From the IMG/VR virus record IMGVR_UViG_3300006900_000001, positions 1-52,075 of that record: a DNA stretch of 52,075 bases; one strand, given 5' to 3'. The stretch is from a virus. How positions within the stretch are numbered: the stretch's first letter is position 1; each line of letters opens with the position of its first letter. Made by a program: the position numbers and the translations under genes. Under the pieces are notes generated by a model. It made no database searches and had not been told where the DNA came from. It worked only from the letters and a program-made list of their open reading frames with translations. Positions 1-52,075 of this stretch are shown here, piece by piece.

Positions 1-418
1 ACTCCTTTTTTATGTGGTTGGATGAATTAATGAATTTGTAAAGCTGGTATGGCGTTATTATAAAACGGCTATGGATTCCCAAAATGCGTTTTACGGCCTC
101 TACGCATGTGAAGGGCATAAGAGGTGCCGGCTTAAGTTTTTTGTGATTAGGCGTTGCCGGCAAAATCTTATGACCCTGGCTTGTAAGCCATTCTGTGAGA
201 TCAAAACTCAGAGGTAATTTCTGCGACACAATTTCGGTATAATGCGATAGCGGATCAAATGTGATCCAGTGATCACCGTCATTGAAGACAACAAAGCAGT
301 GTTGAAACCCTTTCTTCAGAAAACGAAGGATTTTTAACTCGCTGTTGCCGGAAAATACGACCCATGTTTTTTTAGGTGATTCTACCGTTTCGTTTTGCAA
401 GGTGGTCGGGGCTGTCAT
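1..418 (-). CDS. Hypothetical protein, C-terminus beyond window edge
   Basis: The minus-strand frame stays open for 139 codons from ATG to the left edge, so the 3' end is missing. The product starts MTAPTTLQNETVESPKKT and contains a conserved-looking core, GFQHCFVVFNDGDHWITFDP, around residues 38-57. It resembles small alphaproteobacterial proteins often found beside phage or gene-transfer-agent-like packaging genes. That link is from memory and is not proved here. The start overlaps the stop of the upstream gene as ATGA, so the two are probably translationally coupled. No signal peptide or membrane segment is seen. Function unknown. Confidence 0.6.
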   Translation of the reverse strand, partial: MTAPTTLQNETVESPKKTWVVFSGNSELKILRFLKKGFQHCFVVFNDGDHWITFDPLSHYTEIVSQKLPLSFDLTEWLTSQGHKILPATPNHKKLKPAPLMPFTCVEAVKRILGIHSRFIITPYQLYKFINSSNHIKKE

Positions 419-837
419 ACTCTCGCCCCCTGCTGAGGCATATTATGGTATGCGTGAGGGAATGGGATAATCTTTCTTTCAATAATGCCCTTATCCTCAA
501 GAATTTCCCCCAAAATTTCCATGGCTTCAGTCCACAGATAGAACGATTTTTGTTCCTTCGGATGGTATTTGTTAGGGGCCATATTTCTGATGCCGTAATG
601 TCGCATAACGTATATTTGGTCACGACTTAAACGGCAGTTTCTATACAATCTATCGACTATTTTCAAAATATCTATCGCCTCGCAAGGCCTTACGCAGTCC
701 CCCTCTCCTGCTGTGAATTTGGCACCTTCAGCACGTGCCATGTAAGTCCGGACAAACCAAAACCAGGCCTCTTCCGCATCACTGAAAAGCGTTACATTTA
801 AAGTCGGATCATCTGACGAATAAGTATAAATTTTCAC
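415..837 (-). CDS. Conserved hypothetical protein, 140 aa
   Basis: This is a soluble protein with an N-terminal aromatic stretch (EEAWFWFVRTYMARAEGA), then RPCEAIDILKIVDRLYRN and a C-terminal helix-rich part (LWTEAMEILGEILEDKGII). The middle pattern recalls a small alphaproteobacterial family seen next to phage-type packaging genes, but I cannot assign a function. It is the first gene of a leftward pair and its TGA overlaps the ATG of the next gene. It is divergent from the S24-like regulator at 971, with a 133-bp gap that holds an inverted repeat, so that regulator may control the pair. Confidence 0.65.
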   Translation of the reverse strand: MKIYTYSSDDPTLNVTLFSDAEEAWFWFVRTYMARAEGAKFTAGEGDCVRPCEAIDILKIVDRLYRNCRLSRDQIYVMRHYGIRNMAPNKYHPKEQKSFYLWTEAMEILGEILEDKGIIERKIIPFPHAYHNMPQQGARV

Positions 838-881
838 TTTCTTTCACCTTTTTGTTTTATATCTGTTCTTTATATGTTCTT

Positions 882-936
882 ATTGATGCCAGATTAAAAA
901 TAGTTGTCAAGAAAATAATAGGACTTTTTTCCTATT
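882..936. promoter_or_regulatory. Divergent regulatory region with inverted repeat AATAGGA-N6-TCCTATT
   Basis: The repeat arms are 917-923 and 930-936, a perfect 7-bp dyad. A minus-strand TTGACA (905-910) lies beside it, with a weak -10 (ATCAAT, 882-887) at 17-bp spacing facing the 837 gene. The position between a regulator gene and a divergent pair suggests an operator for the 971 product. That assignment is inference. Confidence 0.4.
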
Positions 937-970
937 TGATATTTACAGTAGATATGGGAGGTTATTTACT

Positions 971-1636
971 ATGTTTTCACATGAGGATATTTGGAATGGG
1001 ATAGATCGCCTTGCGACAGCGCATGATCTTTCAACGTCAGGGCTTGCGAAAAAGGCAGGGCTTGATCCAACGACATTTAATAAAAGCAAGCGTCAAACGC
1101 CGGAAGGAAAACCTCGCTGGCCATCAACAGAAAGCCTGTCTAAAATATTATCTGTAACAGGTGCAACGCTGAGCGATCTGACTGAACTTATAGAATCCAA
1201 AGGGAAAAAACCGTCTCATACAGCAGATAAAACACCTTTTTCTATTACATCTATCTCTTTTAAGGATACAGAGAAAAACCATGGTTTTGATCCGGCCCAC
1301 ACAAAACATGGCTCCTCCGTTGTATCTTTGGAGCAAGTTTTTGAATTTGAAAAATTTGCCAAGTCAGTCGTGCTTTCAGTGTTGCTTGACACGGATGAAT
1401 TTGAACCGCTTTACAGGAAAAACTCACATTTGGTATGTCGGTTAACTGAAACATTAGAAGATGGTGACAGGGTTTTGGTTAAATCCACGACCGGAAAAAT
1501 ATTTATCAGTGAAGTCAGCAGCTATAACAAGGGGATTATAGAATTAAAATGTATGACAGGTAAAAACCCGTCAAGACGTGTTGAGATGAGCGACGCATCC
1601 TGGATTGCCAAGATAATATGGACGTCACAGTCTTGA
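971..1636 (+). CDS. HTH regulator with degenerate S24-like C-terminal domain
   Basis: The N-terminal 75 residues form a repressor-like helix-turn-helix (LSTSGLAKKAGLDPTTFNKS, about 20-39). Residues 120-221 match the C-terminal half of S24/LexA-like regulators common in Alphaproteobacteria, ending in the typical WIAKIIWTSQ. The usual SMEP catalytic-serine motif reads EFEP here (residues 143-146), and the position where the general-base lysine is expected (about 180) is serine, so self-cleavage looks lost. A GGGAGG Shine-Dalgarno sequence precedes the ATG. The gene is divergent from the leftward pair, with a dyad operator candidate between them. It is probably a stable, non-inducible regulator. 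Confidence 0.75.
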   Translation: MFSHEDIWNGIDRLATAHDLSTSGLAKKAGLDPTTFNKSKRQTPEGKPRWPSTESLSKILSVTGATLSDLTELIESKGKKPSHTADKTPFSITSISFKDTEKNHGFDPAHTKHGSSVVSLEQVFEFEKFAKSVVLSVLLDTDEFEPLYRKNSHLVCRLTETLEDGDRVLVKSTTGKIFISEVSSYNKGIIELKCMTGKNPSRRVEMSDASWIAKIIWTSQS

Positions 1637-1697
1637 TATGACTTTCACGAAAAGATAAGACTATTGATAGAGCAATCTGAATCATAAAAGGAAAACC

Positions 1698-2366
1698 ATG
1701 GCAACACCTTCAGAACTTAAAGCTGCACAAGCCTTGCTGAACACGAAATGTGTTTTGTTTAACGCTAAAAAACCTTTTGTTTTCACATCAGGCAGAATAA
1801 GCCCCGTATATGTTGATATTCGCAGGCTCATCGCCTTCCCTCAGGAGCGCAACATGCTGATGGGGATGGCCGCCGAAAAACTGAGTGAGCTTGACCTCGA
1901 CTTTATAGCAGGCGGTGAAACCGCCGGAATTCCTTATGCTGCTTTTATTTCTGAGCGTTTAAACAAGCCTATGCTTTATGTACGAAAAAAGCCAAAAGGC
2001 TTCGGTCGCATGGCGCAAATTGAGGGTTGCATGGATGAGGACGGTAAATCTGTAATCCTTGTTGAAGACCTCCAAACTGATGGTGGCAGCAAGAAACTTT
2101 TCATTGATGTTTTACGCGAGGCCGGTGCTAAGGTTGAACACTCTTTTGTCGTTTTCCATTATGGTATTTTCGATCAATCTGTACAAAATATGAAGGATTT
2201 AGGCGTTACTTTGCATGAGCTTACGAACTGGTGGGCTGTTCTGGACGTTGCCCGAGAGAATAAATATTTTGACGAGGAGACTTTAGAGTCAGTTGAGTTC
2301 TTCCTAAACAACCCTGATAAATGGGCCGAAAAGAATGCCCACCTTGCTGACACGAAAACAGCGTAA
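1698..2366 (+). CDS. pyrE: Orotate phosphoribosyltransferase
   Basis: The enzyme makes orotidine 5'-monophosphate from orotate and PRPP in cytoplasmic de novo pyrimidine synthesis. The PRPP-binding motif is seen as VILVEDLQTDGGS (residues 119-131), and the N-terminal FTSGRISPVYVDIRRL (29-44) is the orotate-side signature. Length, 222 aa, is normal for the family. AAAAGGAAAACC before the ATG gives a good ribosome binding site. nadK follows after 12 bp, so the two are probably co-transcribed. Confidence 0.93.
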   Translation: MATPSELKAAQALLNTKCVLFNAKKPFVFTSGRISPVYVDIRRLIAFPQERNMLMGMAAEKLSELDLDFIAGGETAGIPYAAFISERLNKPMLYVRKKPKGFGRMAQIEGCMDEDGKSVILVEDLQTDGGSKKLFIDVLREAGAKVEHSFVVFHYGIFDQSVQNMKDLGVTLHELTNWWAVLDVARENKYFDEETLESVEFFLNNPDKWAEKNAHLADTKTA

Positions 2367-2378
2367 GGACAAAGTTAT

Positions 2379-3149
2379 ATGAAACTGCATTTTCTTCATG
2401 CCGATTCACCTCCAGCTGAAAAAGCCTTTAAAAAACTGACCGGCCGTTATGGTCAAAACCCACGGGAAGACGCTGATACTATCGTTGTTCTGGGTGGGGA
2501 CGGGACAATTCTTGAAACGCTTCATGAAGGTATAAAAAGAGCAGAAAACACCCCCGTTTATGGGCTGAATTACGGTTCCCTGGGATTTTTGCTTAACCCT
2601 CAGACTGATAGTGTCGGAGACCTGCCGGAAAGAATTGCGGCCAGTTCGCAAGTCACCATCCACCCTTTGCGCATGAACTGCACTTGTGTTGATGGTCAAA
2701 ATCACGATGCGATTGCTTTTAACGAAGTCTCTCTGATGCGAGAGCGTCGTCAGGCGGCAAAAATAGAGCTTTATATTAATGATGTAAAACGTATGGAAGA
2801 GCTGGTCTGTGACGGGGTTATGGTCGCAACTCCGGCCGGAAGTACTGCTTATAACCTGTCAGCTCATGGACCTATCCTGCCTATTGATGCAAATGTCCTG
2901 ACCTTAACCCCTATCTCTGCCTTTCGTCCCAGACGCTGGCGCGGCGCTGTTTTGCCCGAAAAGGCCTGCTTTACCTTCAAAATACTAGAGCAAGATAAAA
3001 GGCCCGTCAGTGCAACGGCTGATTTTACTGAAATCAGAGAGGTGTCTGAGGTTAAAGTCTGGCAGAGTAAAGATCTTTCAAAAACGCTGCTTTTCGACCC
3101 TGATCATAATCTTGAAGAGCGGATTTTACGCGAACAATTCGCAAGTTAG
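2379..3149 (+). CDS. nadK: NAD kinase
   Basis: The enzyme phosphorylates NAD to NADP in the cytoplasm. The diagnostic GGDGT is at residues 39-43 with catalytic Asp41, followed by the NYGSLGFL segment near 64-71 and the DGVMVATPAGSTAYNLSAHG block near 145-165. Length, 256 aa, is typical of the shorter alphaproteobacterial forms. It lies directly downstream of pyrE and ends about 80 bp before the tRNA-Phe gene. Confidence 0.93.
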   Translation: MKLHFLHADSPPAEKAFKKLTGRYGQNPREDADTIVVLGGDGTILETLHEGIKRAENTPVYGLNYGSLGFLLNPQTDSVGDLPERIAASSQVTIHPLRMNCTCVDGQNHDAIAFNEVSLMRERRQAAKIELYINDVKRMEELVCDGVMVATPAGSTAYNLSAHGPILPIDANVLTLTPISAFRPRRWRGAVLPEKACFTFKILEQDKRPVSATADFTEIREVSEVKVWQSKDLSKTLLFDPDHNLEERILREQFAS

Positions 3150-3169
3150 CATATTTTTTAAAATAGCTC

Positions 3170-3198
3170 TGGACGAGCACAGCTGCTTGCAGTATAAA
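3170..3198 (+). promoter_or_regulatory. Probable promoter of tRNA-Phe
   Basis: TGGACG (3170-3175) and TATAAA (3193-3198) are separated by 17 bp and end 31 bp before the tRNA. The assignment rests on match and position only. Confidence 0.4.
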
Positions 3199-3229
3199 AC
3201 CAGACGTTACCGACTTATCTTTTTTCCGT

Positions 3230-3305
3230 GCTCAGGTAGCTCAGTCGGTAGAGCAAAGGACTGAAAATCCTTGTGTCGCCGGTTCGATCCCGGCCCTGAG
3301 CACCA
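3230..3305 (+). tRNA. tRNA-Phe (anticodon GAA)
   Basis: A full cloverleaf can be drawn: acceptor GCTCAGG/CCTGAGC, D-stem GCTC/GAGC, anticodon stem AAGGA/TCCTT with loop CTGAAAA (GAA at 3263-3265), T-stem GCCGG/CCGGC with loop TTCGATC, and an encoded CCA. The 3' end from the T-loop onward is the prophage attachment core. The integrated copy keeps the gene intact. Confidence 0.97.
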
Positions 3306-3308
3306 TTT
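3287..3308 (+). repeat. attL core (22 bp, 3' end of tRNA-Phe)
   Basis: The 22 bp starting ATCCCGGCCC are identical to 40912-40933 and include the T-loop end, acceptor strand, CCA and TTT. The sequences diverge directly after the repeat. Confidence 0.93.
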
Positions 3309-3429
3309 ACTGAATCCCAGAAGTACACAGAAGTTCCTAGAAGGACGAAAAGCCCGCCATTTATAAGGGCTATTTCGCGCTTGACTGTTCACCGTTGTTC
3401 GTGGAAGTATTCCCAAAGCAAGCCCTATT

Positions 3430-3470
3430 TGGGGGCAAGTATGGGGGCAAGACTTTACACATGGGGGCAA
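3430..3470 (+). promoter_or_regulatory. Integrase arm-type sites, left (3 x TGGGGGCAA)
   Basis: TGGGGGCAA occurs at 3430-3438, 3442-3450 and 3462-3470, with start spacing 12 and 20 bp, between attL and the integrase start. The same word occurs beside attR. This layout is what is expected of integrase arm-binding sites. The last copy ends 1 bp before the int ATG, so Int binding could also repress its own translation or transcription. Confidence 0.6.
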
Positions 3471-3471
3471 A

Positions 3472-4662
3472 ATGGCGTTGACTGACCTTAAATGCAAGGG
3501 CGCGAAGCCTAAGGACAAGGCTTACAAGCTATTCGACGGTATGGGATTATATCTTGAGATAATCCCGAGTGGCAAGAAATTCTGGCGAATCAAATACAGG
3601 TATCTGGGTAAGGAAAAAAGAATATCCCTTGGAGAATACCCCCTGGTCACGTTGCAAGCTGCCAGAGATAAATGCCTGGAGTGTAAAAAACTACTCCAAG
3701 ACAACAAGGATCCCTCTTTAGAAAGGAAAAAAAGCATCCAGGCTATGCAGACAGAGGCCAGCAACTCTTTTCAAAGTATTGCTGACGAGTGGATAGACAA
3801 AAACAAAGTTAGATGGAGTGAAGGTTATCTAAAGAAGGTAAGAAGAAGCTTAGAGATACACGTTTTCCCTTTTATAGGAAAAGACCCGATAAACAATATC
3901 AAGGCTATAGACTTAATGCGTAAATGCTTTTCCAGAATGGAAGAAAAAGGCATTAGCGATTTACTAGACCGAACAAGACAGATATGTAATCAGATATTCA
4001 GGTATGGGATCCAGACTAATAGATGTACCGAAAATCCAGCGGACCAGTTAAGGGGCGCGTTGGCTACACGGCCTCATTCTCATTACAGGAGCATAGATAT
4101 AAATGACCTGTCCGAGTTCCTTAGAAACCTGGAGCGCAACGAGGCGCGGCTCTATGAGCAGACACGCAGGGCAGTATGGTTTTCCATCTATACGTTTTGC
4201 AGACCGGGCGAAATAAGAAAGGCGCAATGGGAACACATTGACTTGCCTAACGCTCGCTGGATAATTCCGGCAAGGTTTATGAAGAAAAGGCGAGATCATG
4301 TCGTCCCTTTATCACAGCAATCCTTAAAGATAATAAAAATGCAGAAAAGTGACCTGTACGGTATAAAAACCCCTTATGTTTTTCCTTCTGTCGTAAGATT
4401 CTCAAACCCCATGAGCGAGAATACAGTCAATCAGGCGATAAAGAGAATTGGCTTCGGTAACAAGATGGTAGCTCACGGCTTTAGGGCATTAGCACGTACG
4501 CAGATTAGGGAAAAATTAAAGTATGATAGCGATATTATAGAAAAACAGCTTGCACACAAATCCTCTGGCCCTTTAGGTGAGGCTTACGATAGAACCGAAT
4601 TTATAGAAGACAGGACGAAAATGATGCAAGAATGGGCCGACTTCGTGGATGGCTTCCTTTAA
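3472..4662 (+). CDS. int: Prophage tyrosine integrase (P4 type)
   Basis: The enzyme performs site-specific recombination between attP and attB in the tRNA-Phe gene. Residues 1-90 are the arm-binding DUF4102-type domain (GMGLYLEIIPSGKKFWRIKY). The middle is the SAM-like core-binding domain (about 97-195). The catalytic domain shows R244 (FCRPGEIR), H335 and R338 (HGFRALAR), H362 (LAHKS) and the nucleophile Y372 (AYDRTEF). Length, 396 aa, is usual. The gene points away from attL into the prophage. All catalytic residues are present, so it should be active. Confidence 0.95.
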   Translation: MALTDLKCKGAKPKDKAYKLFDGMGLYLEIIPSGKKFWRIKYRYLGKEKRISLGEYPLVTLQAARDKCLECKKLLQDNKDPSLERKKSIQAMQTEASNSFQSIADEWIDKNKVRWSEGYLKKVRRSLEIHVFPFIGKDPINNIKAIDLMRKCFSRMEEKGISDLLDRTRQICNQIFRYGIQTNRCTENPADQLRGALATRPHSHYRSIDINDLSEFLRNLERNEARLYEQTRRAVWFSIYTFCRPGEIRKAQWEHIDLPNARWIIPARFMKKRRDHVVPLSQQSLKIIKMQKSDLYGIKTPYVFPSVVRFSNPMSENTVNQAIKRIGFGNKMVAHGFRALARTQIREKLKYDSDIIEKQLAHKSSGPLGEAYDRTEFIEDRTKMMQEWADFVDGFL

Positions 4663-4904
4663 TCCCAGTTATACTGTGGTTCTAAACCCAAGCCCGCTCG
4701 GCACATATCCACCCTGTAGGCCTGACACATCTGATATTCTGCTATGGCCTTATCGGTTTTTTCAGGAGGTAGGCATTGCCTACAATCCTCTCTCGGGTCA
4801 TTTGCTATTATAGTTTTTGTGCAACCAGTCATTAACAGCGTCAACACGACCGCCAACACAATCACTGTCACTAGCAGGAAGAATTTCTTTGACTGCATCA
4901 CCAT
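4659..4904 (-). CDS. Rz1: Rz1-like outer-membrane spanin lipoprotein
   Basis: This 81-aa product has a hydrophobic N-terminus and a lipobox LMTGC with the lipid-modified cysteine at residue 28, so it is predicted to sit in the outer membrane. Its first 107 bases overlap the 3' end of the Rz-like gene in another frame, the usual nested arrangement of two-component spanins. With Rz it would span the periplasm and disrupt the outer membrane after holin and endolysin action. The mature part is cysteine-rich (CRQCLPP) and not proline-rich as in lambda. It ends at the stop of the convergent integrase gene. Confidence 0.8.
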   Translation of the reverse strand: MVMQSKKFFLLVTVIVLAVVLTLLMTGCTKTIIANDPREDCRQCLPPEKTDKAIAEYQMCQAYRVDMCRAGLGLEPQYNWD

Positions 4905-5085
4905 ACCCCTTTTCTATTTCTGATTTCTGTTTGGAAGATTTCTCAGCAAATTCCATTTGCTCTAGCAAGTATTCTGTCTCACGGGCATCGTACCCCTTAC
5001 TGTATTGAAACTTTCCGTAAATAAACACGGAAACCAAGAGGGCAACTATACAGATCCCTCCGACTATCAGTTTGTTACCCACCAT
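4798..5085 (-). CDS. Rz: Rz-like inner-membrane spanin
   Basis: The chosen start (MVGNKLIVGG) has an AAGGAGG ribosome site inside the end of the endolysin gene, better than the longer in-frame start 11 codons upstream. The 95-aa product has one N-terminal membrane segment (about residues 4-20) and a charged helical periplasmic part (EQMEFAEKSSKQKSEIEKGY), as expected of an i-spanin. It overlaps the endolysin gene by 11 bp and the Rz1 gene by 107 bp. Confidence 0.8.
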   Translation of the reverse strand: MVGNKLIVGGICIVALLVSVFIYGKFQYSKGYDARETEYLLEQMEFAEKSSKQKSEIEKGYGDAVKEILPASDSDCVGGRVDAVNDWLHKNYNSK

Positions 5086-5563
5086 ACGCCTCCTTAATAG
5101 CCTGAATAAAGTCCTCAACCCTTACAGGGGTCTGGCGATACCAGAGCGATTTCTTTAGATTGGATATGACCTTCTTGCAATCACCCTTTACCAACAAAGG
5201 ATAGGAGGTTTTAAACACCCTCGACCAATCGCCAAGCTGGAAGTTTACAGAAATGAGAGCTGCTAAAAAATCTGAGTTATACTTACACGGGTCGTCAAAC
5301 TGGCCTAGCTCATAGGCTTGCTTTATGGAGGCTTCTAAGGCCTTTTCAGAATCCTTTTCAAAGGTATCCATTATCCATTTATCAGACACCTTCTCGCCAT
5401 ACTCCAGCTTGTCCTGCGGCAACACAAGATGCCCTATGCCTACCGTCAGTTTTCCCAAGCTATCCTTATATACGTGGTTTCTATAACCCTCCCTCAGCTT
5501 TGCATGGGAGAACCATTTGTCCTTGGCGTTTTCTATTGCGCGCTCTTTAAAGTAGCTTCTCAT
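5075..5563 (-). CDS. Phage endolysin, GH24 lysozyme
   Basis: The enzyme hydrolyses the glycan strand of peptidoglycan during lysis. Counting from the chosen ATG (MRSYFKERA, preceded by AGAGGAAGAA), the T4-lysozyme-type triad is E25, D34 and T40 with the exact E-x8-D-x5-T spacing (REGYRNHVYKDSLGKLTVG), followed by GIGH. Length is 162 aa, close to T4 lysozyme. A longer in-frame start exists 18 codons upstream but would overlap the exonuclease gene and has no better ribosome site. No signal peptide or SAR segment is visible, so it needs the holin. Confidence 0.92.
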   Translation of the reverse strand: MRSYFKERAIENAKDKWFSHAKLREGYRNHVYKDSLGKLTVGIGHLVLPQDKLEYGEKVSDKWIMDTFEKDSEKALEASIKQAYELGQFDDPCKYNSDFLAALISVNFQLGDWSRVFKTSYPLLVKGDCKKVISNLKKSLWYRQTPVRVEDFIQAIKEAYGG

Positions 5564-6366
5564 TTCTTCCTCTTTATGTTTTTGCGGTCGTACCAGTTGT
5601 GACGGCACTCGTTGCATTTAAACCGTTGCTTAGTGCCGGATTTCCTTTGAACAACACCGCGCTTATTAAAGTCGATAGACAGGCAGACGGGGCAGTGTCG
5701 AACCATCTCCCCATCAGGGTAGAACTCACGGGCGTAGACAGACAGATCAGGGTGTGTGTGGTGATATGCCCTTAGTTTCTTGTAGATTTGCGCAGTGACT
5801 ATCACGTCCTGTTTATTGTACTTCCGCATATATCGAAGGGCATCTGGACAGCCCTTTTTGCAGGCATTCCAATCAGGAGAGTTGTCTTTAAGGTCTAGCC
5901 CCAGAAAGTCAGCTATATATGAGAGTTTATTAGACGTGAATTTGAAGTATTTTCGCGCCATCTTGAGGGTGTCTATCTGCACTTTCTTGCCCAAAGGAGG
6001 CAGGCCGTAACTGATAGCGCGCGCATTGAATTTCTTTAGATCAAAGGCGTCTGAGTTATGACCGATTAACACTTCTGCCTGATCTAGGACATGATGCAAT
6101 GCCTTTACAACACCCTCATCATTTAAAGGGTCTTCGCACCTTACTGAAAGAGCATGTGCCTTATCATCATCAAGCCATTTAACGGCCGCTCCTAAAAGTG
6201 TCCAGTCACGCTTTATGTATTTTGGGTCAAAGCGTCTTGTAAAGACTTTGAGGTCATATTGGTTTATCTCTAAAGTGAGGTCTGTACACTCAACATCCCA
6301 TATCAGTATTTTCTTTTTGACATGGGTGTCCATGCCGAGGCGCAAGCCACTGGCTGTTTCAATCAT
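5560..6366 (-). CDS. DEDDy-type 3'-5' exonuclease with C-terminal zinc ribbon
   Basis: The N-terminal RNase H-like fold shows Exo I as WDVECTD (D24, E26), Exo II as GHNSDAFDLKKFNAR (102-116) and Exo III as YNKQD (Y183, D187), like the proofreading domain of family B polymerases. A separate C-terminal zinc ribbon has C225, C228, C251 and C254. No polymerase domain is present. It sits between the holin and endolysin genes, an odd place for a nuclease, and overlaps the endolysin start by 4 bp. AAAGGA lies before the ATG. It may degrade host or competing DNA late in infection, or process packaged ends. Both are inference. Confidence 0.75.
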   Translation of the reverse strand: MIETASGLRLGMDTHVKKKILIWDVECTDLTLEINQYDLKVFTRRFDPKYIKRDWTLLGAAVKWLDDDKAHALSVRCEDPLNDEGVVKALHHVLDQAEVLIGHNSDAFDLKKFNARAISYGLPPLGKKVQIDTLKMARKYFKFTSNKLSYIADFLGLDLKDNSPDWNACKKGCPDALRYMRKYNKQDVIVTAQIYKKLRAYHHTHPDLSVYAREFYPDGEMVRHCPVCLSIDFNKRGVVQRKSGTKQRFKCNECRHNWYDRKNIKRKK

Positions 6367-6375
6367 CTGATTCCT

Positions 6376-6729
6376 TTATTTAGAGAGGCGGGATTTTATA
6401 ATATCAAGGGCGGTATCCACGGCTTTATCGAACCAGCCGCCCAGGAATATCCTATCGGCTGATAGAGCTATAAGTGTTCCGATAACTGTTGCCCACGCGA
6501 AGCCTAAGCCGCCTTCAAAGCTGGCCATGCTGGCCAAACCCCCTATGGGGGCAGAAACGACAAGTGCCTTGAGATAGGTGTGTGCGCGCCGTTCCTCAAC
6601 TGTAAAAAGCGTCTTCGAGATTACTATGGCGCATATCCACATCAGTGAATACACAAGAGGGTTAAAGAGAAGAAGAAAATTCGATGCGATAAAAAAAGAG
6701 GCGTCTACTATGGCTGATTTAAGTGTCAT
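6376..6729 (-). CDS. Putative holin
   Basis: This 117-aa membrane protein has hydrophobic segments at about residues 12-42 and 54-92 and a short basic C-terminus (IIKSRLSK). Small size, membrane segments and position just upstream of the exonuclease, endolysin and spanins make it the best holin candidate. It starts directly after the stop of the DUF4376 gene. I cannot place it in a named holin family from sequence alone. Confidence 0.65.
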   Translation of the reverse strand: MTLKSAIVDASFFIASNFLLLFNPLVYSLMWICAIVISKTLFTVEERRAHTYLKALVVSAPIGGLASMASFEGGLGFAWATVIGTLIALSADRIFLGGWFDKAVDTALDIIKSRLSK

Positions 6730-7218
6730 TTATCCCTCCATTTCCGCGTTAAAGGCTGATTTAACTCCTTCGACATCTGATATACTGCCATCTTCTATCG
6801 ATTGCCTGACGATTCCAGCCGCATCAACACACTTCTGAACATGCTCAGCTATCGCAACGCCTATTGACTTAATCTGCAAGGCAGTAAGCTGGACATCTTC
6901 TCCGTTAAGAACAAAATTAAAGGCCTCCGTATCTGGTAGGCCTTTTAAAATTATCTCGGTGATTTTTCCGTTTATGAGAATTTTATCTCTGTCCCTGGTT
7001 GGTATTTCCATACCCCCCGCGCTTATGCCTCCAGTTTCGACTTGCCATCTGTGGTTATCAAGGACGGACATTAAGTCTAAGTCGGGTGCCGGCAAAATAA
7101 AATCGTCCCCATCCACAACCATGCCACAGACAACGCTGTCATCTACCTCTATAAAACCATCTTGTTTATTCGGTTGTTTTTGAACGACAACCCCATTATT
7201 TACTTTTACGTATGCCAT
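6730..7218 (-). CDS. DUF4376-domain tail-associated protein
   Basis: The central HRWQVETGGISAGGMEIP (about residues 56-73) followed by TRDRDKILINGK is the recognisable DUF4376 core. This domain is common in proteins encoded just after tail-fibre genes and is thought to act in fibre structure or assembly. The 162-aa protein starts with MAYVKVNNGVVVQ, typical of tail-fibre accessory proteins. The gene abuts the fibre gene (stop TAA directly followed by ATG). Confidence 0.75.
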   Translation of the reverse strand: MAYVKVNNGVVVQKQPNKQDGFIEVDDSVVCGMVVDGDDFILPAPDLDLMSVLDNHRWQVETGGISAGGMEIPTRDRDKILINGKITEIILKGLPDTEAFNFVLNGEDVQLTALQIKSIGVAIAEHVQKCVDAAGIVRQSIEDGSISDVEGVKSAFNAEMEG

Positions 7219-8403
7219 TTATCCAACCTTCCATAGTTTTATATCTGTATAAACATCAATACCTGAGCTAAAATCAGAATCACCCTGATAGCTGTTAGCG
7301 ACGCCGCTTGCTATCTGGCTTTGTATTTTTATTTCTGATTCCACTCCAAGTGTAAATCTTCCCTGGAATGCTTTTACGTCAAACCCACCTAAGTTTTTGC
7401 TGGTTAAACCCTGCTGTATATCAGCAGAAGCCGTTATATTATATAATTTATCTCGTGTATTAGCGTATGATGATGATGCAGCGCCATTTGCTGTTACACA
7501 TATAAACTCGTATGATCCGGCGGGAATTGTAATTACTCCACTTGTTAATGGTGAAGCGCCATAAACGGAAGTATCATTATAAACTACAGTGTTAGGCACT
7601 CTATCAGTCCAACTTGTTGTGAGGGCGTTTCCGGGAACTCCCGCTGTCTGTTGCTCTTGAATATGCAACAAAGGCGCACCGAAAGCATCCCCCGGCTGAA
7701 CAGCCGTATCAGCCTTCTCCCCCTGTTCTGCTGTGGCGGTATTATTCGTAGCGATTACCACAGCCATTTCCAGCTCGTCATCGTACTGGATAATTGCGAA
7801 TTTATTATCACTATCAAGCGATAAATCAGATCCAGATCCAGTGATAATATTTCCGGTGTTGTGCTTTAAAACAACAGTTCTGTCAGTATTGGCGGGTCGT
7901 ATCACAAGTATCTGCCCATCTGCCATGCCGTTTATTGTATCAAGATCGTCTGTTGCCGCGTCTGATTCCGTGTCGATAGTGTGGCTAACCCCGGTTACAG
8001 TTACAGCCCCGGAGGATATTGTTAACTCCCCCTTGTCTTTAAAAGCAACTTTACTGCTGAATGTATTGTCGCCTGTAAATTCCTGGCTTGTTCTTAGGGT
8101 GGCCATTACAGCGGATATGTTGACTTGCCTTACGTTTCTTGTCCCGGCTCCCCAGTCAACGGCGGCACCTGCGTTGGAGCTCGCCAGCACCTCATCCCGA
8201 CTTAATATGTCAGGATCTCCGGCTGTTACTGTTCCTATACCTGACTCCCAGTCCTCCCCGTCATCTATGTGGTAGTAAGTCTGGTTTGTATCACCTATTC
8301 CAGCAACGAATGATTGAAACCCGGTTGGTGGCCCTGCGAGAAGTATATCTCCCGTTCCTTGTGTAGTAGAAGTCTCAAATACTCTATCTGCAATCACTAT
8401 CAT
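7219..8403 (-). CDS. Tail fibre / receptor-binding protein candidate
   Basis: The N-terminus (VFETSTTQGTGDILLAGPPT, about 8-27) is the conserved virion-attaching part seen in many siphovirus fibre proteins. The middle is beta-rich with serine/threonine repeats and a motif VIRPANTDRTVVLKHNTGN typical of trimeric fibre shafts. The C-terminal 130 residues are likely the receptor-binding or trimerising head. It overlaps the upstream gene by an ATGA. No catalytic depolymerase motif is seen. Confidence 0.75.
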   Translation of the reverse strand: MIVIADRVFETSTTQGTGDILLAGPPTGFQSFVAGIGDTNQTYYHIDDGEDWESGIGTVTAGDPDILSRDEVLASSNAGAAVDWGAGTRNVRQVNISAVMATLRTSQEFTGDNTFSSKVAFKDKGELTISSGAVTVTGVSHTIDTESDAATDDLDTINGMADGQILVIRPANTDRTVVLKHNTGNIITGSGSDLSLDSDNKFAIIQYDDELEMAVVIATNNTATAEQGEKADTAVQPGDAFGAPLLHIQEQQTAGVPGNALTTSWTDRVPNTVVYNDTSVYGASPLTSGVITIPAGSYEFICVTANGAASSSYANTRDKLYNITASADIQQGLTSKNLGGFDVKAFQGRFTLGVESEIKIQSQIASGVANSYQGDSDFSSGIDVYTDIKLWKVG

Positions 8404-9152
8404 GCGGGTATCTCCTCAATCTGGTATCGTTTTTTGTAAATCTCATGGTAAGGCAGCTCTATCGGTTCAAGCTGCGTAATAAGTCCGTAAATGTGTGATC
8501 TCTGGATATTTTCCGAGGTTGCGTCAAACACATAAAGAACATCGCGTGACACGCCTCTGCGCTTGTCGAAGTCATACAAAGAATTGGCCTCTGCCCTGCT
8601 CAGGAATCCGAAAGAGAAGTCTACTGTTTTAAAGGGTTGTCGCCTTAGGGGGTTAGGTTCACCGGACATCGTTCTTGTGACTCTGGAGTTGTCTTTCAAG
8701 CCCTCCTTAAAACCATATTCAGCGTTCTTCTCAGGAATAAAGGCGTTAGAGATGTAAAGCCTGCCCGCCTCGAAATAGTCGCCTGAATGGGATATTTCTA
8801 ATTTCCAATAGCGATAGGTTTCATCCAAAAGGTGGATAAATAGGTTTTTGTCTTCTCCAATGTCATCCCCTGATATGAGGTTAAGGCTTCCGCTTGTATA
8901 ATCCGTGCAGTCAGAAGTAGTTCCGGCCTTTACGGTTACACTACCGGTGCCATTATGGCCTATGAGCGCAACGCAGTTCACGTCCTTGGCCGCAGACAGA
9001 TCTATGTTTATCTCTGCCTCTGATGATGTCCTGTACTTTACCTTTAAGGAGCGTTTTTTTAGGTTCCCCACATTCATGTCACCCATGCCTTGCGTTCCTG
9101 TAATTACCGCATTATCCGATAACTCAGGGCTTGCCAGTAAGACATTCGTCAT
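8400..9152 (-). CDS. Distal tail structural protein
   Basis: The 250-aa product looks like a beta-sandwich protein. Residues about 30-130 resemble a discoidin/carbohydrate-binding-like fold (LKVKYRTSSEAEINIDLSAA, ... YRYWKLEIS). The start is chosen at the ATG that overlaps the upstream stop as ATGA, with GGAG eight bases upstream. Another ATG lies two codons earlier. Placed between a hub-like protein and the fibre gene, it is probably a baseplate or minor tail part. Exact role unknown. Confidence 0.65.
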   Translation of the reverse strand: MTNVLLASPELSDNAVITGTQGMGDMNVGNLKKRSLKVKYRTSSEAEINIDLSAAKDVNCVALIGHNGTGSVTVKAGTTSDCTDYTSGSLNLISGDDIGEDKNLFIHLLDETYRYWKLEISHSGDYFEAGRLYISNAFIPEKNAEYGFKEGLKDNSRVTRTMSGEPNPLRRQPFKTVDFSFGFLSRAEANSLYDFDKRRGVSRDVLYVFDATSENIQRSHIYGLITQLEPIELPYHEIYKKRYQIEEIPA

Positions 9153-10816
9153 CCCCATAACTCCAATCTGGTTTCATTTGTTTCTGCATCTTCTGAGATG
9201 GATGTGATAAAAAAGGGCTTGCCGTTTTCCAGACCAGCCCTTGAGGTTTTCAGTGTTATTGTGTCACCTATAAAAACCCTGAATAATAGGTTGCTCACAG
9301 TGACTTTTATGATCTGCCTTTGTGCTCCATATATGCGCTGCATCCTCTCCGAAATTCCTTCGGCCTCTGACAGGGATGAAAGATATGTACTAAAGGCTCT
9401 TTTTACAGAGGCATTTGTTTTTCTCCGTATTGAGCGGTCTTCTATAACAAGCTTGCGGAAGTCTTCTCTGGTGAACTCCCTAAGTTCGGAAGCTGCGGCC
9501 AGTTCGTCATCATTTTGAGAAGTCCAGTTCTTCTTAAAGCCTATCTCTATTTGCCAAGCAGGCGAGATATTCTTATCAACCTCAAAGCTTCCGTCAGAAA
9601 TCATGTCTTCATTTATCTCAAGAACGGGTAATGAAGGGGCATCTATTACACCCAGAGAAAGAAGCCCGGAGCGCGTGAATACCCAGAAGCCATGAACTGG
9701 ATTCACAAGGTCATCAAGTATCCTTCTGGCATCGGTTTCTGAGTTAATGAAAAGCCCACTGTTTACCGGAACAGCCTCATCAAATCTGTTAAATGCACCA
9801 CCGTCTATTTCAGAGGTTGATAGCGATCTGAAACCCAGTCTTTTTGTCACGATGTTGCGAATAATCGCTCCTATTCGTGCGCTATAACCGTCCTCATTAT
9901 CGCCTTTTATGTCTGCCGTTATTCGTCCTGATGGGTTTGTTCCCAGCTTGATATAGCCGCCGGATAATTGCGTTTTATACTGTCCTGCACTTACAGTAGC
10001 ACTTGTAATGTCCTCAACGTCCCCGCCGCTTGTAAGCTCTACACCCTTATCATACACGGCCATGACTTCTTCCATCGACCCATCGTGAACTTGATAAATA
10101 AGGTTTTCGCTATCCACTAAAACAGCCGATACATTATAGCACTCACCAAAGGCTAAAGGCTTGATCGCGTTTCTTAAATCGTCTCCGCCCTCAAGGCCAC
10201 CAGTTCCCAGATAAAGACTCTGCTTAAACTCGGTTTCAAGAAGACTCGATTTGTCAGAGATATTTATGATTATCTCTTCTTCATTGAACTCCGGCTCAGT
10301 TGCCAGACCCTCGAATATTTTCTCAAACTGGGAATAAGAAAAGTCACGCCCGCCTGCGTAGACTGATATGTTACGCCCACCCCAGTAGTAGCTTGTAAGC
10401 CTATCAAGTTCCCCGTCAGCATTTATAAGCCTGATTGCTCCGAATGAAGGAAGCCCGCCCCTAAATTCTTCCCCACTCAGTATAGATACATCGAACTGAA
10501 AAGGGTTGGAGGTAAGAGGCTGATAAGATGTATTAGGCAGACTATCCTCCGGTTCTGTAAAGAAACCAACATCAGATATATATATTGTCTCTTCACCGCC
10601 CCTGTAAGAAAACCCAAATTCCCCAGTGCAGGTAAGTCCTGTCGGTGCGGGGGAGGGAATAAAGTTTTCCTTCTTATCATCATAAGGGCTAAGCTCAATA
10701 AGATAGACAAGCTCAATGTCAGGCTCTTTTAATAGCTCCTTAAATGCACTCGTAACAGCAAGGCTTAATCCTTCTGGAATCTCACCTGTGCTGAGCTCTC
10801 CTGTTGATCTAAGCAT
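9149..10816 (-). CDS. Large tail-tip / hub-like protein
   Basis: This 555-aa protein starts eight bases before the tape-measure stop. Its beta-rich N-terminal half contains GGRNISVYAGGRDFSYSQFE and FEGLATEPEFNEEEIIINIS, patterns found in phage tail-tip proteins that attach the distal tail. The C-terminal third has helical segments (LREFTREDFRKLVIEDRSIR) and ends in short beta strands. Position directly after the tape measure fits a distal tail or hub protein. No enzymatic motif is seen. Confidence 0.7.
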   Translation of the reverse strand: MLRSTGELSTGEIPEGLSLAVTSAFKELLKEPDIELVYLIELSPYDDKKENFIPSPAPTGLTCTGEFGFSYRGGEETIYISDVGFFTEPEDSLPNTSYQPLTSNPFQFDVSILSGEEFRGGLPSFGAIRLINADGELDRLTSYYWGGRNISVYAGGRDFSYSQFEKIFEGLATEPEFNEEEIIINISDKSSLLETEFKQSLYLGTGGLEGGDDLRNAIKPLAFGECYNVSAVLVDSENLIYQVHDGSMEEVMAVYDKGVELTSGGDVEDITSATVSAGQYKTQLSGGYIKLGTNPSGRITADIKGDNEDGYSARIGAIIRNIVTKRLGFRSLSTSEIDGGAFNRFDEAVPVNSGLFINSETDARRILDDLVNPVHGFWVFTRSGLLSLGVIDAPSLPVLEINEDMISDGSFEVDKNISPAWQIEIGFKKNWTSQNDDELAAASELREFTREDFRKLVIEDRSIRRKTNASVKRAFSTYLSSLSEAEGISERMQRIYGAQRQIIKVTVSNLLFRVFIGDTITLKTSRAGLENGKPFFITSISEDAETNETRLELWG

Positions 10817-13800
10817 TCATCTTCACCACTGCATTACCAAAACGCTCATTGGCTTTTCTTAGCCTTGTGTTTTCCTCTCTTAGCGCTTTCATTTCAGTAA
10901 GTAGTTGCTGCATAATAGAGGTCTGTTCTGCGTTCGATACTGCTATGTCACGGGAAATGTCGTCAGTTAATCCTCCGGGTGCGCCAAGCGTGTCAGCAAT
11001 TCCCGTAACTGTCTGCCTTACATAGGCCTCCAAGCTGGCATACGCCTCGGATGAGGCGAATATATCCCTACCCAAACCTAGAAGCGTCGATGCCTGATTA
11101 GCTACTGCATTTATATTTGTATAATCGCCTGAATTAATACCCTGAATGCTTTTATCGAACTCGGAACGGGCTAGGCTAAGCCTTTCCACATTGCTTAATG
11201 AGGATCCGCTTGAAAGAGCCTGGCTGTCCAGAAAGTCCTGCAATCCTCCCAAGGCGGAATTGACTATATTCTTTCTCTGCGCCTCGTAACCCTCTGTTAT
11301 CTTGTCCAGAGGGAGACCAAGAGCTACTGCTCTGTCTTTTAATGCACTAAACTGGTCATCAAGAGCCGATAGAGCCTGTTTTAAAGGGTTTACTGTTTCG
11401 ACTTGTTCACCTAGTATACTCTGAATTAAAGCAACATCAGATAAGGCGTTTTCTAAATTGCTGTTCATTGAAAATGCTTTTGTTATAGCACTTTCCAATT
11501 CGTCTGTTATGCCTGAATAGTCAGCATTTGAAAGAACCCTCAGCACACCATATTCCAAGGCTTTGTCCGCATCACTAAAGCCACGAACGCCGTTATTCCT
11601 TAAATCACGGTCTCTGCTGCTAAAACTATCAACACCACTAACGCCAACACGGATTCTTCCCCCGTCCCTCTTACCGCTTGTGGAAAATCTCAGTGTACCC
11701 GCTGAGGCAACATCCAACCCCAATGTGGAAATGGTTTCGTTCAGCACATCCATTGCAGTGCTTTGTAATGATTTAAAGGCTTTTCTTTGACTGCTGCTCG
11801 CCTCGTCATGGGAAAGATTACCCTTGGTGAAAGCACCATTTCTAAAGTCCACATCTGTTCCTGAGAACTGTGATGGGGTCGAGCCCCCGAATAGGCCACC
11901 GAGGGCAGACCCCAAGAAAGAACCTATTCCTGCCCCAACACCGGGTATTGGTATCAATGCCTGACCAGCCAAAGCCCCCAAGGTGCTTGCCCCGGCGTTA
12001 ACAAACATGTTGCTGTTACCAAGACCGAGCAGGTTGGCAGCGAGCCCACCTATAGCGCCCCCTGCAAGAGTGCTTCCAAGAGTTGCTGATCCAAAAATAG
12101 AACCCGGTGCGGCTGGGCCATATACGCCTGATGGAAGAGCCTGACCAAATCCTAGAGACTGACCAATCCCCCCGGGGAACATTCCCCCAAGGGTAATAGG
12201 ATTGCCGCCACTAAATATGTTAGATATACTCCCCAGATTAGATAGACTGAATCCTCCACCGGAGCCACCTGAAATAATAGATCCCAGCCCTGCGGCGTTC
12301 GCGCCAGAAGATGACATACCCACGCCAGCGACTGACGCCCCGATACTCAACATAATTGGCCTTAATGTCGCCTGATATGCTATCTCTGCAAGAAAGTCTG
12401 TAAAGCTGGCTTTCGCTCCCTCGATAAACCTTTTGAAACCGCCTTCACTCTCTTTAAAAGCGTCCTTAAAAGCCCCGGCAAGGTCGCGCTCTATATCTGA
12501 CGTTAAATCATCAATCGCACTTGGAATTTCGTCATTCAGATTGTCATTGAGCTTTCCGGCTTCTTTGTTCACGTCCCCCATGCCACTCTTTATGTCTTCG
12601 ATAAGGTCTGTGACCTCATTTTCATTGGAGCTCTTTCCGGAACCTGTATCAGAGGTCGATATAGATGTGTTTAATTCCTCTAAGTCGGCGCGCGTTCTGT
12701 TTCTTACCCTATTTAAAAAATCAGATGAGCCGTTTATTATATCCCGGCCCCGAGCTAGGTTTATTTCGGCAAAACTCATACCCGCAAGCCGTTTAACATC
12801 ATCAGAAAGCGGGATATCCGTAGTCATCGGTATTTTGTTATAGAGTTGGACAGCCTGCCCATATACGGATTTAATTGTATCTAATGCGACTAAGAAAGGA
12901 CTACTGAGTATACTCGCTATACCCTTAAAGCCCTCAATAATAATATTGCGGAAATTAAAGAAGACTTGCGCGCCATTCTTTCCCAAGAATTCCGTTTCTT
13001 TTAAGGCGTTACCAATTTCGTCCTTGAATAGGACAAGGGCGGCGGTACCGCTAGAAATAGCAGTCACTAGCAGTCCTATGGGATTGGAGGCTACGGCAAC
13101 TGTCAAGCCTTTAACCGCAGTTGTTATAGAGCGAACTGCTCCTGCAGCTCCACCAAGTGAAGCTATAACAGACGCTGCGCCCAAGCCTAGTAGACCAGCA
13201 GCAGCTACTGCACTCCACTTTACAATAGAGGTTAAGTTCTCAGTTATAGTTGATAGGGCGGGGGCTAGCTTGGTAACAGCGAGATCTCCAACCTCTAACA
13301 TCTGAACCTTTACAGCCGCAAGAAATGAATTTAGCTTAAAGCCTGGGCTGTCGGCCATTTTATTAAAAGCCTCTTCTGTCGCGCCTGCCTTTACCCCCAT
13401 ATCTTCAAGGATTTCATAGAAAGATTTTCCAGCTTCACCGCTCAGAGCCATGATGGGAACTAGAGCCTCGACCCCGCCAAATAGCTGAGCGAGTTTTTCT
13501 GTGCTGCCTCCTGTTTTTTCTGTAAGATCTGATAAGAATTCCGCAAGCCCCTTAGCCTCAAGCCCTGTTGCTGTAAAATCAATTCCAAGCTGTTCGGCCA
13601 TCTTGCTGGCTTCACTTGTCGGCTTGGCTACCGCCGCCAATACAGCCCTTACCCCTGTGATAGACTCTTGTGTCGATATACCGCCTTTTGTCAGAGCAGA
13701 CACAGCAGCGGTCAGCTCGTCAAACTCAACGCCTACTGACGCGGCAATAGGGGCAACCTTACCCAGCCCAGCAGAAAGCTCTCCAATTGTCGTCTTACCA

Positions 13801-14330
13801 GCTTTCATGGCTATAAAAAGGCTGTCTGAAACCGCAGCGGCACTTTCTACTCTATCGCCATAAGCATTAAGAACGGATGTTAAGCCGTCAGCCGCAATCG
13901 ATATGTCGGTAACACCACCGATGGCCAGCTTGTTAGCTGCCGTAAGGGTTTCTGTGGCCTGAGCCGCGCTACTCGCCCCTGCTGATATAATTTGATAAAG
14001 CGCCTTCGATTGCTGTACAGGTGTAGAGGCAAACTGCACAGCCTGTTGCTTTGCTGCCTTTGTCAGGGCTTCCATTTCACCCTTGGTGTCACCTAAAAGG
14101 GTTGATAGCTCTGACATTGCAGTGCTGAACTCTATGGAAGCGCGCGTTGCGGATCTGAGAAAGACAAGTGCGGCACTTACCCCACCGATTGCGACTAATG
14201 CTTTTCTTAGCCGGTCTGCCGAATTGGTGGCTCTGTCACCAGAATTAGCGATATCATCTAGGTCACGCTTAATAATGCGCGCACCGTTGCCATCAGACCT
14301 AACAGCAATAAATATTTCGGCATCACTCAT
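10809..14330 (-). CDS. Tape measure protein (TP901 family)
   Basis: The 1173-aa protein sets tail length. Residues about 55-330 match the TP901 tape-measure core (EFSTAMSELSTLLGDTKGEM, then helical repeats ending GGVEALVPIMALSGEAGKSF). Hydrophobic segments lie at about 373-440 and glycine-rich stretches at about 670-830. The C-terminus is helical coiled coil (LLTEMKALREENTRLRKANE). By the known rule of roughly 0.15 nm per residue the tail would be about 170-180 nm. It follows the frameshifted chaperone pair, as in lambda. Confidence 0.93.
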   Translation of the reverse strand: MSDAEIFIAVRSDGNGARIIKRDLDDIANSGDRATNSADRLRKALVAIGGVSAALVFLRSATRASIEFSTAMSELSTLLGDTKGEMEALTKAAKQQAVQFASTPVQQSKALYQIISAGASSAAQATETLTAANKLAIGGVTDISIAADGLTSVLNAYGDRVESAAAVSDSLFIAMKAGKTTIGELSAGLGKVAPIAASVGVEFDELTAAVSALTKGGISTQESITGVRAVLAAVAKPTSEASKMAEQLGIDFTATGLEAKGLAEFLSDLTEKTGGSTEKLAQLFGGVEALVPIMALSGEAGKSFYEILEDMGVKAGATEEAFNKMADSPGFKLNSFLAAVKVQMLEVGDLAVTKLAPALSTITENLTSIVKWSAVAAAGLLGLGAASVIASLGGAAGAVRSITTAVKGLTVAVASNPIGLLVTAISSGTAALVLFKDEIGNALKETEFLGKNGAQVFFNFRNIIIEGFKGIASILSSPFLVALDTIKSVYGQAVQLYNKIPMTTDIPLSDDVKRLAGMSFAEINLARGRDIINGSSDFLNRVRNRTRADLEELNTSISTSDTGSGKSSNENEVTDLIEDIKSGMGDVNKEAGKLNDNLNDEIPSAIDDLTSDIERDLAGAFKDAFKESEGGFKRFIEGAKASFTDFLAEIAYQATLRPIMLSIGASVAGVGMSSSGANAAGLGSIISGGSGGGFSLSNLGSISNIFSGGNPITLGGMFPGGIGQSLGFGQALPSGVYGPAAPGSIFGSATLGSTLAGGAIGGLAANLLGLGNSNMFVNAGASTLGALAGQALIPIPGVGAGIGSFLGSALGGLFGGSTPSQFSGTDVDFRNGAFTKGNLSHDEASSSQRKAFKSLQSTAMDVLNETISTLGLDVASAGTLRFSTSGKRDGGRIRVGVSGVDSFSSRDRDLRNNGVRGFSDADKALEYGVLRVLSNADYSGITDELESAITKAFSMNSNLENALSDVALIQSILGEQVETVNPLKQALSALDDQFSALKDRAVALGLPLDKITEGYEAQRKNIVNSALGGLQDFLDSQALSSGSSLSNVERLSLARSEFDKSIQGINSGDYTNINAVANQASTLLGLGRDIFASSEAYASLEAYVRQTVTGIADTLGAPGGLTDDISRDIAVSNAEQTSIMQQLLTEMKALREENTRLRKANERFGNAVVKMNA

Positions 14331-14352
14331 TTACTGCTTGTCCTTTCTTTTT

Positions 14353-14664
14353 TTAAGATTGTGCCTGCACCATTTCCATTTCGCGGATATGGCTAATTAG
14401 CGTGTCTATGTCGTTTTTATTGGTGAGGCCATTGAACTCAGCCCAAAGGATAATTTTACTAAACGGTATTTTCCCTGCTGCCATTCCAACTTGGCGCTCC
14501 GTTTGTAGCTCTTGGAATGCGTTAATATAAAACTCTAAACCAGGGTAAAGTTCGGGCTTGTTTTTGAGAGCCTTGGACTCCCCGAACTTTTCTTCGATTA
14601 GCTCTAGCTCATCGGTCTTATCGCCCCAATCTCTGTGCCAGATTAGGACTTCGGTGAGTTTTTT
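14353..14664 (-). CDS. Tail chaperone T extension, reached by -1 frameshift
   Basis: A second frame overlaps the end of the G-like gene and has no good start of its own. It reads KKLTEVLIWHRDWGDKTDEL and ends about 100 codons later in EMEMVQAQS just before the tape-measure gene. Entry is through the A AAA AAC heptamer at 14658-14664. As in the lambda G/GT pair, a small fraction of ribosomes would make a G-T fusion that recruits tape measure and tail tube. No product is expected without frameshifting. Confidence 0.85.
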   Translation of the reverse strand, partial: KKLTEVLIWHRDWGDKTDELELIEEKFGESKALKNKPELYPGLEFYINAFQELQTERQVGMAAGKIPFSKIILWAEFNGLTNKNDIDTLISHIREMEMVQAQS

Positions 14665-15053
14665 GCTTCAGCCTTTTCTTGCTCCTTAACCTCTTCGGCC
14701 TTCTCTTTGGCAACAGATATAAGGTCTGCAAAAAGGTCAGGATATTCAGTTAACAGCTTTACAGCGTTTTCTTTACTATATGATGCCTTTTTACCGTCAA
14801 TTTTTACGTCACCTGTCCACCCAGTAAAGACATCCTCAGCAAATAACTTTGCCATTTCTTTGTTTTTCTGCTCATAAAGCTTTTCAACAGCATCATCGGA
14901 AAGCTGACCTTTTTCAGCCATGCGCTCTTTTCTGGCATATTTAGCATTTACCATGCTCATTGCAGTTGCAAATTTTCTGCTTTTAAGCGCCTCTATATCC
15001 ATTTTGATCTTATAATCAAAGTAGTCTTCTGTGTGTTCGTTTATACTTGTCAT
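14643..15053 (-). CDS. Tail assembly chaperone G-like protein
   Basis: The start is ATG of MTSINEHTEDYF, preceded by GAGGAAAAC. A longer upstream frame is rejected for lack of a ribosome site. The 136-aa protein is helical and ends in a lysine/glutamate-rich tail (AKEKAEEVKEQEKAEAKNSP). The codons GCA AAA AAC before the stop form a canonical -1 slippery heptamer. Position between tail tube and tape measure is the textbook place of the chaperone. Confidence 0.88.
   Translation of the reverse strand: MTSINEHTEDYFDYKIKMDIEALKSRKFATAMSMVNAKYARKERMAEKGQLSDDAVEKLYEQKNKEMAKLFAEDVFTGWTGDVKIDGKKASYSKENAVKLLTEYPDLFADLISVAKEKAEEVKEQEKAEAKNSPKS
14658..14664 (-). promoter_or_regulatory. -1 frameshift slippery heptamer A AAA AAC
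   Basis: On the minus strand the G-gene codons read gcA AAA AAC. The heptamer is one of the strongest bacterial -1 slip sites, and the -1 frame is open for about 100 codons afterwards. Confidence 0.85.
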
Positions 15054-15137
15054 GTTTTCCTCATCGAGTTGGTGCGGGGGAAGGCCACCCGATGAAGGCC
15101 ACCCCCACATAGTTAAAAGTCATCGGGATTTGATTGA

Positions 15138-16061
15138 TTAAGCTGCTGGTGTGCGGACAATTTCCATTACGGCATCTTCGCCCTCGTCATAATCAGCTTC
15201 AAAGGTAAACTCCATCCGGACATCTTGGTTTGGCCCGGGTGTAGATGTTGGATTGTTGGTTATCGTGATACGCGGGATGCTGAAAACGTAATTCATTTCA
15301 GACGCGCCACCTAACTTGAAGGATAAGTCGGTTTTCGTATCGGAAAGCCATAAATCCATCATCTCTTCATTTTCGAAGTACGCTACGCCATTTCCGCTTA
15401 CTTCGAAGTCCCCAAGTCCTCTACCGCGAGAAGACAAGCTGCCAAGAACTGGCCTTTCATAAGCGTTGTTAGTGATGCTTATATCAAGGCTAACCATTGC
15501 TGGGTCTGATATCCCTGTCATTGCAAGGTCGGCAAATTTCTGAGAAGTGTCGAATACCGGATTAGTATTAGCTGCATTATATGTCGCGCCTGTAATAGCG
15601 GCTTGGGCTGATGTCATTTCCTTCGACATAATTCCAAAGCTTCCAGAAACAAAGTCCTTGGTTGGTATAGAGAGGTTGAAGGAGTTCACGTAAGAGCCTG
15701 GAAAGCGGTGGTACTGATCTCCATCGTCTGCTGCGAAGGTCTTTTCTATTGTAAATGACTTTCGAGTTGAGCCGTTTACCAAGACATTGCTTTCCCACGT
15801 GCTGTAGAATAAAGCCTCAAGGAAGTCATCGAAGGTTCCGTAACTTAACGCAAAGGATATGTCACCCCCTGCATCTGCCCCTGTCCGCACTGATGGCGAA
15901 GCAGTACGGTTGGAGCGTATCTCGTTAGCTCTTTGATGCTGTGTGTTATAATTCAGAGTTTCGCTTTGGAACCTCAGCTCCTGAAATTCAGGCGTTGCGG
16001 GTGTTACGCCGTACGTGCTTTCTTCTACATAAGCCATTCTGGTTTGTGAACTGTCTGTCAT
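15138..16061 (-). CDS. Major tail tube protein
   Basis: The 307-aa protein polymerises into the tail tube. The N-terminus (MAYVEESTYGVTPATPEFQE, 9-28) and ISFALSYGTFDDFLEALFYS (70-89) match the tail-tube family found in many proteobacterial siphoviruses. The C-terminal part is Ig-like beta sheet. The gene has AAAGGAGATTTAA before ATG. A terminator (16081-16103) lies just upstream in the transcription direction, so its mRNA level may be set separately. Confidence 0.85.
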   Translation of the reverse strand: MTDSSQTRMAYVEESTYGVTPATPEFQELRFQSETLNYNTQHQRANEIRSNRTASPSVRTGADAGGDISFALSYGTFDDFLEALFYSTWESNVLVNGSTRKSFTIEKTFAADDGDQYHRFPGSYVNSFNLSIPTKDFVSGSFGIMSKEMTSAQAAITGATYNAANTNPVFDTSQKFADLAMTGISDPAMVSLDISITNNAYERPVLGSLSSRGRGLGDFEVSGNGVAYFENEEMMDLWLSDTKTDLSFKLGGASEMNYVFSIPRITITNNPTSTPGPNQDVRMEFTFEADYDEGEDAVMEIVRTPAA

Positions 16062-16080
16062 TTAAATCTCCTTTAGGCAT

Positions 16081-16103
16081 AAAAAAAGCCCCATCGCGGG
16101 GCT
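16081..16103 (-). terminator. Rho-independent terminator before tail tube gene
   Basis: The minus strand reads GCCCC-gcgat-GGGGC followed by seven T. It lies between the tail-terminator and tail-tube genes inside the late block. Confidence 0.8.
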
Positions 16104-16121
16104 GTTCGTGAGTTGTTCGGG

Positions 16122-16523
16122 TTAAGTAATTCTGTCATATTCAAACTCGGCTGATACATTCCATTGATACCAACCGTTATTATCTGCCCCTATGTCACGG
16201 GCATTGACGTTTCTGAATTGTATTCCGTTTAATCCATTTGATATGAATATGTCTGCGGCTGCATCGGCCTTGGCTCTGGCATCCGTTGAGGCTCTACCCT
16301 CTTTCTGGAAGACCTGAATATAAACCATGCCTATACGACGGTGCATATTATTGCCCGGTGAGCCTATAGAGGCTTGGAAAGCATCGTTGTTTTTCATCGA
16401 GAACCTAACCCATGTTGAGTTAGGCTTGTTAAAATTAACGTCAGGCCACGAGATAGGTGTAAGGCCATTCCACTCAGTTTTGAAATAAGCTCTTACTGCC
16501 GCCTCGGCCTGTCCAAAGTTCAT
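16122..16523 (-). CDS. Tail terminator-like protein (DUF4128-like)
   Basis: The 133-aa protein follows the pattern of tail-terminator/completion proteins: an N-terminal helix (FGQAEAAVRAYFKTEWNGLT), a beta strand with WVRFSM, and VYIQVFQKEGRASTDARAKADAAADIF. It sits between the gp10-like gene and the tail tube gene, where tail terminators are encoded. It overlaps its upstream neighbour by 4 bp. The family name is by resemblance. Confidence 0.7.
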   Translation of the reverse strand: MNFGQAEAAVRAYFKTEWNGLTPISWPDVNFNKPNSTWVRFSMKNNDAFQASIGSPGNNMHRRIGMVYIQVFQKEGRASTDARAKADAAADIFISNGLNGIQFRNVNARDIGADNNGWYQWNVSAEFEYDRIT

Positions 16524-16909
16524 GTTTTAGCGAGTTCCTTTGCTTTGCGGTTTGCGACTTGTACTGCCCTTTCGACAAATCCCTCTGGCTGTTGAACAGA
16601 TGTACCGTCATTAAGAGGGCGAATATAAGGGAGGTTATTCGAGATATAGATTGTATCGCCCAATTTATAGGACTTCATAACTTCCTTCATCTTTGCTTCG
16701 GAGGCCACGCCATCATCTGGTTCTTTAATCTCAATATTTACGTTATCTATATCTGGCCACCAATTCGATTTAGCTCGGCTAGTATCCACTGGGGTATCTT
16801 GGATAAGTTGTCCGTGCAAAATAAGGGCGGTGTCCCTAGTCACATCATCAAGCTTTTCTTCAACCTTAACCTTATATGCTCTTTCAAGTTGAGCGCGGAA
16901 ATTGCTCAT
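16520..16909 (-). CDS. HK97 gp10-like tail completion protein
   Basis: The 129-aa protein has the typical layout: helical N-terminus, ILHGQLIQDTPVDTSRAKSNWWP (about 29-51), and a C-terminal YIRPLNDGTSVQQPEGFVERA motif where the tyrosine/proline and G-x-S are conserved in gp10-like proteins. It joins head and tail or completes the tail. ATGA-type overlaps link it to both neighbours. Confidence 0.8.
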   Translation of the reverse strand: MSNFRAQLERAYKVKVEEKLDDVTRDTALILHGQLIQDTPVDTSRAKSNWWPDIDNVNIEIKEPDDGVASEAKMKEVMKSYKLGDTIYISNNLPYIRPLNDGTSVQQPEGFVERAVQVANRKAKELAKT

Positions 16910-17262
16910 CGTCTTATCTGCACCATATAAAGGATTGGTGTATCACCGGGCTGGACAACATCTGTGTTAATCACCTGATATGTCACATCACCATCTAATA
17001 TCTCGGCTCCGTTATCCGGCTTGGCTATATTCGCCGCAAGTAAAAGAAGCTTGTCTTCCTGTCTAATAAGCTCACCGTCGATGTCTTTCGTGGCATATGA
17101 GGTGAACAAGCCTCTGGTTACTACCGTTGTAGTCTCACCCTCTGTGAAGGTGTCGTTCTCGACATCATAAACCATGTCACGATACGTCTGTATTGTTATA
17201 GAACGGCCTTTATCATCTATTTGCTTTAAAGCCGTGGTAGACATGTTCTGATATAATGTCAT
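16906..17262 (-). CDS. Head-tail adaptor / stopper protein
   Basis: The start is set at the ATG overlapping the upstream stop (ATGA), giving 118 aa; eight extra in-frame codons upstream are not needed. The small beta-barrel-like protein (KGRSITIQTYRDMVYDVEND, ... ILDGDVTYQVINTDVVQPGD) fits head-closure proteins both in content and gene order. Confidence 0.7.
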   Translation of the reverse strand: MTLYQNMSTTALKQIDDKGRSITIQTYRDMVYDVENDTFTEGETTTVVTRGLFTSYATKDIDGELIRQEDKLLLLAANIAKPDNGAEILDGDVTYQVINTDVVQPGDTPILYMVQIRR

Positions 17263-17756
17263 ACGCGCACCGCCGGGGCGTTCCATGCCGAACCTTTGAG
17301 ATAAGGCCTCAATAGCCCTGTAATGGCCGGACGACGCTTTCCGTCTGATGCGCCATCCATATACTCAACCTCAATTACATCCACCTTCTCACGCTTCACA
17401 GCGCGATCAAGGACGGGGTTAAGCTCTCCTGACAGGCTTTCCAGTGCTAAAATGCACACAGCCTGTTTTAATCGTTTGGGAATATCTCCTGATATATCGT
17501 AGTCCACATATACTGAGCCGTTGACATTGTATGTTCTTGGCCATGATAGAGGCTGGTCATTATCCACCAGATAACCGACCCACCTTCCCTCATAAACCTG
17601 TTCTATATAATCTGTGGCCTTTATCAGAGCCGCTTCTTTAACAGCATCTGTTCCTGTCCATGAAGAATTGGCACGGTCATTGTGGAAGCTATCCGCATAA
17701 GATACGGTTACATAGCTATTCGCATCGTTTACGATCGTGCCATCTTCTACTATCAT
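17259..17756 (-). CDS. Head-tail connector protein (DnaT-like annotated family)
   Basis: The N-terminus (EDGTIVNDANSYVTVSYADSF... then ALIKATDYIEQVYEGRWVG) matches a phage family usually labelled putative DnaT-like ssDNA-binding. Its constant place after the capsid gene points to a connector role of HK97 gp6 type. Conserved tryptophan-proline (LSWPR) and the C-terminal LLRPYLKG are seen. The 165-aa length is normal. Confidence 0.75.
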   Translation of the reverse strand: MIVEDGTIVNDANSYVTVSYADSFHNDRANSSWTGTDAVKEAALIKATDYIEQVYEGRWVGYLVDNDQPLSWPRTYNVNGSVYVDYDISGDIPKRLKQAVCILALESLSGELNPVLDRAVKREKVDVIEVEYMDGASDGKRRPAITGLLRPYLKGSAWNAPAVRV

Positions 17757-17938
17757 TATTTCTTGCCCTTTTTAGGCTGTTCTTTTTGCTCCTGTTTAGG
17801 AGCCTCTTTATCTTCTTGCTTGGAAGCTTCCTTTTTAGGCTCGAAACGCTTATCCAGGATCTTATAACCCTCTTTACGTAGCTTTTCTTTTTCCTCTGCG
17901 CTTACAGGGTGTTTAACGTATTTGATCTTGTCTGCCAT
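17756..17938 (-). CDS. Small lysine-rich protein after capsid gene
   Basis: The 60-aa protein has an N-terminal part with AEEKEKLRKEGYKILDKRFEP and a repetitive K/E/Q-rich C-terminus. Similar small proteins follow capsid genes in many phages. The role is unknown; DNA contact or capsid decoration are possible but unproved. It overlaps the next gene by one base and follows a terminator. Confidence 0.6.
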   Translation of the reverse strand: MADKIKYVKHPVSAEEKEKLRKEGYKILDKRFEPKKEASKQEDKEAPKQEQKEQPKKGKK

Positions 17939-17964
17939 TTTGTCCTCGTGTGTTAGGTATTAGA

Positions 17965-17991
17965 AAGAAAAAGGCGGGTGTTACCCCGCCC
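17965..17991 (-). terminator. Rho-independent terminator after major capsid gene
   Basis: The minus strand reads GGCGGGG-taaca-CCCGCC followed by TTTTTCTTT, 10 bp after the capsid stop. It would reduce transcription past the capsid gene. Confidence 0.8.
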
Positions 17992-18001
17992 TTCTCCTGT
18001 G

Positions 18002-18979
18002 TTACTGTGCTGCGTTGCCAATCGCAATAACACCAGCAGTATGCTTGATGTCAGTTGCAACCTTATCCCAGTTAGAACCTGTGGCCAACTCTGCATCAGT
18101 AGGTGATTTATTGCCATTGGCTGTATCCCAAGCATAGCCTTTAAGGCCAAGACCGAAGGTGTAATCAACTTGCATTGTGGTTTCGATACGCTGATTACCG
18201 TTTTTAGTCTCAACATTTGTAATAACGTCATTACCGTCATGCACAATCGCGGCAGATTCAGCCAAGCCTAGTACTTTTTGTGCGTCCAGGTCAGTGTCAT
18301 AGTCAGCTTGGAACAGTGCAGGGGCATCAGTTACGATTACCGCCTTACCAAGAATGTCCACGACAGTCACATTACCAGCACGGAACAATTCCTGACCGTT
18401 GGCGAGGTTTTGGCCGATAAACTTGTGGTAAACCTGACCAGTCATTACATCTGCAACGATGTTACCGGACATGTCACCAAACTTGGCGTGTGCATTGTTA
18501 ACCGCTGCGTATGACAGACCCGCACTAGCAGACACGTCATTTGTCGCATCAGCCTGATTGCTGATAGCTGCAACGAGTGCAGCAATTGCAGTATTCAACT
18601 GATCTTTCATCAAAGCCTCAGCAAAGTTACGAGATGCAACCTCAATACCTTCTGCCGTTGGTTTGCGTAACCATGTAAGCTGAGAAGGCTCGAACTTGAT
18701 CGGACCGAAGCCACCAGCAACTTTTACTGAGTTGTGTTGTAGCTGTGTAAGATCTGTTGCTGACGCGCTTGAGTTTGTACCATAGCGATCAACACGACGC
18801 TGAGCTGAATGCAAAGCGGCAAAGAAAGACTCTTGAAAGAAATCTCCATCGAAGCCCTCTGTAGTCAGGCGAATTGCACCGTTAGAGGATTGGTTAAATT
18901 TATCTACCATCTGAGCCAGTGTCTCAATTGTGGCAGGCATGATGTATTCGTTAAATACCTTCATATCTGAAAGTGCCAT
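18002..18979 (-). CDS. Major capsid protein
   Basis: The 325-aa protein has the look of a HK97-fold major capsid protein: helical N-terminus (VFNEYIMPATIETLAQMVDK), a central spine-helix region with ASRNFAEALMKDQLNTAIAA, and LFRAGNVTVVDILGKAVIVT (about 200-219). It is encoded directly after a scaffold gene and before connector genes. GGAAAACATATT lies before the ATG. Strong terminators or strong ribosome sites around it fit high expression. Confidence 0.85.
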   Translation of the reverse strand: MALSDMKVFNEYIMPATIETLAQMVDKFNQSSNGAIRLTTEGFDGDFFQESFFAALHSAQRRVDRYGTNSSASATDLTQLQHNSVKVAGGFGPIKFEPSQLTWLRKPTAEGIEVASRNFAEALMKDQLNTAIAALVAAISNQADATNDVSASAGLSYAAVNNAHAKFGDMSGNIVADVMTGQVYHKFIGQNLANGQELFRAGNVTVVDILGKAVIVTDAPALFQADYDTDLDAQKVLGLAESAAIVHDGNDVITNVETKNGNQRIETTMQVDYTFGLGLKGYAWDTANGNKSPTDAELATGSNWDKVATDIKHTAGVIAIGNAAQ

Positions 18980-18991
18980 AATATGTTTTCC

Positions 18992-19660
18992 TTATTTTGA
19001 ATTGGATTGAAGTTCTGGATATTTAGAAGCGATTGCCGCAGCCCTTTGACTGCGATCTCCCCCCATGTCTCCTTTTGCACCGGACGCCTTGCCTCCAGTG
19101 TTCGAGCCATTGGCTCCACCGCCCCCGTTATCAGGAGCTGCTTTAAAGTGTTTCCCTTGGTCGCCTTGCGTCCATTCAGAAACGAAGTCTGTTAGTGGTT
19201 TTCCGTCGAATTGAGCTACTGTCTGCCCGTCAACGTCCGTGATCTCTGGTTTGTGTCTTGACTGAATAAGCGCCTTGGCTGCGTCCATGTATTGTGGAGC
19301 GACTCCTGCCTTGCTCAGCGCGTCTGTAAGGCCGTTATCAACCAAAAGAGAATGAAGTTTGCTGTCTTTATCAGCAATCTTGGCCTGATACTCAGACTCA
19401 ATCTTTTTCATCTTCTCTTCATATGTCTTGGCAATCTTTTCGCTGTCACCGGATTTCAATGCAGCTTCTTCTTCTGCCTGTCTTTTTGCCTCAGCCTCGG
19501 CTTCAAGCTTTTGTTCCAACGCGCTCTTGTTATCTTTTTCTTTCTTGAGGTTTCCCAGAAGCTCCTCGTTCTTGGCTTTCAGTCCTGATGTGGCTTCTTC
19601 TACAGCCGCCTGGATTGCTGCCTTTGCTTCGTCTGTTTTAAGTAGTTCTGCTATTTCCAT
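18992..19660 (-). CDS. Capsid scaffold protein
   Basis: The start is set at MEIAELLKTDEAK. The longer in-frame extension upstream is only read-through of the tRNA-Trp and terminator sequences. The 222-aa protein has a long charged coiled coil (about 25-115, NEELLGNLKKEKDNKSALEQ), then VDNGLTDALSKAGVAPQYMD and a glycine-rich C-terminus. This is the family pattern of phage scaffold proteins, encoded just before the capsid gene. No protease motif is seen. Confidence 0.82.
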   Translation of the reverse strand: MEIAELLKTDEAKAAIQAAVEEATSGLKAKNEELLGNLKKEKDNKSALEQKLEAEAEAKRQAEEEAALKSGDSEKIAKTYEEKMKKIESEYQAKIADKDSKLHSLLVDNGLTDALSKAGVAPQYMDAAKALIQSRHKPEITDVDGQTVAQFDGKPLTDFVSEWTQGDQGKHFKAAPDNGGGGANGSNTGGKASGAKGDMGGDRSQRAAAIASKYPELQSNSK

Positions 19661-19714
19661 GAGCCTTGCTCTCCCCTTGGGATTGGTTGGTGTTGCGCCT
19701 GCCTTGCAGGCATT

Positions 19715-19735
19715 AAAAAAGCCCCTTTGCGGGGC
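19715..19735 (-). terminator. Terminator directly 3' of tRNA-Trp
   Basis: The minus strand reads GCCCC-gcaaa-GGGGC followed by six T. It starts one base after the tRNA CCA. Confidence 0.85.
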
Positions 19736-19810
19736 TGGCGTATGCGTATGGATTTGAACCATAACCTGCAGTTTTGGAGACTGCCGTGCTGCCATTAACA
19801 CTACACACAC
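19736..19810 (-). tRNA. Phage-encoded tRNA-Trp (anticodon CCA)
   Basis: The minus strand folds into a cloverleaf: acceptor GTGTGTG/CGCATAC (with G-T wobble pairs), D-stem GTGT/GCAC, anticodon stem GCAGT/ACTGC with loop CTCCAAA, T-stem TATGG/CCATA with loop TTCAAAT, discriminator G and encoded CCA. The variable loop has four bases, one less than usual. It lies between the minor-head and scaffold genes, enclosed by terminators on both sides. Confidence 0.88.
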
Positions 19811-19844
19811 AAAAAAGCCCACTATGGGTTTCCCCATATCGGGC
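19811..19844 (-). terminator. Terminator directly 5' of tRNA-Trp
   Basis: The minus strand has a two-part stem, GCCC and TATGGG arms around GAAA, followed by six T that end at the first tRNA base. It may stop transcription or serve as a processing signal. Confidence 0.75.
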
Positions 19845-19871
19845 AATAAAAAACCCGCCGTGAAGCGGGTT
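19845..19871 (-). terminator. Terminator after the 50-aa gene
   Basis: The minus strand reads AACCCGC-ttcacg-GCGGGTT followed by a T-rich tract (TTTTTTATT). Confidence 0.8.
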
Positions 19872-19890
19872 AATGCGATTTATTTATTTC

Positions 19891-20043
19891 TCAGTTAGGC
19901 CAGATATACTTACCCTGACAGTTAAAATAACCATGCTTTGGCGGCTCTTTCATTATGGGTAGCTTTATAACTTCACCTTTGAAGAGTCCTTGCTTTCTTT
20001 TGTCTATAAATTCAGGCATACCTTTGGCTTTTTTCATTCCCAT
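19891..20043 (-). CDS. Small basic hypothetical protein, 50 aa
   Basis: The product begins MGMKKAKGMPEFIDKRKQGL and ends in PPKHGYFNCQGKYIWPN. No ribosome site is seen; a TATAAT box lies immediately before the ATG (20044-20049), so the mRNA could be leaderless or the match could be chance. Two terminators follow. It is part of a small cassette between head genes. Function unknown. Confidence 0.5.
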   Translation of the reverse strand: MGMKKAKGMPEFIDKRKQGLFKGEVIKLPIMKEPPKHGYFNCQGKYIWPN

Positions 20044-20052
20044 ATTATACCC
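20044..20052 (-). promoter_or_regulatory. AGGGTATAAT-type box before the 50-aa gene
   Basis: A perfect TATAAT preceded by GGG is repeated at 20317-20325 before the neighbouring gene. No good -35 is seen at 16-18 bp. Confidence 0.35.
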
Positions 20053-20076
20053 TAATCAAAGGCTTTTTCCCAGACG

Positions 20077-20310
20077 TTACTTCTTATTCTCGTCGGCAAT
20101 CTCAACGAAATACATATATCCATCACGGAGCAGGAATTGCTCGTCTAGGATGCGCTCTTTTGGCACATTACCTAACCCATAAAAATCAATGTCGCCTATT
20201 TCTGCGTATCCGCTATCACTATGAAAGTAGACATCAGACATAGTAAAATCGCCATTTAAAGCAACGAAGTATTTTCCCTTTGCGGGCTGAGCGTCTTTTA
20301 GCTTTTTCAT
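20077..20310 (-). CDS. Hypothetical phage protein, 77 aa
   Basis: The product begins MKKLKDAQPAKGKYFVALNG and is acidic and beta-rich (SDVYFHSDSGYAEIGDIDFY). I do not recognise it. It starts 14 bp after the minor-head gene, with TATAAT between the two genes and no clear Shine-Dalgarno. It is the first gene of the cassette ending with tRNA-Trp. Confidence 0.55.
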   Translation of the reverse strand: MKKLKDAQPAKGKYFVALNGDFTMSDVYFHSDSGYAEIGDIDFYGLGNVPKERILDEQFLLRDGYMYFVEIADENKK

Positions 20311-20316
20311 ATTTGT

Positions 20317-20325
20317 ATTATACCC
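20317..20325 (-). promoter_or_regulatory. AGGGTATAAT-type box before the 77-aa gene
   Basis: A perfect TATAAT with the same GGG before it as at 20044-20052. At 16 bp upstream GGAACA matches TTGACA in three of six positions only. Confidence 0.35.
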
Positions 20326-21374
20326 TACTTAAAGACCCTGTTCCACACTTCGCTGTCTCTTTTCTTCAGCTCATCCAAGGTATAGGATTTGCCAAGATTG
20401 TCCTGAAAGCGATCTATAGGCAGGCCACCTTCGCGGAACAGCTTAGCCTTTTTTACTCCTAAGACTTCCTCTTGAACGCCTTTAGGCTGCTTTCTTAGCC
20501 AATCGCCATAGGATGTGTCTTCCGGTACTGGGCCGCCCGAACTTGCCCTTGTTCCTTTGGTTTTAAACTCACCGAGGTAAGCTATCGTTCTTGAGCGGCA
20601 GTTAAAATGTGCCGGGATAGCTGGTGCTTTTCCTACCTCGTATATCTTACCGTCCCTCTGGCGACATACAGGGCTTGTGCGTCCATCTAGCGTGGAAACC
20701 CACTTCACACCCTTGATAATATCCGCATTAACCATCCAGACATCATTTGCCGCTCTATCTGCAACATGAGCCGTGGCGGTTCTCACTACTGTCTGCAAGT
20801 CACGCCTTGAGGCTTCCAATAATCCGTCCTTATACTGACGGGCTCTTGTTCCCTTTATACGCCTGACAATCTGATCTGTGGTTTCACCCTCGACTATTCC
20901 TATCCTGACAGCATCACTCACCTTTTGAGCCGCACTGGTCTCAAGTCCTGAGTACCACTCCCTAAGCAATCGCCCTCTAAAGGGTTGAGAAGTTGCCGCC
21001 GCTTCGAGCTGTGTGACACTCGGCCTGACTAAATCAATCTCGGCTGGGGCTTCTATTATTTTGGCCTGAAAATCTGACTCATAAACGGCAAAATCGAATA
21101 ACTCTTCTTTCGTCTCGTTATATAACACCGCATAAACAGCCCTACGGTCTTCCCTGATAGCTTTTTGCAGTGCCTTGAGGCGTTCTGTTGTATCTTTCCC
21201 GAGATCAAACCCACGGTCTTCTATCTTGGCTAACCTTGAGGCCAGCTTCTCGATTAAATCGCCATCCGCTTTATTTAAAAGCCTTAATATCTTATTGGCT
21301 GTTGAGGTCTTGTATCTTTCCAGCCAGACCATATGACGAATGCCACGGTCTTGAATTTCCTCATTGATCGACAT
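20325..21374 (-). CDS. Minor head protein (Mu gpF / SPP1 gp7 type)
   Basis: The protein is a minor capsid component carried into the prohead with the portal. The diagnostic C-terminal block is VKWVSTLDGRTSPVCRQRDG followed by PAIPAHFNCRSRTI (about residues 223-262) with its conserved cysteines and histidine. N-terminal 180 residues are helical. Length 349 aa. The gene overlaps the portal gene by 14 bp, as is usual. Confidence 0.88.
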   Translation of the reverse strand: MSINEEIQDRGIRHMVWLERYKTSTANKILRLLNKADGDLIEKLASRLAKIEDRGFDLGKDTTERLKALQKAIREDRRAVYAVLYNETKEELFDFAVYESDFQAKIIEAPAEIDLVRPSVTQLEAAATSQPFRGRLLREWYSGLETSAAQKVSDAVRIGIVEGETTDQIVRRIKGTRARQYKDGLLEASRRDLQTVVRTATAHVADRAANDVWMVNADIIKGVKWVSTLDGRTSPVCRQRDGKIYEVGKAPAIPAHFNCRSRTIAYLGEFKTKGTRASSGGPVPEDTSYGDWLRKQPKGVQEEVLGVKKAKLFREGGLPIDRFQDNLGKSYTLDELKKRDSEVWNRVFK

Positions 21375-22758
21375 CTATCAGCCCCAAGGCTGGTGCATCT
21401 TGTTCCTTACGGTCTCGCTCGTCATCGGCCGTTAATCCCTCATTGACTAGCTCTCCGGCAATCATGCCATCAAAATACGTATCAAAGGATATAGCACCTG
21501 ACAGATATGCCGCTGTCCACTCTCTAAGCATTCCTGAATCCATAGGAGAAGGAAGGTAATCTTTATTAAGCTCAACACTCACATCATCAGGGGTAGCGCC
21601 GACCCATTCAGCCATAAATCTTAAAGCCTTTTCCATGGTCATTTCTATTGAACCGGCTATAGAGGCTAGAACGGAGTTCTCACCACCCCTTTTAATCGCC
21701 AGTGAGTTACCGGACTCATTAACGCGCTTATCTTCCTTGAGGATCTGCGCACCTAAAGCGGCCATCTCCTGTTTTTTCTCCTGCATGGCTTCTTTTAGAG
21801 CTGCAACACCATCAGAGCCACATTGCAAGAATCCGGCCTGTGCTTCAGGTGGCAACATAAGGAATGTATTCGACCCTAAGTGCATCTCCGGCATTTCATC
21901 CCGGTTTGTTACGCCATTTACCCAAGGGGTTGGAGTACCCGCCACATGAAGGGCGTTCTCATAATCAGCACTGTTGCGGTAAAATCCAAGGCAAACATCT
22001 GCCAATCCCTCTAAAGGCGGGTTTTGAATAGCACAACCCATTTCCTTAACACCGACAAAATAGAAAGGAATTTCAAATATCCCCTTGCCATTCAGGGTAG
22101 GTGTGACTTCGGAATATACATACCAGTCACCCTTAACCTGTCTCCAGACTCTCTGCCCATAAACACCATCAAGATACAATTCCCTGATCTGTATTTCTGT
22201 TTCGTCCTCAGCCTCATACTCTTCTTCAAGCCAGACATTCACAAGAACAGTCGCATTATTCACACGGCCTGTCTTCCAGTTTAATATCTTTTCTGCTTTG
22301 TATGAGGTGAGATAAGGTCTTAATCCCATCCTTGCTGCCTGCTCACCTGTCAAAGGATTCTCGGTTTCCTCTTTCTGGGGATACTCAACTAATATCCCTG
22401 TACGGCCAACCTCAAGAACCTCATCAACTGCCTTGGAGGCAAACCCCTCAAGAGAGGTGCCGTTCATATCAATATCTTTTCGATACTCCTCTAAGGCAGT
22501 CGGCAATGTGATAACAGGTGCTTTCCTGAATATATGCCCTGACATCGTGTCAATCGTTCGGGATACTGCATCAAAGAATTGAGCGCGGTCTTTGTAATTT
22601 AAGTAATTCGGGTCTGAATCCGTATCTTGTCCACCTAGTCTGGGAAGGTATGTAGACCCTCTTTTGCTCACTGCACGCAAACCTACCGATGTATCACGCA
22701 TCTTGACCCATGTGCTCTCCATGGCCTCATGATCTGTGTGCTTTGCGTCTGGTTTCAT
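21361..22758 (-). CDS. Portal protein (DUF4055 type)
   Basis: The 465-aa protein forms the dodecameric DNA entry ring of the head. Features of the DUF4055 portal family are seen: ALHVAGTPTPWVNGV, the long helix KEAMQEKKQEMAALGAQILK (near 325-345) and ESGNSLAIKRGGENSVLASI. It lies between terL and the minor-head gene, with one-base overlap with terL. Confidence 0.88.
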   Translation of the reverse strand: MKPDAKHTDHEAMESTWVKMRDTSVGLRAVSKRGSTYLPRLGGQDTDSDPNYLNYKDRAQFFDAVSRTIDTMSGHIFRKAPVITLPTALEEYRKDIDMNGTSLEGFASKAVDEVLEVGRTGILVEYPQKEETENPLTGEQAARMGLRPYLTSYKAEKILNWKTGRVNNATVLVNVWLEEEYEAEDETEIQIRELYLDGVYGQRVWRQVKGDWYVYSEVTPTLNGKGIFEIPFYFVGVKEMGCAIQNPPLEGLADVCLGFYRNSADYENALHVAGTPTPWVNGVTNRDEMPEMHLGSNTFLMLPPEAQAGFLQCGSDGVAALKEAMQEKKQEMAALGAQILKEDKRVNESGNSLAIKRGGENSVLASIAGSIEMTMEKALRFMAEWVGATPDDVSVELNKDYLPSPMDSGMLREWTAAYLSGAISFDTYFDGMIAGELVNEGLTADDERDRKEQDAPALGLIDVDQ

Positions 22759-24068
22759 TATAGTCCTGTTGTCTTCCCAACTGAGAATGTGTTTTTGTTT
22801 ATCGGGTATCTGTAAGATATGAAGTAGCCTGCCGCGTCATTCGCATGGTCATGCCCTGATTTCTTGTCAGGTTCTCCCTTGTCGTTCCAAATCTGTCGCT
22901 CTAGACATCTCGTATATTCCGGGCATTTATTCGTGTTTACCCTGTATCGCCTGTCTCCATATGTATTCTCAAACATCGAGTTCATGGAGTTTATCCTGTC
23001 TTTAACGCTCGGGTTCTTGCTGTTCACCATAACGGTAAAGCCTGCATCCTTTAAAAGTGACAGGTCTGTCTGACTTGCGTTAACCGACTTCCTGCTATCT
23101 CCAGAGGCATCTGGATAGACGAATACCTTATGCCCTGCATATCTCTCTTCGATTTTCTCAATCATTGCAGGCGTATCATAGATATCTGTCATCTCATCCA
23201 CCGCCACTGGAAGTCCTTCCCGTATAACGTGGACAATGCCAGCCATTTTTGAGACGTTAAAGTCCATTCCTATATGAAGAACATCATTTTCTGTGATTGT
23301 CTCTTCACTATGGCTCTGCAAGCGGTTAAATGAGTAATAAATCGTACCCTGATAGTTCTCAAAGCTCGCGCCGTATTCCTGCCTAAATGTCTTCGGATCC
23401 ATGCTACGCATTGCTGCGTCTATTTCATCCTGAGGGACATTCCCTCCGTCTAGCGTGGTATATTGCCAGCTCCTGTGATCTTGCTCTTCGCCTTGACCAG
23501 CAAGATAGGTATCATAACAATGATTAAACCCTTTTGGTGTCCCTATCCTTAAAGCGTGTCCTCCGTGAAACGATATATCTCCTATCTGGAACTTGCACGT
23601 CGAAAGCATTGGCCTCAGTACCTCTTCCCATGCGGCATAGGTGCAATCAGCCCATTCATCAACCAACACGAAGAATAGACCAGAACCCCTTAGGTTGTCG
23701 TATTTATCTAATCCACATATCCGCAGAACATGCCCCGTCCTCAAAGTTATAGAGCACTCTGTCTCGTTAGGCTTGCCATCGCGCCACTCTTTAGGAATTG
23801 CCTGTTTTAATCTCTTCCAGAAAACCCGCTTGGCCTGCTTAAACGTAGGGGCGCAATACCATATTTCATCTTCTACACTAACGCCCCACTTCATAGCGAG
23901 TCGGGCGGCTCGTCTCATTTCTGCTTTACCTAAAAAGGTCTTCCCGAAACGTCTCCCGCAAACAGCGTCCCTAAACCTTGCGGATTTTTGCCAACCCCAA
24001 ACATAGATATTGGCCTGTTTAGTGGTGAGCTTTACTTTAGAGGACTGCGCCATCAGGGACTTCCTCAT
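22758..24068 (-). CDS. terL: Terminase large subunit
   Basis: The enzyme drives ATP-dependent DNA packaging and cuts the concatemer. Walker A is CGRRFGKT (37-44), Walker B FVLVDE (133-138), the motor coupling motif IGTPKGF is near 175-181, and the RNase H-like nuclease carries D269 (IGMDFNVSK), D320 (VYPDASGD) and D411 (HANDAAGY). Length 436 aa is normal. An alternative start is five codons downstream (MAQSSKVK). It overlaps terS by about 30 bp. Confidence 0.93.
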   Translation of the reverse strand: MRKSLMAQSSKVKLTTKQANIYVWGWQKSARFRDAVCGRRFGKTFLGKAEMRRAARLAMKWGVSVEDEIWYCAPTFKQAKRVFWKRLKQAIPKEWRDGKPNETECSITLRTGHVLRICGLDKYDNLRGSGLFFVLVDEWADCTYAAWEEVLRPMLSTCKFQIGDISFHGGHALRIGTPKGFNHCYDTYLAGQGEEQDHRSWQYTTLDGGNVPQDEIDAAMRSMDPKTFRQEYGASFENYQGTIYYSFNRLQSHSEETITENDVLHIGMDFNVSKMAGIVHVIREGLPVAVDEMTDIYDTPAMIEKIEERYAGHKVFVYPDASGDSRKSVNASQTDLSLLKDAGFTVMVNSKNPSVKDRINSMNSMFENTYGDRRYRVNTNKCPEYTRCLERQIWNDKGEPDKKSGHDHANDAAGYFISYRYPINKNTFSVGKTTGL

Positions 24069-24426
24069 CAGGGGATAAAGTGTAGTCTTCCTCTATTTCC
24101 AGGTCTTTTTCCTCAGGTGTCGCCCTATCAGACCACCCAAAGTTTTTAAGCGCAAATATAGCTCCCGCGGGGTTAGGCCCGAACAGTCTTATCTCTGCAT
24201 AATGCTCTACGCGCAGCTTTGCTTTTTTTATAGCGTCAGAAAACTCTTGCTTTTTCCCGTACTGATTAAGGGTTTCGCGCGTAGTGTCTAAAGCTATGGC
24301 TAAGCCTGTTACCGTTATAGGCTCTTCCTCGTCCTTGCATCTCTTAAAGTACGCTTCTGCGGCTTTAGTTATTTCTTCCGGGTTGTTAAACTTTACTGGC
24401 CGACCGCCCTTGTTCTTTTTTGCCAT
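24037..24426 (-). CDS. terS: Terminase small subunit
   Basis: The protein recognises phage DNA at the packaging start. The N-terminus KNKGGRPVKFNNPEEI and the helix-turn-helix PITVTGLAIALDTTRETLNQ (37-56), then RLFGPNPAGAIFALKNFGW (80-98), match the small terminase family. GAGGGGTAAGT before the ATG is a good ribosome site. It is the first clear gene of the packaging block. Confidence 0.88.
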   Translation of the reverse strand: MAKKNKGGRPVKFNNPEEITKAAEAYFKRCKDEEEPITVTGLAIALDTTRETLNQYGKKQEFSDAIKKAKLRVEHYAEIRLFGPNPAGAIFALKNFGWSDRATPEEKDLEIEEDYTLSPDEEVPDGAVL

Positions 24427-24498
24427 ACTTACCCCTCGGGTTAATGGTTTGCGGCCTTGCCGCTTGCTTTATCGGGCATTTTCGTATTAGTTAGTCAT

Positions 24499-24714
24499 AT
24501 GAAGGAAATTGAACGACCCAAAGCCGATGTGGTTAGCCTGAAAAGGGCTAAGTCACGATTCCTTCAAGACAGGGATATACACTCCCTTAAATTTAAGCTC
24601 CTTGAGCTTGCTAATGATATTGAATCAGTAAAGGATAAAACCCCCTGGCCTAACTGGTCACAAAACCAAGCTGATTCCATGAGGGACTATGCTAATCAGT
24701 TACCGGACGACTAA
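24499..24714 (+). CDS. Small hypothetical protein opposite to late genes
   Basis: A 71-aa soluble, helical, charged product (MKEIERPKADVVSLKRAKSR ... NQLPDD) runs rightward between terS and the next leftward gene. The composition looks like a real protein, but no Shine-Dalgarno is seen at the ATG and orientation is against the block. Its stop overlaps that of the convergent gene by 4 bp. Confidence 0.45.
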   Translation: MKEIERPKADVVSLKRAKSRFLQDRDIHSLKFKLLELANDIESVKDKTPWPNWSQNQADSMRDYANQLPDD

Positions 24715-24968
24715 ATTGTCTCCGATATAAAATCAAGGCCGTGCTCCAGCCATTGCATTACTTCAAAATCAGTCAATCCCATCTTGTCCACGTTAAGGTG
24801 ATCTCCATCCCTCGTGAGTAGGATTGCCTCATCGTATTCCGCTGCCAGTATATTGAATATGTCATCCAGTATGTCGTGCGCGTACTCTATTTGCTCATCA
24901 GTTACCAATGGTGCGAATGGAATTACGTTATTGTCTGTCATTTCTTTTTGTTCTATGTTTGTTCCCAT
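24711..24968 (-). CDS. Small acidic hypothetical protein
   Basis: The 85-aa product has a helical acidic middle (TDEQIEYAHDILDDIFNILA) and ends in WLEHGLDFISETI. The start is uncertain: ATG here, GTG three codons upstream, or ATG nine codons downstream (MTDNNVIPF). No strong ribosome site is visible. It is the first gene after the stem-loop region and overlaps an inverted repeat at its 5' side. Function unknown. Confidence 0.55.
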   Translation of the reverse strand: MGTNIEQKEMTDNNVIPFAPLVTDEQIEYAHDILDDIFNILAAEYDEAILLTRDGDHLNVDKMGLTDFEVMQWLEHGLDFISETI

Positions 24969-24972
24969 GAGA

Positions 24973-24998
24973 ATCACGCGCGATATGTAGGGCGTGAT
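24973..24998. promoter_or_regulatory. Inverted repeat ATCACGC-N12-GCGTGAT
   Basis: A perfect 7-bp dyad lies immediately upstream of the 24968 start. It is a candidate operator or packaging-related site. Confidence 0.4.
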
Positions 24999-25034
24999 CG
25001 GGACTAACGGTTATCTTGACCCCACGACTATTAG

Positions 25035-25070
25035 AAAAACCCGTCCTGAGGCCATAGAAGCCAGAACGGG
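25035..25070 (-). terminator. Stem-loop with T-run
   Basis: The minus strand reads CCCGT ... ACGGG with inner paired bases (GGC/GCC) followed by TTTTT. Confidence 0.65.
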
Positions 25071-25181
25071 AAGAGCTGACAACGTATGGCACGTCAGGGC
25101 GGTTAAGGTTCGTATTTCCTACATCAAAGCATGACCCGCCAGCTTGAGGTGCGACAACGCATAGCCTTGGCGGGTTCTATT

Positions 25182-25231
25182 AAAAACCCCGGTGTCTTAT
25201 CGGTACTTAGCCGACATAGTACAATCCGGGG
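25182..25231 (-). terminator. Stem-loop with inner hairpin and T-run
   Basis: The minus strand has CCCCGG/CCGGGG outer arms, inner TGTC/GACA and CGG/CCG pairs, then TTTTT. Confidence 0.6.
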
Positions 25232-25378
25232 CAAGAAACCCTAAGAGGTTTCGCTCAAAGGCGCTTAGGGTGTGTTTCTAACTGAAAGGAGGCGTTAGAT
25301 TTAAAGTCACGTATTGCAACTTACCATTATCATATCTCATTAAGGGGGTACGCGCATGGGGTAAATTAGGGGTATATC

Positions 25379-26095
25379 CTAAATTATTTCAATTCCCCTT
25401 GCTACGCCCGGAACCTTTGAAATATATCCGCGTTGAACCAGGCCGTCTACTAGACCCTGTGCCATTGATACAGATGATAAACCAAGTGCTTTCATTATTT
25501 CCTTGTAGGTCGGGGCTTTCTCGTTTTTGCTGTAATAATCGTGGATATATTCCAAGGCATCGCTCTGGCGGTTTGTCGGGGGTATTCTCGGCCTCTCTTT
25601 CTTAGTCTGGCCCCTTAGCTCCCTCCATGTCTCCAAGGCCATATCAACTAGCCTTTTTAGCGTTCCGCGGGACATAAACTGTTCCTTTGCTAGTATCTCG
25701 TCAATTTTTTTACCATCGACTATCTGGATAACGATGTCACGGGCTTGTGGTGAGTTACGTTGCATAAAGATGTTCCAATCATTAAACGCCTTGACCAGAT
25801 CCATGTGATACTCGGTAAAGCCTGTTCCGTTTCCCTTTATACGCTCTGCAAAGCGCATGGTTTTAACGTCCAATGCCCCTGACAGAATCCGCTTGGCCTT
25901 TTCTATCTCCATCAACGCATCATCATGGCCTCGCTCAAGAATATCATGAAGCTGTTGCGTTGATAACCGTGTGACCCCGACGACTTCTTCACGGCCTCCA
26001 TCCCGATACGTCCTGATCTGTAAAGGATCACCCTTCTGCCCATACCCTTGTATCTCTCCCGGCTTGATAAACTGGCTTGTGTCTATGTCACTCAT
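25379..26095 (-). CDS. Putative late regulator with C-terminal LexA-type winged helix
   Basis: Residues about 172-238 (PPTNRQSDALEYIHDYYSKN, ... APTYKEIMKALGLSS, ... LVQRGYISKVPGVARGIEII) match the LexA DNA-binding domain, here at the C-terminus and without a peptidase. The N-terminal 160 residues are unfamiliar and include a helical part (IDEILAKEQFMSRGTLKRLV) that may be a second HTH. It is the last gene of the early leftward block, the place where late activators or antiterminators often lie. That role is inference. The start overlaps the upstream stop (TAATG). Confidence 0.65.
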   Translation of the reverse strand: MSDIDTSQFIKPGEIQGYGQKGDPLQIRTYRDGGREEVVGVTRLSTQQLHDILERGHDDALMEIEKAKRILSGALDVKTMRFAERIKGNGTGFTEYHMDLVKAFNDWNIFMQRNSPQARDIVIQIVDGKKIDEILAKEQFMSRGTLKRLVDMALETWRELRGQTKKERPRIPPTNRQSDALEYIHDYYSKNEKAPTYKEIMKALGLSSVSMAQGLVDGLVQRGYISKVPGVARGIEII

Positions 26096-26520
26096 TATGA
26101 ATTCCTTTCATATGCGATGGCTTGGATAATGGCGTGAAGTTCCGCAAGTTCTTCTGTGGGTAGGAAATTACTCAATAGGGTATGTGCCCACTCATGTTTA
26201 ACTGATGGGTCATTCTTGTGCGCCGTGTATCTTTGCGTATACCCATCCGCTATTTCTTCAAGGTCTACGCAATCTGTAAGGAATATCCACCCCTCCGGCC
26301 TTATGCTTTTTAAAGCGTCACGGGAGCGGGTGTATTTATCGTGTTCGTATTCATACCATCGCTTATCCCCTTTTCGTTTATAGCAAGGAACATTATTCAC
26401 TATCTTGAATTGGATATTTTTTACAAAACACCAAGCTTTCGCGTCTATCTCGTCCAGTGTCTCTGTATCGTCTAGGTCTACGTTCTGTATCTGCTCAAGT
26501 ATTACATGGTGATGTTTCAT
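26095..26520 (-). CDS. Hypothetical protein resembling phage ABA-sandwich proteins
   Basis: The segment YTRSRDALKSIRPEGWIFLT (about 63-82), preceded by a variable strand, resembles the YT-S-D-AL-PEGW core of the phage ABA sandwich family. The C-terminus is helical (EELAELHAIIQAIAYE). The 141-aa protein is of unknown function. It is coupled to both neighbours by overlapping stops and starts. Confidence 0.55.
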   Translation of the reverse strand: MKHHHVILEQIQNVDLDDTETLDEIDAKAWCFVKNIQFKIVNNVPCYKRKGDKRWYEYEHDKYTRSRDALKSIRPEGWIFLTDCVDLEEIADGYTQRYTAHKNDPSVKHEWAHTLLSNFLPTEELAELHAIIQAIAYERNS

Positions 26521-26642
26521 CTATACCCCCTGTGGTGAAGTGTTTCTAAATCATAGGCATCCTCCATGCACTCAAAGGCCATTTTGCTACGACAAAGGTG
26601 CATGGCTAAATTGAGAAGGATTAGTGTAAGGCGCGATCTCAT
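26517..26642 (-). CDS. Small coupled ORF, 41 aa
   Basis: The product (MRSRLTLILLNLAMHLCRSK then MAFECMEDAYDLETLHHRGYR) starts at an ATGA overlap with the upstream gene, and its TGA overlaps the next ATG. It fills an otherwise empty 118-bp gap exactly. The N-terminal half is hydrophobic and basic. The overlaps argue it is translated; its role is unknown. Confidence 0.5.
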   Translation of the reverse strand: MRSRLTLILLNLAMHLCRSKMAFECMEDAYDLETLHHRGYR

Positions 26643-27082
26643 TCCGGCACCTCGATGTCAAATTCAGGTGCGCGAGTTAGGTCAGATAAACTATAGAGTT
26701 TATAACTGCTTGCTTCGTTTTTTGGCATCCTGAAGAAAGTTCCGTATCCAGCTTGCCCCACAGAACCAAAGTTCGGACCTATGTATATATTAGGGATTCT
26801 TCTTTTGTCACCGTTGCGATAAAACCCCATCCCCGGCTTAGCGTCTTTCCAGTCAAAGGGCTTTGGTTCAATGCGGATGATGTCGAAGGGATCTGTACTG
26901 CTATCTTCTTCATCAAAGCAGCCGTTTTTAAACCACATAAGACTGCCATGCGTAGAGCCTTTTAGCTCAATCTCCACAGGGCACATGAGCGCAAGAACTT
27001 TTACTGTTTTTACCTCCGCACTCCCGCCACATCTAAAATGCACCGTGTCACCTGCTTTTAATTTGCTTAAATCAACTGTCAT
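26639..27082 (-). CDS. Hypothetical phage protein, 147 aa
   Basis: The product begins TVDLSKLKAGDTVHFRCGGS and has a second similar stretch, FDWKDAKPGMGFYRNGDKRR, near residue 75. These KAGD/KPGM beta-hairpin modules recur in small phage proteins of unknown function. The start lies 3 bp after the upstream stop. Confidence 0.6.
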   Translation of the reverse strand: MTVDLSKLKAGDTVHFRCGGSAEVKTVKVLALMCPVEIELKGSTHGSLMWFKNGCFDEEDSSTDPFDIIRIEPKPFDWKDAKPGMGFYRNGDKRRIPNIYIGPNFGSVGQAGYGTFFRMPKNEASSYKLYSLSDLTRAPEFDIEVPE

Positions 27083-27085
27083 GAC

Positions 27086-27283
27086 TTAACCTTTCACTTC
27101 AGATTTTGCTAGAAACCAGATAGCCCAGATAATTATTGCTATGCCGAATAGCGCAAAGGGAATCCATAACGGTGCGGTTACCCACCACCAAGACCAGGCA
27201 ATAACTCCACAAAGCTTGAGCACCATAAATATCAAAAACAGCACCATCGGCAGTGATAGGCTTGTTTGCTCTAAATCAACCAT
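27086..27283 (-). CDS. Small membrane protein, 65 aa
   Basis: Two membrane segments are visible (about 10-30 and 40-58) with the tryptophan-rich turn WSWWWVTAPLWIP. Small proteins with this pattern are common in proteobacterial phages; function unknown. The start overlaps the GcrA-like gene by 13 bp in another frame. Confidence 0.65.
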   Translation of the reverse strand: MVDLEQTSLSLPMVLFLIFMVLKLCGVIAWSWWWVTAPLWIPFALFGIAIIIWAIWFLAKSEVKG

Positions 27284-27525
27284 TCTTCCTCGCTTTCTTC
27301 ATACGCGATGCCACAATGACGCTCGCAATAAGGTTTGTGTTTAACTACAGGGGCAGAGCAGAACTTATCTCCGCAAGGCCACCGACATTCCTTTTCACCA
27401 AGGTTTATCAGGTCTTTTCCTCCCTTATGTGCTTGGCTGTCTATCTTGAACTCCCTCAGTTTTCTGTTTCTCAAGCTGGAAAGGTATCCCGGGTCGTTGT
27501 ATTTCGCGTATTCGTTGCCAGCCAT
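27271..27525 (-). CDS. GcrA C-terminal-domain-like protein without DNA-binding domain
   Basis: Residues 46-75 (ECRWPCGD, KFCSAPV, KPYCERHCGIAYE) match the conserved C-terminal end of the alphaproteobacterial cell-cycle regulator GcrA, the part known to bind domain 2 of sigma-70. Cysteines 47, 56 and 67 and H70 are kept. The N-terminal GcrA helix-turn-helix (WT-E-L-LW type) is absent and replaced by a basic 45-residue stretch. The start is set at the ATG overlapping the upstream TAA; a longer frame is ignored. It may bind the host sigma factor or compete with host GcrA; this is inference. Confidence 0.72.
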   Translation of the reverse strand: MAGNEYAKYNDPGYLSSLRNRKLREFKIDSQAHKGGKDLINLGEKECRWPCGDKFCSAPVVKHKPYCERHCGIAYEESEEEWLI

Positions 27526-28175
27526 TAAGCCACCTCGGTTTTCAGTTTGGCGATGTATGTTCCCGTTGCCATAAACCATGATTTTTGTTTTTCAGGGGGT
27601 TGTTCTGCATACCAATCATCCCTGCTGCTCAGGAATTCCTCGAACTGGCTTTCCGTTCCGGGGTAATTATCAAACCATTTGTGATAATCGGATTTGTTCA
27701 AACGGATGATTTCTCCGTTAAACCACATCGGTGAATTTTTGTTATCGTCCAAAGGGGGGACTATAGGGGGGTTATATATATATTCTTTACCTTCTTTTAG
27801 TTTGTCCCGCTCCTGTCCCGCTCCTGTCCCGCTTCTTGTCTCGGTGCTGTCCCGTTTGTCTTGATATTTACTGTAATTACAGATAGTTATGATGTTTTGT
27901 CCTGTCCCGCTTTCTGTCCCGATTATGCCCCATTTCTCAAAATGCTCTAAAATACGGGCTATTTTGTTTTTATTCATATCAAGTGCTTCACCCATAAACC
28001 TGAGTGAGTGTGATAACTGCCCTCTTTTCAATTTCACAGGGTTGGATTTTATGCTGACAACCTTGTCCTTGATCTGGGCTTCTTCCAAAAGCCACAAGAA
28101 CACCATGCGGTCATCGTTATTGCGGAAAGCGTCATCTTTCCACCATCCACGGTTGAGTTTAATCCATCCTTCCAT
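27525..28175 (-). CDS. O-like replication initiator / replisome organiser
   Basis: The N-terminus GWIKLNRGWWKDDAFRNNDD and the winged-helix part (LSHSLRFMGEALDMNKNKIA, then ILEHFEKWGIIGTES) match phage replication proteins that bind an origin and load DnaB. The C-terminus (SWFMATGTYIAKLK) may contact the helicase. Iterons of TGTCCCG lie inside the gene, as in lambda O. It overlaps the helicase gene by one base. Length 216 aa. Confidence 0.8.
   Translation of the reverse strand: MEGWIKLNRGWWKDDAFRNNDDRMVFLWLLEEAQIKDKVVSIKSNPVKLKRGQLSHSLRFMGEALDMNKNKIARILEHFEKWGIIGTESGTGQNIITICNYSKYQDKRDSTETRSGTGAGQERDKLKEGKEYIYNPPIVPPLDDNKNSPMWFNGEIIRLNKSDYHKWFDNYPGTESQFEEFLSSRDDWYAEQPPEKQKSWFMATGTYIAKLKTEVA
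27771..27921. other. Probable phage replication origin inside the initiator gene
   Basis: TGTCCCG occurs at 27803, 27814, 27825, 27848, 27903 and 27915 with a degenerate copy (TGTCTCG) at 27837; most starts are 11 or 12 bp apart. A perfect palindrome CTGTAATTACAG lies at 27871-27882 within an AT-rich gap, and a TATATATATA stretch lies near 27772-27783. Confidence 0.7.
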
Positions 28176-29518
28176 TAGAAGCCCCTCTCGTAAAAGAACT
28201 GACGTTCCCCGTCAAAAGACATCAGCGCTGTATCAGATTGCCCCTGACGGTTTTTACTGACGATAATTTCGGCATTGTCTTTAATGTTCTCTAATCGCTG
28301 TTGCCATCTCTCGACCTTTTCAGCGTACTTCTCGTCACTGTCTTTCTTGCCTCTGTAAGGCTCTTCCTTGGACAGGTAATAGGCTTCTCGGTAAATGAAC
28401 ATAACAACGTCAGCATCCTGCTCAATCGCGCCTGAGTCCCTTAAATCAGCCAAGACAGGCTTTTTGCAATCCCTCATCTCAACACCTCGTGAAAGCTGCG
28501 ATAAAAGAAGAATTGGAACATTTAACTGCTTAGATAAGGACTTCAACCTTGTGGTGATTTCTTCTATCTGGTGGACTTTCTGCATACGCTTGTCACCCTC
28601 AATAAGCCCCAGATAATCAATCACTATCAGCTTGGCATCTTTTGCCCTTGCAAAGCGTCTGGATACAGTCACGATTTCGGATATATTTTTGCCATTTTCC
28701 AAAACATAAAGGCTGGTCGGCATCTTTGAGCCAACAAGCCGGCTTAAATCATTATCATTGATATGGCCTCTGGATTGCTTGGAGACATTAATTCCCGTTT
28801 TACGTGCTGCCAATCTCATGCAAAGCTCGTTCTTAGGCATCTCTAGTGAGAAGAACAATACATCCCCTTGAGAAGCAGCGTTTTCTGCAATGTTTAATGA
28901 AAGGGCAGTCTTTCCCATTCCAGGGCGTGCCGCCATGACATAGAGTCTTCCGGGAAGAAAACCCTGTATAATCCGGTCAAGGCAACCATAGCCCGTTTTA
29001 AGCGGGTTAATCCGCCCTGTCTTAACACCTTCTATCCAGTCTAATGCACCTGACCATGTATCATTGACCGCCTCGAACTCCATAGAGTCATTTTCTCTTA
29101 TGGCATATATGTCTCTTTCAAGACGCTCAATGGCTTCATTCAGGTCACGACCAGAGCGGAAATCATCTTCCACATTTGCAATGGCGTTTTGCACCTGTCT
29201 TTTAAGGTAAAGGTCTTTGATGTGATCGGCATAATCCGGCACATTCGATAGGGATATAACGCTCTCTGATAAGTCCACGAGGTATTTCCAACCACCAACT
29301 GGACGAAGGTCTACATCATTCTCAAACTCTTTCTTAAGCAGCGTAGGCGTAGCGTGTTTACCAACCTTGGCAAGCTTGTCTATGGCCTCATATATTCTCT
29401 GATGCGTTGCGTTGGAAAACATATCACGGGTAATGACATCACACACCTTGTCGTATGAACCCTTGTCATACAAAAGGCATCCTAATAAACCCTGCTCGGC
29501 TTCTAAATTATTCAGCAA
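28175..29518 (-). CDS. Replicative DNA helicase, DnaB family
   Basis: The enzyme unwinds the phage replication fork. The N-terminal domain (LEAEQGLLGCLLYDKGSYDK) and the RecA-like domain with Walker A ARPGMGKT (about 197-204), Walker B LIVIDYLGLI and LSQLSRGVEMR are complete. Length 447 aa is usual. The start is TTG, with AAGGAGG six bases upstream and 11-bp overlap with the preceding small gene. The initiator gene follows directly. Confidence 0.93.
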   Translation of the reverse strand: MLNNLEAEQGLLGCLLYDKGSYDKVCDVITRDMFSNATHQRIYEAIDKLAKVGKHATPTLLKKEFENDVDLRPVGGWKYLVDLSESVISLSNVPDYADHIKDLYLKRQVQNAIANVEDDFRSGRDLNEAIERLERDIYAIRENDSMEFEAVNDTWSGALDWIEGVKTGRINPLKTGYGCLDRIIQGFLPGRLYVMAARPGMGKTALSLNIAENAASQGDVLFFSLEMPKNELCMRLAARKTGINVSKQSRGHINDNDLSRLVGSKMPTSLYVLENGKNISEIVTVSRRFARAKDAKLIVIDYLGLIEGDKRMQKVHQIEEITTRLKSLSKQLNVPILLLSQLSRGVEMRDCKKPVLADLRDSGAIEQDADVVMFIYREAYYLSKEEPYRGKKDSDEKYAEKVERWQQRLENIKDNAEIIVSKNRQGQSDTALMSFDGERQFFYERGF

Positions 29519-29675
29519 GATATGCCTCCTTAAATCTTTTGTGGGCTGCTATGAAAAGGTTCTCTGTCTCAGGACATGGATCTGCTTCAAAAGCACCTCT
29601 CGCACGTTTGAGTTCTCTCCATAGTCGGTCTGGGGTTTTCTCGGGAAACTGGATTACTTTTAGGGCAGTCATCAT
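29508..29675 (-). CDS. Small hypothetical protein, 55 aa
   Basis: The product is MMTALKVIQFPEKTPDRLWR continuing to FIAAHKRFKEAYLAE, a helical soluble protein. Its start overlaps the stop of the preceding gene and its end overlaps the helicase start, whose ribosome site lies within it. I do not recognise it. Confidence 0.6.
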   Translation of the reverse strand: MMTALKVIQFPEKTPDRLWRELKRARGAFEADPCPETENLFIAAHKRFKEAYLAE

Positions 29676-29830
29676 TCCACCCCCTGCGGCAATACAAGGA
29701 CTTTGGAAACGCGGATATTGTTCTCACGCTTGAAATTTGACGCCCTCACGCCCCGCTCGTAATCTGTCAGGGGTCTGGCTGTGTCGAATGTATCAAGCTT
29801 GTTACCGTCTACGAATATTCCGTATCTCAT
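29672..29830 (-). CDS. Small hypothetical protein, 52 aa
   Basis: The product is MRYGIFVDGNKLDTFDTARP followed by a basic middle (YERGVRASNFKREN). It begins 4 bp inside the end of the RuvC-like gene and is coupled to the next gene. Function unknown. Confidence 0.55.
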   Translation of the reverse strand: MRYGIFVDGNKLDTFDTARPLTDYERGVRASNFKRENNIRVSKVLVLPQGVE

Positions 29831-30264
29831 GATTTTTTCTCCTTATGTGTCAGGATTAGTGCTATGGCATCAGCCTGATTGTCATCAGACACGTTAAAGC
29901 CTCGCTTTTTAACGGCATCTATCATCATTGCCTTGCTAGCATTACCGTTACCTGTAAGGTGCTTCTTAGTGGCAGAATTTGATATTTCTATTCTTTTATA
30001 AGAAAAAGCAGTCTCGTGTAGCTTGTGGTGCAGAACCACCATCTGGTAGGTAGACGCAAATCGGAAAACTGGGGTTTCGACTAAGATAAGCTCCGGATTA
30101 TATTTTTTTAAAATCTGGATAACCCAGCTTGAGTATTCGTAACCCATTTTTACGAAGTCATCTTTGAAGGGAACAGGAAAGGTATCAAAGACAGTTCCAC
30201 CAGGTGAACCGTCTCCATATGCCCATCCTGTTCTTGTCGAAATATCTAATGCTAGATAGCTCAA
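29827..30264 (-). CDS. RuvC-like Holliday junction resolvase
   Basis: The RNase H-fold pattern is seen: LALDISTRTGWA with D7, ILVETP with E63, and DDNQADAIAL with D128 and D132. The segment KKHLTGNGNASKAMMIDAVK (100-119) matches the RuvC-like family. Length 145 aa is typical of phage RuvC relatives. It would resolve branched DNA before packaging. The start is TTG overlapping the upstream stop, with GGAGG upstream. Confidence 0.85.
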   Translation of the reverse strand: MSYLALDISTRTGWAYGDGSPGGTVFDTFPVPFKDDFVKMGYEYSSWVIQILKKYNPELILVETPVFRFASTYQMVVLHHKLHETAFSYKRIEISNSATKKHLTGNGNASKAMMIDAVKKRGFNVSDDNQADAIALILTHKEKKS

Positions 30265-30692
30265 GCTGCATCCTCCATAGGGAGCTCAGGCTCATCCTTG
30301 TCTGTCTCGACAGGCTCTAGAACCTCTGAATACTCAGAAGCGTCAGACACTACCATAAGGACAATGCTGCCGGCACTATCTACCAATTCATGTCTTAGGG
30401 GATCAGACTGAGCTGTCTTAATAACTGACTTATAGCCATCCTTTACAGTAACCTGTTCGAGAGTACCTTTAATGACTTTTCGACCATCTGCCGCTATTAT
30501 GTCACAAGCCTTTTCGACTGAATCCTGTATCCAGAACTGAGCTTGTTGAGCTACGCTGCGCTGTTCGCCCTCGGACATTTCCTTCCAAGTTTTCTCTCTA
30601 TCTTTGAACAACGCCAGAACTAGATCTCTTAAATCACCGACCATTGTTTGTTTTGCGATGTTTACGGCATCACCCGTTTTTTTCTCAGCCAT
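30261..30692 (-). CDS. Conserved phage protein, first gene of early leftward block
   Basis: The 143-aa protein has a central segment ACDIIAADGRKVIKGTLEQV followed by TVKDGYKSVIK and DPLRHELVDSAGSIVLMVVSD, which is conserved in phage early regions. Function is not known to me. GGAGGTAATT before the ATG gives a strong ribosome site. It is the first gene downstream of PL, after a leader of about 350 bases. Confidence 0.65.
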   Translation of the reverse strand: MAEKKTGDAVNIAKQTMVGDLRDLVLALFKDREKTWKEMSEGEQRSVAQQAQFWIQDSVEKACDIIAADGRKVIKGTLEQVTVKDGYKSVIKTAQSDPLRHELVDSAGSIVLMVVSDASEYSEVLEPVETDKDEPELPMEDAA

Positions 30693-30782
30693 AATTACCT
30701 CCTAAAGCTGTGAGTTTTGAAAGATGTTCTTGTTTTGTTTTCGCTACGTAACGTATTTTTGAATGGTGACTGTGGATAAGTC

Positions 30783-30811
30783 TTGACAAAGATATGCAAA
30801 ATGTGCATATG
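30783..30811 (+). promoter_or_regulatory. Rightward promoter candidate with dyad ATATGCA-N5-TGCATAT
   Basis: TTGACA (30783-30788) and CATATG (30806-30811) are 17 bp apart. The dyad (30792-30810) covers the spacer and -10. It could feed the repressor gene 320 bp downstream (an establishment promoter) or make a short RNA against the PL leader. Confidence 0.45.
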
Positions 30812-31042
30812 CTGAATTGTTAACTTATTGGTAAATGGCTTGGATGTGCTTTGTTTGGCGACGCGCACACCTTGCCGTTTATCTGGCGAAGGCATAATAT
30901 TTGTTTTCCCGTTTCCCCGAGAGGGGTGATTTATATTTCCGATTTGAAACTCAAGAACCGTGATGTAGGAGTCCGGTTGTTCTTGTGTTCCTCCCTTAAC
31001 TGTCTGGCGATGGCCTTTCAGTTTTTAACCTCTTGTTAAGAT

Positions 31043-31071
31043 ATATTCTCAAATAGAGATTATGGTGTCAA
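31043..31071 (-). promoter_or_regulatory. PL: early leftward promoter with in-spacer operator
   Basis: On the minus strand TTGACA is followed after 17 bp by GAATAT, and the operator TCTC-TATTT-GAGA (31047-31059) lies across spacer and -10. The same design is seen at PR. Confidence 0.75.
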
Positions 31072-31079
31072 CCACTATT

Positions 31080-31092
31080 TCTCTATTCGTGG
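31080..31092 (+). promoter_or_regulatory. Degenerate repressor operator
   Basis: TCTC-TATTC-GTGG keeps the left half of the operator consensus only. It lies upstream of the repressor gene and may tune its own expression. Confidence 0.5.
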
Positions 31093-31128
31093 ATTTTAAA
31101 ATTAACTTGATAGGTTTACTGTCTGCAT

Positions 31129-31800
31129 ATGGAAAAGTTTTCGAATAAATTCTCTAAGGGAATACGCCAATACATGGAGAACAAGGGCATTACACAAAAT
31201 GCCTTAGCTAACATGATTGATACAAAGTCCGGCTATTTGAGTGAGTTGCTTGCTAATAAAAAGCGATGGAATACCGATAAGATAGAGGATGTTCTCGAAG
31301 CTTTGAATGTTGAGATGTCAGATATACTTCCTAAAAAAGAGAATCTAGAAGTCAAATACATAAAAGTGATTGCCGCAGTACAAGCCGGGGTTTGGAAAGA
31401 AGCAGTACAATGGCATGAGGATGACTGCTATACAGCAAAGATCGCACTGCCAAATGACTATGCAAAAAAGAACTATTTCGGGCTACTGGTCGAGGGTGAC
31501 TCAATGGATAAAGAGTTCGGCCCAGGTTCAATCCTGACAGTATGCCCCGTTTATGAATATGATGACGAGGTTAAAAGCGGCCACTTCGTAATCGTTCAGC
31601 GTACTATGAATGGAATAACAGAGGCTACCGCTAAGCAGCTTGAGATCATAGACGGTCATGCAAAGCTGTGGCCTCGATCAAACAACCCTAAATATCAAGA
31701 ACCAATTGAAATCACATGGCCTTATGAAGATCCGCAGGAATGTGGATTGGAAACTGTGGAGATAACCGGCATAGTGGTTTCAGCAACGAAAGTTTATTAG
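31129..31800 (+). CDS. CI-type prophage repressor with S24 peptidase domain
   Basis: The N-terminal HTH (ITQNALANMIDTKSGYLSEL, 21-40) binds operators. The C-terminal S24 domain has the Ala-Gly cleavage site A86-G87 (VQAGVW), catalytic S125 (GDSMDKEF) and K169 (TAKQLEI), so RecA-stimulated self-cleavage and SOS induction are expected. No Shine-Dalgarno lies before the ATG, so the mRNA may be leaderless, as for lambda cI from PRM. The lipoprotein and coiled-coil genes follow closely in the same direction and should be expressed in the lysogen. Confidence 0.92.
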   Translation: MEKFSNKFSKGIRQYMENKGITQNALANMIDTKSGYLSELLANKKRWNTDKIEDVLEALNVEMSDILPKKENLEVKYIKVIAAVQAGVWKEAVQWHEDDCYTAKIALPNDYAKKNYFGLLVEGDSMDKEFGPGSILTVCPVYEYDDEVKSGHFVIVQRTMNGITEATAKQLEIIDGHAKLWPRSNNPKYQEPIEITWPYEDPQECGLETVEITGIVVSATKVY

Positions 31801-31809
31801 GAGGGGAAA

Positions 31810-32199
31810 ATGAAAATTCTTGTAACAGTTATAATGTTGTTTACGGTGACAGGATGCACAACGATTCAGAGCAAGACAGGTGGCTCTGCATTTATTGAGG
31901 GGGCAAGCGCAAATAAAGCATATAATTCCTCTATGAAAGCTGCATCATTGTCTGGAATGACCATCATCAATACCGATAGAGAGTCAGGTCTGATTACTGC
32001 TACTAAGGGTGCTAATAGGTTTTTAACTTACAGCAACCCGACTATAAATATCATAGTATCTGACTTTAAAGATGGTGCTAGTGTTGTAGTTAGCAGCGTC
32101 GTCGGTGGTCAAATGTTTGATTACGGCGTGACAGCGAACACTGTAAGAGACTTCTGTGCATCCCTAAACCAGATTAGTCCAGGAGCAAACTGTCATTAA
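31810..32199 (+). CDS. Lysogeny-expressed lipoprotein
   Basis: The N-terminus is a lipoprotein signal with TVTGC, lipid cysteine at residue 16. The mature part has about 110 residues with TATKGANRFLTYSNPTINII and two further cysteines at the C-terminus. AGGAGGGGAAA before the ATG is a strong ribosome site, 9 bp after the repressor stop. Prophage lipoproteins expressed with the repressor often block superinfection at the envelope; that is the best guess, not shown by the sequence. Confidence 0.75.
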   Translation: MKILVTVIMLFTVTGCTTIQSKTGGSAFIEGASANKAYNSSMKAASLSGMTIINTDRESGLITATKGANRFLTYSNPTINIIVSDFKDGASVVVSSVVGGQMFDYGVTANTVRDFCASLNQISPGANCH

Positions 32200-32228
32200 C
32201 AACCAGACAGGCTTGCGGGTGGTGATTT

Positions 32229-32660
32229 ATGAGTGACGATAAGAAAAAGGTAAAAGCCTCAGATGCTAGAAACGCTATGGCGGAGAGAAGAGCAGAGAGG
32301 CGCGAAAGCAGAAAAAACCTAACTAAATTCATGGTGTCTTCAAACCTGACACCAGAAATAAGCTCCTACAAGCAAGAGCTGGAGAAAGAGCTAATAGCTG
32401 CTAAGGCTAGCGCAAGAAAAGCAATCAATAATTTTCTTGAGATATCTAGGGAATTAGGCGATAATGAATATATGGATGGACGTATAGGAAAACTCGAAGG
32501 CCAGATGGAAGGTGTTATTAATCGCCTTAACCGAATTGAGGAAGATATTCGTGAAATCACCAAAAAAGTTGATAAACAGTTTATTTTTATGATTGCTGGT
32601 TTTATATCAACAATAGGCTTCCTGTTCCTTGTTATGGCCAAAGGCTTCGGTTGGATTTAG
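32229..32660 (+). CDS. Coiled-coil protein with C-terminal membrane anchor
   Basis: The 143-aa protein has a charged N-terminus (MAERRAERRESRKNLTKF), a long coiled coil (about 45-115, including GRIGKLEGQMEGVINRLNRI) and one C-terminal membrane segment (FIFMIAGFISTIGFLFLVMA). The layout resembles small tail-anchored phage proteins such as the XhlA type, but the place behind the repressor suggests a lysogeny function. Possibly acts with the lipoprotein. Confidence 0.7.
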   Translation: MSDDKKKVKASDARNAMAERRAERRESRKNLTKFMVSSNLTPEISSYKQELEKELIAAKASARKAINNFLEISRELGDNEYMDGRIGKLEGQMEGVINRLNRIEEDIREITKKVDKQFIFMIAGFISTIGFLFLVMAKGFGWI

Positions 32661-32761
32661 CCCTCATCCACCGGATAAACCCCGTCTTTCATTATATAAA
32701 GTGCCAACGCCACGATCAGCACGATAAACAGAATTCCCGATACTATTCCGTATATAAACAT
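32657..32761 (-). CDS. Small single-pass membrane peptide, 34 aa
   Basis: The product, MFIYGIVSGILFIVLIVALA then LYIMKDGVYPVDEG, is one membrane segment with a short tail. AAGGGG lies five bases before the ATG. It is antisense to and overlaps the end of the coiled-coil gene by four bases. Peptides of this shape occur in phages and in type I toxins; which one it is cannot be told. Confidence 0.45.
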   Translation of the reverse strand: MFIYGIVSGILFIVLIVALALYIMKDGVYPVDEG

Positions 32762-32878
32762 ATTTACCCCTTTTTGAATGACCCGATCCTGAAAATGTGA
32801 AGGTGTAAAAATCTGGACTCTCCAATTGTAGGAATGTAAGATAAGACCTTCGCAATCTTAAAATATAGGAGGCCTCTT

Positions 32879-32935
32879 ATGGGACACGTTATAGCCCGTT
32901 TGATAAGCTCTCCTATCTGGACGGTCATCAGGTAG
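32879..32935 (+). CDS. Possible 18-aa peptide with strong ribosome site
   Basis: MGHVIARLISSPIWTVIR follows AGGAGG at six-base spacing, and a stem (TAAGAT/ATCTTA) lies just upstream. The peptide is hydrophobic with arginines. It may be a leader or small toxin-like peptide, or chance. Confidence 0.3.
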   Translation: MGHVIARLISSPIWTVIR

Positions 32936-33029
32936 TAATGCTGGCAGGCGGCTAAATGGAGAGCGATTTAGGATATTTCATGTTTGGAACAACCAAAGCT
33001 GGACTAGGTCTGGCTCCATGGATTCCGAT

Positions 33030-33058
33030 ATTGGCTGTACTACCAGCCAATCCTTTTT
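33030..33058 (+). terminator. Terminator of the rightward repressor operon
   Basis: ATTGGCTG-tactac-CAGCCAAT, a perfect 8-bp stem, is followed by CCTTTTT. Confidence 0.75.
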
Positions 33059-33072
33059 AGGTCATGATCTAA

Positions 33073-33120
33073 GGGCAGGTTGCCGCCAAGAGGATAGCGC
33101 CTCACTGAAAGAACCTGCCC
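33073..33120. ncRNA. Structured stem-loop, candidate small RNA
   Basis: Perfect 9-bp arms GGGCAGGTT/AACCTGCCC enclose a second stem GAGG/CCTC (33090-33103). It has no T-run and lies between the repressor-operon terminator and PR. Confidence 0.35.
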
Positions 33121-33223
33121 GATATCCTTCCCTTCTTACATCCTTACAATTTTCAAGAACCATGAGTTTTTAACAACTCACACCCCTTTATAACCCGCAT
33201 TTTTCCTTGTGTCGAGAAATTTA

Positions 33224-33277
33224 TCTCTATTTGAGAACTTTTTTATTGACATTGAATTCTCTATTTGAGAGTATGTT
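33224..33277 (+). promoter_or_regulatory. PR: early rightward promoter with two operators
   Basis: TTGACA (33246-33251) and GAGTAT (33269-33274) are 17 bp apart. Operator TCTC-TATTT-GAGA (33258-33270) covers spacer and -10; a second identical operator (33224-33236) lies just upstream. Both match the PL operator. Confidence 0.8.
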
Positions 33278-33305
33278 TATAGCAAAACAAGAAAAGGACA
33301 TACAA

Positions 33306-33641
33306 ATGCTTACACATATAGAGACATCAGAAACCCGTTCCGGCGTTTCCATTAAATATAAAATCAAAAACACCCCCAAAGACACGACATACGAAGTTGC
33401 GGTTACTGAATATCTCGGCACTTATAACATTGCCGTTTATATGAATGACCAGTTCTGGATTGAAGAAGTTGAGATAGACAGTATCCCCGAGGGTCTGGCG
33501 GTTAAGGTCAGTGACGCTTGGATAGGTCTGGATATTATTTGCTCTAAGGCAATCTACAGATACGAAGACGACAAGCTTGAGTTCTTCAAGCCTGATACTT
33601 CCCCAGAGGTCTACGCCTCTTCAGTTACAGCGAGGTATTAA
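33306..33641 (+). CDS. Hypothetical protein, first gene of rightward early block
   Basis: The start is set at the ATG with AAAAGGACATACAA before it, giving 111 aa (MLTHIETSETRSG ...). A longer frame would run through PR. The protein is beta-rich and acidic (IAVYMNDQFWIEEVEIDSIP). It stands where cro is in lambdoid phages but has no visible helix-turn-helix. Function unknown. Confidence 0.65.
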   Translation: MLTHIETSETRSGVSIKYKIKNTPKDTTYEVAVTEYLGTYNIAVYMNDQFWIEEVEIDSIPEGLAVKVSDAWIGLDIICSKAIYRYEDDKLEFFKPDTSPEVYASSVTARY

Positions 33642-33643
33642 TC

Positions 33644-33739
33644 ATGGACGAGATATACCTCCTCGACGAGGACTTTGACGTGTCCGAATGGGATACACCC
33701 TACTCAGGAATAATTAACAACCAAATGGTGATGATATGA
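33644..33739 (+). CDS. Small acidic peptide, 31 aa
   Basis: MDEIYLLDEDFDVSEWDTPY continues for 11 residues and ends with an ATGA overlap into the next gene. It starts 2 bp after the preceding stop. The tight packing suggests real translation; role unknown. Confidence 0.5.
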   Translation: MDEIYLLDEDFDVSEWDTPYSGIINNQMVMI

Positions 33740-34062
33740 AACACATGAATGTAATGAAAGCAGAAGAGCTTATCAGCATTAACACGGAGCATCTAGTTGA
33801 TGCGATATTGTTTGAGGCCAAGGAAAAGGGTCTTACGCATAACATAGCCGAGATTAACAAGCTCATCAGAAGGTCAAATGACGAATTTAAGCAAAACATA
33901 GCCAAGAACTGCACAGATATACTTGCTAGGTATCAGGGAGAAATCCCTTCCCCTGTGGAAACTAAGGGGGAGCAATCCCCCGCTTTTTTCGCAAGCATTT
34001 TGGTGGTGGCCATGGTTATCGCCTTTGTCTTCGGAGCAGTCCTTTTTGGAGGTGCGGCATGA
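33736..34062 (+). CDS. Hypothetical protein with C-terminal membrane segment
   Basis: The 108-aa protein has a helical N-terminal domain (AEELISINTEHLVDAILFEA) and a C-terminal hydrophobic segment (ASILVVAMVIAFVFGAVLFG). It is coupled to both neighbours by ATGA overlaps. Function unknown. Confidence 0.6.
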   Translation: MKHMNVMKAEELISINTEHLVDAILFEAKEKGLTHNIAEINKLIRRSNDEFKQNIAKNCTDILARYQGEIPSPVETKGEQSPAFFASILVVAMVIAFVFGAVLFGGAA

Positions 34063-34268
34063 AACCCTTAGATTTCAGTCCTAACGCTCAACAGATACCT
34101 ATACGTATCTCCCCTTCTGTATCCGACCAGATAGAAAAGGCCAGAACATGTATTTTATCGGTGGATGTGGCTGTGGGAAGCGGAACGCATTTAACCGAAC
34201 GCGATAAAACACAGCTCGAACTACTCATTAAACAAGCAGAAATATTACTTATGGAGGCAGACCTATGA
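34059..34268 (+). CDS. Small hypothetical protein, 69 aa
   Basis: A soluble product with IPIRISPSVSDQIEKARTCI and a C-terminal helix (KTQLELLIKQAEILLMEADL). It overlaps the annealing-protein gene by ATGA. Not recognised. Confidence 0.6.
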   Translation: MKPLDFSPNAQQIPIRISPSVSDQIEKARTCILSVDVAVGSGTHLTERDKTQLELLIKQAEILLMEADL

Positions 34269-34927
34269 ACCTCGAAGATTTAAGAAAACCATTTCCGACT
34301 GAAAAGATATCTTGGCGTGTCGGTGCCATGACAAAGGACAAGACAAAATGTATTGCGCTTGCCTATATAGACGCGCGTGATGTCATGGAAAGATTGGACG
34401 AAGTTTGTGGCGTTGGTGGCTGGCAATCAACGCATCCTCACGCACACGGAAAAACATCCTGTAAAATCGGAATTAAGGTCGGTGACGACTGGGTGTGGAA
34501 AGAAAACGGTGCAGGTGACACTCAGGTTGAGGCCGATAAAGGCGCATTCTCTGATGCTTTCAAGCGAGCAGGTGTGATGTGGGGGATAGGACGTTATTTA
34601 TACGATATGCCTAACGTGTGGGTGGAGCTTGACCAGTATAAGAAGATTAAGCCAGCTGAAATCACAAAGCTTAACAAAGCACATGACCAGTTAGCCAAAG
34701 GGCAAGTACCTGTAATTCAAGAGTCAAAAAAGGATTTCACAGCAGAAGAAACCAAAACCATGCGTGACCGCATTAAGTCTTGTTCTTCTCCAGAGGACTT
34801 TGAGTCAATCAAGCAAGAACTGGCAGACGAAAAGCACCGTATGACCGAACAGCAAATCAAGCACCTAGGCGCTGAGTACACGGAACACCTAAAGAAAACC
34901 AAAAACCCCGATGGAGAAGCGGCATGA
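34265..34927 (+). CDS. Rad52-type single-strand annealing protein
   Basis: The N-terminal 125 residues match the Rad52/Rad22 family: LRKPFPTEKISWRVGAMTKD, CIALAYIDARDVMERLDEVC, the beta-hairpin CKIGIKV and ADKGAFSDAFKRAGVMWGIG. The C-terminal part is variable and helical. It should anneal complementary strands in phage recombination, together with the exonuclease and SSB encoded directly downstream. Length 220 aa. Confidence 0.88.
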   Translation: MNLEDLRKPFPTEKISWRVGAMTKDKTKCIALAYIDARDVMERLDEVCGVGGWQSTHPHAHGKTSCKIGIKVGDDWVWKENGAGDTQVEADKGAFSDAFKRAGVMWGIGRYLYDMPNVWVELDQYKKIKPAEITKLNKAHDQLAKGQVPVIQESKKDFTAEETKTMRDRIKSCSSPEDFESIKQELADEKHRMTEQQIKHLGAEYTEHLKKTKNPDGEAA

Positions 34928-35643
34928 ATCTAAGAGTATCAGCATCACAAATAAACGTATTTCTTAATGAGCCTGCGATATGGGTTCTAAACAAGAGGTT
35001 TAAAGTATATGGAGAAATGGGACCTGAGGCAAAGCTAGGTATAGCAGTTGAGAAAGGTCTGGAATCTGTTTTGTTTAACGACTTCACTTTTGATGCCGCT
35101 TTAGCGTGGGCTTATGACGTATTCGATAAGGATACAATCAACATGGCTGACAGAGAGAATGTGTCAGAGTGCCGGTCAAGAATATCTCCTATGCTGGAGG
35201 AGGCAGTTAATGTCTTTCTTAATCTTGGTGAGCCTTTGGGATCCCAGATTGAAGTAACAGGACAAATCGAGGGTGTTGATGTCCTTGGCTTTGCTGACTT
35301 TGATTATGGGGATTTCTACATTGATCTAAAGACTTCGCGTCGCTGCCCCTCATCTGCTGACACTTTATCGAGCGAGCATTTAAGACAGCTTACCATTTAC
35401 AAAATTCTAACCGGAAAGACCCAAAAGATTGCCTATTTCACAGGCAAAAAGAGCAATGTGTTTGAGCCGTCCGAAAGGCAGTTCAAGATTGCCGAATTTG
35501 AAATCAGAAACGCCATAAGGGCAATGAAACACCTATGGGAAATGACTGAGGAAGACATGGTTACACTATGCCCTCCCCGCGCCATGGGTTCGTTCTGGTG
35601 GGACGACATTACAATCAAAGAAGCTAACAGAATATGGAGATAG
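34924..35643 (+). CDS. PD-(D/E)XK exonuclease
   Basis: The N-terminal [20 protein letters not shown] and the catalytic block [19 protein letters not shown] (about 121-139, D and D-L-K) with following [12 protein letters not shown] match Cas4/RecB-like nucleases. The 239-aa protein is the likely 5'-3' exonuclease partner of the annealing protein, with which it overlaps by 4 bp. Confidence 0.85.
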
Positions 35644-35645
35644 AA

Positions 35646-36080
35646 ATGACTGGAAGCGTGAATAAAGTAACTTTAATCGGAAACTTGGGAAATGACCCCG
35701 AAATCCGGACAATGCAAAGCGGCGATAAGGTTTGCAACCTGTCTATTGCCACCTCGGAAAGCTGGAAGGATAAAGCAACCGGTGAGCGCAAGGACAAAAC
35801 CGAGTGGCACCGCGTGGTAATTTTCAATCAGGGCTTAATGGGAGTTTGCGAAAAGTACCTTTCCAAGGGTTCAAAGGTTTACATCGAAGGTCAACTGGAA
35901 ACCCGCTCATGGGAACAGGACGGACAAAAGAAATACACGACTGAGGTCGTCTTACGTCCTTATCGCGGTGAACTGACGATGCTGGACGGCAAGAAAGACG
36001 CGCAACCTTCACAGCATGACCAGGATAAGGCGAACGGCTATCAGCCTCAAGATAGTCTAGAGGATGAAATACCGTTCTGA
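35646..36080 (+). CDS. ssb: Single-stranded DNA-binding protein
   Basis: The OB-fold starts [20 protein letters not shown] and includes [13 protein letters not shown], and the protein ends in the canonical acidic tip DEIPF used to recruit partner proteins. The start is the second ATG, with GGAG eight bases upstream, giving 144 aa. An in-frame ATG lies four codons earlier. Its stop overlaps the next start. Confidence 0.93.
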
Positions 36081-36370
36081 TGATCCGCTCCCCTAAACAC
36101 CTCAAGTTTATCCGTTCTCTCCCCTGTGTCAGATGCAGGCATGGTGAAACCCAAGCGGCGCATATCCGCAAAGGCACGGGCGGGGGAAAGGCGATAAAGC
36201 CGAGTGATAAGTTTACCGTTCCGTTATGTCACTCATGCCATGACACACAACATAACCGAGGCGAGGTGAGTTTCTGGGGTGATGTGGAGAGAGCAGTAAA
36301 GCTTGCCGAGGACTTATACGCGGTAAGCGGAAACTGGGAAAAGGCTTGCGGCCTAATAGTGAGATTCTAA
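36080..36370 (+). CDS. DUF968-like HNH/zinc-finger putative nuclease
   Basis: The 96-aa protein has PCVRCRHGETQAAHIRKGTG and KFTVPLCHSCHDTQHNRGEV, that is paired CxxC motifs with the AAHI and H-x3-H of the HNH-like DUF968 family found in phage recombination regions. It likely cuts or binds DNA. It overlaps SSB (TGATG) and NinB (TAATG). Confidence 0.8.
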   Translation: MIRSPKHLKFIRSLPCVRCRHGETQAAHIRKGTGGGKAIKPSDKFTVPLCHSCHDTQHNRGEVSFWGDVERAVKLAEDLYAVSGNWEKACGLIVRF

Positions 36371-36798
36371 TGAGATTTATAATTACAGATAAAGACCCGT
36401 CACGGATGACCAAGTGTATACACCATCTTTCTGCTTTGCCAACGATGAAGGATTGGCAAGTGGATATAAAGGAGTACACCCCGAACAGGTCAAATGCTCA
36501 AAATAACACCTACTGGATGTGGCTAGGTGAGCTGGCAAAGTTCATGGGTGAGAGCAAGGACGAACTTCACGATAAATTCGCTCTAAAGCTTATCGGGTTT
36601 GAGGAAAAGGAAATTGCTTACAGGGATGCGGAAGGAAATGTCCAGACCTTCACTAAACGCAACCCGAAAAGCACAAAGTCATTAACAGTAAAGGAGTTCT
36701 CGGAGTATCTGGCACAGGTGGAGATTACAATATTACAGGCGTTTCCTGATTTTAAGCTCCCCTACCCGGATGATTATAAGTACGCCCTGAATGGTTAA
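36370..36798 (+). CDS. NinB-like recombination protein
   Basis: The 142-aa protein shows the NinB pattern: WQVDIKEYTPNRSNAQNNTY then WMWLGELAKFMGESKDELHD. Lambda NinB (Orf) binds single-stranded DNA and helps load recombinases. The start is chosen at the ATG overlapping the upstream stop. It ends the recombination gene cluster before a 266-bp structured gap. Confidence 0.85.
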   Translation: MRFIITDKDPSRMTKCIHHLSALPTMKDWQVDIKEYTPNRSNAQNNTYWMWLGELAKFMGESKDELHDKFALKLIGFEEKEIAYRDAEGNVQTFTKRNPKSTKSLTVKEFSEYLAQVEITILQAFPDFKLPYPDDYKYALNG

Positions 36799-37064
36799 TC
36801 AGTGAGGCCTTCCTCCTTATTGTTTTGCTGCATTTGTAGTGAAGGTCTCTCTTGTTAACCCCTCTCTGTGGTCACTGTGGTGTAGCGTTGCAGTGACCAC
36901 ATGGACGGGCGGCGTGGAAGGACACGTACGGAATTAGGCTAGTCGCGCTAGTACGTTTCAGCCGATCAGACTATAGCGGGTAGCACCCTGAAAGCTGATT
37001 TAAACAAACGCAGGCAGCAGGTATCAAGCCCTGCCCCGTCCAACTAACAACGAAAGGAAATGTG
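36799..37064 (+). ncRNA. Gap with three strong stem-loops, candidate structured RNA
   Basis: No gene is seen. A perfect 10-bp stem GTGGTCACTG/CAGTGACCAC lies at 36868-36900, a second with ACGTAC/GTACGT at 36924-36956, and a third with TCAGC/GCTGA enclosing GGG/CCC at 36958-36998. The tail before the next gene carries its ribosome site (AAAGGA). Confidence 0.4.
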
Positions 37065-37559
37065 ATGGAAGAGTTTATAAAGGAATATTTTGATCAGGAT
37101 AATGCTTGTACGGCTTATCCAATATATTTCCAGATACAAGACATAGAGTGGGTTTCAAGTTATCACTTTGAAGACGGAGAAAGATACTCTTTCGTGTATG
37201 ACGGAGAGATTGTGGCTCAAGAAGAAACTCTTGAAGAATTATTTAAGGAGATCAGGGAGAGCTGCCATGACTGTGAATTGGATTTCTCTTCAGTCTTAGA
37301 TGAAAACTGGATAAGCGAAGCTACCTGCCAAGCATTCTGCGAAGATAACGATTACTGCAACGGCATTTTTGCTGAAAAGAAACATTATAAATATTGCCAG
37401 ATGTTCCTTCTGAAATCCGAGGCAGAATCCCACCTAAAAGATAATCACTATCATTACAGCAAGGAAGCCAAGGTCTATTGCCAACACGCTTGGCGCGATC
37501 CTAGACAGGAGAAATTTTTGAAAGACTTGCACGCTTTTCTTGTTAAGGAGGCAGCATGA
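37065..37559 (+). CDS. Hypothetical cysteine-rich phage protein
   Basis: The 164-aa acidic protein contains CHDCELDFSS, CQAFCEDNDYCNGIF and CQMFLLKSEAESHLKDNHYH, with cysteine and histidine pairs that could bind metal. The ATG is taken over a GTG one codon upstream; AAAGGA precedes. It is not recognised. A 12-codon frame (MTHPTNPPRKER) overlaps its stop and the next start. Confidence 0.65.
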   Translation: MEEFIKEYFDQDNACTAYPIYFQIQDIEWVSSYHFEDGERYSFVYDGEIVAQEETLEELFKEIRESCHDCELDFSSVLDENWISEATCQAFCEDNDYCNGIFAEKKHYKYCQMFLLKSEAESHLKDNHYHYSKEAKVYCQHAWRDPRQEKFLKDLHAFLVKEAA

Positions 37560-37590
37560 CCCACCCAACCAATCCACCGAGAAAGGAAAG

Positions 37591-38505
37591 ATGATGGAAG
37601 ACGTATTTGATAAAGAAATAAAAGACTTAATAAAGCTAGCAACAACTGACTTTGACAAGTTCTATAAGGAGACAGAAAAGAAATCAAAAAGCTCTGGATA
37701 CTCCAGCACAGCGGCATCGTGTGGAGACTACAGCACAGCGGCATCGTGTGGAGACTACAGCACAGCGGCATCGAGTGGATACTCCAGCAAAGCGGCATCG
37801 AGTGGATACTCCAGCAAAGCGGCATCGAGTGGATACTCCAGCAAAGCGGCATCGAGTGGAAACTCCAGCAAAGCGGCATCGAGTGGAGACTACAGCAAAG
37901 CTTCTTGTGAAGGTGAAAATGCCGCTTGTTCTGCTTTGGGGTATAGAGCAGCCGTGAAAGGCGAATTGGGGAACTTGCTAATGGCGTCTGAGTATAAAAA
38001 GGAAAAAGGCAAACTTATTCCGGTTGGTGGCAAGGCTGATATTGTAGATGGAAAGACTTTAAAGCCTGATTGCTGGTATATTGTTGAAGGTGCAGAATGG
38101 GTGGAAGTTGACTTCACGGATGGTTTATTTCACCGCGTCGTCTCTACACGAGGCAATGTAAAGCGGCTTAAAGACGACAACGATAATCAGGTCTATCTGG
38201 TCACAGACGGCGATAAGTCTGCACATGGCAAAACTATCAAAGAAGCTCGTGAAAACCTTAAGTATAAAATCGGCAATAGAGACAAGAGCCAATATGAAAA
38301 AATCAAAGTCACAGACAGTTTTCCAGTTACCGACTTCATAGAAATGTACCGCGTGATTACTGGTGCTTGCGAATACGGTGTTAGGTCATTCATTGAAAGC
38401 CAGCCAAAGGTAAAGAAGAAATATACTGTTCAGGAAATTATAGACCTGACATCCGGTCACTACGGGCATAACGAGTTTAAACAGTTCTTTAGCGAGGCCA
38501 CATGA
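37591..38505 (+). CDS. Repeat-containing protein with AASSG beta-roll-like repeats and DUF7666-like C-terminus
   Basis: After about 35 N-terminal residues come eight 9-residue repeats (GYSSKAASS, GDYSTAASC and variants), then ALGYRAAVKGELGNLLMASE and a C-terminal 150 residues with WYIVEGAEWVEVDFTDG typical of a family found in phages and labelled DUF7666. Repeats of this kind fold as a beta roll or solenoid in related proteins. Start at the first of two ATGs after AAAGGAAAG; 304 aa. Function unknown; DNA mimicry or scaffolding are possible. Confidence 0.7.
   Translation: MMEDVFDKEIKDLIKLATTDFDKFYKETEKKSKSSGYSSTAASCGDYSTAASCGDYSTAASSGYSSKAASSGYSSKAASSGYSSKAASSGNSSKAASSGDYSKASCEGENAACSALGYRAAVKGELGNLLMASEYKKEKGKLIPVGGKADIVDGKTLKPDCWYIVEGAEWVEVDFTDGLFHRVVSTRGNVKRLKDDNDNQVYLVTDGDKSAHGKTIKEARENLKYKIGNRDKSQYEKIKVTDSFPVTDFIEMYRVITGACEYGVRSFIESQPKVKKKYTVQEIIDLTSGHYGHNEFKQFFSEAT
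37696..37911 (+). repeat. Eight 27-bp tandem repeats
   Basis: Units start every 27 bp from 37696. Units 4, 5 and 6 (37777-37857) are identical (GGATACTCCAGCAAAGCGGC and seven more bases); the last unit is degenerate. They encode the 9-aa repeats. Copy number could change by slippage without shifting the frame. Confidence 0.92.
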
Positions 38506-38798
38506 CCCACCCGACACAGAAAGACTTTGAGGATGCTAGGCGGCTATTGAACGATCCCGATTTAGCATGGGAAGACTGGGTTACCGAACACAGCGATGCA
38601 ACAATATTCGCCCTGCGTTTCACCGCCAAGATGATGGGTGAGCCTAGTGAGGGGATGGTTGAGGCTTATTTTAACTTTAAAAGTCCGGGAGGATTAACTC
38701 CAGAACAAGAAACAGCGAAAGAATGGATGGCTATGCGCGACCAAGCCATAAAGGAGATTGAAGATGAAAACCAACCCCCGAAAGATGAGGTGGAGTGA
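38502..38798 (+). CDS. Small acidic hypothetical protein, 98 aa
   Basis: The product begins MTHPTQKDFEDARRLLNDPD and is soluble and helical (ATIFALRFTAKMMGEPSEGM). It is coupled by ATGA to the repeat-protein gene and to the next small gene. Not recognised. Confidence 0.6.
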   Translation: MTHPTQKDFEDARRLLNDPDLAWEDWVTEHSDATIFALRFTAKMMGEPSEGMVEAYFNFKSPGGLTPEQETAKEWMAMRDQAIKEIEDENQPPKDEVE

Positions 38799-38923
38799 TG
38801 TTGAGTAACCACGAACAACAAAGGCTATTCGAATTGCAGGAATGGCTTGTTACATCGAGCGGTGCCGTATCACCAACAGTTTACGAAGATATAGCACGAC
38901 TAGAAAGCAAGCGAGGAAAATGA
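38798..38923 (+). CDS. Small hypothetical protein, 41 aa
   Basis: MLSNHEQQRLFELQEWLVTS continues to ARLESKRGK. It starts in the TGATG overlap of the preceding stop and ends in an ATGA overlap with the next gene. The helical composition and overlaps suggest it is real. Confidence 0.55.
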   Translation: MLSNHEQQRLFELQEWLVTSSGAVSPTVYEDIARLESKRGK

Positions 38924-39216
38924 TGGGTGAAATAGATTTAAAAACATTCTTATGGAATATGTTCGGTTGGCATGACAGCGAAAGCGGTTATGGGGCAAGC
39001 TACCCAAGAAGCAGAGATATATCGTCATTCTTTCAGGGGAGAATAGGTCAAGTTCCAGATGGTAATGCAATACAATTTTCTAACATAACCAAAAAAGAGG
39101 TAGTCCGTGAAAACCTCATTAAACAATTCTCTCTATTGCGCGATGACTTTGCGCAAATCGTAAAGCAGATGGATGAAGTTATTGAAAACACTAAGGAGCA
39201 AACAAATGACCAGTAA
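38920..39216 (+). CDS. Hypothetical protein, 98 aa
   Basis: The start is set at MMGEIDLKTFLWNMFGWHDS with GAGGAAA upstream, which fits better than a longer frame. The C-terminal half is a helix (LRDDFAQIVKQMDEVIENTK). It overlaps the next gene by 11 bp. Function unknown. Confidence 0.6.
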   Translation: MMGEIDLKTFLWNMFGWHDSESGYGASYPRSRDISSFFQGRIGQVPDGNAIQFSNITKKEVVRENLIKQFSLLRDDFAQIVKQMDEVIENTKEQTNDQ

Positions 39217-39397
39217 TGAAATAGACGAAGAAGAAGTAAAAGCATACGGAAACTTAGTTCTGAAAAAGATGGGGGAATTTGAAACCTTTGGTTCTATGAG
39301 AGAATTGGTGGATAATGTTGGAGTTACATTCAATGACAAAAACGGAAAGCAATGGACAATTAGAGTTTATGAAGGAAACCCAGACGATGACCAGTAA
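39206..39397 (+). CDS. Small hypothetical protein, 63 aa
   Basis: The product MTSNEIDEEEVKAYGNLVLK continues with VGVTFNDKNGKQWTIRVYEG. AAGGAG lies seven bases before the ATG. It shares its N-terminal dipeptide codons ATGACCAGTAA with the next gene start, which hints at local duplication. Not recognised. Confidence 0.6.
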   Translation: MTSNEIDEEEVKAYGNLVLKKMGEFETFGSMRELVDNVGVTFNDKNGKQWTIRVYEGNPDDDQ

Positions 39398-39644
39398 ACA
39401 AGAGGCTTTGGAGGCTTTGGATAAAATAGCTAAGGCAGCTTATGACGGCAATATGTCAGCCAGCCGCTCTGTGCGTTTAACGGATACGATACGTCAACAC
39501 ATAGAACAGCCTGATATTGATTTGGAGGGGATGATGCTTAACCCGAAAGACATTGAGGGGGTTGAGGACACATGGGAGGCATACGATAAAGGCTACAACC
39601 AAGCCCTCAAAGACGTTAAAGAAAAAATAGGAGGTGGGGAGTGA
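39387..39644 (+). CDS. Small hypothetical protein, 85 aa
   Basis: The start is set at MTSKQEALEALDKIAKAAYD; longer frames lack a ribosome site. The protein is helical and contains DTWEAYDKGYNQALKDVKEK at its end, a pattern seen in phage accessory proteins. It overlaps the next gene by GTGA. Confidence 0.6.
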   Translation: MTSKQEALEALDKIAKAAYDGNMSASRSVRLTDTIRQHIEQPDIDLEGMMLNPKDIEGVEDTWEAYDKGYNQALKDVKEKIGGGE

Positions 39645-39955
39645 AGGTCTATCGCATAAGAAATAAACAAACAGGGCTTTTTCTCGTCCATCAAATTAAC
39701 CCCAACCATCATGGTTATTGGAACGATACAGGCTCGTTCTGGAAACGAATTGAAACAGCTCGAAGGCATATAAACGATATTCTCCATGAATGGGACATCG
39801 GCCTGTCTAAATCTGGTCTGTATTTGGTGGCAGAAAACCCAAAAGTTATTCCCGAATACATAGGGGTTTTTGAGGTTGTGGTTAATGATATTACCGTAAA
39901 CGGAGAGCAGATTATACCTGCCGAGGATATTATAAAAGAGGAGCAAAAACCATGA
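39641..39955 (+). CDS. Hypothetical protein, 104 aa
   Basis: A GTG start after GGAGGTGGGGA gives VKVYRIRNKQTGLFLVHQIN. The opening VYRIRNKQTGLF plus GSFWKRIETARRHIND is a recurring pattern in phage proteins of unknown role. It is coupled to both neighbours. Confidence 0.65.
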   Translation: MKVYRIRNKQTGLFLVHQINPNHHGYWNDTGSFWKRIETARRHINDILHEWDIGLSKSGLYLVAENPKVIPEYIGVFEVVVNDITVNGEQIIPAEDIIKEEQKP

Positions 39956-40251
39956 CAGAAAAAGGCGCGAATGAAGGGGCTATTGTTTATGCAATAAAAG
40001 CCCTTGAGGATTGTATATCAATACTTGGAGATATGTCCGACCCTAATAAGGTGAACGAGAGCGTCAGTCTGGACGTTCTCTGGAAAAGATGTGTGGCTAC
40101 AGAACGCTTGGCAATATCAGCAAAAGACCGCCTCCAGAAAGAGGTGATTGATAAGGTTCCAAGTCATTTTGCCTACAGGGCAGACGATCCGGACACGAAC
40201 AATGCTTTGGAGTACGTTAAAATCCTATCAGATGCAGTAAGGGGGAGGTGA
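39952..40251 (+). CDS. Hypothetical protein, 99 aa
   Basis: A soluble helical protein (IVYAIKALEDCISILGDMSD). It begins in an ATGA overlap and ends in a GTGA overlap. Not recognised. Confidence 0.55.
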   Translation: MTEKGANEGAIVYAIKALEDCISILGDMSDPNKVNESVSLDVLWKRCVATERLAISAKDRLQKEVIDKVPSHFAYRADDPDTNNALEYVKILSDAVRGR

Positions 40252-40490
40252 TGACAAAAGATAACGATATGCCGGATGTGATATGGGCTTTACCACACGA
40301 TGCAGATTCCGGGTGCGTTTACTCTGATGTTAATTTCTGGGGAGGAACAAAATACACCCGCCACGACCCCGACTCTATAACCATATCACGTAAGGAATTA
40401 GAGGGGATGAGGCTGCCTGACCATCCAGACCAATCAGAAGATTATCAGGCTGGATATAACTTTATGATAGATACGCTTTTAAACAGATGA
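40248..40490 (+). CDS. Hypothetical protein, 80 aa
   Basis: GTG or the following ATG may start it. The segment DMPDVIWALPHDADSGCVYS and KYTRHDPDSI resemble the pattern of small phage proteins with YTR-D motifs. It ends with the ATGA of the next gene. Confidence 0.55.
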   Translation: MMTKDNDMPDVIWALPHDADSGCVYSDVNFWGGTKYTRHDPDSITISRKELEGMRLPDHPDQSEDYQAGYNFMIDTLLNR

Positions 40491-40642
40491 AGGTGTACCT
40501 GCAGCCAGATGGTACATGGATTGATTGGAGCAGACACTGGGGATTATTCGGCGTTGAAGGCTCGGGTAGTGCAAAAGTATATAAAGGCGAAGATGCCAAG
40601 ATTTTAGATGTAATGTTTAATCAGACCCGTAAAGGGCGTTAA
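40487..40642 (+). CDS. Small hypothetical protein, 51 aa
   Basis: MKVYLQPDGTWIDWSRHWGL continues to MFNQTRKGR. It starts in an ATGA overlap and lies 20 bp before the excisionase-like gene. Function unknown. Confidence 0.55.
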   Translation: MKVYLQPDGTWIDWSRHWGLFGVEGSGSAKVYKGEDAKILDVMFNQTRKGR

Positions 40643-40662
40643 GGGAAGAAAGATAGGAGAAA

Positions 40663-40836
40663 ATGAAAAAGGCATTTACTATAAAAGAAACGGTAGAACT
40701 AACCGGAATTAGCAAAACAATGCTATACAACCAGATAAAAAAGGGCAGGCTGAAAGCCTGTAAGATTGGCAGAAGAACAATCATCAGAGAGAATGACTTA
40801 GACAGTTTTCTTGGCGGCCTAAGCCCCATCAACTAG
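40663..40836 (+). CDS. xis: Excisionase-like HTH protein
   Basis: The 57-aa product MKKAFTIKETVELTGISKTM ... GRLKACKIGRRTIIRENDLD is a MerR/excisionase-type winged helix (TIKETVELTGISKTMLYNQI, then the wing GRRTIIRENDL). AGGAGAAA precedes the ATG. It is the last gene before attR, and its stop codon lies inside an arm-type site. It should direct excision with Int; a regulator of the AlpA kind is the alternative. Confidence 0.8.
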   Translation: MKKAFTIKETVELTGISKTMLYNQIKKGRLKACKIGRRTIIRENDLDSFLGGLSPIN

Positions 40837-40854
40837 GGGCAAGATTGGGGGCAA
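40834..40854 (+). promoter_or_regulatory. Integrase arm-type sites, right
   Basis: TAGGGGCAA (40834-40842) and TGGGGGCAA (40846-40854) are 12 bp apart, the same word and spacing as at the left end. Confidence 0.6.
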
Positions 40855-40911
40855 CTGTCTTTTCCTTGTTAAGCTTTTTGTTAAATAACATATATTTAAT
40901 TCATTACTCAC

Positions 40912-40933
40912 ATCCCGGCCCTGAGCACCATTT
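40912..40933 (+). repeat. attR core
   Basis: The 22 bp are identical to 3287-3308 and carry the tRNA-Phe 3' end without the rest of the gene. Confidence 0.93.
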
Positions 40934-41119
40934 TATCTCAATAAGCTAGATTCCGCATATCCTTAACTCTTGCGTTCACATGAACAGCTGAGAATATTTC
41001 CCTAAAAATTAAGCCAATTTTAATGTCTTTTTAAGATAATTAAAGATAGTATTGAGTAATGGCAAGGACTGCCATGAAAGATGTCATATAAGCAACAGAA
41101 GATGCGGAGACACTGATAA

Positions 41120-43105
41120 ATGGCCACCTATACTGGTGACAATAATAACAACAACCTCGCCGCCGACAGTCAGGTCGATGCGGACGATTTTTTCTTTGGA
41201 ATGGACGGTAATGATTCTCTCACAGCCTATGGTGGGAATGATCTTCTTGATGGTGGCATGGGCGATGATATCTTAAACGGAGGCGATGATGATGATATTT
41301 ATATTTGGAGCAATGGTTTTGACCGGATTTACGATACACATGGGGTTGACCGTATACGCTTCACGACGCACAGCCTCAGCGACATCAGCTTCGCACGCAA
41401 CGAAACGGCAGATCTTTTAATTTCAGTTCCAGGCAATAACCAGATCCGTGTGGCCAATCATTTTGCAAGTCACACAAGCGCTTACCGTATAGAATATATA
41501 GAGGTTGGTGGAACAGTTATTGCCCTTCAGGATATAGATGCCTGGGTCTATGGCAATGCTGAAGGAAATGTTCTGCGCGGAGATGCGCCCACAGCTTTAT
41601 GGACAGATACAATGTATGGCGGGGATGGTAATGACACCATCTATGGTTACAGCCTGCGTGACATATTATATGGCCAGGATGGTGATGACACTATTTACGG
41701 CGGAACAGATAATGATGAGCTATGGGGAGGAAACGGAAACGACCACCTTCAGGGTGAGGAAGGCGACGATGTTCTATATGGTGAATATGGCGATGATATT
41801 TTAAGTGGTGGTGATGGTACTGATTTGATGTATGGCGGTGATGGTAATGATAACCTTTCCGGCGGAGACGGCGATGACACTATTTACGGCGGTAGCGGGC
41901 AGGACACCTTAAACGGAGGTGCTGGTGCAGATGCCCTTTTCGGAGGAGGCAACTCCGATATTATAAATGGCGGGAGCGGCAATGACCTGCTCCGTGGCGA
42001 CGTTGGTGACGACCTGCTGGATGGTGGTGACGGCAATGACGAGCTTTATGGCGAAGATGGCAATGATACCCTTATGGGATCCCTTGGAAATGATTATATA
42101 GACGGCGGTTCAGGGGTCGATCTCATCAATTTTATCCAGGTAAATCACGGTATTAATTTCGATCTGGCTGCCGGCACAAATACGCTGACAAACGGTGATA
42201 CGCAAATTTATTTGAATATTGAAAATGTTCGCGGCACCTATCACAATGATGTTATCTACGGTGACGGTGGTACAAACATTATTTATGGCGGCAGTGGTCG
42301 CGATGATCTTTTCGGCAACGGTGGCACAGACATACTTTATGGGGAAGATGGACATGATCGCCTCTGGGGCGGTGATGGTAATGACCAGCTTTATGGCGGC
42401 CTTCTGAATGACCAGCTTTACGGTGGCAACGGTGATGATTATCTATACGGGGAATTAGGTAATGATTATCTCTTTGGAGATGCTGGCCATGACACACTCT
42501 TTGGTGCTGAAGGTAATGACCAGCTTACAGGTGGGGAAGGTAATGACAATCTCTGGGGAAGCGTTGGTAACGACATTCTTGATGGAGGCGATGGCACCGA
42601 TACTCTGTACGGCGAAGACGGCGATGATATTTTGCGCGGCGGTGCTGGTACAGATTACATGTTTGGTGATGATCGCTTTTCCACGCCGGGATTTTCAAGT
42701 ACAGGTAATGATGAGCTTTACGGGGAGGATGGTAATGACCGCCTTTATGGTGGTGCCGGTGATGACTTTTTAAATGGCGGTGCCGGCTCAGATGTCCTGT
42801 TCGGCGGCACAGGACGTGACACCTTCCATTACGGTGCGGACAGCCTGAACCAGTCTTTCGATTACATTATGGATTTCGAACCAGGTCCGAACGGAGACTA
42901 TATTGACATCAGTGATGTCATTGATTATGGACCGAATGATGTCTTATCTGATTTCGTATGGTTCGAACGGACACATTACCATACACGCATGCATATCGAC
43001 GCGGATGGCACAGGCCCGGAAGGCTCTCAAATCCTTACACAAATTCAAGACCACCGCGATCTTGACGTGGCCCAATTAATAGCCAACGGCCAATTAATAG
43101 TTTAA
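41120..43105 (+). CDS. RTX calcium-binding protein, probably type I secreted
   Basis: The 661-aa protein is built of GGxGxDxLxG nonapeptides in several blocks (about 25-60, 165-330 and 365-570), which form calcium-bound parallel beta rolls. Residues 60-125 (HSLSDISFARNETADLLISV ... IRVANHF) resemble the haemolysin-related calcium-binding domain. The C-terminus (GRDTFHYGADS, DYIMDFEPG) is a type I secretion target region. No enzyme domain is seen. Host gene, first after attR, convergent with glpK with 3 bp between. Confidence 0.85.
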   Translation: MATYTGDNNNNNLAADSQVDADDFFFGMDGNDSLTAYGGNDLLDGGMGDDILNGGDDDDIYIWSNGFDRIYDTHGVDRIRFTTHSLSDISFARNETADLLISVPGNNQIRVANHFASHTSAYRIEYIEVGGTVIALQDIDAWVYGNAEGNVLRGDAPTALWTDTMYGGDGNDTIYGYSLRDILYGQDGDDTIYGGTDNDELWGGNGNDHLQGEEGDDVLYGEYGDDILSGGDGTDLMYGGDGNDNLSGGDGDDTIYGGSGQDTLNGGAGADALFGGGNSDIINGGSGNDLLRGDVGDDLLDGGDGNDELYGEDGNDTLMGSLGNDYIDGGSGVDLINFIQVNHGINFDLAAGTNTLTNGDTQIYLNIENVRGTYHNDVIYGDGGTNIIYGGSGRDDLFGNGGTDILYGEDGHDRLWGGDGNDQLYGGLLNDQLYGGNGDDYLYGELGNDYLFGDAGHDTLFGAEGNDQLTGGEGNDNLWGSVGNDILDGGDGTDTLYGEDGDDILRGGAGTDYMFGDDRFSTPGFSSTGNDELYGEDGNDRLYGGAGDDFLNGGAGSDVLFGGTGRDTFHYGADSLNQSFDYIMDFEPGPNGDYIDISDVIDYGPNDVLSDFVWFERTHYHTRMHIDADGTGPEGSQILTQIQDHRDLDVAQLIANGQLIV

Positions 43106-43108
43106 TTA

Positions 43109-44581
43109 TTATTTGCTTCGAACACGCCCAACAGCGTCATGCCATTGGCGCAATCCTTTTTCTACATTCTCTTTAGATATTTGCGGTACAAAACTTTTTT
43201 CTAGTTTCCAGCGATCCGCAATATCTTTTTCGTCTTTATATAGACCTGCCCCGAGACCTGCCAGATAAGCCGCGCCCAGCGCCGTTGACTCACTTATCTC
43301 AGGTATATCAATCTGTGCCTGCACAAAATCTGCCAGTGTCTGGCACATGAAGCTATTTGCGACCAGGCCGCCATCGGCGCGGATAGCTTTGATATCAAGC
43401 CCTGTATCCTGCTGCATTGCGTGGATGAGGTCATAGGTCTGATAGGCCTGTGCCTCAAGTGCCGCACGGGTAATATGCGCCTTAGTGGTTTCGCGGGTAA
43501 GATTGAGTATCGCTGCCTTGGCTCCCGGATCCCAATAGGGCGCACCAAGACCGGTGAAAGCAGGTACAAACATAACCTCATTGCTATCCTCAACGGATAA
43601 AGCAAGCGTTTCACTTTCTGGGGCCTCACCAAAAAGCCCCAGATTATCCCTTAGCCATTGGATGGCTGCGCCCGCCACAAAGATTGAGCCTTCAACTGCA
43701 TATTTCGGGCCCTGTCCAATGTCATAGGCAATGGTTGTAACCAAACCATTTTCAGAAGATGGAATATCTTTGCCTGTGTTTATTAGCGCGAAACACCCCG
43801 TCCCATACGTGGATTTCACCATACCTTTTTCAAAACATGCCTGCCCGACTAAAGCAGATTGCTGGTCACCTGCCATCCCTGTTATCGGGAGCGTTTCCCC
43901 ATCAATTATTTTATATGTCTCACCAAAATGCGCGGTGTTTATCTTCACCTTCGGCAACATGGTTTTAGGGATATTGAAGAGTTTCAGCAAATCCTCATCC
44001 CACTCACAATTTTGAATATTATAGAGCAAAGTACGTGACGCATTTGTAATGTCAGTTGCATGTTCTCGCCCGTCTGTCAGATGCCACAGAAGAAAACAAT
44101 CGACTGTACCAAAAAGAAGAATGCCCTTCTCCGCCTCTTCCCTAGCACCATCAACATTATCCAAAATCCATGCTATTTTGGTGGCTGAAAAATAAGGGTC
44201 GATGATAAGACCTGTTTTTTCTGTAATCAGCTTTTCATGTCCTTCAGCTTTCAGCCTTTTACATGTCTCGGCTGTTCTCCTGTCCTGCCATACGATGGCA
44301 TTATAGACAGGCTCACCGGTATCTTTATTCCAGACTATAGTTGTCTCACGCTGATTGGTAATACCTATTGTCTTGATGTTATTACCTTTTAAGGCAACTT
44401 CACGCCCGCAATTCAAGGTGTCCTCTACAATATCACGGGCATCCTGCTCCACCCATCCTTTATGCGGATAAAAAAGACTCAACTCCTTTTGTGATATTCC
44501 TTTTATAGCCCCACTCTCATCAAATAAAATAGCTCTTGAGCTTGTTGTGCCCTGATCTAATGATAGAATTTGAAATGACAT
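43109..44581 (-). CDS. glpK: Glycerol kinase
   Basis: The enzyme phosphorylates glycerol to glycerol 3-phosphate. LSLDQGTTSSRAILFDESG (6-24) is the ATP-binding start; GWVEQDARDI, TNQRETTIVWNKDTGEPVYN and the C-terminal FMCQTLADFVQ region are typical of FGGY kinases. Length 490 aa. It follows glpD with 3 bp gap, so glycerol is channelled to dihydroxyacetone phosphate by one operon. Confidence 0.95.
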   Translation of the reverse strand: MSFQILSLDQGTTSSRAILFDESGAIKGISQKELSLFYPHKGWVEQDARDIVEDTLNCGREVALKGNNIKTIGITNQRETTIVWNKDTGEPVYNAIVWQDRRTAETCKRLKAEGHEKLITEKTGLIIDPYFSATKIAWILDNVDGAREEAEKGILLFGTVDCFLLWHLTDGREHATDITNASRTLLYNIQNCEWDEDLLKLFNIPKTMLPKVKINTAHFGETYKIIDGETLPITGMAGDQQSALVGQACFEKGMVKSTYGTGCFALINTGKDIPSSENGLVTTIAYDIGQGPKYAVEGSIFVAGAAIQWLRDNLGLFGEAPESETLALSVEDSNEVMFVPAFTGLGAPYWDPGAKAAILNLTRETTKAHITRAALEAQAYQTYDLIHAMQQDTGLDIKAIRADGGLVANSFMCQTLADFVQAQIDIPEISESTALGAAYLAGLGAGLYKDEKDIADRWKLEKSFVPQISKENVEKGLRQWHDAVGRVRSK

Positions 44582-44584
44582 ATT

Positions 44585-46126
44585 TCATAGTCCCTTATAG
44601 TGATGTGTGTAATGCTCACGCAGTGCAGGCATATCCTGTGCCAATCCGGAGTACTCCTTCTCGCTCAAGAACAGACCTGTCTTAGAGCGCCGGAACAAGA
44701 TATCTTCAGCTGTTTTCGCAAACTCAAATCCTATTAGATATCCAATTTCGGCCTCATACACACCCGCCCCGTAATATTTACCCATATTTTCCAATGTATT
44801 TATATTTTTTAGGAAAACATCCATGCGCGTACCGTAAGATCGGATGTAACGCTCCAGAATGTCTTTTGGTAGCCAAGGATATTTCTTGGCCTGGTCGGCG
44901 ATAAAGTTTTGGCGGTTCTGATAATCAAAATCACCACCTGGTAACCTTCTTTTAGATGTCCAGCTATTCTTGTTTTTTGCCCGAATTGCCTCCCCTATCA
45001 AATTCACCGCTTTTTCGGCCAAAGAACGGCCGGTTGTGATTTTCCCGCCAAACACCGATAAAATCGGTGCTCCTTCATTATCAAGCACAAGTTTGTAATC
45101 GCGTGTGACGGCCTTATCACTTTTACCGCCCTCTTCCAGTAAAGGTCTTATACCGGAATAGGCCCACAGAATGTCATCAGGTCCAATCTTTCTGGTGAAG
45201 GCTCTGTTTGCTGCCGCACATAAATAATCAATTTCGCTTGATGATATACGAATATCACTTTGAGGGACTTCAACGCCTTCTTCAGTCGTACCTACCAAAG
45301 TAAATTCATTTTCATAAGGGATTGCAAAAACTATCCTTTTATCTTTTTGCTGCAGGATATAAGCGTGCTGCCCTTCATATAATCGTGGGACTATAATGTG
45401 TGAACCTTTCACGAGACGCGCCTCAGGTGTGTTTCCCGATACGAGCTTTTGCCTTTCCAGTAAATCCCTGACCCATGGACCGGCTGCGTTCACAATTGAT
45501 TTGGCCGTAATGCAATATTCTTGATTGGCCATGGCATCTTTAACAGTGACAAGCCAGCGTCCGCCTTTTCTTTCGACTTTCTCCACGGATGTATATGTTC
45601 TTATATCTGCTCCCTTATCGGCAGCATCAACAGCGTTCAGAGTTACAAGCCTGCTATCATCCACCCAGCAATCGGAGTATTTAAAGCCGGCTTTATATTT
45701 GCTCTCAATTAACGGTTTTCCGTACTCACCACTTTTCAAAGACAAGGATTTGGATGAAGCCAGTAATCTGTCACGCTTTGCCAAATAATCATAAATATAC
45801 AGCCCCAGCCTTATTAAAAGTTTCGGCCTGAGGTGTTTTTCATGTGGCAGAATAAAGTTCAGCGGCCAGATAATATGCGGCGCAGTTCGAAGCATGATAT
45901 TCCGCTCCTGTAAGGCGGACCTTACAAGTCTAAATTCGTAATATTCCAGATACCTTAAGCCCCCATGGATAAGCTTGGTACTGGAAGATGATGTTTCCTG
46001 AGCCAGATCACCGCGCTCAAAAAGAACAGTGCGAATGCCACGTCCGGCAGCATCACGCGCGATTGCAGTACCGTTTATACCGCCGCCGATGACGCATATA
46101 TCAAAATTCAAGGATCCTAAACTCAT
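44585..46126 (-). CDS. glpD: FAD-dependent glycerol-3-phosphate dehydrogenase
   Basis: The enzyme oxidises glycerol 3-phosphate to dihydroxyacetone phosphate at the inner membrane and passes electrons to quinone. FDICVIGGGINGTAIARDAA (9-28) is the FAD-binding Rossmann motif; ETSSSSTKLIHGGLRYLEYY follows as the family signature; YSGIRPLL and GGKITTGRSLAEKAV are near the C-terminal third. Length 513 aa is normal. It is divergent from the YjbH gene, 158 bp away. Confidence 0.95.
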   Translation of the reverse strand: MSLGSLNFDICVIGGGINGTAIARDAAGRGIRTVLFERGDLAQETSSSSTKLIHGGLRYLEYYEFRLVRSALQERNIMLRTAPHIIWPLNFILPHEKHLRPKLLIRLGLYIYDYLAKRDRLLASSKSLSLKSGEYGKPLIESKYKAGFKYSDCWVDDSRLVTLNAVDAADKGADIRTYTSVEKVERKGGRWLVTVKDAMANQEYCITAKSIVNAAGPWVRDLLERQKLVSGNTPEARLVKGSHIIVPRLYEGQHAYILQQKDKRIVFAIPYENEFTLVGTTEEGVEVPQSDIRISSSEIDYLCAAANRAFTRKIGPDDILWAYSGIRPLLEEGGKSDKAVTRDYKLVLDNEGAPILSVFGGKITTGRSLAEKAVNLIGEAIRAKNKNSWTSKRRLPGGDFDYQNRQNFIADQAKKYPWLPKDILERYIRSYGTRMDVFLKNINTLENMGKYYGAGVYEAEIGYLIGFEFAKTAEDILFRRSKTGLFLSEKEYSGLAQDMPALREHYTHHYKGL

Positions 46127-46284
46127 AGAACTTCAAAATATATCATAGTTGGCGTTTAATAAAGGCTCTTATCCCTTGATCTTATAAATAAAAAAGCTTT
46201 TTAGCTTGCATGGAAATATATTTTTGGCAGACTAATAACTGAGGGGCCTTTCCAGCCGGATTCAACTGATATTTATGCTTTAAT

Positions 46285-48303
46285 ATGCGTTCTGCCTTTG
46301 CAGTGCTTTTCGCCTGCTATTTTATCTTTATAAATTTACCTTGTGCGTTTGCAAAAACAGAAGCGACACAACTTAATACTGTTGAGACAGCGCGGACCTT
46401 ACCTGAAAATTCTCTTTCTCTTCAATTCGATACATTACCACCATATTATAGTGGCTCAATCGGAGCTCAATTTTCTGACAGATTTTACATGCAGCTGCGC
46501 CAGACTGTCCAAACATCAAATATATTGGATGGAGGTAAGAAAGCCTTACCCGGTATGGATTTAAAGTTAAAGCTTTTCAATGAAACACATTTTACACCGC
46601 AAGTGGCACTTGGCCTTAAATCGGCCATCGGACATAAAAAGCAGGCCGGAGAGTATATAGCTCTTACAAAACGTTTTTACGATTTTGATGTGACAGGCGG
46701 CATGGCATGGGGCCGTTTGGGCAGTGCAGCTGATATAAAAAACCCGCTCCGTATTTTATCTGACAGTCATTTTGGAAAAGAAAGGCCTCTGGATGGCAAC
46801 GACTCAAATAAAATGTCAGACTGGTTTACAGGCGAGGACGTTGCCTTTTTTGGGGGAGTGTCGTGGCAGACGCCTTATGAGCCGCTTAAACTCACTCTCG
46901 ACTGGAATGGGGACGCCTACAAATCCGAAGAACAAACTATAGCAGGTTATGAGGGGCCTGACCGCTGGGCAATAGGCGCACAATACACCCCCTTCCCCTG
47001 GCTTGAGCTGTCAGGCGCCTATACAGGTGGTGATAAGTTCATGGCAAGAGCACGTTTTTTTGACACTCTCCCAACCCGCTCAAAAAAAGCATATAAGGAT
47101 AATGTTCAATATAACCCTGTTCCCAGAAATATACTTTCTGAGCATAGCCGCCGCGAGCACCCTAAAACCCGGCTGGTGTTAGCGGATGGTGTTTCGACCC
47201 CGTATCAAATACGACAAAATGCCGATCTTTATCTGGCCGAAGCAAATGGCCAAAACATTGAGACACTTTCCATACAACCCGTTTATTTTGGCCTGCAAGG
47301 GCCCGATCTCATTCTTCCTAAACGTGGGCTTGATGCGGTACTAAATGGATCCGGCAGCGGAAATGAATTGTGGCATAGCATGGAGGTTAAAAAAAATAGC
47401 AAAGCTTTTTTAAAAAACTCCCCCTCTCTGCCACTTAGTCAAAATAAATACGGTTTAAAGTTGCAGCATGTGGAAGATATTACACAGGAATACAAAGCCT
47501 ATACTCATCGTACATCTTTATTGGCTGAGGGCCGTCAGATTTTGCCTTTCAATCTGATTGCTGGCTTTGGTCTTCGCTCCACACTGTACAGCTCTATGCA
47601 AGATACTCCTGTTCTGAAAAGTTTTCCAAAAGATGCCGTTCGAAGCGACGAAATCCTCTATACTAAAAACCCCGTCAACATTGAACGTGCCTATCTGGCA
47701 AAATTAATATCACTCAATCCCGAAATTCACATGGGGGTCAGTGCCGGATATCTGGAAGAGATGTTTGCTGGTGCCGGTGGAGAGATATTATACCGCCCCT
47801 GGGACAAAAGATGGGCGATTGGCGCTGAAGGATGGCTGGTCAAAAAACGAGACGCAAAATCGAGTCTAGCACGCGATACCAAAGGTGATTTACTTCGCAC
47901 AGGCCACCTTAATTTGTATTATGACATACCATATCAGAACCTCACTGCCTCAGTTAATGCTGGTTATTTTCTGGCAGAGGATATGGGAGCAAAATTTGAG
48001 CTTAGCAAAAGCTTTTCCAATGGGGCTAGAGTTGCAGGTTTTATCACTGTGACCGATGAAACGGACAAGGATGTGTTCGGCTCCGATATGGAATATTATT
48101 CAGGCCTTACAATATCTATGCCCTTTAATATTCCAAAAGCACCTGGCTACATTGACAAAATATGTTGTGAGACAGAATTACAGGTACGGCCTTTAGCCCG
48201 TGACAAAGGGCAAAAACTGGATAATCCCTTACCTCTTTACCAGATGTCTGAGCGAATATCTTCGCGTGAATTGAGAGAAAACTGGCAAGATATTGCCCCT
48301 TGA
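46285..48303 (+). CDS. YjbH-family outer-membrane protein
   Basis: A signal peptide is seen (about 1-23, ending CAFA). The 672-aa protein has N-terminal parts with FDTLPPYYSGSIGAQFSDRF and the C-terminal YjbH signature YLEEMFAGAGGEILYRPWDK ... AIGAEGWLVKKRD, TGHLNLYYD, NAGYFLAEDMGAKFELSKSF. This family (DUF940) forms an outer-membrane beta barrel tied to exopolysaccharide export. The other yjb genes are not beside it here. No Shine-Dalgarno is seen. Confidence 0.82.
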   Translation: MRSAFAVLFACYFIFINLPCAFAKTEATQLNTVETARTLPENSLSLQFDTLPPYYSGSIGAQFSDRFYMQLRQTVQTSNILDGGKKALPGMDLKLKLFNETHFTPQVALGLKSAIGHKKQAGEYIALTKRFYDFDVTGGMAWGRLGSAADIKNPLRILSDSHFGKERPLDGNDSNKMSDWFTGEDVAFFGGVSWQTPYEPLKLTLDWNGDAYKSEEQTIAGYEGPDRWAIGAQYTPFPWLELSGAYTGGDKFMARARFFDTLPTRSKKAYKDNVQYNPVPRNILSEHSRREHPKTRLVLADGVSTPYQIRQNADLYLAEANGQNIETLSIQPVYFGLQGPDLILPKRGLDAVLNGSGSGNELWHSMEVKKNSKAFLKNSPSLPLSQNKYGLKLQHVEDITQEYKAYTHRTSLLAEGRQILPFNLIAGFGLRSTLYSSMQDTPVLKSFPKDAVRSDEILYTKNPVNIERAYLAKLISLNPEIHMGVSAGYLEEMFAGAGGEILYRPWDKRWAIGAEGWLVKKRDAKSSLARDTKGDLLRTGHLNLYYDIPYQNLTASVNAGYFLAEDMGAKFELSKSFSNGARVAGFITVTDETDKDVFGSDMEYYSGLTISMPFNIPKAPGYIDKICCETELQVRPLARDKGQKLDNPLPLYQMSERISSRELRENWQDIAP

Positions 48304-48305
48304 AT

Positions 48306-49400
48306 CTAGTTCAGAAAAACAGCTTCCGCCATTTTATCGGCAATTTCGTTTGTAGGAAGATCTTCTTCCCGAGAACGTAAACATATTTCACGTGTGGTAT
48401 CGCCAATTTTCTCAATTTTTGCGACCATATTTTCCCGGTTCATTTCATGTCCGAACGGGTTTTCACCTATTTGTGCATAATAGGCATAGGCAACAGCAAT
48501 AATACCACCAGCATTCACCACATAGTCAGGTGTATAAATTATACCTTTGTCATGAAGAATCTTGCCGTGCCTGCGTTCTGCAAGCTGATTATTTGCAGCG
48601 CCGCAGATAACTTTTGCTTTAATCTCTGGAATTGTTTTGTCGTTAAGCCCTCCCCCCAGAGCGCAAGGAGCAAATACCTTTACATCTTGTCTATGCAAAT
48701 TATCAGGAGACACAATTTCGACACTGGAAAACTCGCGCTTCGCTCTCTGCAAAGCATCATCGTTAATGTCAGCAAGTACAAGTTTTGCACCAAGCTCATC
48801 CAGATATCGCGCCAAAGAATAACCGACAGCACCTAGCCCTAAAATCCCACATTTGACCCCCGCAAGTTTATCACGCTCGCCAAATGCATTTGTAACATCC
48901 CTGACCGCACAAAAAACGCCTTGAGCTGTAAGCGGGGAAGGATTACCAGAAAGGGGTGATTTATCACTCGGGGGTAGTCCCGATACATAGCTGGTCGAAT
49001 TGGAAATTGAGACCATATCTTCTTCGGTTGTTCCGACATCTTCGGCCGTCACATATAAACCGCCTATCTTCTCAAGCCCTTCCCCAAAAGCCTGCATCAT
49101 TTCGGATGTTTTAGGTTTGTCAGGATTTGCAATTATAACTGATTTGCCCCCGCCAAGCGGCAAGCCTGCAAGTGCTGACTTATAAGTCATTCCGCGCGAC
49201 AGGCGCAAAACATCGGAATGCGCGTCGGCCTCGTTGGTATAGGCATAATATCTACACCCCCCAAGGGCCGGCCCCAGATTGCTATTATGGACTGCAACAA
49301 ATGACAACAGCCCTGTCGCTTTATCTTCCATTCTGAAAATTTTTTCATGTCCATCAAATTCAGTATGATCTGATAAATCGATTTCTGTAACAGCCGTCAT
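48306..49400 (-). CDS. Leu/Phe/Val-type amino acid dehydrogenase
   Basis: The enzyme deaminates a branched-chain or aromatic amino acid with NAD. GPALGGCRYY (44-52), K74 and K86 in MTYKSALAGLPLGGGKSVI, the Rossmann motif GILGLGAVGYSLA (185-197) and CGAANNQLA are all present. Length 364 aa fits leucine/phenylalanine dehydrogenases. Substrate cannot be told. It is convergent with the YjbH gene and follows a terminator. Confidence 0.88.
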   Translation of the reverse strand: MTAVTEIDLSDHTEFDGHEKIFRMEDKATGLLSFVAVHNSNLGPALGGCRYYAYTNEADAHSDVLRLSRGMTYKSALAGLPLGGGKSVIIANPDKPKTSEMMQAFGEGLEKIGGLYVTAEDVGTTEEDMVSISNSTSYVSGLPPSDKSPLSGNPSPLTAQGVFCAVRDVTNAFGERDKLAGVKCGILGLGAVGYSLARYLDELGAKLVLADINDDALQRAKREFSSVEIVSPDNLHRQDVKVFAPCALGGGLNDKTIPEIKAKVICGAANNQLAERRHGKILHDKGIIYTPDYVVNAGGIIAVAYAYYAQIGENPFGHEMNRENMVAKIEKIGDTTREICLRSREEDLPTNEIADKMAEAVFLN

Positions 49401-49653
49401 AAATATCCTTTATTTGTATAAAGGGTATTGTGCAGCATTTTACGCCAAAAAAAAACCGTCTTTAAAAAAAGACGGCTAAGAAGTTTACGGGTACCAGAAT
49501 GGAACTTTGGAAAAACTAACTAAACTACATACTAACTAAACTTTAAACTGTAATCCTTTTTGCGGATTATGTTGTTCTTGTGGGCTCTCTCTAACCTCAC
49601 CCTATATATTCAATTTACATAAAATTTTACGTAAATGCAAGATCTTTTTGCTT
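49401..49653 (-). other. Intergenic region with terminator
   Basis: Besides the stem at 49447-49475 the region is AT-rich without a gene. The promoter of the dehydrogenase must lie in it or close by, but I cannot fix its boxes. Confidence 0.4.
49447..49475 (-). terminator. Rho-independent terminator after the pseudouridine synthase gene
   Basis: The minus strand reads CCGTCTTT-tttt-AAAGACGG followed by nine T. Confidence 0.85.
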
Positions 49654-50652
49654 TTATTTGGAGAGAGATTCAATTAATCCATGTATATCAGAAGGATAGC
49701 CTGATGAAAAACTCATGTCTTTTTTTAGAATCGGGTGCTCAAAGAACAATTCCTTTGCGTGAAGCGCTTGTCTTTTAAATCCGGTAACAACTTCAGTTAT
49801 ATCTTCGTCCCATCCGCCCCTTTTTAATGCGCCTTTTACCGCCGTGGCTTGTGGGCCATAAACAGGATCACCCAATACGGGCAACCCCTTTTCCTGCATG
49901 TGAACTCTGATTTGATGGGTTCGCCCCGTTTCCAGCCTACACTCGACAAGCGCAAAATTGTCTCTGAAAATATCCAGTGTTTTATAATTGGTGACAGCAT
50001 CACGACCACCATATCTTAGGACTGCCTGCTTCATACGGCTTTGCGGGTGACGGCCTAAAGGCTTATTTATTGCCCCGGTTGGTGGCACAGGGACATTCAA
50101 TACTATGGTATGATAAATGCGACCCATTGTTTTTTCCGATAACTGCTCTGACAATCCTTTATGTGCTGCATCATTTTTTGCAACCACCATAACACCGGAT
50201 GTGTCTTTATCGAGACGGTGAACTATGCCTGGCCTTTTGACCCCACCTATCCCTGATAGGCTGTCTTTACAGTGGAATAAAAGGGCATTCACCAAAGTCT
50301 GGTCTGCATTCCCAGCGCCAGGGTGAACAACCAGCCCTGCTGGTTTATTTATAACCAGAAGGTGTTCATCTTCGTAAATGATGTCGAGAGAGATATTCTG
50401 GGCCTGTGGGGTATCATCAACCGCTGCAGGAATACGAACCTCTAAATATGTACCAATATCGTCGCTCAGTTTCTCTGAAGGTTTTTTAAAGACACGCGTC
50501 TCACTTCTTACCTGCCCTTCCAGTATCAGGGCTTTTAACCTTGTGCGCGAAATATCAGGCAAATTTTCTGACAAGACCTTATCCAAACGCTCGTCCAGAT
50601 AGGTCACCGTTTCATCAAGATCAATCCTGTATTTATCAAATGTAGTACTCAT
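49654..50652 (-). CDS. rluD: RluD-type 23S rRNA pseudouridine synthase
   Basis: The start is set at MSTTFDKYRIDLDE, eight bases after the upstream stop; a longer frame would overlap that gene. An S4-like RNA-binding domain (DERLDKVLSENLPDISRTRL) is followed by the catalytic domain with HRLDKDTSGV, whose Asp148 is the catalytic residue. GRTHQIRVHM is also present. Length 332 aa is normal. RluD modifies helix 69 of 23S rRNA; RluC or RluA specificity is the alternative. Confidence 0.88.
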   Translation of the reverse strand: MSTTFDKYRIDLDETVTYLDERLDKVLSENLPDISRTRLKALILEGQVRSETRVFKKPSEKLSDDIGTYLEVRIPAAVDDTPQAQNISLDIIYEDEHLLVINKPAGLVVHPGAGNADQTLVNALLFHCKDSLSGIGGVKRPGIVHRLDKDTSGVMVVAKNDAAHKGLSEQLSEKTMGRIYHTIVLNVPVPPTGAINKPLGRHPQSRMKQAVLRYGGRDAVTNYKTLDIFRDNFALVECRLETGRTHQIRVHMQEKGLPVLGDPVYGPQATAVKGALKRGGWDEDITEVVTGFKRQALHAKELFFEHPILKKDMSFSSGYPSDIHGLIESLSK

Positions 50653-50659
50653 AGTGACC

Positions 50660-51943
50660 TTAATAACAGGGGTTTTCTTTTTTGAATAGCTCTGGAATTG
50701 CGGCAATCCAGATATCTTTTTTATTTTGCGCCTGTTCGGGTGTGGCGTTATCAGCCAATCTGTTTTCCGCCGTGGCGATTAAAACAGTTGAATTGCCAAA
50801 TCTGCTTAGGGATGGGCGCGCGGTCAGTGACAACCCTCTCCCTTCTGAAAAAACATGCTCGCCTGTAATGTCACCTTTTGTATTTAGAAGAATTACTCTT
50901 GCATAGCCTCTCATATTGGAACGGCCTTCACTCTCAACGGGGACGGCTAGCCGTCCGACATCATCAATCAAAATTTCATTGGAATACAGGGCGGCATTAT
51001 CGGACTGAATAAATCTTTCCCATAAAGTTTCCCCGCTTCTATCTAACAAAGTAACCCAGACTGCTTGCTGGCCTTCCGGCAATGGTAAGGCTTTACCAAC
51101 CGCGAAGAGGCGGTCTTTGCCATCTTTTTCTAAAGACAAAATCTCAGCGGCCTTGCCGCGAGGAATAGGCTTTTGCCAGTCCAACGCTCCATTTTGCGTA
51201 AAATGTGTCAGGAGTGCCATATTTCTACTGCCTGAGTACATGTCTCCGCCGAGGTAAAGACTGCCATCTTTTGCCATCACCAATGACTTAATATTTGTCT
51301 GGCTGCCTGTGCGGATTTCACGCTTCCAGATTGTGTCCAGTTTTGAAGACAATTTGTAAAGCGTTGAGAAACTGCTGTTTCGTGAAAGCGACTCCTGATT
51401 AGTTACCACAAATAAGCTTGAGCCATCCCCTTCAATCACATCTGTAACAGATGTTTTGTATCCTTTTTCCAGAAAATTTTTCCTCTGCAACAAGGTTCCT
51501 TTTTCGTTTATAACGGAAAGTGTGGACGAATTATCAACCCTGTCCGCCAAAACATAGGCGCGACTGCCCAAAGTTTTCACGTTACGAATAGATTTAATAT
51601 TGGCTACAGGAAACTCTGATTGCCTGACCAGGCGGCCATTTCTGTCGAATGCTGTAAGGGTTACAGTATTATTATCGCCCTCTTCTCTGTTTAAACCTAT
51701 GACGGTATTACCAAGGGCAAAAACGGCGAGCGCCTCATCATTCTGTGCACTTCCATACATTCTGCGCCAAACAACACGACCGCCAAATGACGGCTTGTCC
51801 AGTCTGATAATTACTTTTCCCGCTGCTTCGCAACCCTGTCCTGACTTCACCTCATTGTCTTGTGCATAAGAAGCGGATGACGCCAGATAAAAAGTAAAAG
51901 CAGCCGCATAAATAAAAAACAAAATATACTCTGAATATTTCAT
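50660..51943 (-). CDS. Secreted beta-propeller-like protein
   Basis: A signal peptide is likely (about 1-27, ending ASYA). The 427-aa product has about six to seven repeats of a beta-blade kind, with motifs like SLYLGGDMYSGSRN, WVTLLDRSGETLWERFIQSD and WIAAIPELF. It is encoded just upstream of rluD. A single cysteine pair exists. Role unknown; periplasmic scaffold or binding protein is plausible. Confidence 0.65.
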   Translation of the reverse strand: MKYSEYILFFIYAAAFTFYLASSASYAQDNEVKSGQGCEAAGKVIIRLDKPSFGGRVVWRRMYGSAQNDEALAVFALGNTVIGLNREEGDNNTVTLTAFDRNGRLVRQSEFPVANIKSIRNVKTLGSRAYVLADRVDNSSTLSVINEKGTLLQRKNFLEKGYKTSVTDVIEGDGSSLFVVTNQESLSRNSSFSTLYKLSSKLDTIWKREIRTGSQTNIKSLVMAKDGSLYLGGDMYSGSRNMALLTHFTQNGALDWQKPIPRGKAAEILSLEKDGKDRLFAVGKALPLPEGQQAVWVTLLDRSGETLWERFIQSDNAALYSNEILIDDVGRLAVPVESEGRSNMRGYARVILLNTKGDITGEHVFSEGRGLSLTARPSLSRFGNSTVLIATAENRLADNATPEQAQNKKDIWIAAIPELFKKENPCY

Positions 51944-51992
51944 GACTTTACTCTATCATTTTCTGAAAAGGGAATATAGAGTCACAGTTGTT

Positions 51993-52075
51993 ATGTCACA
52001 TATTCTTTTAGCAGAAGATGATAGCGCTATGCGCGATTTTCTAAAGCTTGCCCTCGAGAAGGCCGGCTTTACAGT
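51993..52075 (+). CDS. cpdR: CpdR-type single-domain response regulator, 3' end beyond window
   Basis: The 27 visible codons read MSHILLAEDDSAMRDFLKLA and LEKAGFT. The ILLAEDD-MR-FL-ALE-AG pattern is the start of a receiver domain and matches CpdR, the alphaproteobacterial adaptor for ClpXP proteolysis in the cell cycle. E-D-D (8-10) is the acidic pocket. Divergent from the beta-propeller gene. Another receiver protein is possible since only the first strand and helix are seen. Confidence 0.7.
   Translation, partial: MSHILLAEDDSAMRDFLKLALEKAGFT

Follow-up and report, generated by a model that had tools for sequence, protein, structure and literature searches.

Two small open reading frames and a terminator-flanked tRNA-Trp gene as accessory cargo at a recurrent junction of a prophage head operon

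Introduction

How a phage makes a tRNA whose gene is closed in by terminators, in the midst of the head genes, is the question raised by a prophage in IMG/VR record IMGVR_UViG_3300006900_000001, of which we analysed a stretch of 52,075 nucleotides (positions 1 to 52,075; hereafter, the window). An earlier note, made from the sequence alone, had described two small unrecognised genes, three terminators and a tRNA-Trp gene between the minor head and scaffold genes, and had proposed that they form an independent transcription unit gained within the late block.

Results

The prophage and its attachment site

The prophage in the window is complete and integrated, and is bounded by a 22-bp direct repeat, which lies within the 3' end of a tRNA-Phe gene that remains intact.

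3287-40933, no strand assigned: prophage
3287-3308 and 40912-40933: att core, identical 22-mers

The unoccupied site is present in a genome of the same species (G492), where window positions 394-3308 correspond to positions 1-2915 of L154 (100% identity) and the right flank, 40912-52075, corresponds to positions 2894-14057 (99.96%); these two host-flank matches overlap by 22 bp, which gives the position of the att core. The phage is temperate and probably of siphovirus type, and its host probably belongs to the Alphaproteobacteria, with which the NAD kinase subfamily is consistent; the host's order, represented by 142 genomes, was reached from a class search around a Bartonella genome. On the host side, the gene adjoining attR (41120-43105) codes for a protein of 661 aa that contains calcium-binding repeats of the RTX type. 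A candidate late regulator, a protein of 238 aa with a DNA-binding domain of the LexA type (25379-26095), is encoded immediately upstream of the terminase genes.

Because a temperate phage is integrated here in a tRNA gene, one could envision tRNA-dependent lysogeny, in which the phage tRNA substitutes for a host tRNA broken by integration. However, the attachment site leaves tRNA-Phe intact, and the isotype carried by the phage is Trp rather than Phe; the features that define such lysogeny (PMC10865867) are thus absent, and we regard this explanation as refuted.

Layout of the head block

On the minus strand, the order is minor head, ORF77, ORF50, T1, T2, tRNA-Trp, T3 and scaffold. All of the elements previously described between the minor head and scaffold genes (two small ORFs, three terminators, the tRNA-Trp gene and a TATAAT box before each ORF) are present, and the cargo has a GC content of 41%, compared with 46% in the late block.

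20325-21374, minus strand: minor head gene (Mu F-like), left neighbour of the cargo; PF04233 2.8e-13, phrog_241 1.2e-134
20077-20310, minus strand: ORF77, small protein of 77 aa, no homologue found; from the ORF list
19891-20043, minus strand: ORF50, small protein of 50 aa; from the ORF list
19846-19871, minus strand: terminator T1 (hairpin 19871-19852), AACCCGCTTCACGGCGGGTT followed by TTTTAT, -11.6 kcal/mol
19811-19844, minus strand: T2, a terminator-like hairpin (19844-19817), GCCCGATATGGGGAAACCCATAGTGGGC followed by TTTTTT, -17.5 kcal/mol
19736-19810, minus strand: tRNA-Trp, anticodon CCA, 75 nt, CCA encoded, discriminator G; ARAGORN, Rfam, structure
19714-19736, minus strand: terminator T3 (hairpin 19736-19720), AGCCCCGCAAAGGGGCT followed by TTTTTT, -11.5 kcal/mol
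19661-19711, minus strand: scaffold leader with small hairpins GCCTGC-AAG-GCAGGC (19711-19697), TCCC-AAG-GGGA (19682-19672) and GAGC-AAG-GCTC (19671-19661)
18992-19660, minus strand: scaffold gene, right neighbour of the cargo; phrog_206 1.3e-28
18002-18979, minus strand: major capsid protein (Gp13-like, PF20036), 6.9e-123
17970-17993, minus strand: terminator T4, directly after the capsid gene
16087-16103, minus strand: terminator T5, before the major tail gene, a near-copy of T3

A T run follows each of the T1, T2 and T3 hairpins, and two further intra-operon terminators (17993-17970 and 16103-16087) lie inside the prophage beyond the cargo. The T-tract of T2 ends at the base before position 1 of the tRNA, and the first A of the T3 stem is the final A of its CCA, so the terminators do abut the tRNA at both ends, as had been remarked. 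The search for promoter-like sites on the minus strand near the tRNA found none; both T1 and T2 stand upstream, and no room is left for a promoter after T2. The proposal that the tRNA belongs to an independent transcription unit runs against this anatomy: with no recognisable promoter of its own and two terminators ahead of it, the tRNA most likely comes solely from late transcription that reads through them.

Identity and lineage of the tRNA

The tRNA-Trp call on the minus strand was borne out by ARAGORN (19736-19810) and by the Rfam covariance model RF00005 (55.8 bits against a cut-off of 29), and in the structure check all four stems of the cloverleaf are paired. The gene shares 53 of 75 positions (71%) with the tRNA-Trp of Pectobacterium phage DU_PP_V, and 44 of 76 (58%) with the tRNA-Trp gene of the host; judged by these identities, it is of phage and not of host lineage. 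An exact-pattern search of viral contigs returned no match to it. The anticodon loop (CTCCAAA) is identical in the prophage and host tRNAs, and the D stems differ, with U11-A24 in the prophage tRNA and in that of DU_PP_V as compared to C11-G24 in the host.

The Escherichia coli Hirsh suppressor likewise has U11-A24 in its D stem, and the presence of this pair in both phage tRNAs but not in the host's would fit a tRNA-Trp that reads UGA. However, U11-A24 is found in many normal tRNAs, and read-through of the UGA stops of the late genes would add only 0-22 residues, with nothing domain-like among them, so we find this scarcely credible. Nor is the tRNA likely to raise Trp decoding for the late proteins. 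It is placed for synthesis with the late mRNA, and TerL and portal have a moderate Trp content, but UGG is not enriched in the late genes (10.6 per 1000, below the 12.5 of the host flanks), scaffold and capsid contain one and three Trp residues, respectively, and a tRNA-Trp gene is already present in the host; codon supply is thus a very unlikely explanation.

Comparison with related loci

Relatives were gathered by their capsid protein, and 96 loci were scanned for tRNAs. No tRNA was found in the head block of any of them (0/96), the sole tRNA across all loci being a tRNA-Met in L035, 5 kb away. Minor head and scaffold lie ∼90 nt or less apart in 18 of the 44 relatives in which this gap could be measured, and the others hold various small genes; in Oceanospirillum phage GJ44, for example, the gap is 82 nt, and in Pseudomonas phage PS-1 two additional ORFs occupy this position.

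Two empty sites, L165 and L010, frame the comparison. The best of them, L165, is a prophage from the host's order (G420:C1) in which the minor head stop is followed by ∼27 nt, a terminator, a hairpin leader and the scaffold gene. Its order of elements matches that of the window from terL and portal through minor head, terminator, hairpin leader and scaffold to the tail genes, with 73%, 60% and 74% identity in terL, minor head and the tail-completion gene, respectively, but L165 lacks ORF77, ORF50 and the tRNA, and its capsid protein is a different one, with no detectable match to that of the window. In L010 the relationship is reversed (capsid 80% identical, terL 35%). From these identities, the minor head-scaffold junction is a point at which the mosaicism changes. 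The claim that the cargo was gained within the late block is thus upheld by the absence of head-block tRNAs from all 96 loci and by the clean empty site in L165; the comparison with related prophages gave no sign of the cassette being conserved as a whole. A second phage with the same cargo was not found, and the insertion may have occurred in one block or in steps.

The same junction recurs as a site of other cargo (L009, L011, L013-L016, L047-L057 and L166), with ORFs of up to ∼2 kb; these include a GIY-YIG-like nuclease ORF (L014) and zinc-finger-like ORFs (L013 and L016). A related prophage contig (L024, 10718-10779) carries an Rfam int-alpA RNA (RF02996, 46.2 bits).

Terminators and leader hairpins of the head module

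Terminators are not peculiar to the window. One lies between the minor head and capsid genes in 30 of 63 relatives, usually just ahead of scaffold and sometimes as a tandem pair, and one lies within 150 nt after the capsid gene in 27 of 88; terminators thus recur in this head module as boundaries around scaffold and capsid. Because terminators before scaffold are common in relatives that lack this cargo, at least one of T1-T3 is older than the cargo, an element of the boundary itself, and the notion of a single independent cassette does not hold. T1 has matches of 90-97% at the same junction in two host-order prophages (L162 and L163), but also elsewhere in genomes of the order, and T1-like terminators occur 3' of ordinary host genes (L159 and L160); the identity of T1 is thus no proof of homology by itself, and the match rests more on position. 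T1, T3 and T5 all run into A(T/A)TGCC, and the tails of T1 and T3 are consistent with entry of the tRNA between two copies of such a tail.

Hairpins comparable to those of the scaffold leader were found in 52 of 64 relatives (shuffles: mean 22.8, maximum 31). Scaffold leaders of this capsid family contain one to three tiny GC hairpins with stems of 4-6 and loops of 3-5, often with the Shine-Dalgarno sequence in the loop or the 3' arm; the stem sequences vary between relatives and the pairing is retained. None of the ten loci tested had a match to an Rfam family in these hairpins.

The two ORFs and the duplicated TATAAT block

Each ORF is preceded by one copy of a 46-nt block.

20303-20348, minus strand: repeat copy 1, the minor head end, AGGGTATAATA and the ORF77 start, with TATAAT at 20322-20317; 46-nt alignment, pattern match
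20030-20075, minus strand: repeat copy 2, V-W-E-K-A-F-D-stop, then GGGTATAATA and the ORF50 start, with TATAAT at 20049-20044

The two copies align with a score of 40, whereas 2000 shuffles reached at most 32 and 4987 random prophage pairs at most 28; the duplication exceeds chance. The V-W-E-K-A-F-D end of copy 2 resembles the ends of minor head proteins in the window (VWNRVFK), L165 (IWNKTFK) and L010 (IWQKTFGR), although a C-terminal profile of all the relatives' minor head proteins did not single out the repeat before ORF50; as measured against near relatives, copy 2 is suggestive of a minor head C-terminus. This pattern suggests that the ORFs arrived by exchange at the point where the minor head gene ends.

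The two small genes proved as unrecognisable as had been reported: neither the 77-aa nor the 50-aa product has a match in PHROGs, Pfam, phages or the 142 host-order genomes, nor has ORF50 one among plasmids, and the AlphaFold model of ORF77 is uninformative (pLDDT 45). ORF50 shares an identical 14-residue C-terminal motif, KHGYFNCQGKYIWP (19897-19938), with a small protein of an otherwise unrelated viral contig (L001, 5001-5096), the two proteins being 60% identical over 35 aa. We also considered, and rejected, a Trp operon leader (RF00513) over the end of ORF50 and T1: the score was 20.7 bits against a gathering cut-off of 41, only one Trp codon is present, no terminator follows the ORF50 relative in L001, and inspection by eye revealed no convincing alternative stem.

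The TATAAT boxes lie before each ORF, at 20322-20317 and 20049-20044, as had been described, with the correction that the -35 hexamers are poor at both. Each box ends 6 nt before an ATG (that of ORF77 and the second of ORF50), a leaderless geometry. Leaderless mRNAs account for 9.6% of coding sequences in Caulobacter (PMC4117421), and leaderless starts typically have TANNNT ∼12 nt upstream (PMC3160421). The 6-nt spacing predicts leaderless mRNAs for both ORFs, and both may have promoters of their own. Promoter-like sites just behind the minor head stop are commoner in relatives than in shuffles (present in 14 of 49 relatives at p<0.05 and in 20 at p<0.1), and none was found in the clean empty sites L165, L010 and L021.

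In lambdoid phages, a promoter, gene and terminator inserted together between phage genes are called a moron, and the cargo shares much with these elements: it adds genes among the conserved head genes that relatives do not have, its GC content is lower, and it has TATAAT boxes before the ORFs and a terminator after. If it were a true moron, a self-contained unit, the TATAAT promoters would transcribe ORF77, ORF50 and, by leaking through T1 and T2, the tRNA in the lysogen. In favour are the two near-identical TATAAT blocks, the enrichment of promoter-like sites behind the minor head stop together with their absence from clean empty sites, and the GC difference (41% versus 46%). However, the -35 boxes are poor, T1 and T2 stand between these promoters and the tRNA, and a terminator at the junction is widespread in loci that lack this cargo, so the unit is not self-contained; unlike lambdoid morons, moreover, the window has a tRNA lacking a recognisable promoter and at least one terminator that belongs to the older junction. 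We consider a true moron unlikely.

Discussion

The reading we prefer, to which we assign a probability of roughly two in three as a whole, is that the window carries accessory cargo at a recurrent junction, with the tRNA-Trp produced by late read-through, silent in the lysogen and likely serving as a back-up. An older terminator and hairpin leader before scaffold would have marked the junction. ORF77 and ORF50 would have been added upstream of this terminator-leader, each behind a copy of the minor head 3' end carrying TATAAT, and the phage-lineage tRNA would have entered inside the terminator region so as to lie now between T1/T2 and T3, although the order of these events may have been different. 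During lytic growth, late RNA polymerase coming from the terminase side would get past T1 and T2, either through antitermination or because termination is leaky, and RNase P together with 3' nucleases would release the tRNA from the late transcript. The tRNA would then appear late in lytic growth and be silent in the lysogen, while ORF77 and ORF50 may each be transcribed from a leaderless promoter. Because any transcript running from head to tail must also cross T3, T4 and T5, the simplest single assumption is late read-through or antitermination. Against this stands that the prophage yielded no identifiable antiterminator gene, so that passage through at least five terminators is inferred.

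The arrangement is of a kind already known: accessory genes, a late-operon tRNA among them, carried at a site of recurrent insertion. In Salmonella phage L, which is P22-like, tRNA genes are transcribed with the late operon, and terminators are predicted within this one-promoter operon, one of them after the procapsid module, with a role stated to be unknown (PMC8022706). The window is like phage L in having a tRNA gene in the late operon together with intra-operon terminators, but the phage L tRNAs lie near the start of the late mRNA, before the lysis genes, rather than between minor head and scaffold, and they are not reported to be flanked by terminators on both sides as the tRNA-Trp is here.

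The likely benefit of the tRNA would be as a back-up tRNA-Trp, unlike that of the host, at times when the host tRNA is damaged or scarce, possibly through a tRNA-depleting defence. The tRNA-Tyr of T5 counters retron-Eco7 (PMC11555353), and mycobacteriophage tRNAs, with an anticodon loop changed relative to that of the host tRNA, counter tRNA-depleting defence (PMC10264068). Like these, the tRNA in the window is of phage lineage, has diverged from the host gene and has no reason in codon use; unlike them, it is a single tRNA-Trp with a host-identical anticodon loop and no strong promoter of its own. Because its anticodon loop equals that of the host, the version of anti-defence that depends on a changed loop does not apply. 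PADLOC found no convincing defence gene among ten accessory prophage genes. One could go further and suppose that the tRNA is boxed in by terminators so that only antiterminated late polymerase makes this host-unlike tRNA-Trp, at the time when defence may destroy the host's own; we hold such terminator gating to be quite improbable.

The cargo offers a well-bounded example of how accessory genes are loaded into a head operon, with an empty site in the host's bacterial order, a duplicated junction and older framing terminators. It bears on two questions left open in the literature: why intrinsic terminators occur in late operons with a single promoter, and why single tRNAs that are not matched to codon use are found in temperate phages.

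Follow-up and report, generated by a model that had tools for sequence, protein, structure and literature searches.

The early region of a prophage contained in a 52,075-base virus record (the whole of which is referred to as the window) encodes a repeat protein (37591–38505, + strand). This phage protein probably binds a partner in the cytoplasm by means of a modular surface that recombination between repeats, combined with selection, diversifies. At the level of sequence, comparison with relatives establishes a repeat array, a conserved C-terminal domain (CTD), varied repeat types joined to this domain, changes in copy number and an excess of amino acid variation that is confined to certain positions of the unit. 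We further infer that the protein binds a partner, that it resides in the cytoplasm, that its 9-residue units form a rigid array and which roles its partner and its CTD would play.

The repeat gene is part of a prophage early region

The prophage is likely attached at a stretch (3230–4659) in which a tRNA-Phe gene (3230–3305, +) is followed by a tyrosine integrase gene (3472–4659, +). Its genes for a minor-tail protein, a tail tube, a portal-like protein and a terminase are encoded on the minus strand, a rightward early-gene run comes after the S24 repressor at 31129, and host-type genes for glycerol kinase, an FAD-dependent oxidoreductase and YjbH are found from about 43.1 kb. Left of the integrase, phosphoribosyltransferase-domain and NAD-kinase-like genes (1698–3146, +) are probably host genes, and a tRNA-Trp gene (19736–19810, −) is situated within the prophage structural region. 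Just to the right of the excisionase-like HTH gene of the prophage, an RTX protein of 661 residues with 16 scoring RTX stretches is encoded (41120–43105, +), which could be a host gene or prophage cargo.

The repeat gene shares an operon-like run with a gene for a Rad52/Erf-type annealing protein (34265–34927, +; Pfam E 2.4e-20, PHROG 1097). Upstream of the repeat gene, this early run also contains genes for a DUF968 protein (36080–36370, +), a NinB-like recombination mediator (36346–36798, +; PHROG 72, E 2.4e-18), an exonuclease-like protein and an SSB-like protein, the latter recognized by eye. A DUF968 gene is likewise found near the family gene of relative L002. The gene immediately upstream of the repeat gene (37062–37559, +) matches PHROG 3205, a family without an assigned function. 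At 39 loci of the family, 126 of 155 mechanically collected neighbors are located on the same strand as the family gene. RecT-like proteins are the commonest family (four cases) in the 132 of these neighbors that were scanned, which also include a few members each of the exonuclease VIII, NinB, SSB, methyltransferase and repressor families, as well as HNH. Both the gene content of the neighborhood and its strand support an early role of the family gene.

The array consists of near-identical 9-residue units

The open frame of the repeat gene encodes 304 residues, or 303 if translation starts at the ATG at 37594, which is likelier because relatives align to the second methionine. A leader of about 34 residues (37591–37692), predicted to be helical with low confidence and common to L002, L003, L042 and L047, precedes an array of eight 9-residue units of the pattern SG[DYN][SY]S[KT]AAS (37693–37908), which is followed by a cap (37909–38127) and the CTD (38128–38502), all on the plus strand. 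By eye, no signal sequence is evident in the N-termini read. TRF detects a single 27-bp array (37695–37901, 7.7 copies, 95% matches), whose units start in codon register at 37693 and then every 27 bp. Units 4–6 are identical in DNA, units 2 and 3 likewise, and unit 8 is degenerate; TRF and the codon register thus confirm the eight tandem units, three of them identical, that an earlier note on this DNA had described. The units vary at codon 3 (TAC in four, GAC in three and AAC in one), codon 4 (TCC in five, TAC in three) and codon 6 (AAA in five, ACA in three), in addition to which Cys replaces Ser at codon 1 of two units and minor changes are present at both array ends. The degenerate unit pattern matches seven times in the window, each time inside the array, and not once in 100 shuffles.

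The solenoid-type fold proposed in the earlier note is backed by structure prediction with regard to its one strand per repeat but not with regard to confidence, the pLDDT being only ~43; a solenoid is a plausible fold of the 9-mer array. Strand alternation in the model underlies the outward placement of the variable side chains, so that codons 3, 4 and 6 would face outward, with codon 3 sitting just before the strand. The resemblance of the repeat model to RTX proteins, MinC and other beta-solenoids is weak (best Z 6.5 over 120 residues, rmsd 3.8), falls within the noise for such models and is accompanied by no sequence match.

The earlier note had moreover assigned a DUF7666-like domain to the protein. 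This assignment does not hold: a search of the 52-kb record with PF24703 yields nothing, and at E ≤ 1 Pfam gives the window protein no more than a single NUMOD4 hit below threshold. Profile matches to PHROG 27197 (E 7.8e-17) and PHROG 4433 (E 5.4e-08) cover only the repeats and the cap; the cap, which is modeled with a pLDDT of mostly 77–94, accounts for part of the PHROG 27197 match. The 9-mers of DUF7666 proteins end in the same type of cap, and in the protein UXO94020.1 of Pseudanabaena phage Pan4 the order is DUF7666, 9-mers and cap, which explains the suggested association and ties the repeat to another phage domain. The 21 units of the Pan4 array resemble those of the window in their 9-residue SGxx... 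pattern and in varying mainly at positions 3 and 4, with Thr/Met at position 8 in two units. However, DUF7666 proteins carry their 95-residue domain (PF24703) in front and lack the CTD, the opposite of the window protein. A literature search returned no paper on DUF7666.

A conserved C-terminal domain is joined to different repeat scaffolds

The CTD comprises about 125 residues with the motifs AHGxTIxEA, YRxITGACxxG and YTxxEI, and it defines the family. A search with a profile built from five CTDs retrieved 158 relatives in viral contigs, of which 80 were kept, and 37 in mostly metagenome-assembled genome contigs, which by their organism names belong to Bacteroidota, Alpha- and Deltaproteobacteria, Clostridia, Elusimicrobia, Omnitrophota, Saccharibacteria and one methanogen assembly. 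Among 198 Bacteroidota genomes, one carries the family, namely the seed genome. All 129 open frames, that of the window included, match the CTD profile, this set pooling later and earlier matches and containing six frames that duplicate others, either as identical copies or as the same locus. The alignment of the domain (A6, 86 rows) has eight invariant columns, H43, K57, Y84, T88, G89, A90, C91 and G94, numbered by position in the modeled CTD stretch, and the AlphaFold model obtained with 86 sequences is confident (pLDDT 91.2, pTM 0.77). The CTD may have a catalytic His/Cys role.

Neither Pfam nor PHROG holds a family that describes the CTD, and the PDB contains no convincing relative by sequence. 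With the CTD model as query, none of 257 Foldseek matches reaches E ≤ 0.001, the best VIA-align hit has a Z of 5.7 over just 48 residues, and a viral structure library yields five phage proteins at E ≤ 0.001, the function of none of which has been tested. A HicB-like reading of AHGxTIxEA was discarded, as HicB is absent from the 25 Pfam families listed for 91 CTDs (E ≤ 1), and DUF4261, which matches 14 of these 91 (best 1.8e-05), is too weak to identify the domain.

The same CTD is joined to 9-mers, 8-mers, LRR-like 18–22-mers, BspA repeats and Gly-rich runs. Repeat classes, set by regular expressions and then corrected by hand at 22 loci, were given to 124 of the 129 frames, with five left out. 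They comprise LRR-like LPxxL (49) and IPxxFN (25) repeats, 9-mers (18), other VGG-type repeats (14), 8-mers (8), Gly-rich runs (6) and other LRRs (4). LRR profiles match in relatives L048, L113 and L009, with LRR_1 and LRR_4 above their curated cut-offs in L048, and are absent from the Pfam matches of the window protein at E ≤ 1. On the CTD tree, the seven repeat classes require 24 class changes, the minimum being six. For either of the two big LRR classes, the starred branches force just four changes, and for every other class a single one. Scaffolds have thus likely been swapped repeatedly, as far as a tree of this short alignment indicates.

Amino acid variation concentrates at putatively exposed positions

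In 123 loci, 87 arrays were detected, 71 of which have at least four clean units. With a codon seen in two or more units as the criterion for a variable column, 183 codon columns of these 71 arrays vary in amino acid and 62 silently only, a relation that over all columns is close to the neutral expectation and becomes informative only when split by position. In 9-mer and LRR-like arrays, the units are near-identical down to their silent sites and differ mainly at three codons each. The residues that alternate at variable codons are Tyr/Ser, Tyr/Asp/Asn, Lys/Thr and Arg/Glu, the commonest allele pairs being S/Y (28), D/Y (20), D/N (9) and E/R (9).

The 14 9-mer arrays contain 39 amino-acid-varying columns, 36 of which correspond to unit codons 3, 4 and 6. 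These codons were first noticed in the window, L022, L025, L027 and L043; in nine other 9-mer arrays with clear register, 21 of 22 amino-acid-varying columns and none of six silent columns fall on them. In LRR-like arrays, the variable codons correspond to outward-facing residues on the LRR strand (xLxLx). Here, the x of GGxLxLx, which forms the strand face of LRRs, was taken as exposed, and two LRR arrays without clear register were dropped. Among 147 exposed columns, 75 vary in amino acid and four silently, compared to 49 and 55, respectively, among the 839 non-exposed columns. The resulting pN/pS is 3.83 for exposed versus 0.36 for framework positions in LRR-like repeats (49 arrays) and 14.7 versus 0.06 in 9-mers (14 arrays). 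A pseudocount of 0.5 was applied, which makes the 9-mer value rough; both values derive from small silent counts at exposed codons (0 in 9-mers, four in LRR-like arrays) and use exposed position sets chosen with some of the data already known. After related arrays had been merged, the density of variation was higher at exposed positions in 7 of 7 9-mer and 31 of 33 LRR-like lineages. This pattern test covers the 9-mer and LRR-like arrays. Other coding arrays were considered as a control set and abandoned, since the 19 found were too few and too mixed.

The exposed positions also have a distinct composition. Tyrosine makes up 18.2% of 1155 exposed versus 0.27% of 6571 framework residues in LRR-like arrays, and 24.8% of 501 exposed versus none of 1002 framework residues in 9-mers. 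The exposed alphabet of the LRR-like arrays consists of Tyr, Ser, Asp, Arg, Glu and Trp, and the same alleles recur among repeats of unrelated sequence. The third base beside an amino acid polymorphism is uniform in 96 of 102 columns, being T or C depending on the array, and this uniform, array-specific silent base indicates that variation recurred after homogenization. Among pairs of variable codons, all four gametes occur in 17 of 39 for the 9-mers and in 18 of 91 for the LRR-like arrays, indicative of partial assortment. As exceptions, several arrays have no shared variants, and L075, L021, L023 and L116 also vary at framework codons.

Repeat number differs among relatives

The earlier note had reasoned that identical units permit in-frame changes in copy number, and such a change is seen in two isolates: the Riemerella phages CRP5 and CRP6 possess four and two repeats of 22 residues, respectively. 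Both are identical in 1,800/1,800 bases of the upstream flank, in 2,177/2,177 aligned downstream bases (with 192 gap columns) and in the last 420 bases of the family gene; their difference in units may stem from assembly collapse in one record. According to the earlier note, a constant repeat number combined with a predicted disordered region would have refuted its reading; the number is not constant among other relatives either, as the same count gives 19 units for L022, 11 for L025, 13 for L027 and 11 for L043, and arrays of one or two units exist in L095 and L013. Beyond the array, L022 and L025 are identical at 645 of 651 bases, yet their unit numbers differ, as do their silent framework codons. 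A copy-number difference between L052 and L056 was dropped from consideration because the L056 contig begins close to the repeats. Most arrays come from metagenome assemblies, in which units may be collapsed or mixed. Of the 80 viral and 37 genome loci, 41 and 18, respectively, have a contig end within 1 kb on the upstream side of the CTD, but only 4 and 1 on its downstream side, and this upstream excess implies that assemblies break in the arrays.

A probable modular binding surface and alternative explanations

In the explanation that we consider probable, the family gene encodes a two-part, putatively cytoplasmic protein of the phage early region, composed of array and CTD. The array would form a modular binding surface, in which a rigid, near-invariant framework displays a strip of variable residues (Tyr, Ser, Asp, Asn and Lys/Thr in the window protein), and the CTD would represent a constant functional or docking head. 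Recombination between repeats would add, remove and reshuffle units, and selection would hold the framework and diversify the exposed positions. The partners would likely be varying molecules of the host or of a competitor, by analogy with lamprey receptors and with designed binders rich in Tyr and Ser. Mechanistically, recombination of units combined with selection at the exposed residues explains the pattern most simply; relaxed constraint at exposed sites could give part of the pattern.

The best-surviving alternative, although an unlikely one, is that the array serves as a rigid spacer or solubility tail, in which exposed residues drift and any soluble repeat suffices to display the CTD. 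This agrees with the unrelated repeats and even simple Gly-rich runs that precede the same CTD, as well as with the shrinkage of the array to one unit in L095. Drift, however, cannot exceed the silent rate, whereas pN/pS at exposed positions ranges from 3.8 to 14.7, and unrelated repeats have arrived at the same Tyr/Ser/Asp alleles.

Rather less credible still is an array that reads nucleic acid unit by unit, with the CTD acting on the bound site. TAL effectors consist of near-identical, helical units of 34 residues with few hypervariable residues, and the arrays described here are similar in the near-identity of their units and in the few variable residues of each, but not in unit length and helical structure. 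RecT, exonuclease VIII, NinB, SSB and HNH families in the neighborhood would suit a nucleic-acid reader, yet Tyr/Ser/Asp abound among the exposed residues, which are not strongly basic, a code common to all units is unlikely given that their unrelated lengths range from 8 to 22 residues, and no nucleic-acid-binding family was matched, a TAL effector being likewise absent from the Pfam matches of the window protein at E ≤ 1.

Adhesins commonly contain beta-solenoid and LRR repeats with Tyr/Ser, which could suggest a virion or surface adhesin recognizing receptors. We regard this as improbable, since the gene belongs to the rightward early genes behind the repressor with the tail genes far away on the other strand, the N-termini read are devoid of an evident signal sequence by eye, and genes for recombination, regulation and DNA modification predominate among the sampled neighbors, which include a single tail-sheath match.

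Mutation of the array by a diversity-generating retroelement (DGR), whose target proteins are phage binding surfaces diversified in a similarly targeted way, is very improbable and was rejected for the window: DGRs need a reverse transcriptase, which is encoded in 3 of 16 records but not in the other 13, the window among them, and a template repeat; with up to three mismatches allowed, the window contains no further copy of the unit beyond the array, and none is present in four related records either (one chance-like match with two mismatches). The D/Y alternation, moreover, corresponds to G/T, with many columns lacking adenine.

The diversified binding protein that we favor finds a parallel in the variable lymphocyte receptors of lampreys, which are LRR solenoids with variable residues on the strand face; their variability is reported to be mostly located on the concave LRR beta-sheet (PMC3900441). 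Unlike the phage proteins, whose units are near-identical to each other, they are antigen receptors of jawless vertebrates built by gene conversion, and no homology is claimed. Designed binders are described to use elevated Tyr/Ser/Gly (PMC4575168).

Taken more broadly, the family may represent a general phage recognition system with a constant domain, interchangeable scaffolds, template-free diversification of exposed positions with a small alphabet centered on Tyr/Ser/Asp, comparable to the practice of antibody engineering, and reshuffling by recombination, a suggestion that we put forward tentatively. It might, with similar reservation, occur in phages from a wide range of bacterial lineages as well as in an element of one or more archaeal assemblies. 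Within such a system, reshuffling would possibly be carried out by the phage's own recombinase encoded nearby, and the binder repertoire might conceivably be used inside the cell against host or rival targets. What would be new is the whole, i.e. a constant domain, interchangeable scaffolds and a shared alphabet without a template, as its ingredients, LRR and beta-solenoid repeats, are known. A literature search on phage LRR terms returned no paper, a broader one at search-result level gave nothing on the CTD family, and neither the combination nor the CTD nor the shared alphabet turned up in the libraries and literature searched. If true, phages would make diversified binding proteins without a template, following the logic of lamprey receptors and of minimal synthetic antibodies, although on scaffolds that can be exchanged for one another. 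This would open a concrete search for partners among defense proteins, rival phage proteins and nucleic acids, supply binder design with scaffolds from nature and account for a class of repeat genes that interrupt short-read assemblies.

Additional gene copies and arrays

Some loci contain further copies or arrays. L021 harbors a second full copy of the family gene (6116–7141) downstream of the first, with its own diversified LRR-like array. L023 and L085, located close together on the same contig, are a long copy and a degenerate short copy, whose CTD DNA is 93.7% identical over 351 bases. TJE1 and Dulem virus 31 also encode members of the family, and an integron-like cassette array is described for TJE1 (PMC9892861). 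In L051, a separate 24-bp coding-type array (1324–1544) is present upstream of the family gene, and L030, L047 and L114 have long arrays of 6-bp units elsewhere than in the family gene. At the start of Bacteroides phage BF1-TP2 (L132), a 27-bp array (148–386) lies beside an Erf gene; the annotated gene begins behind this array, and the record opens in a homopolymer run.
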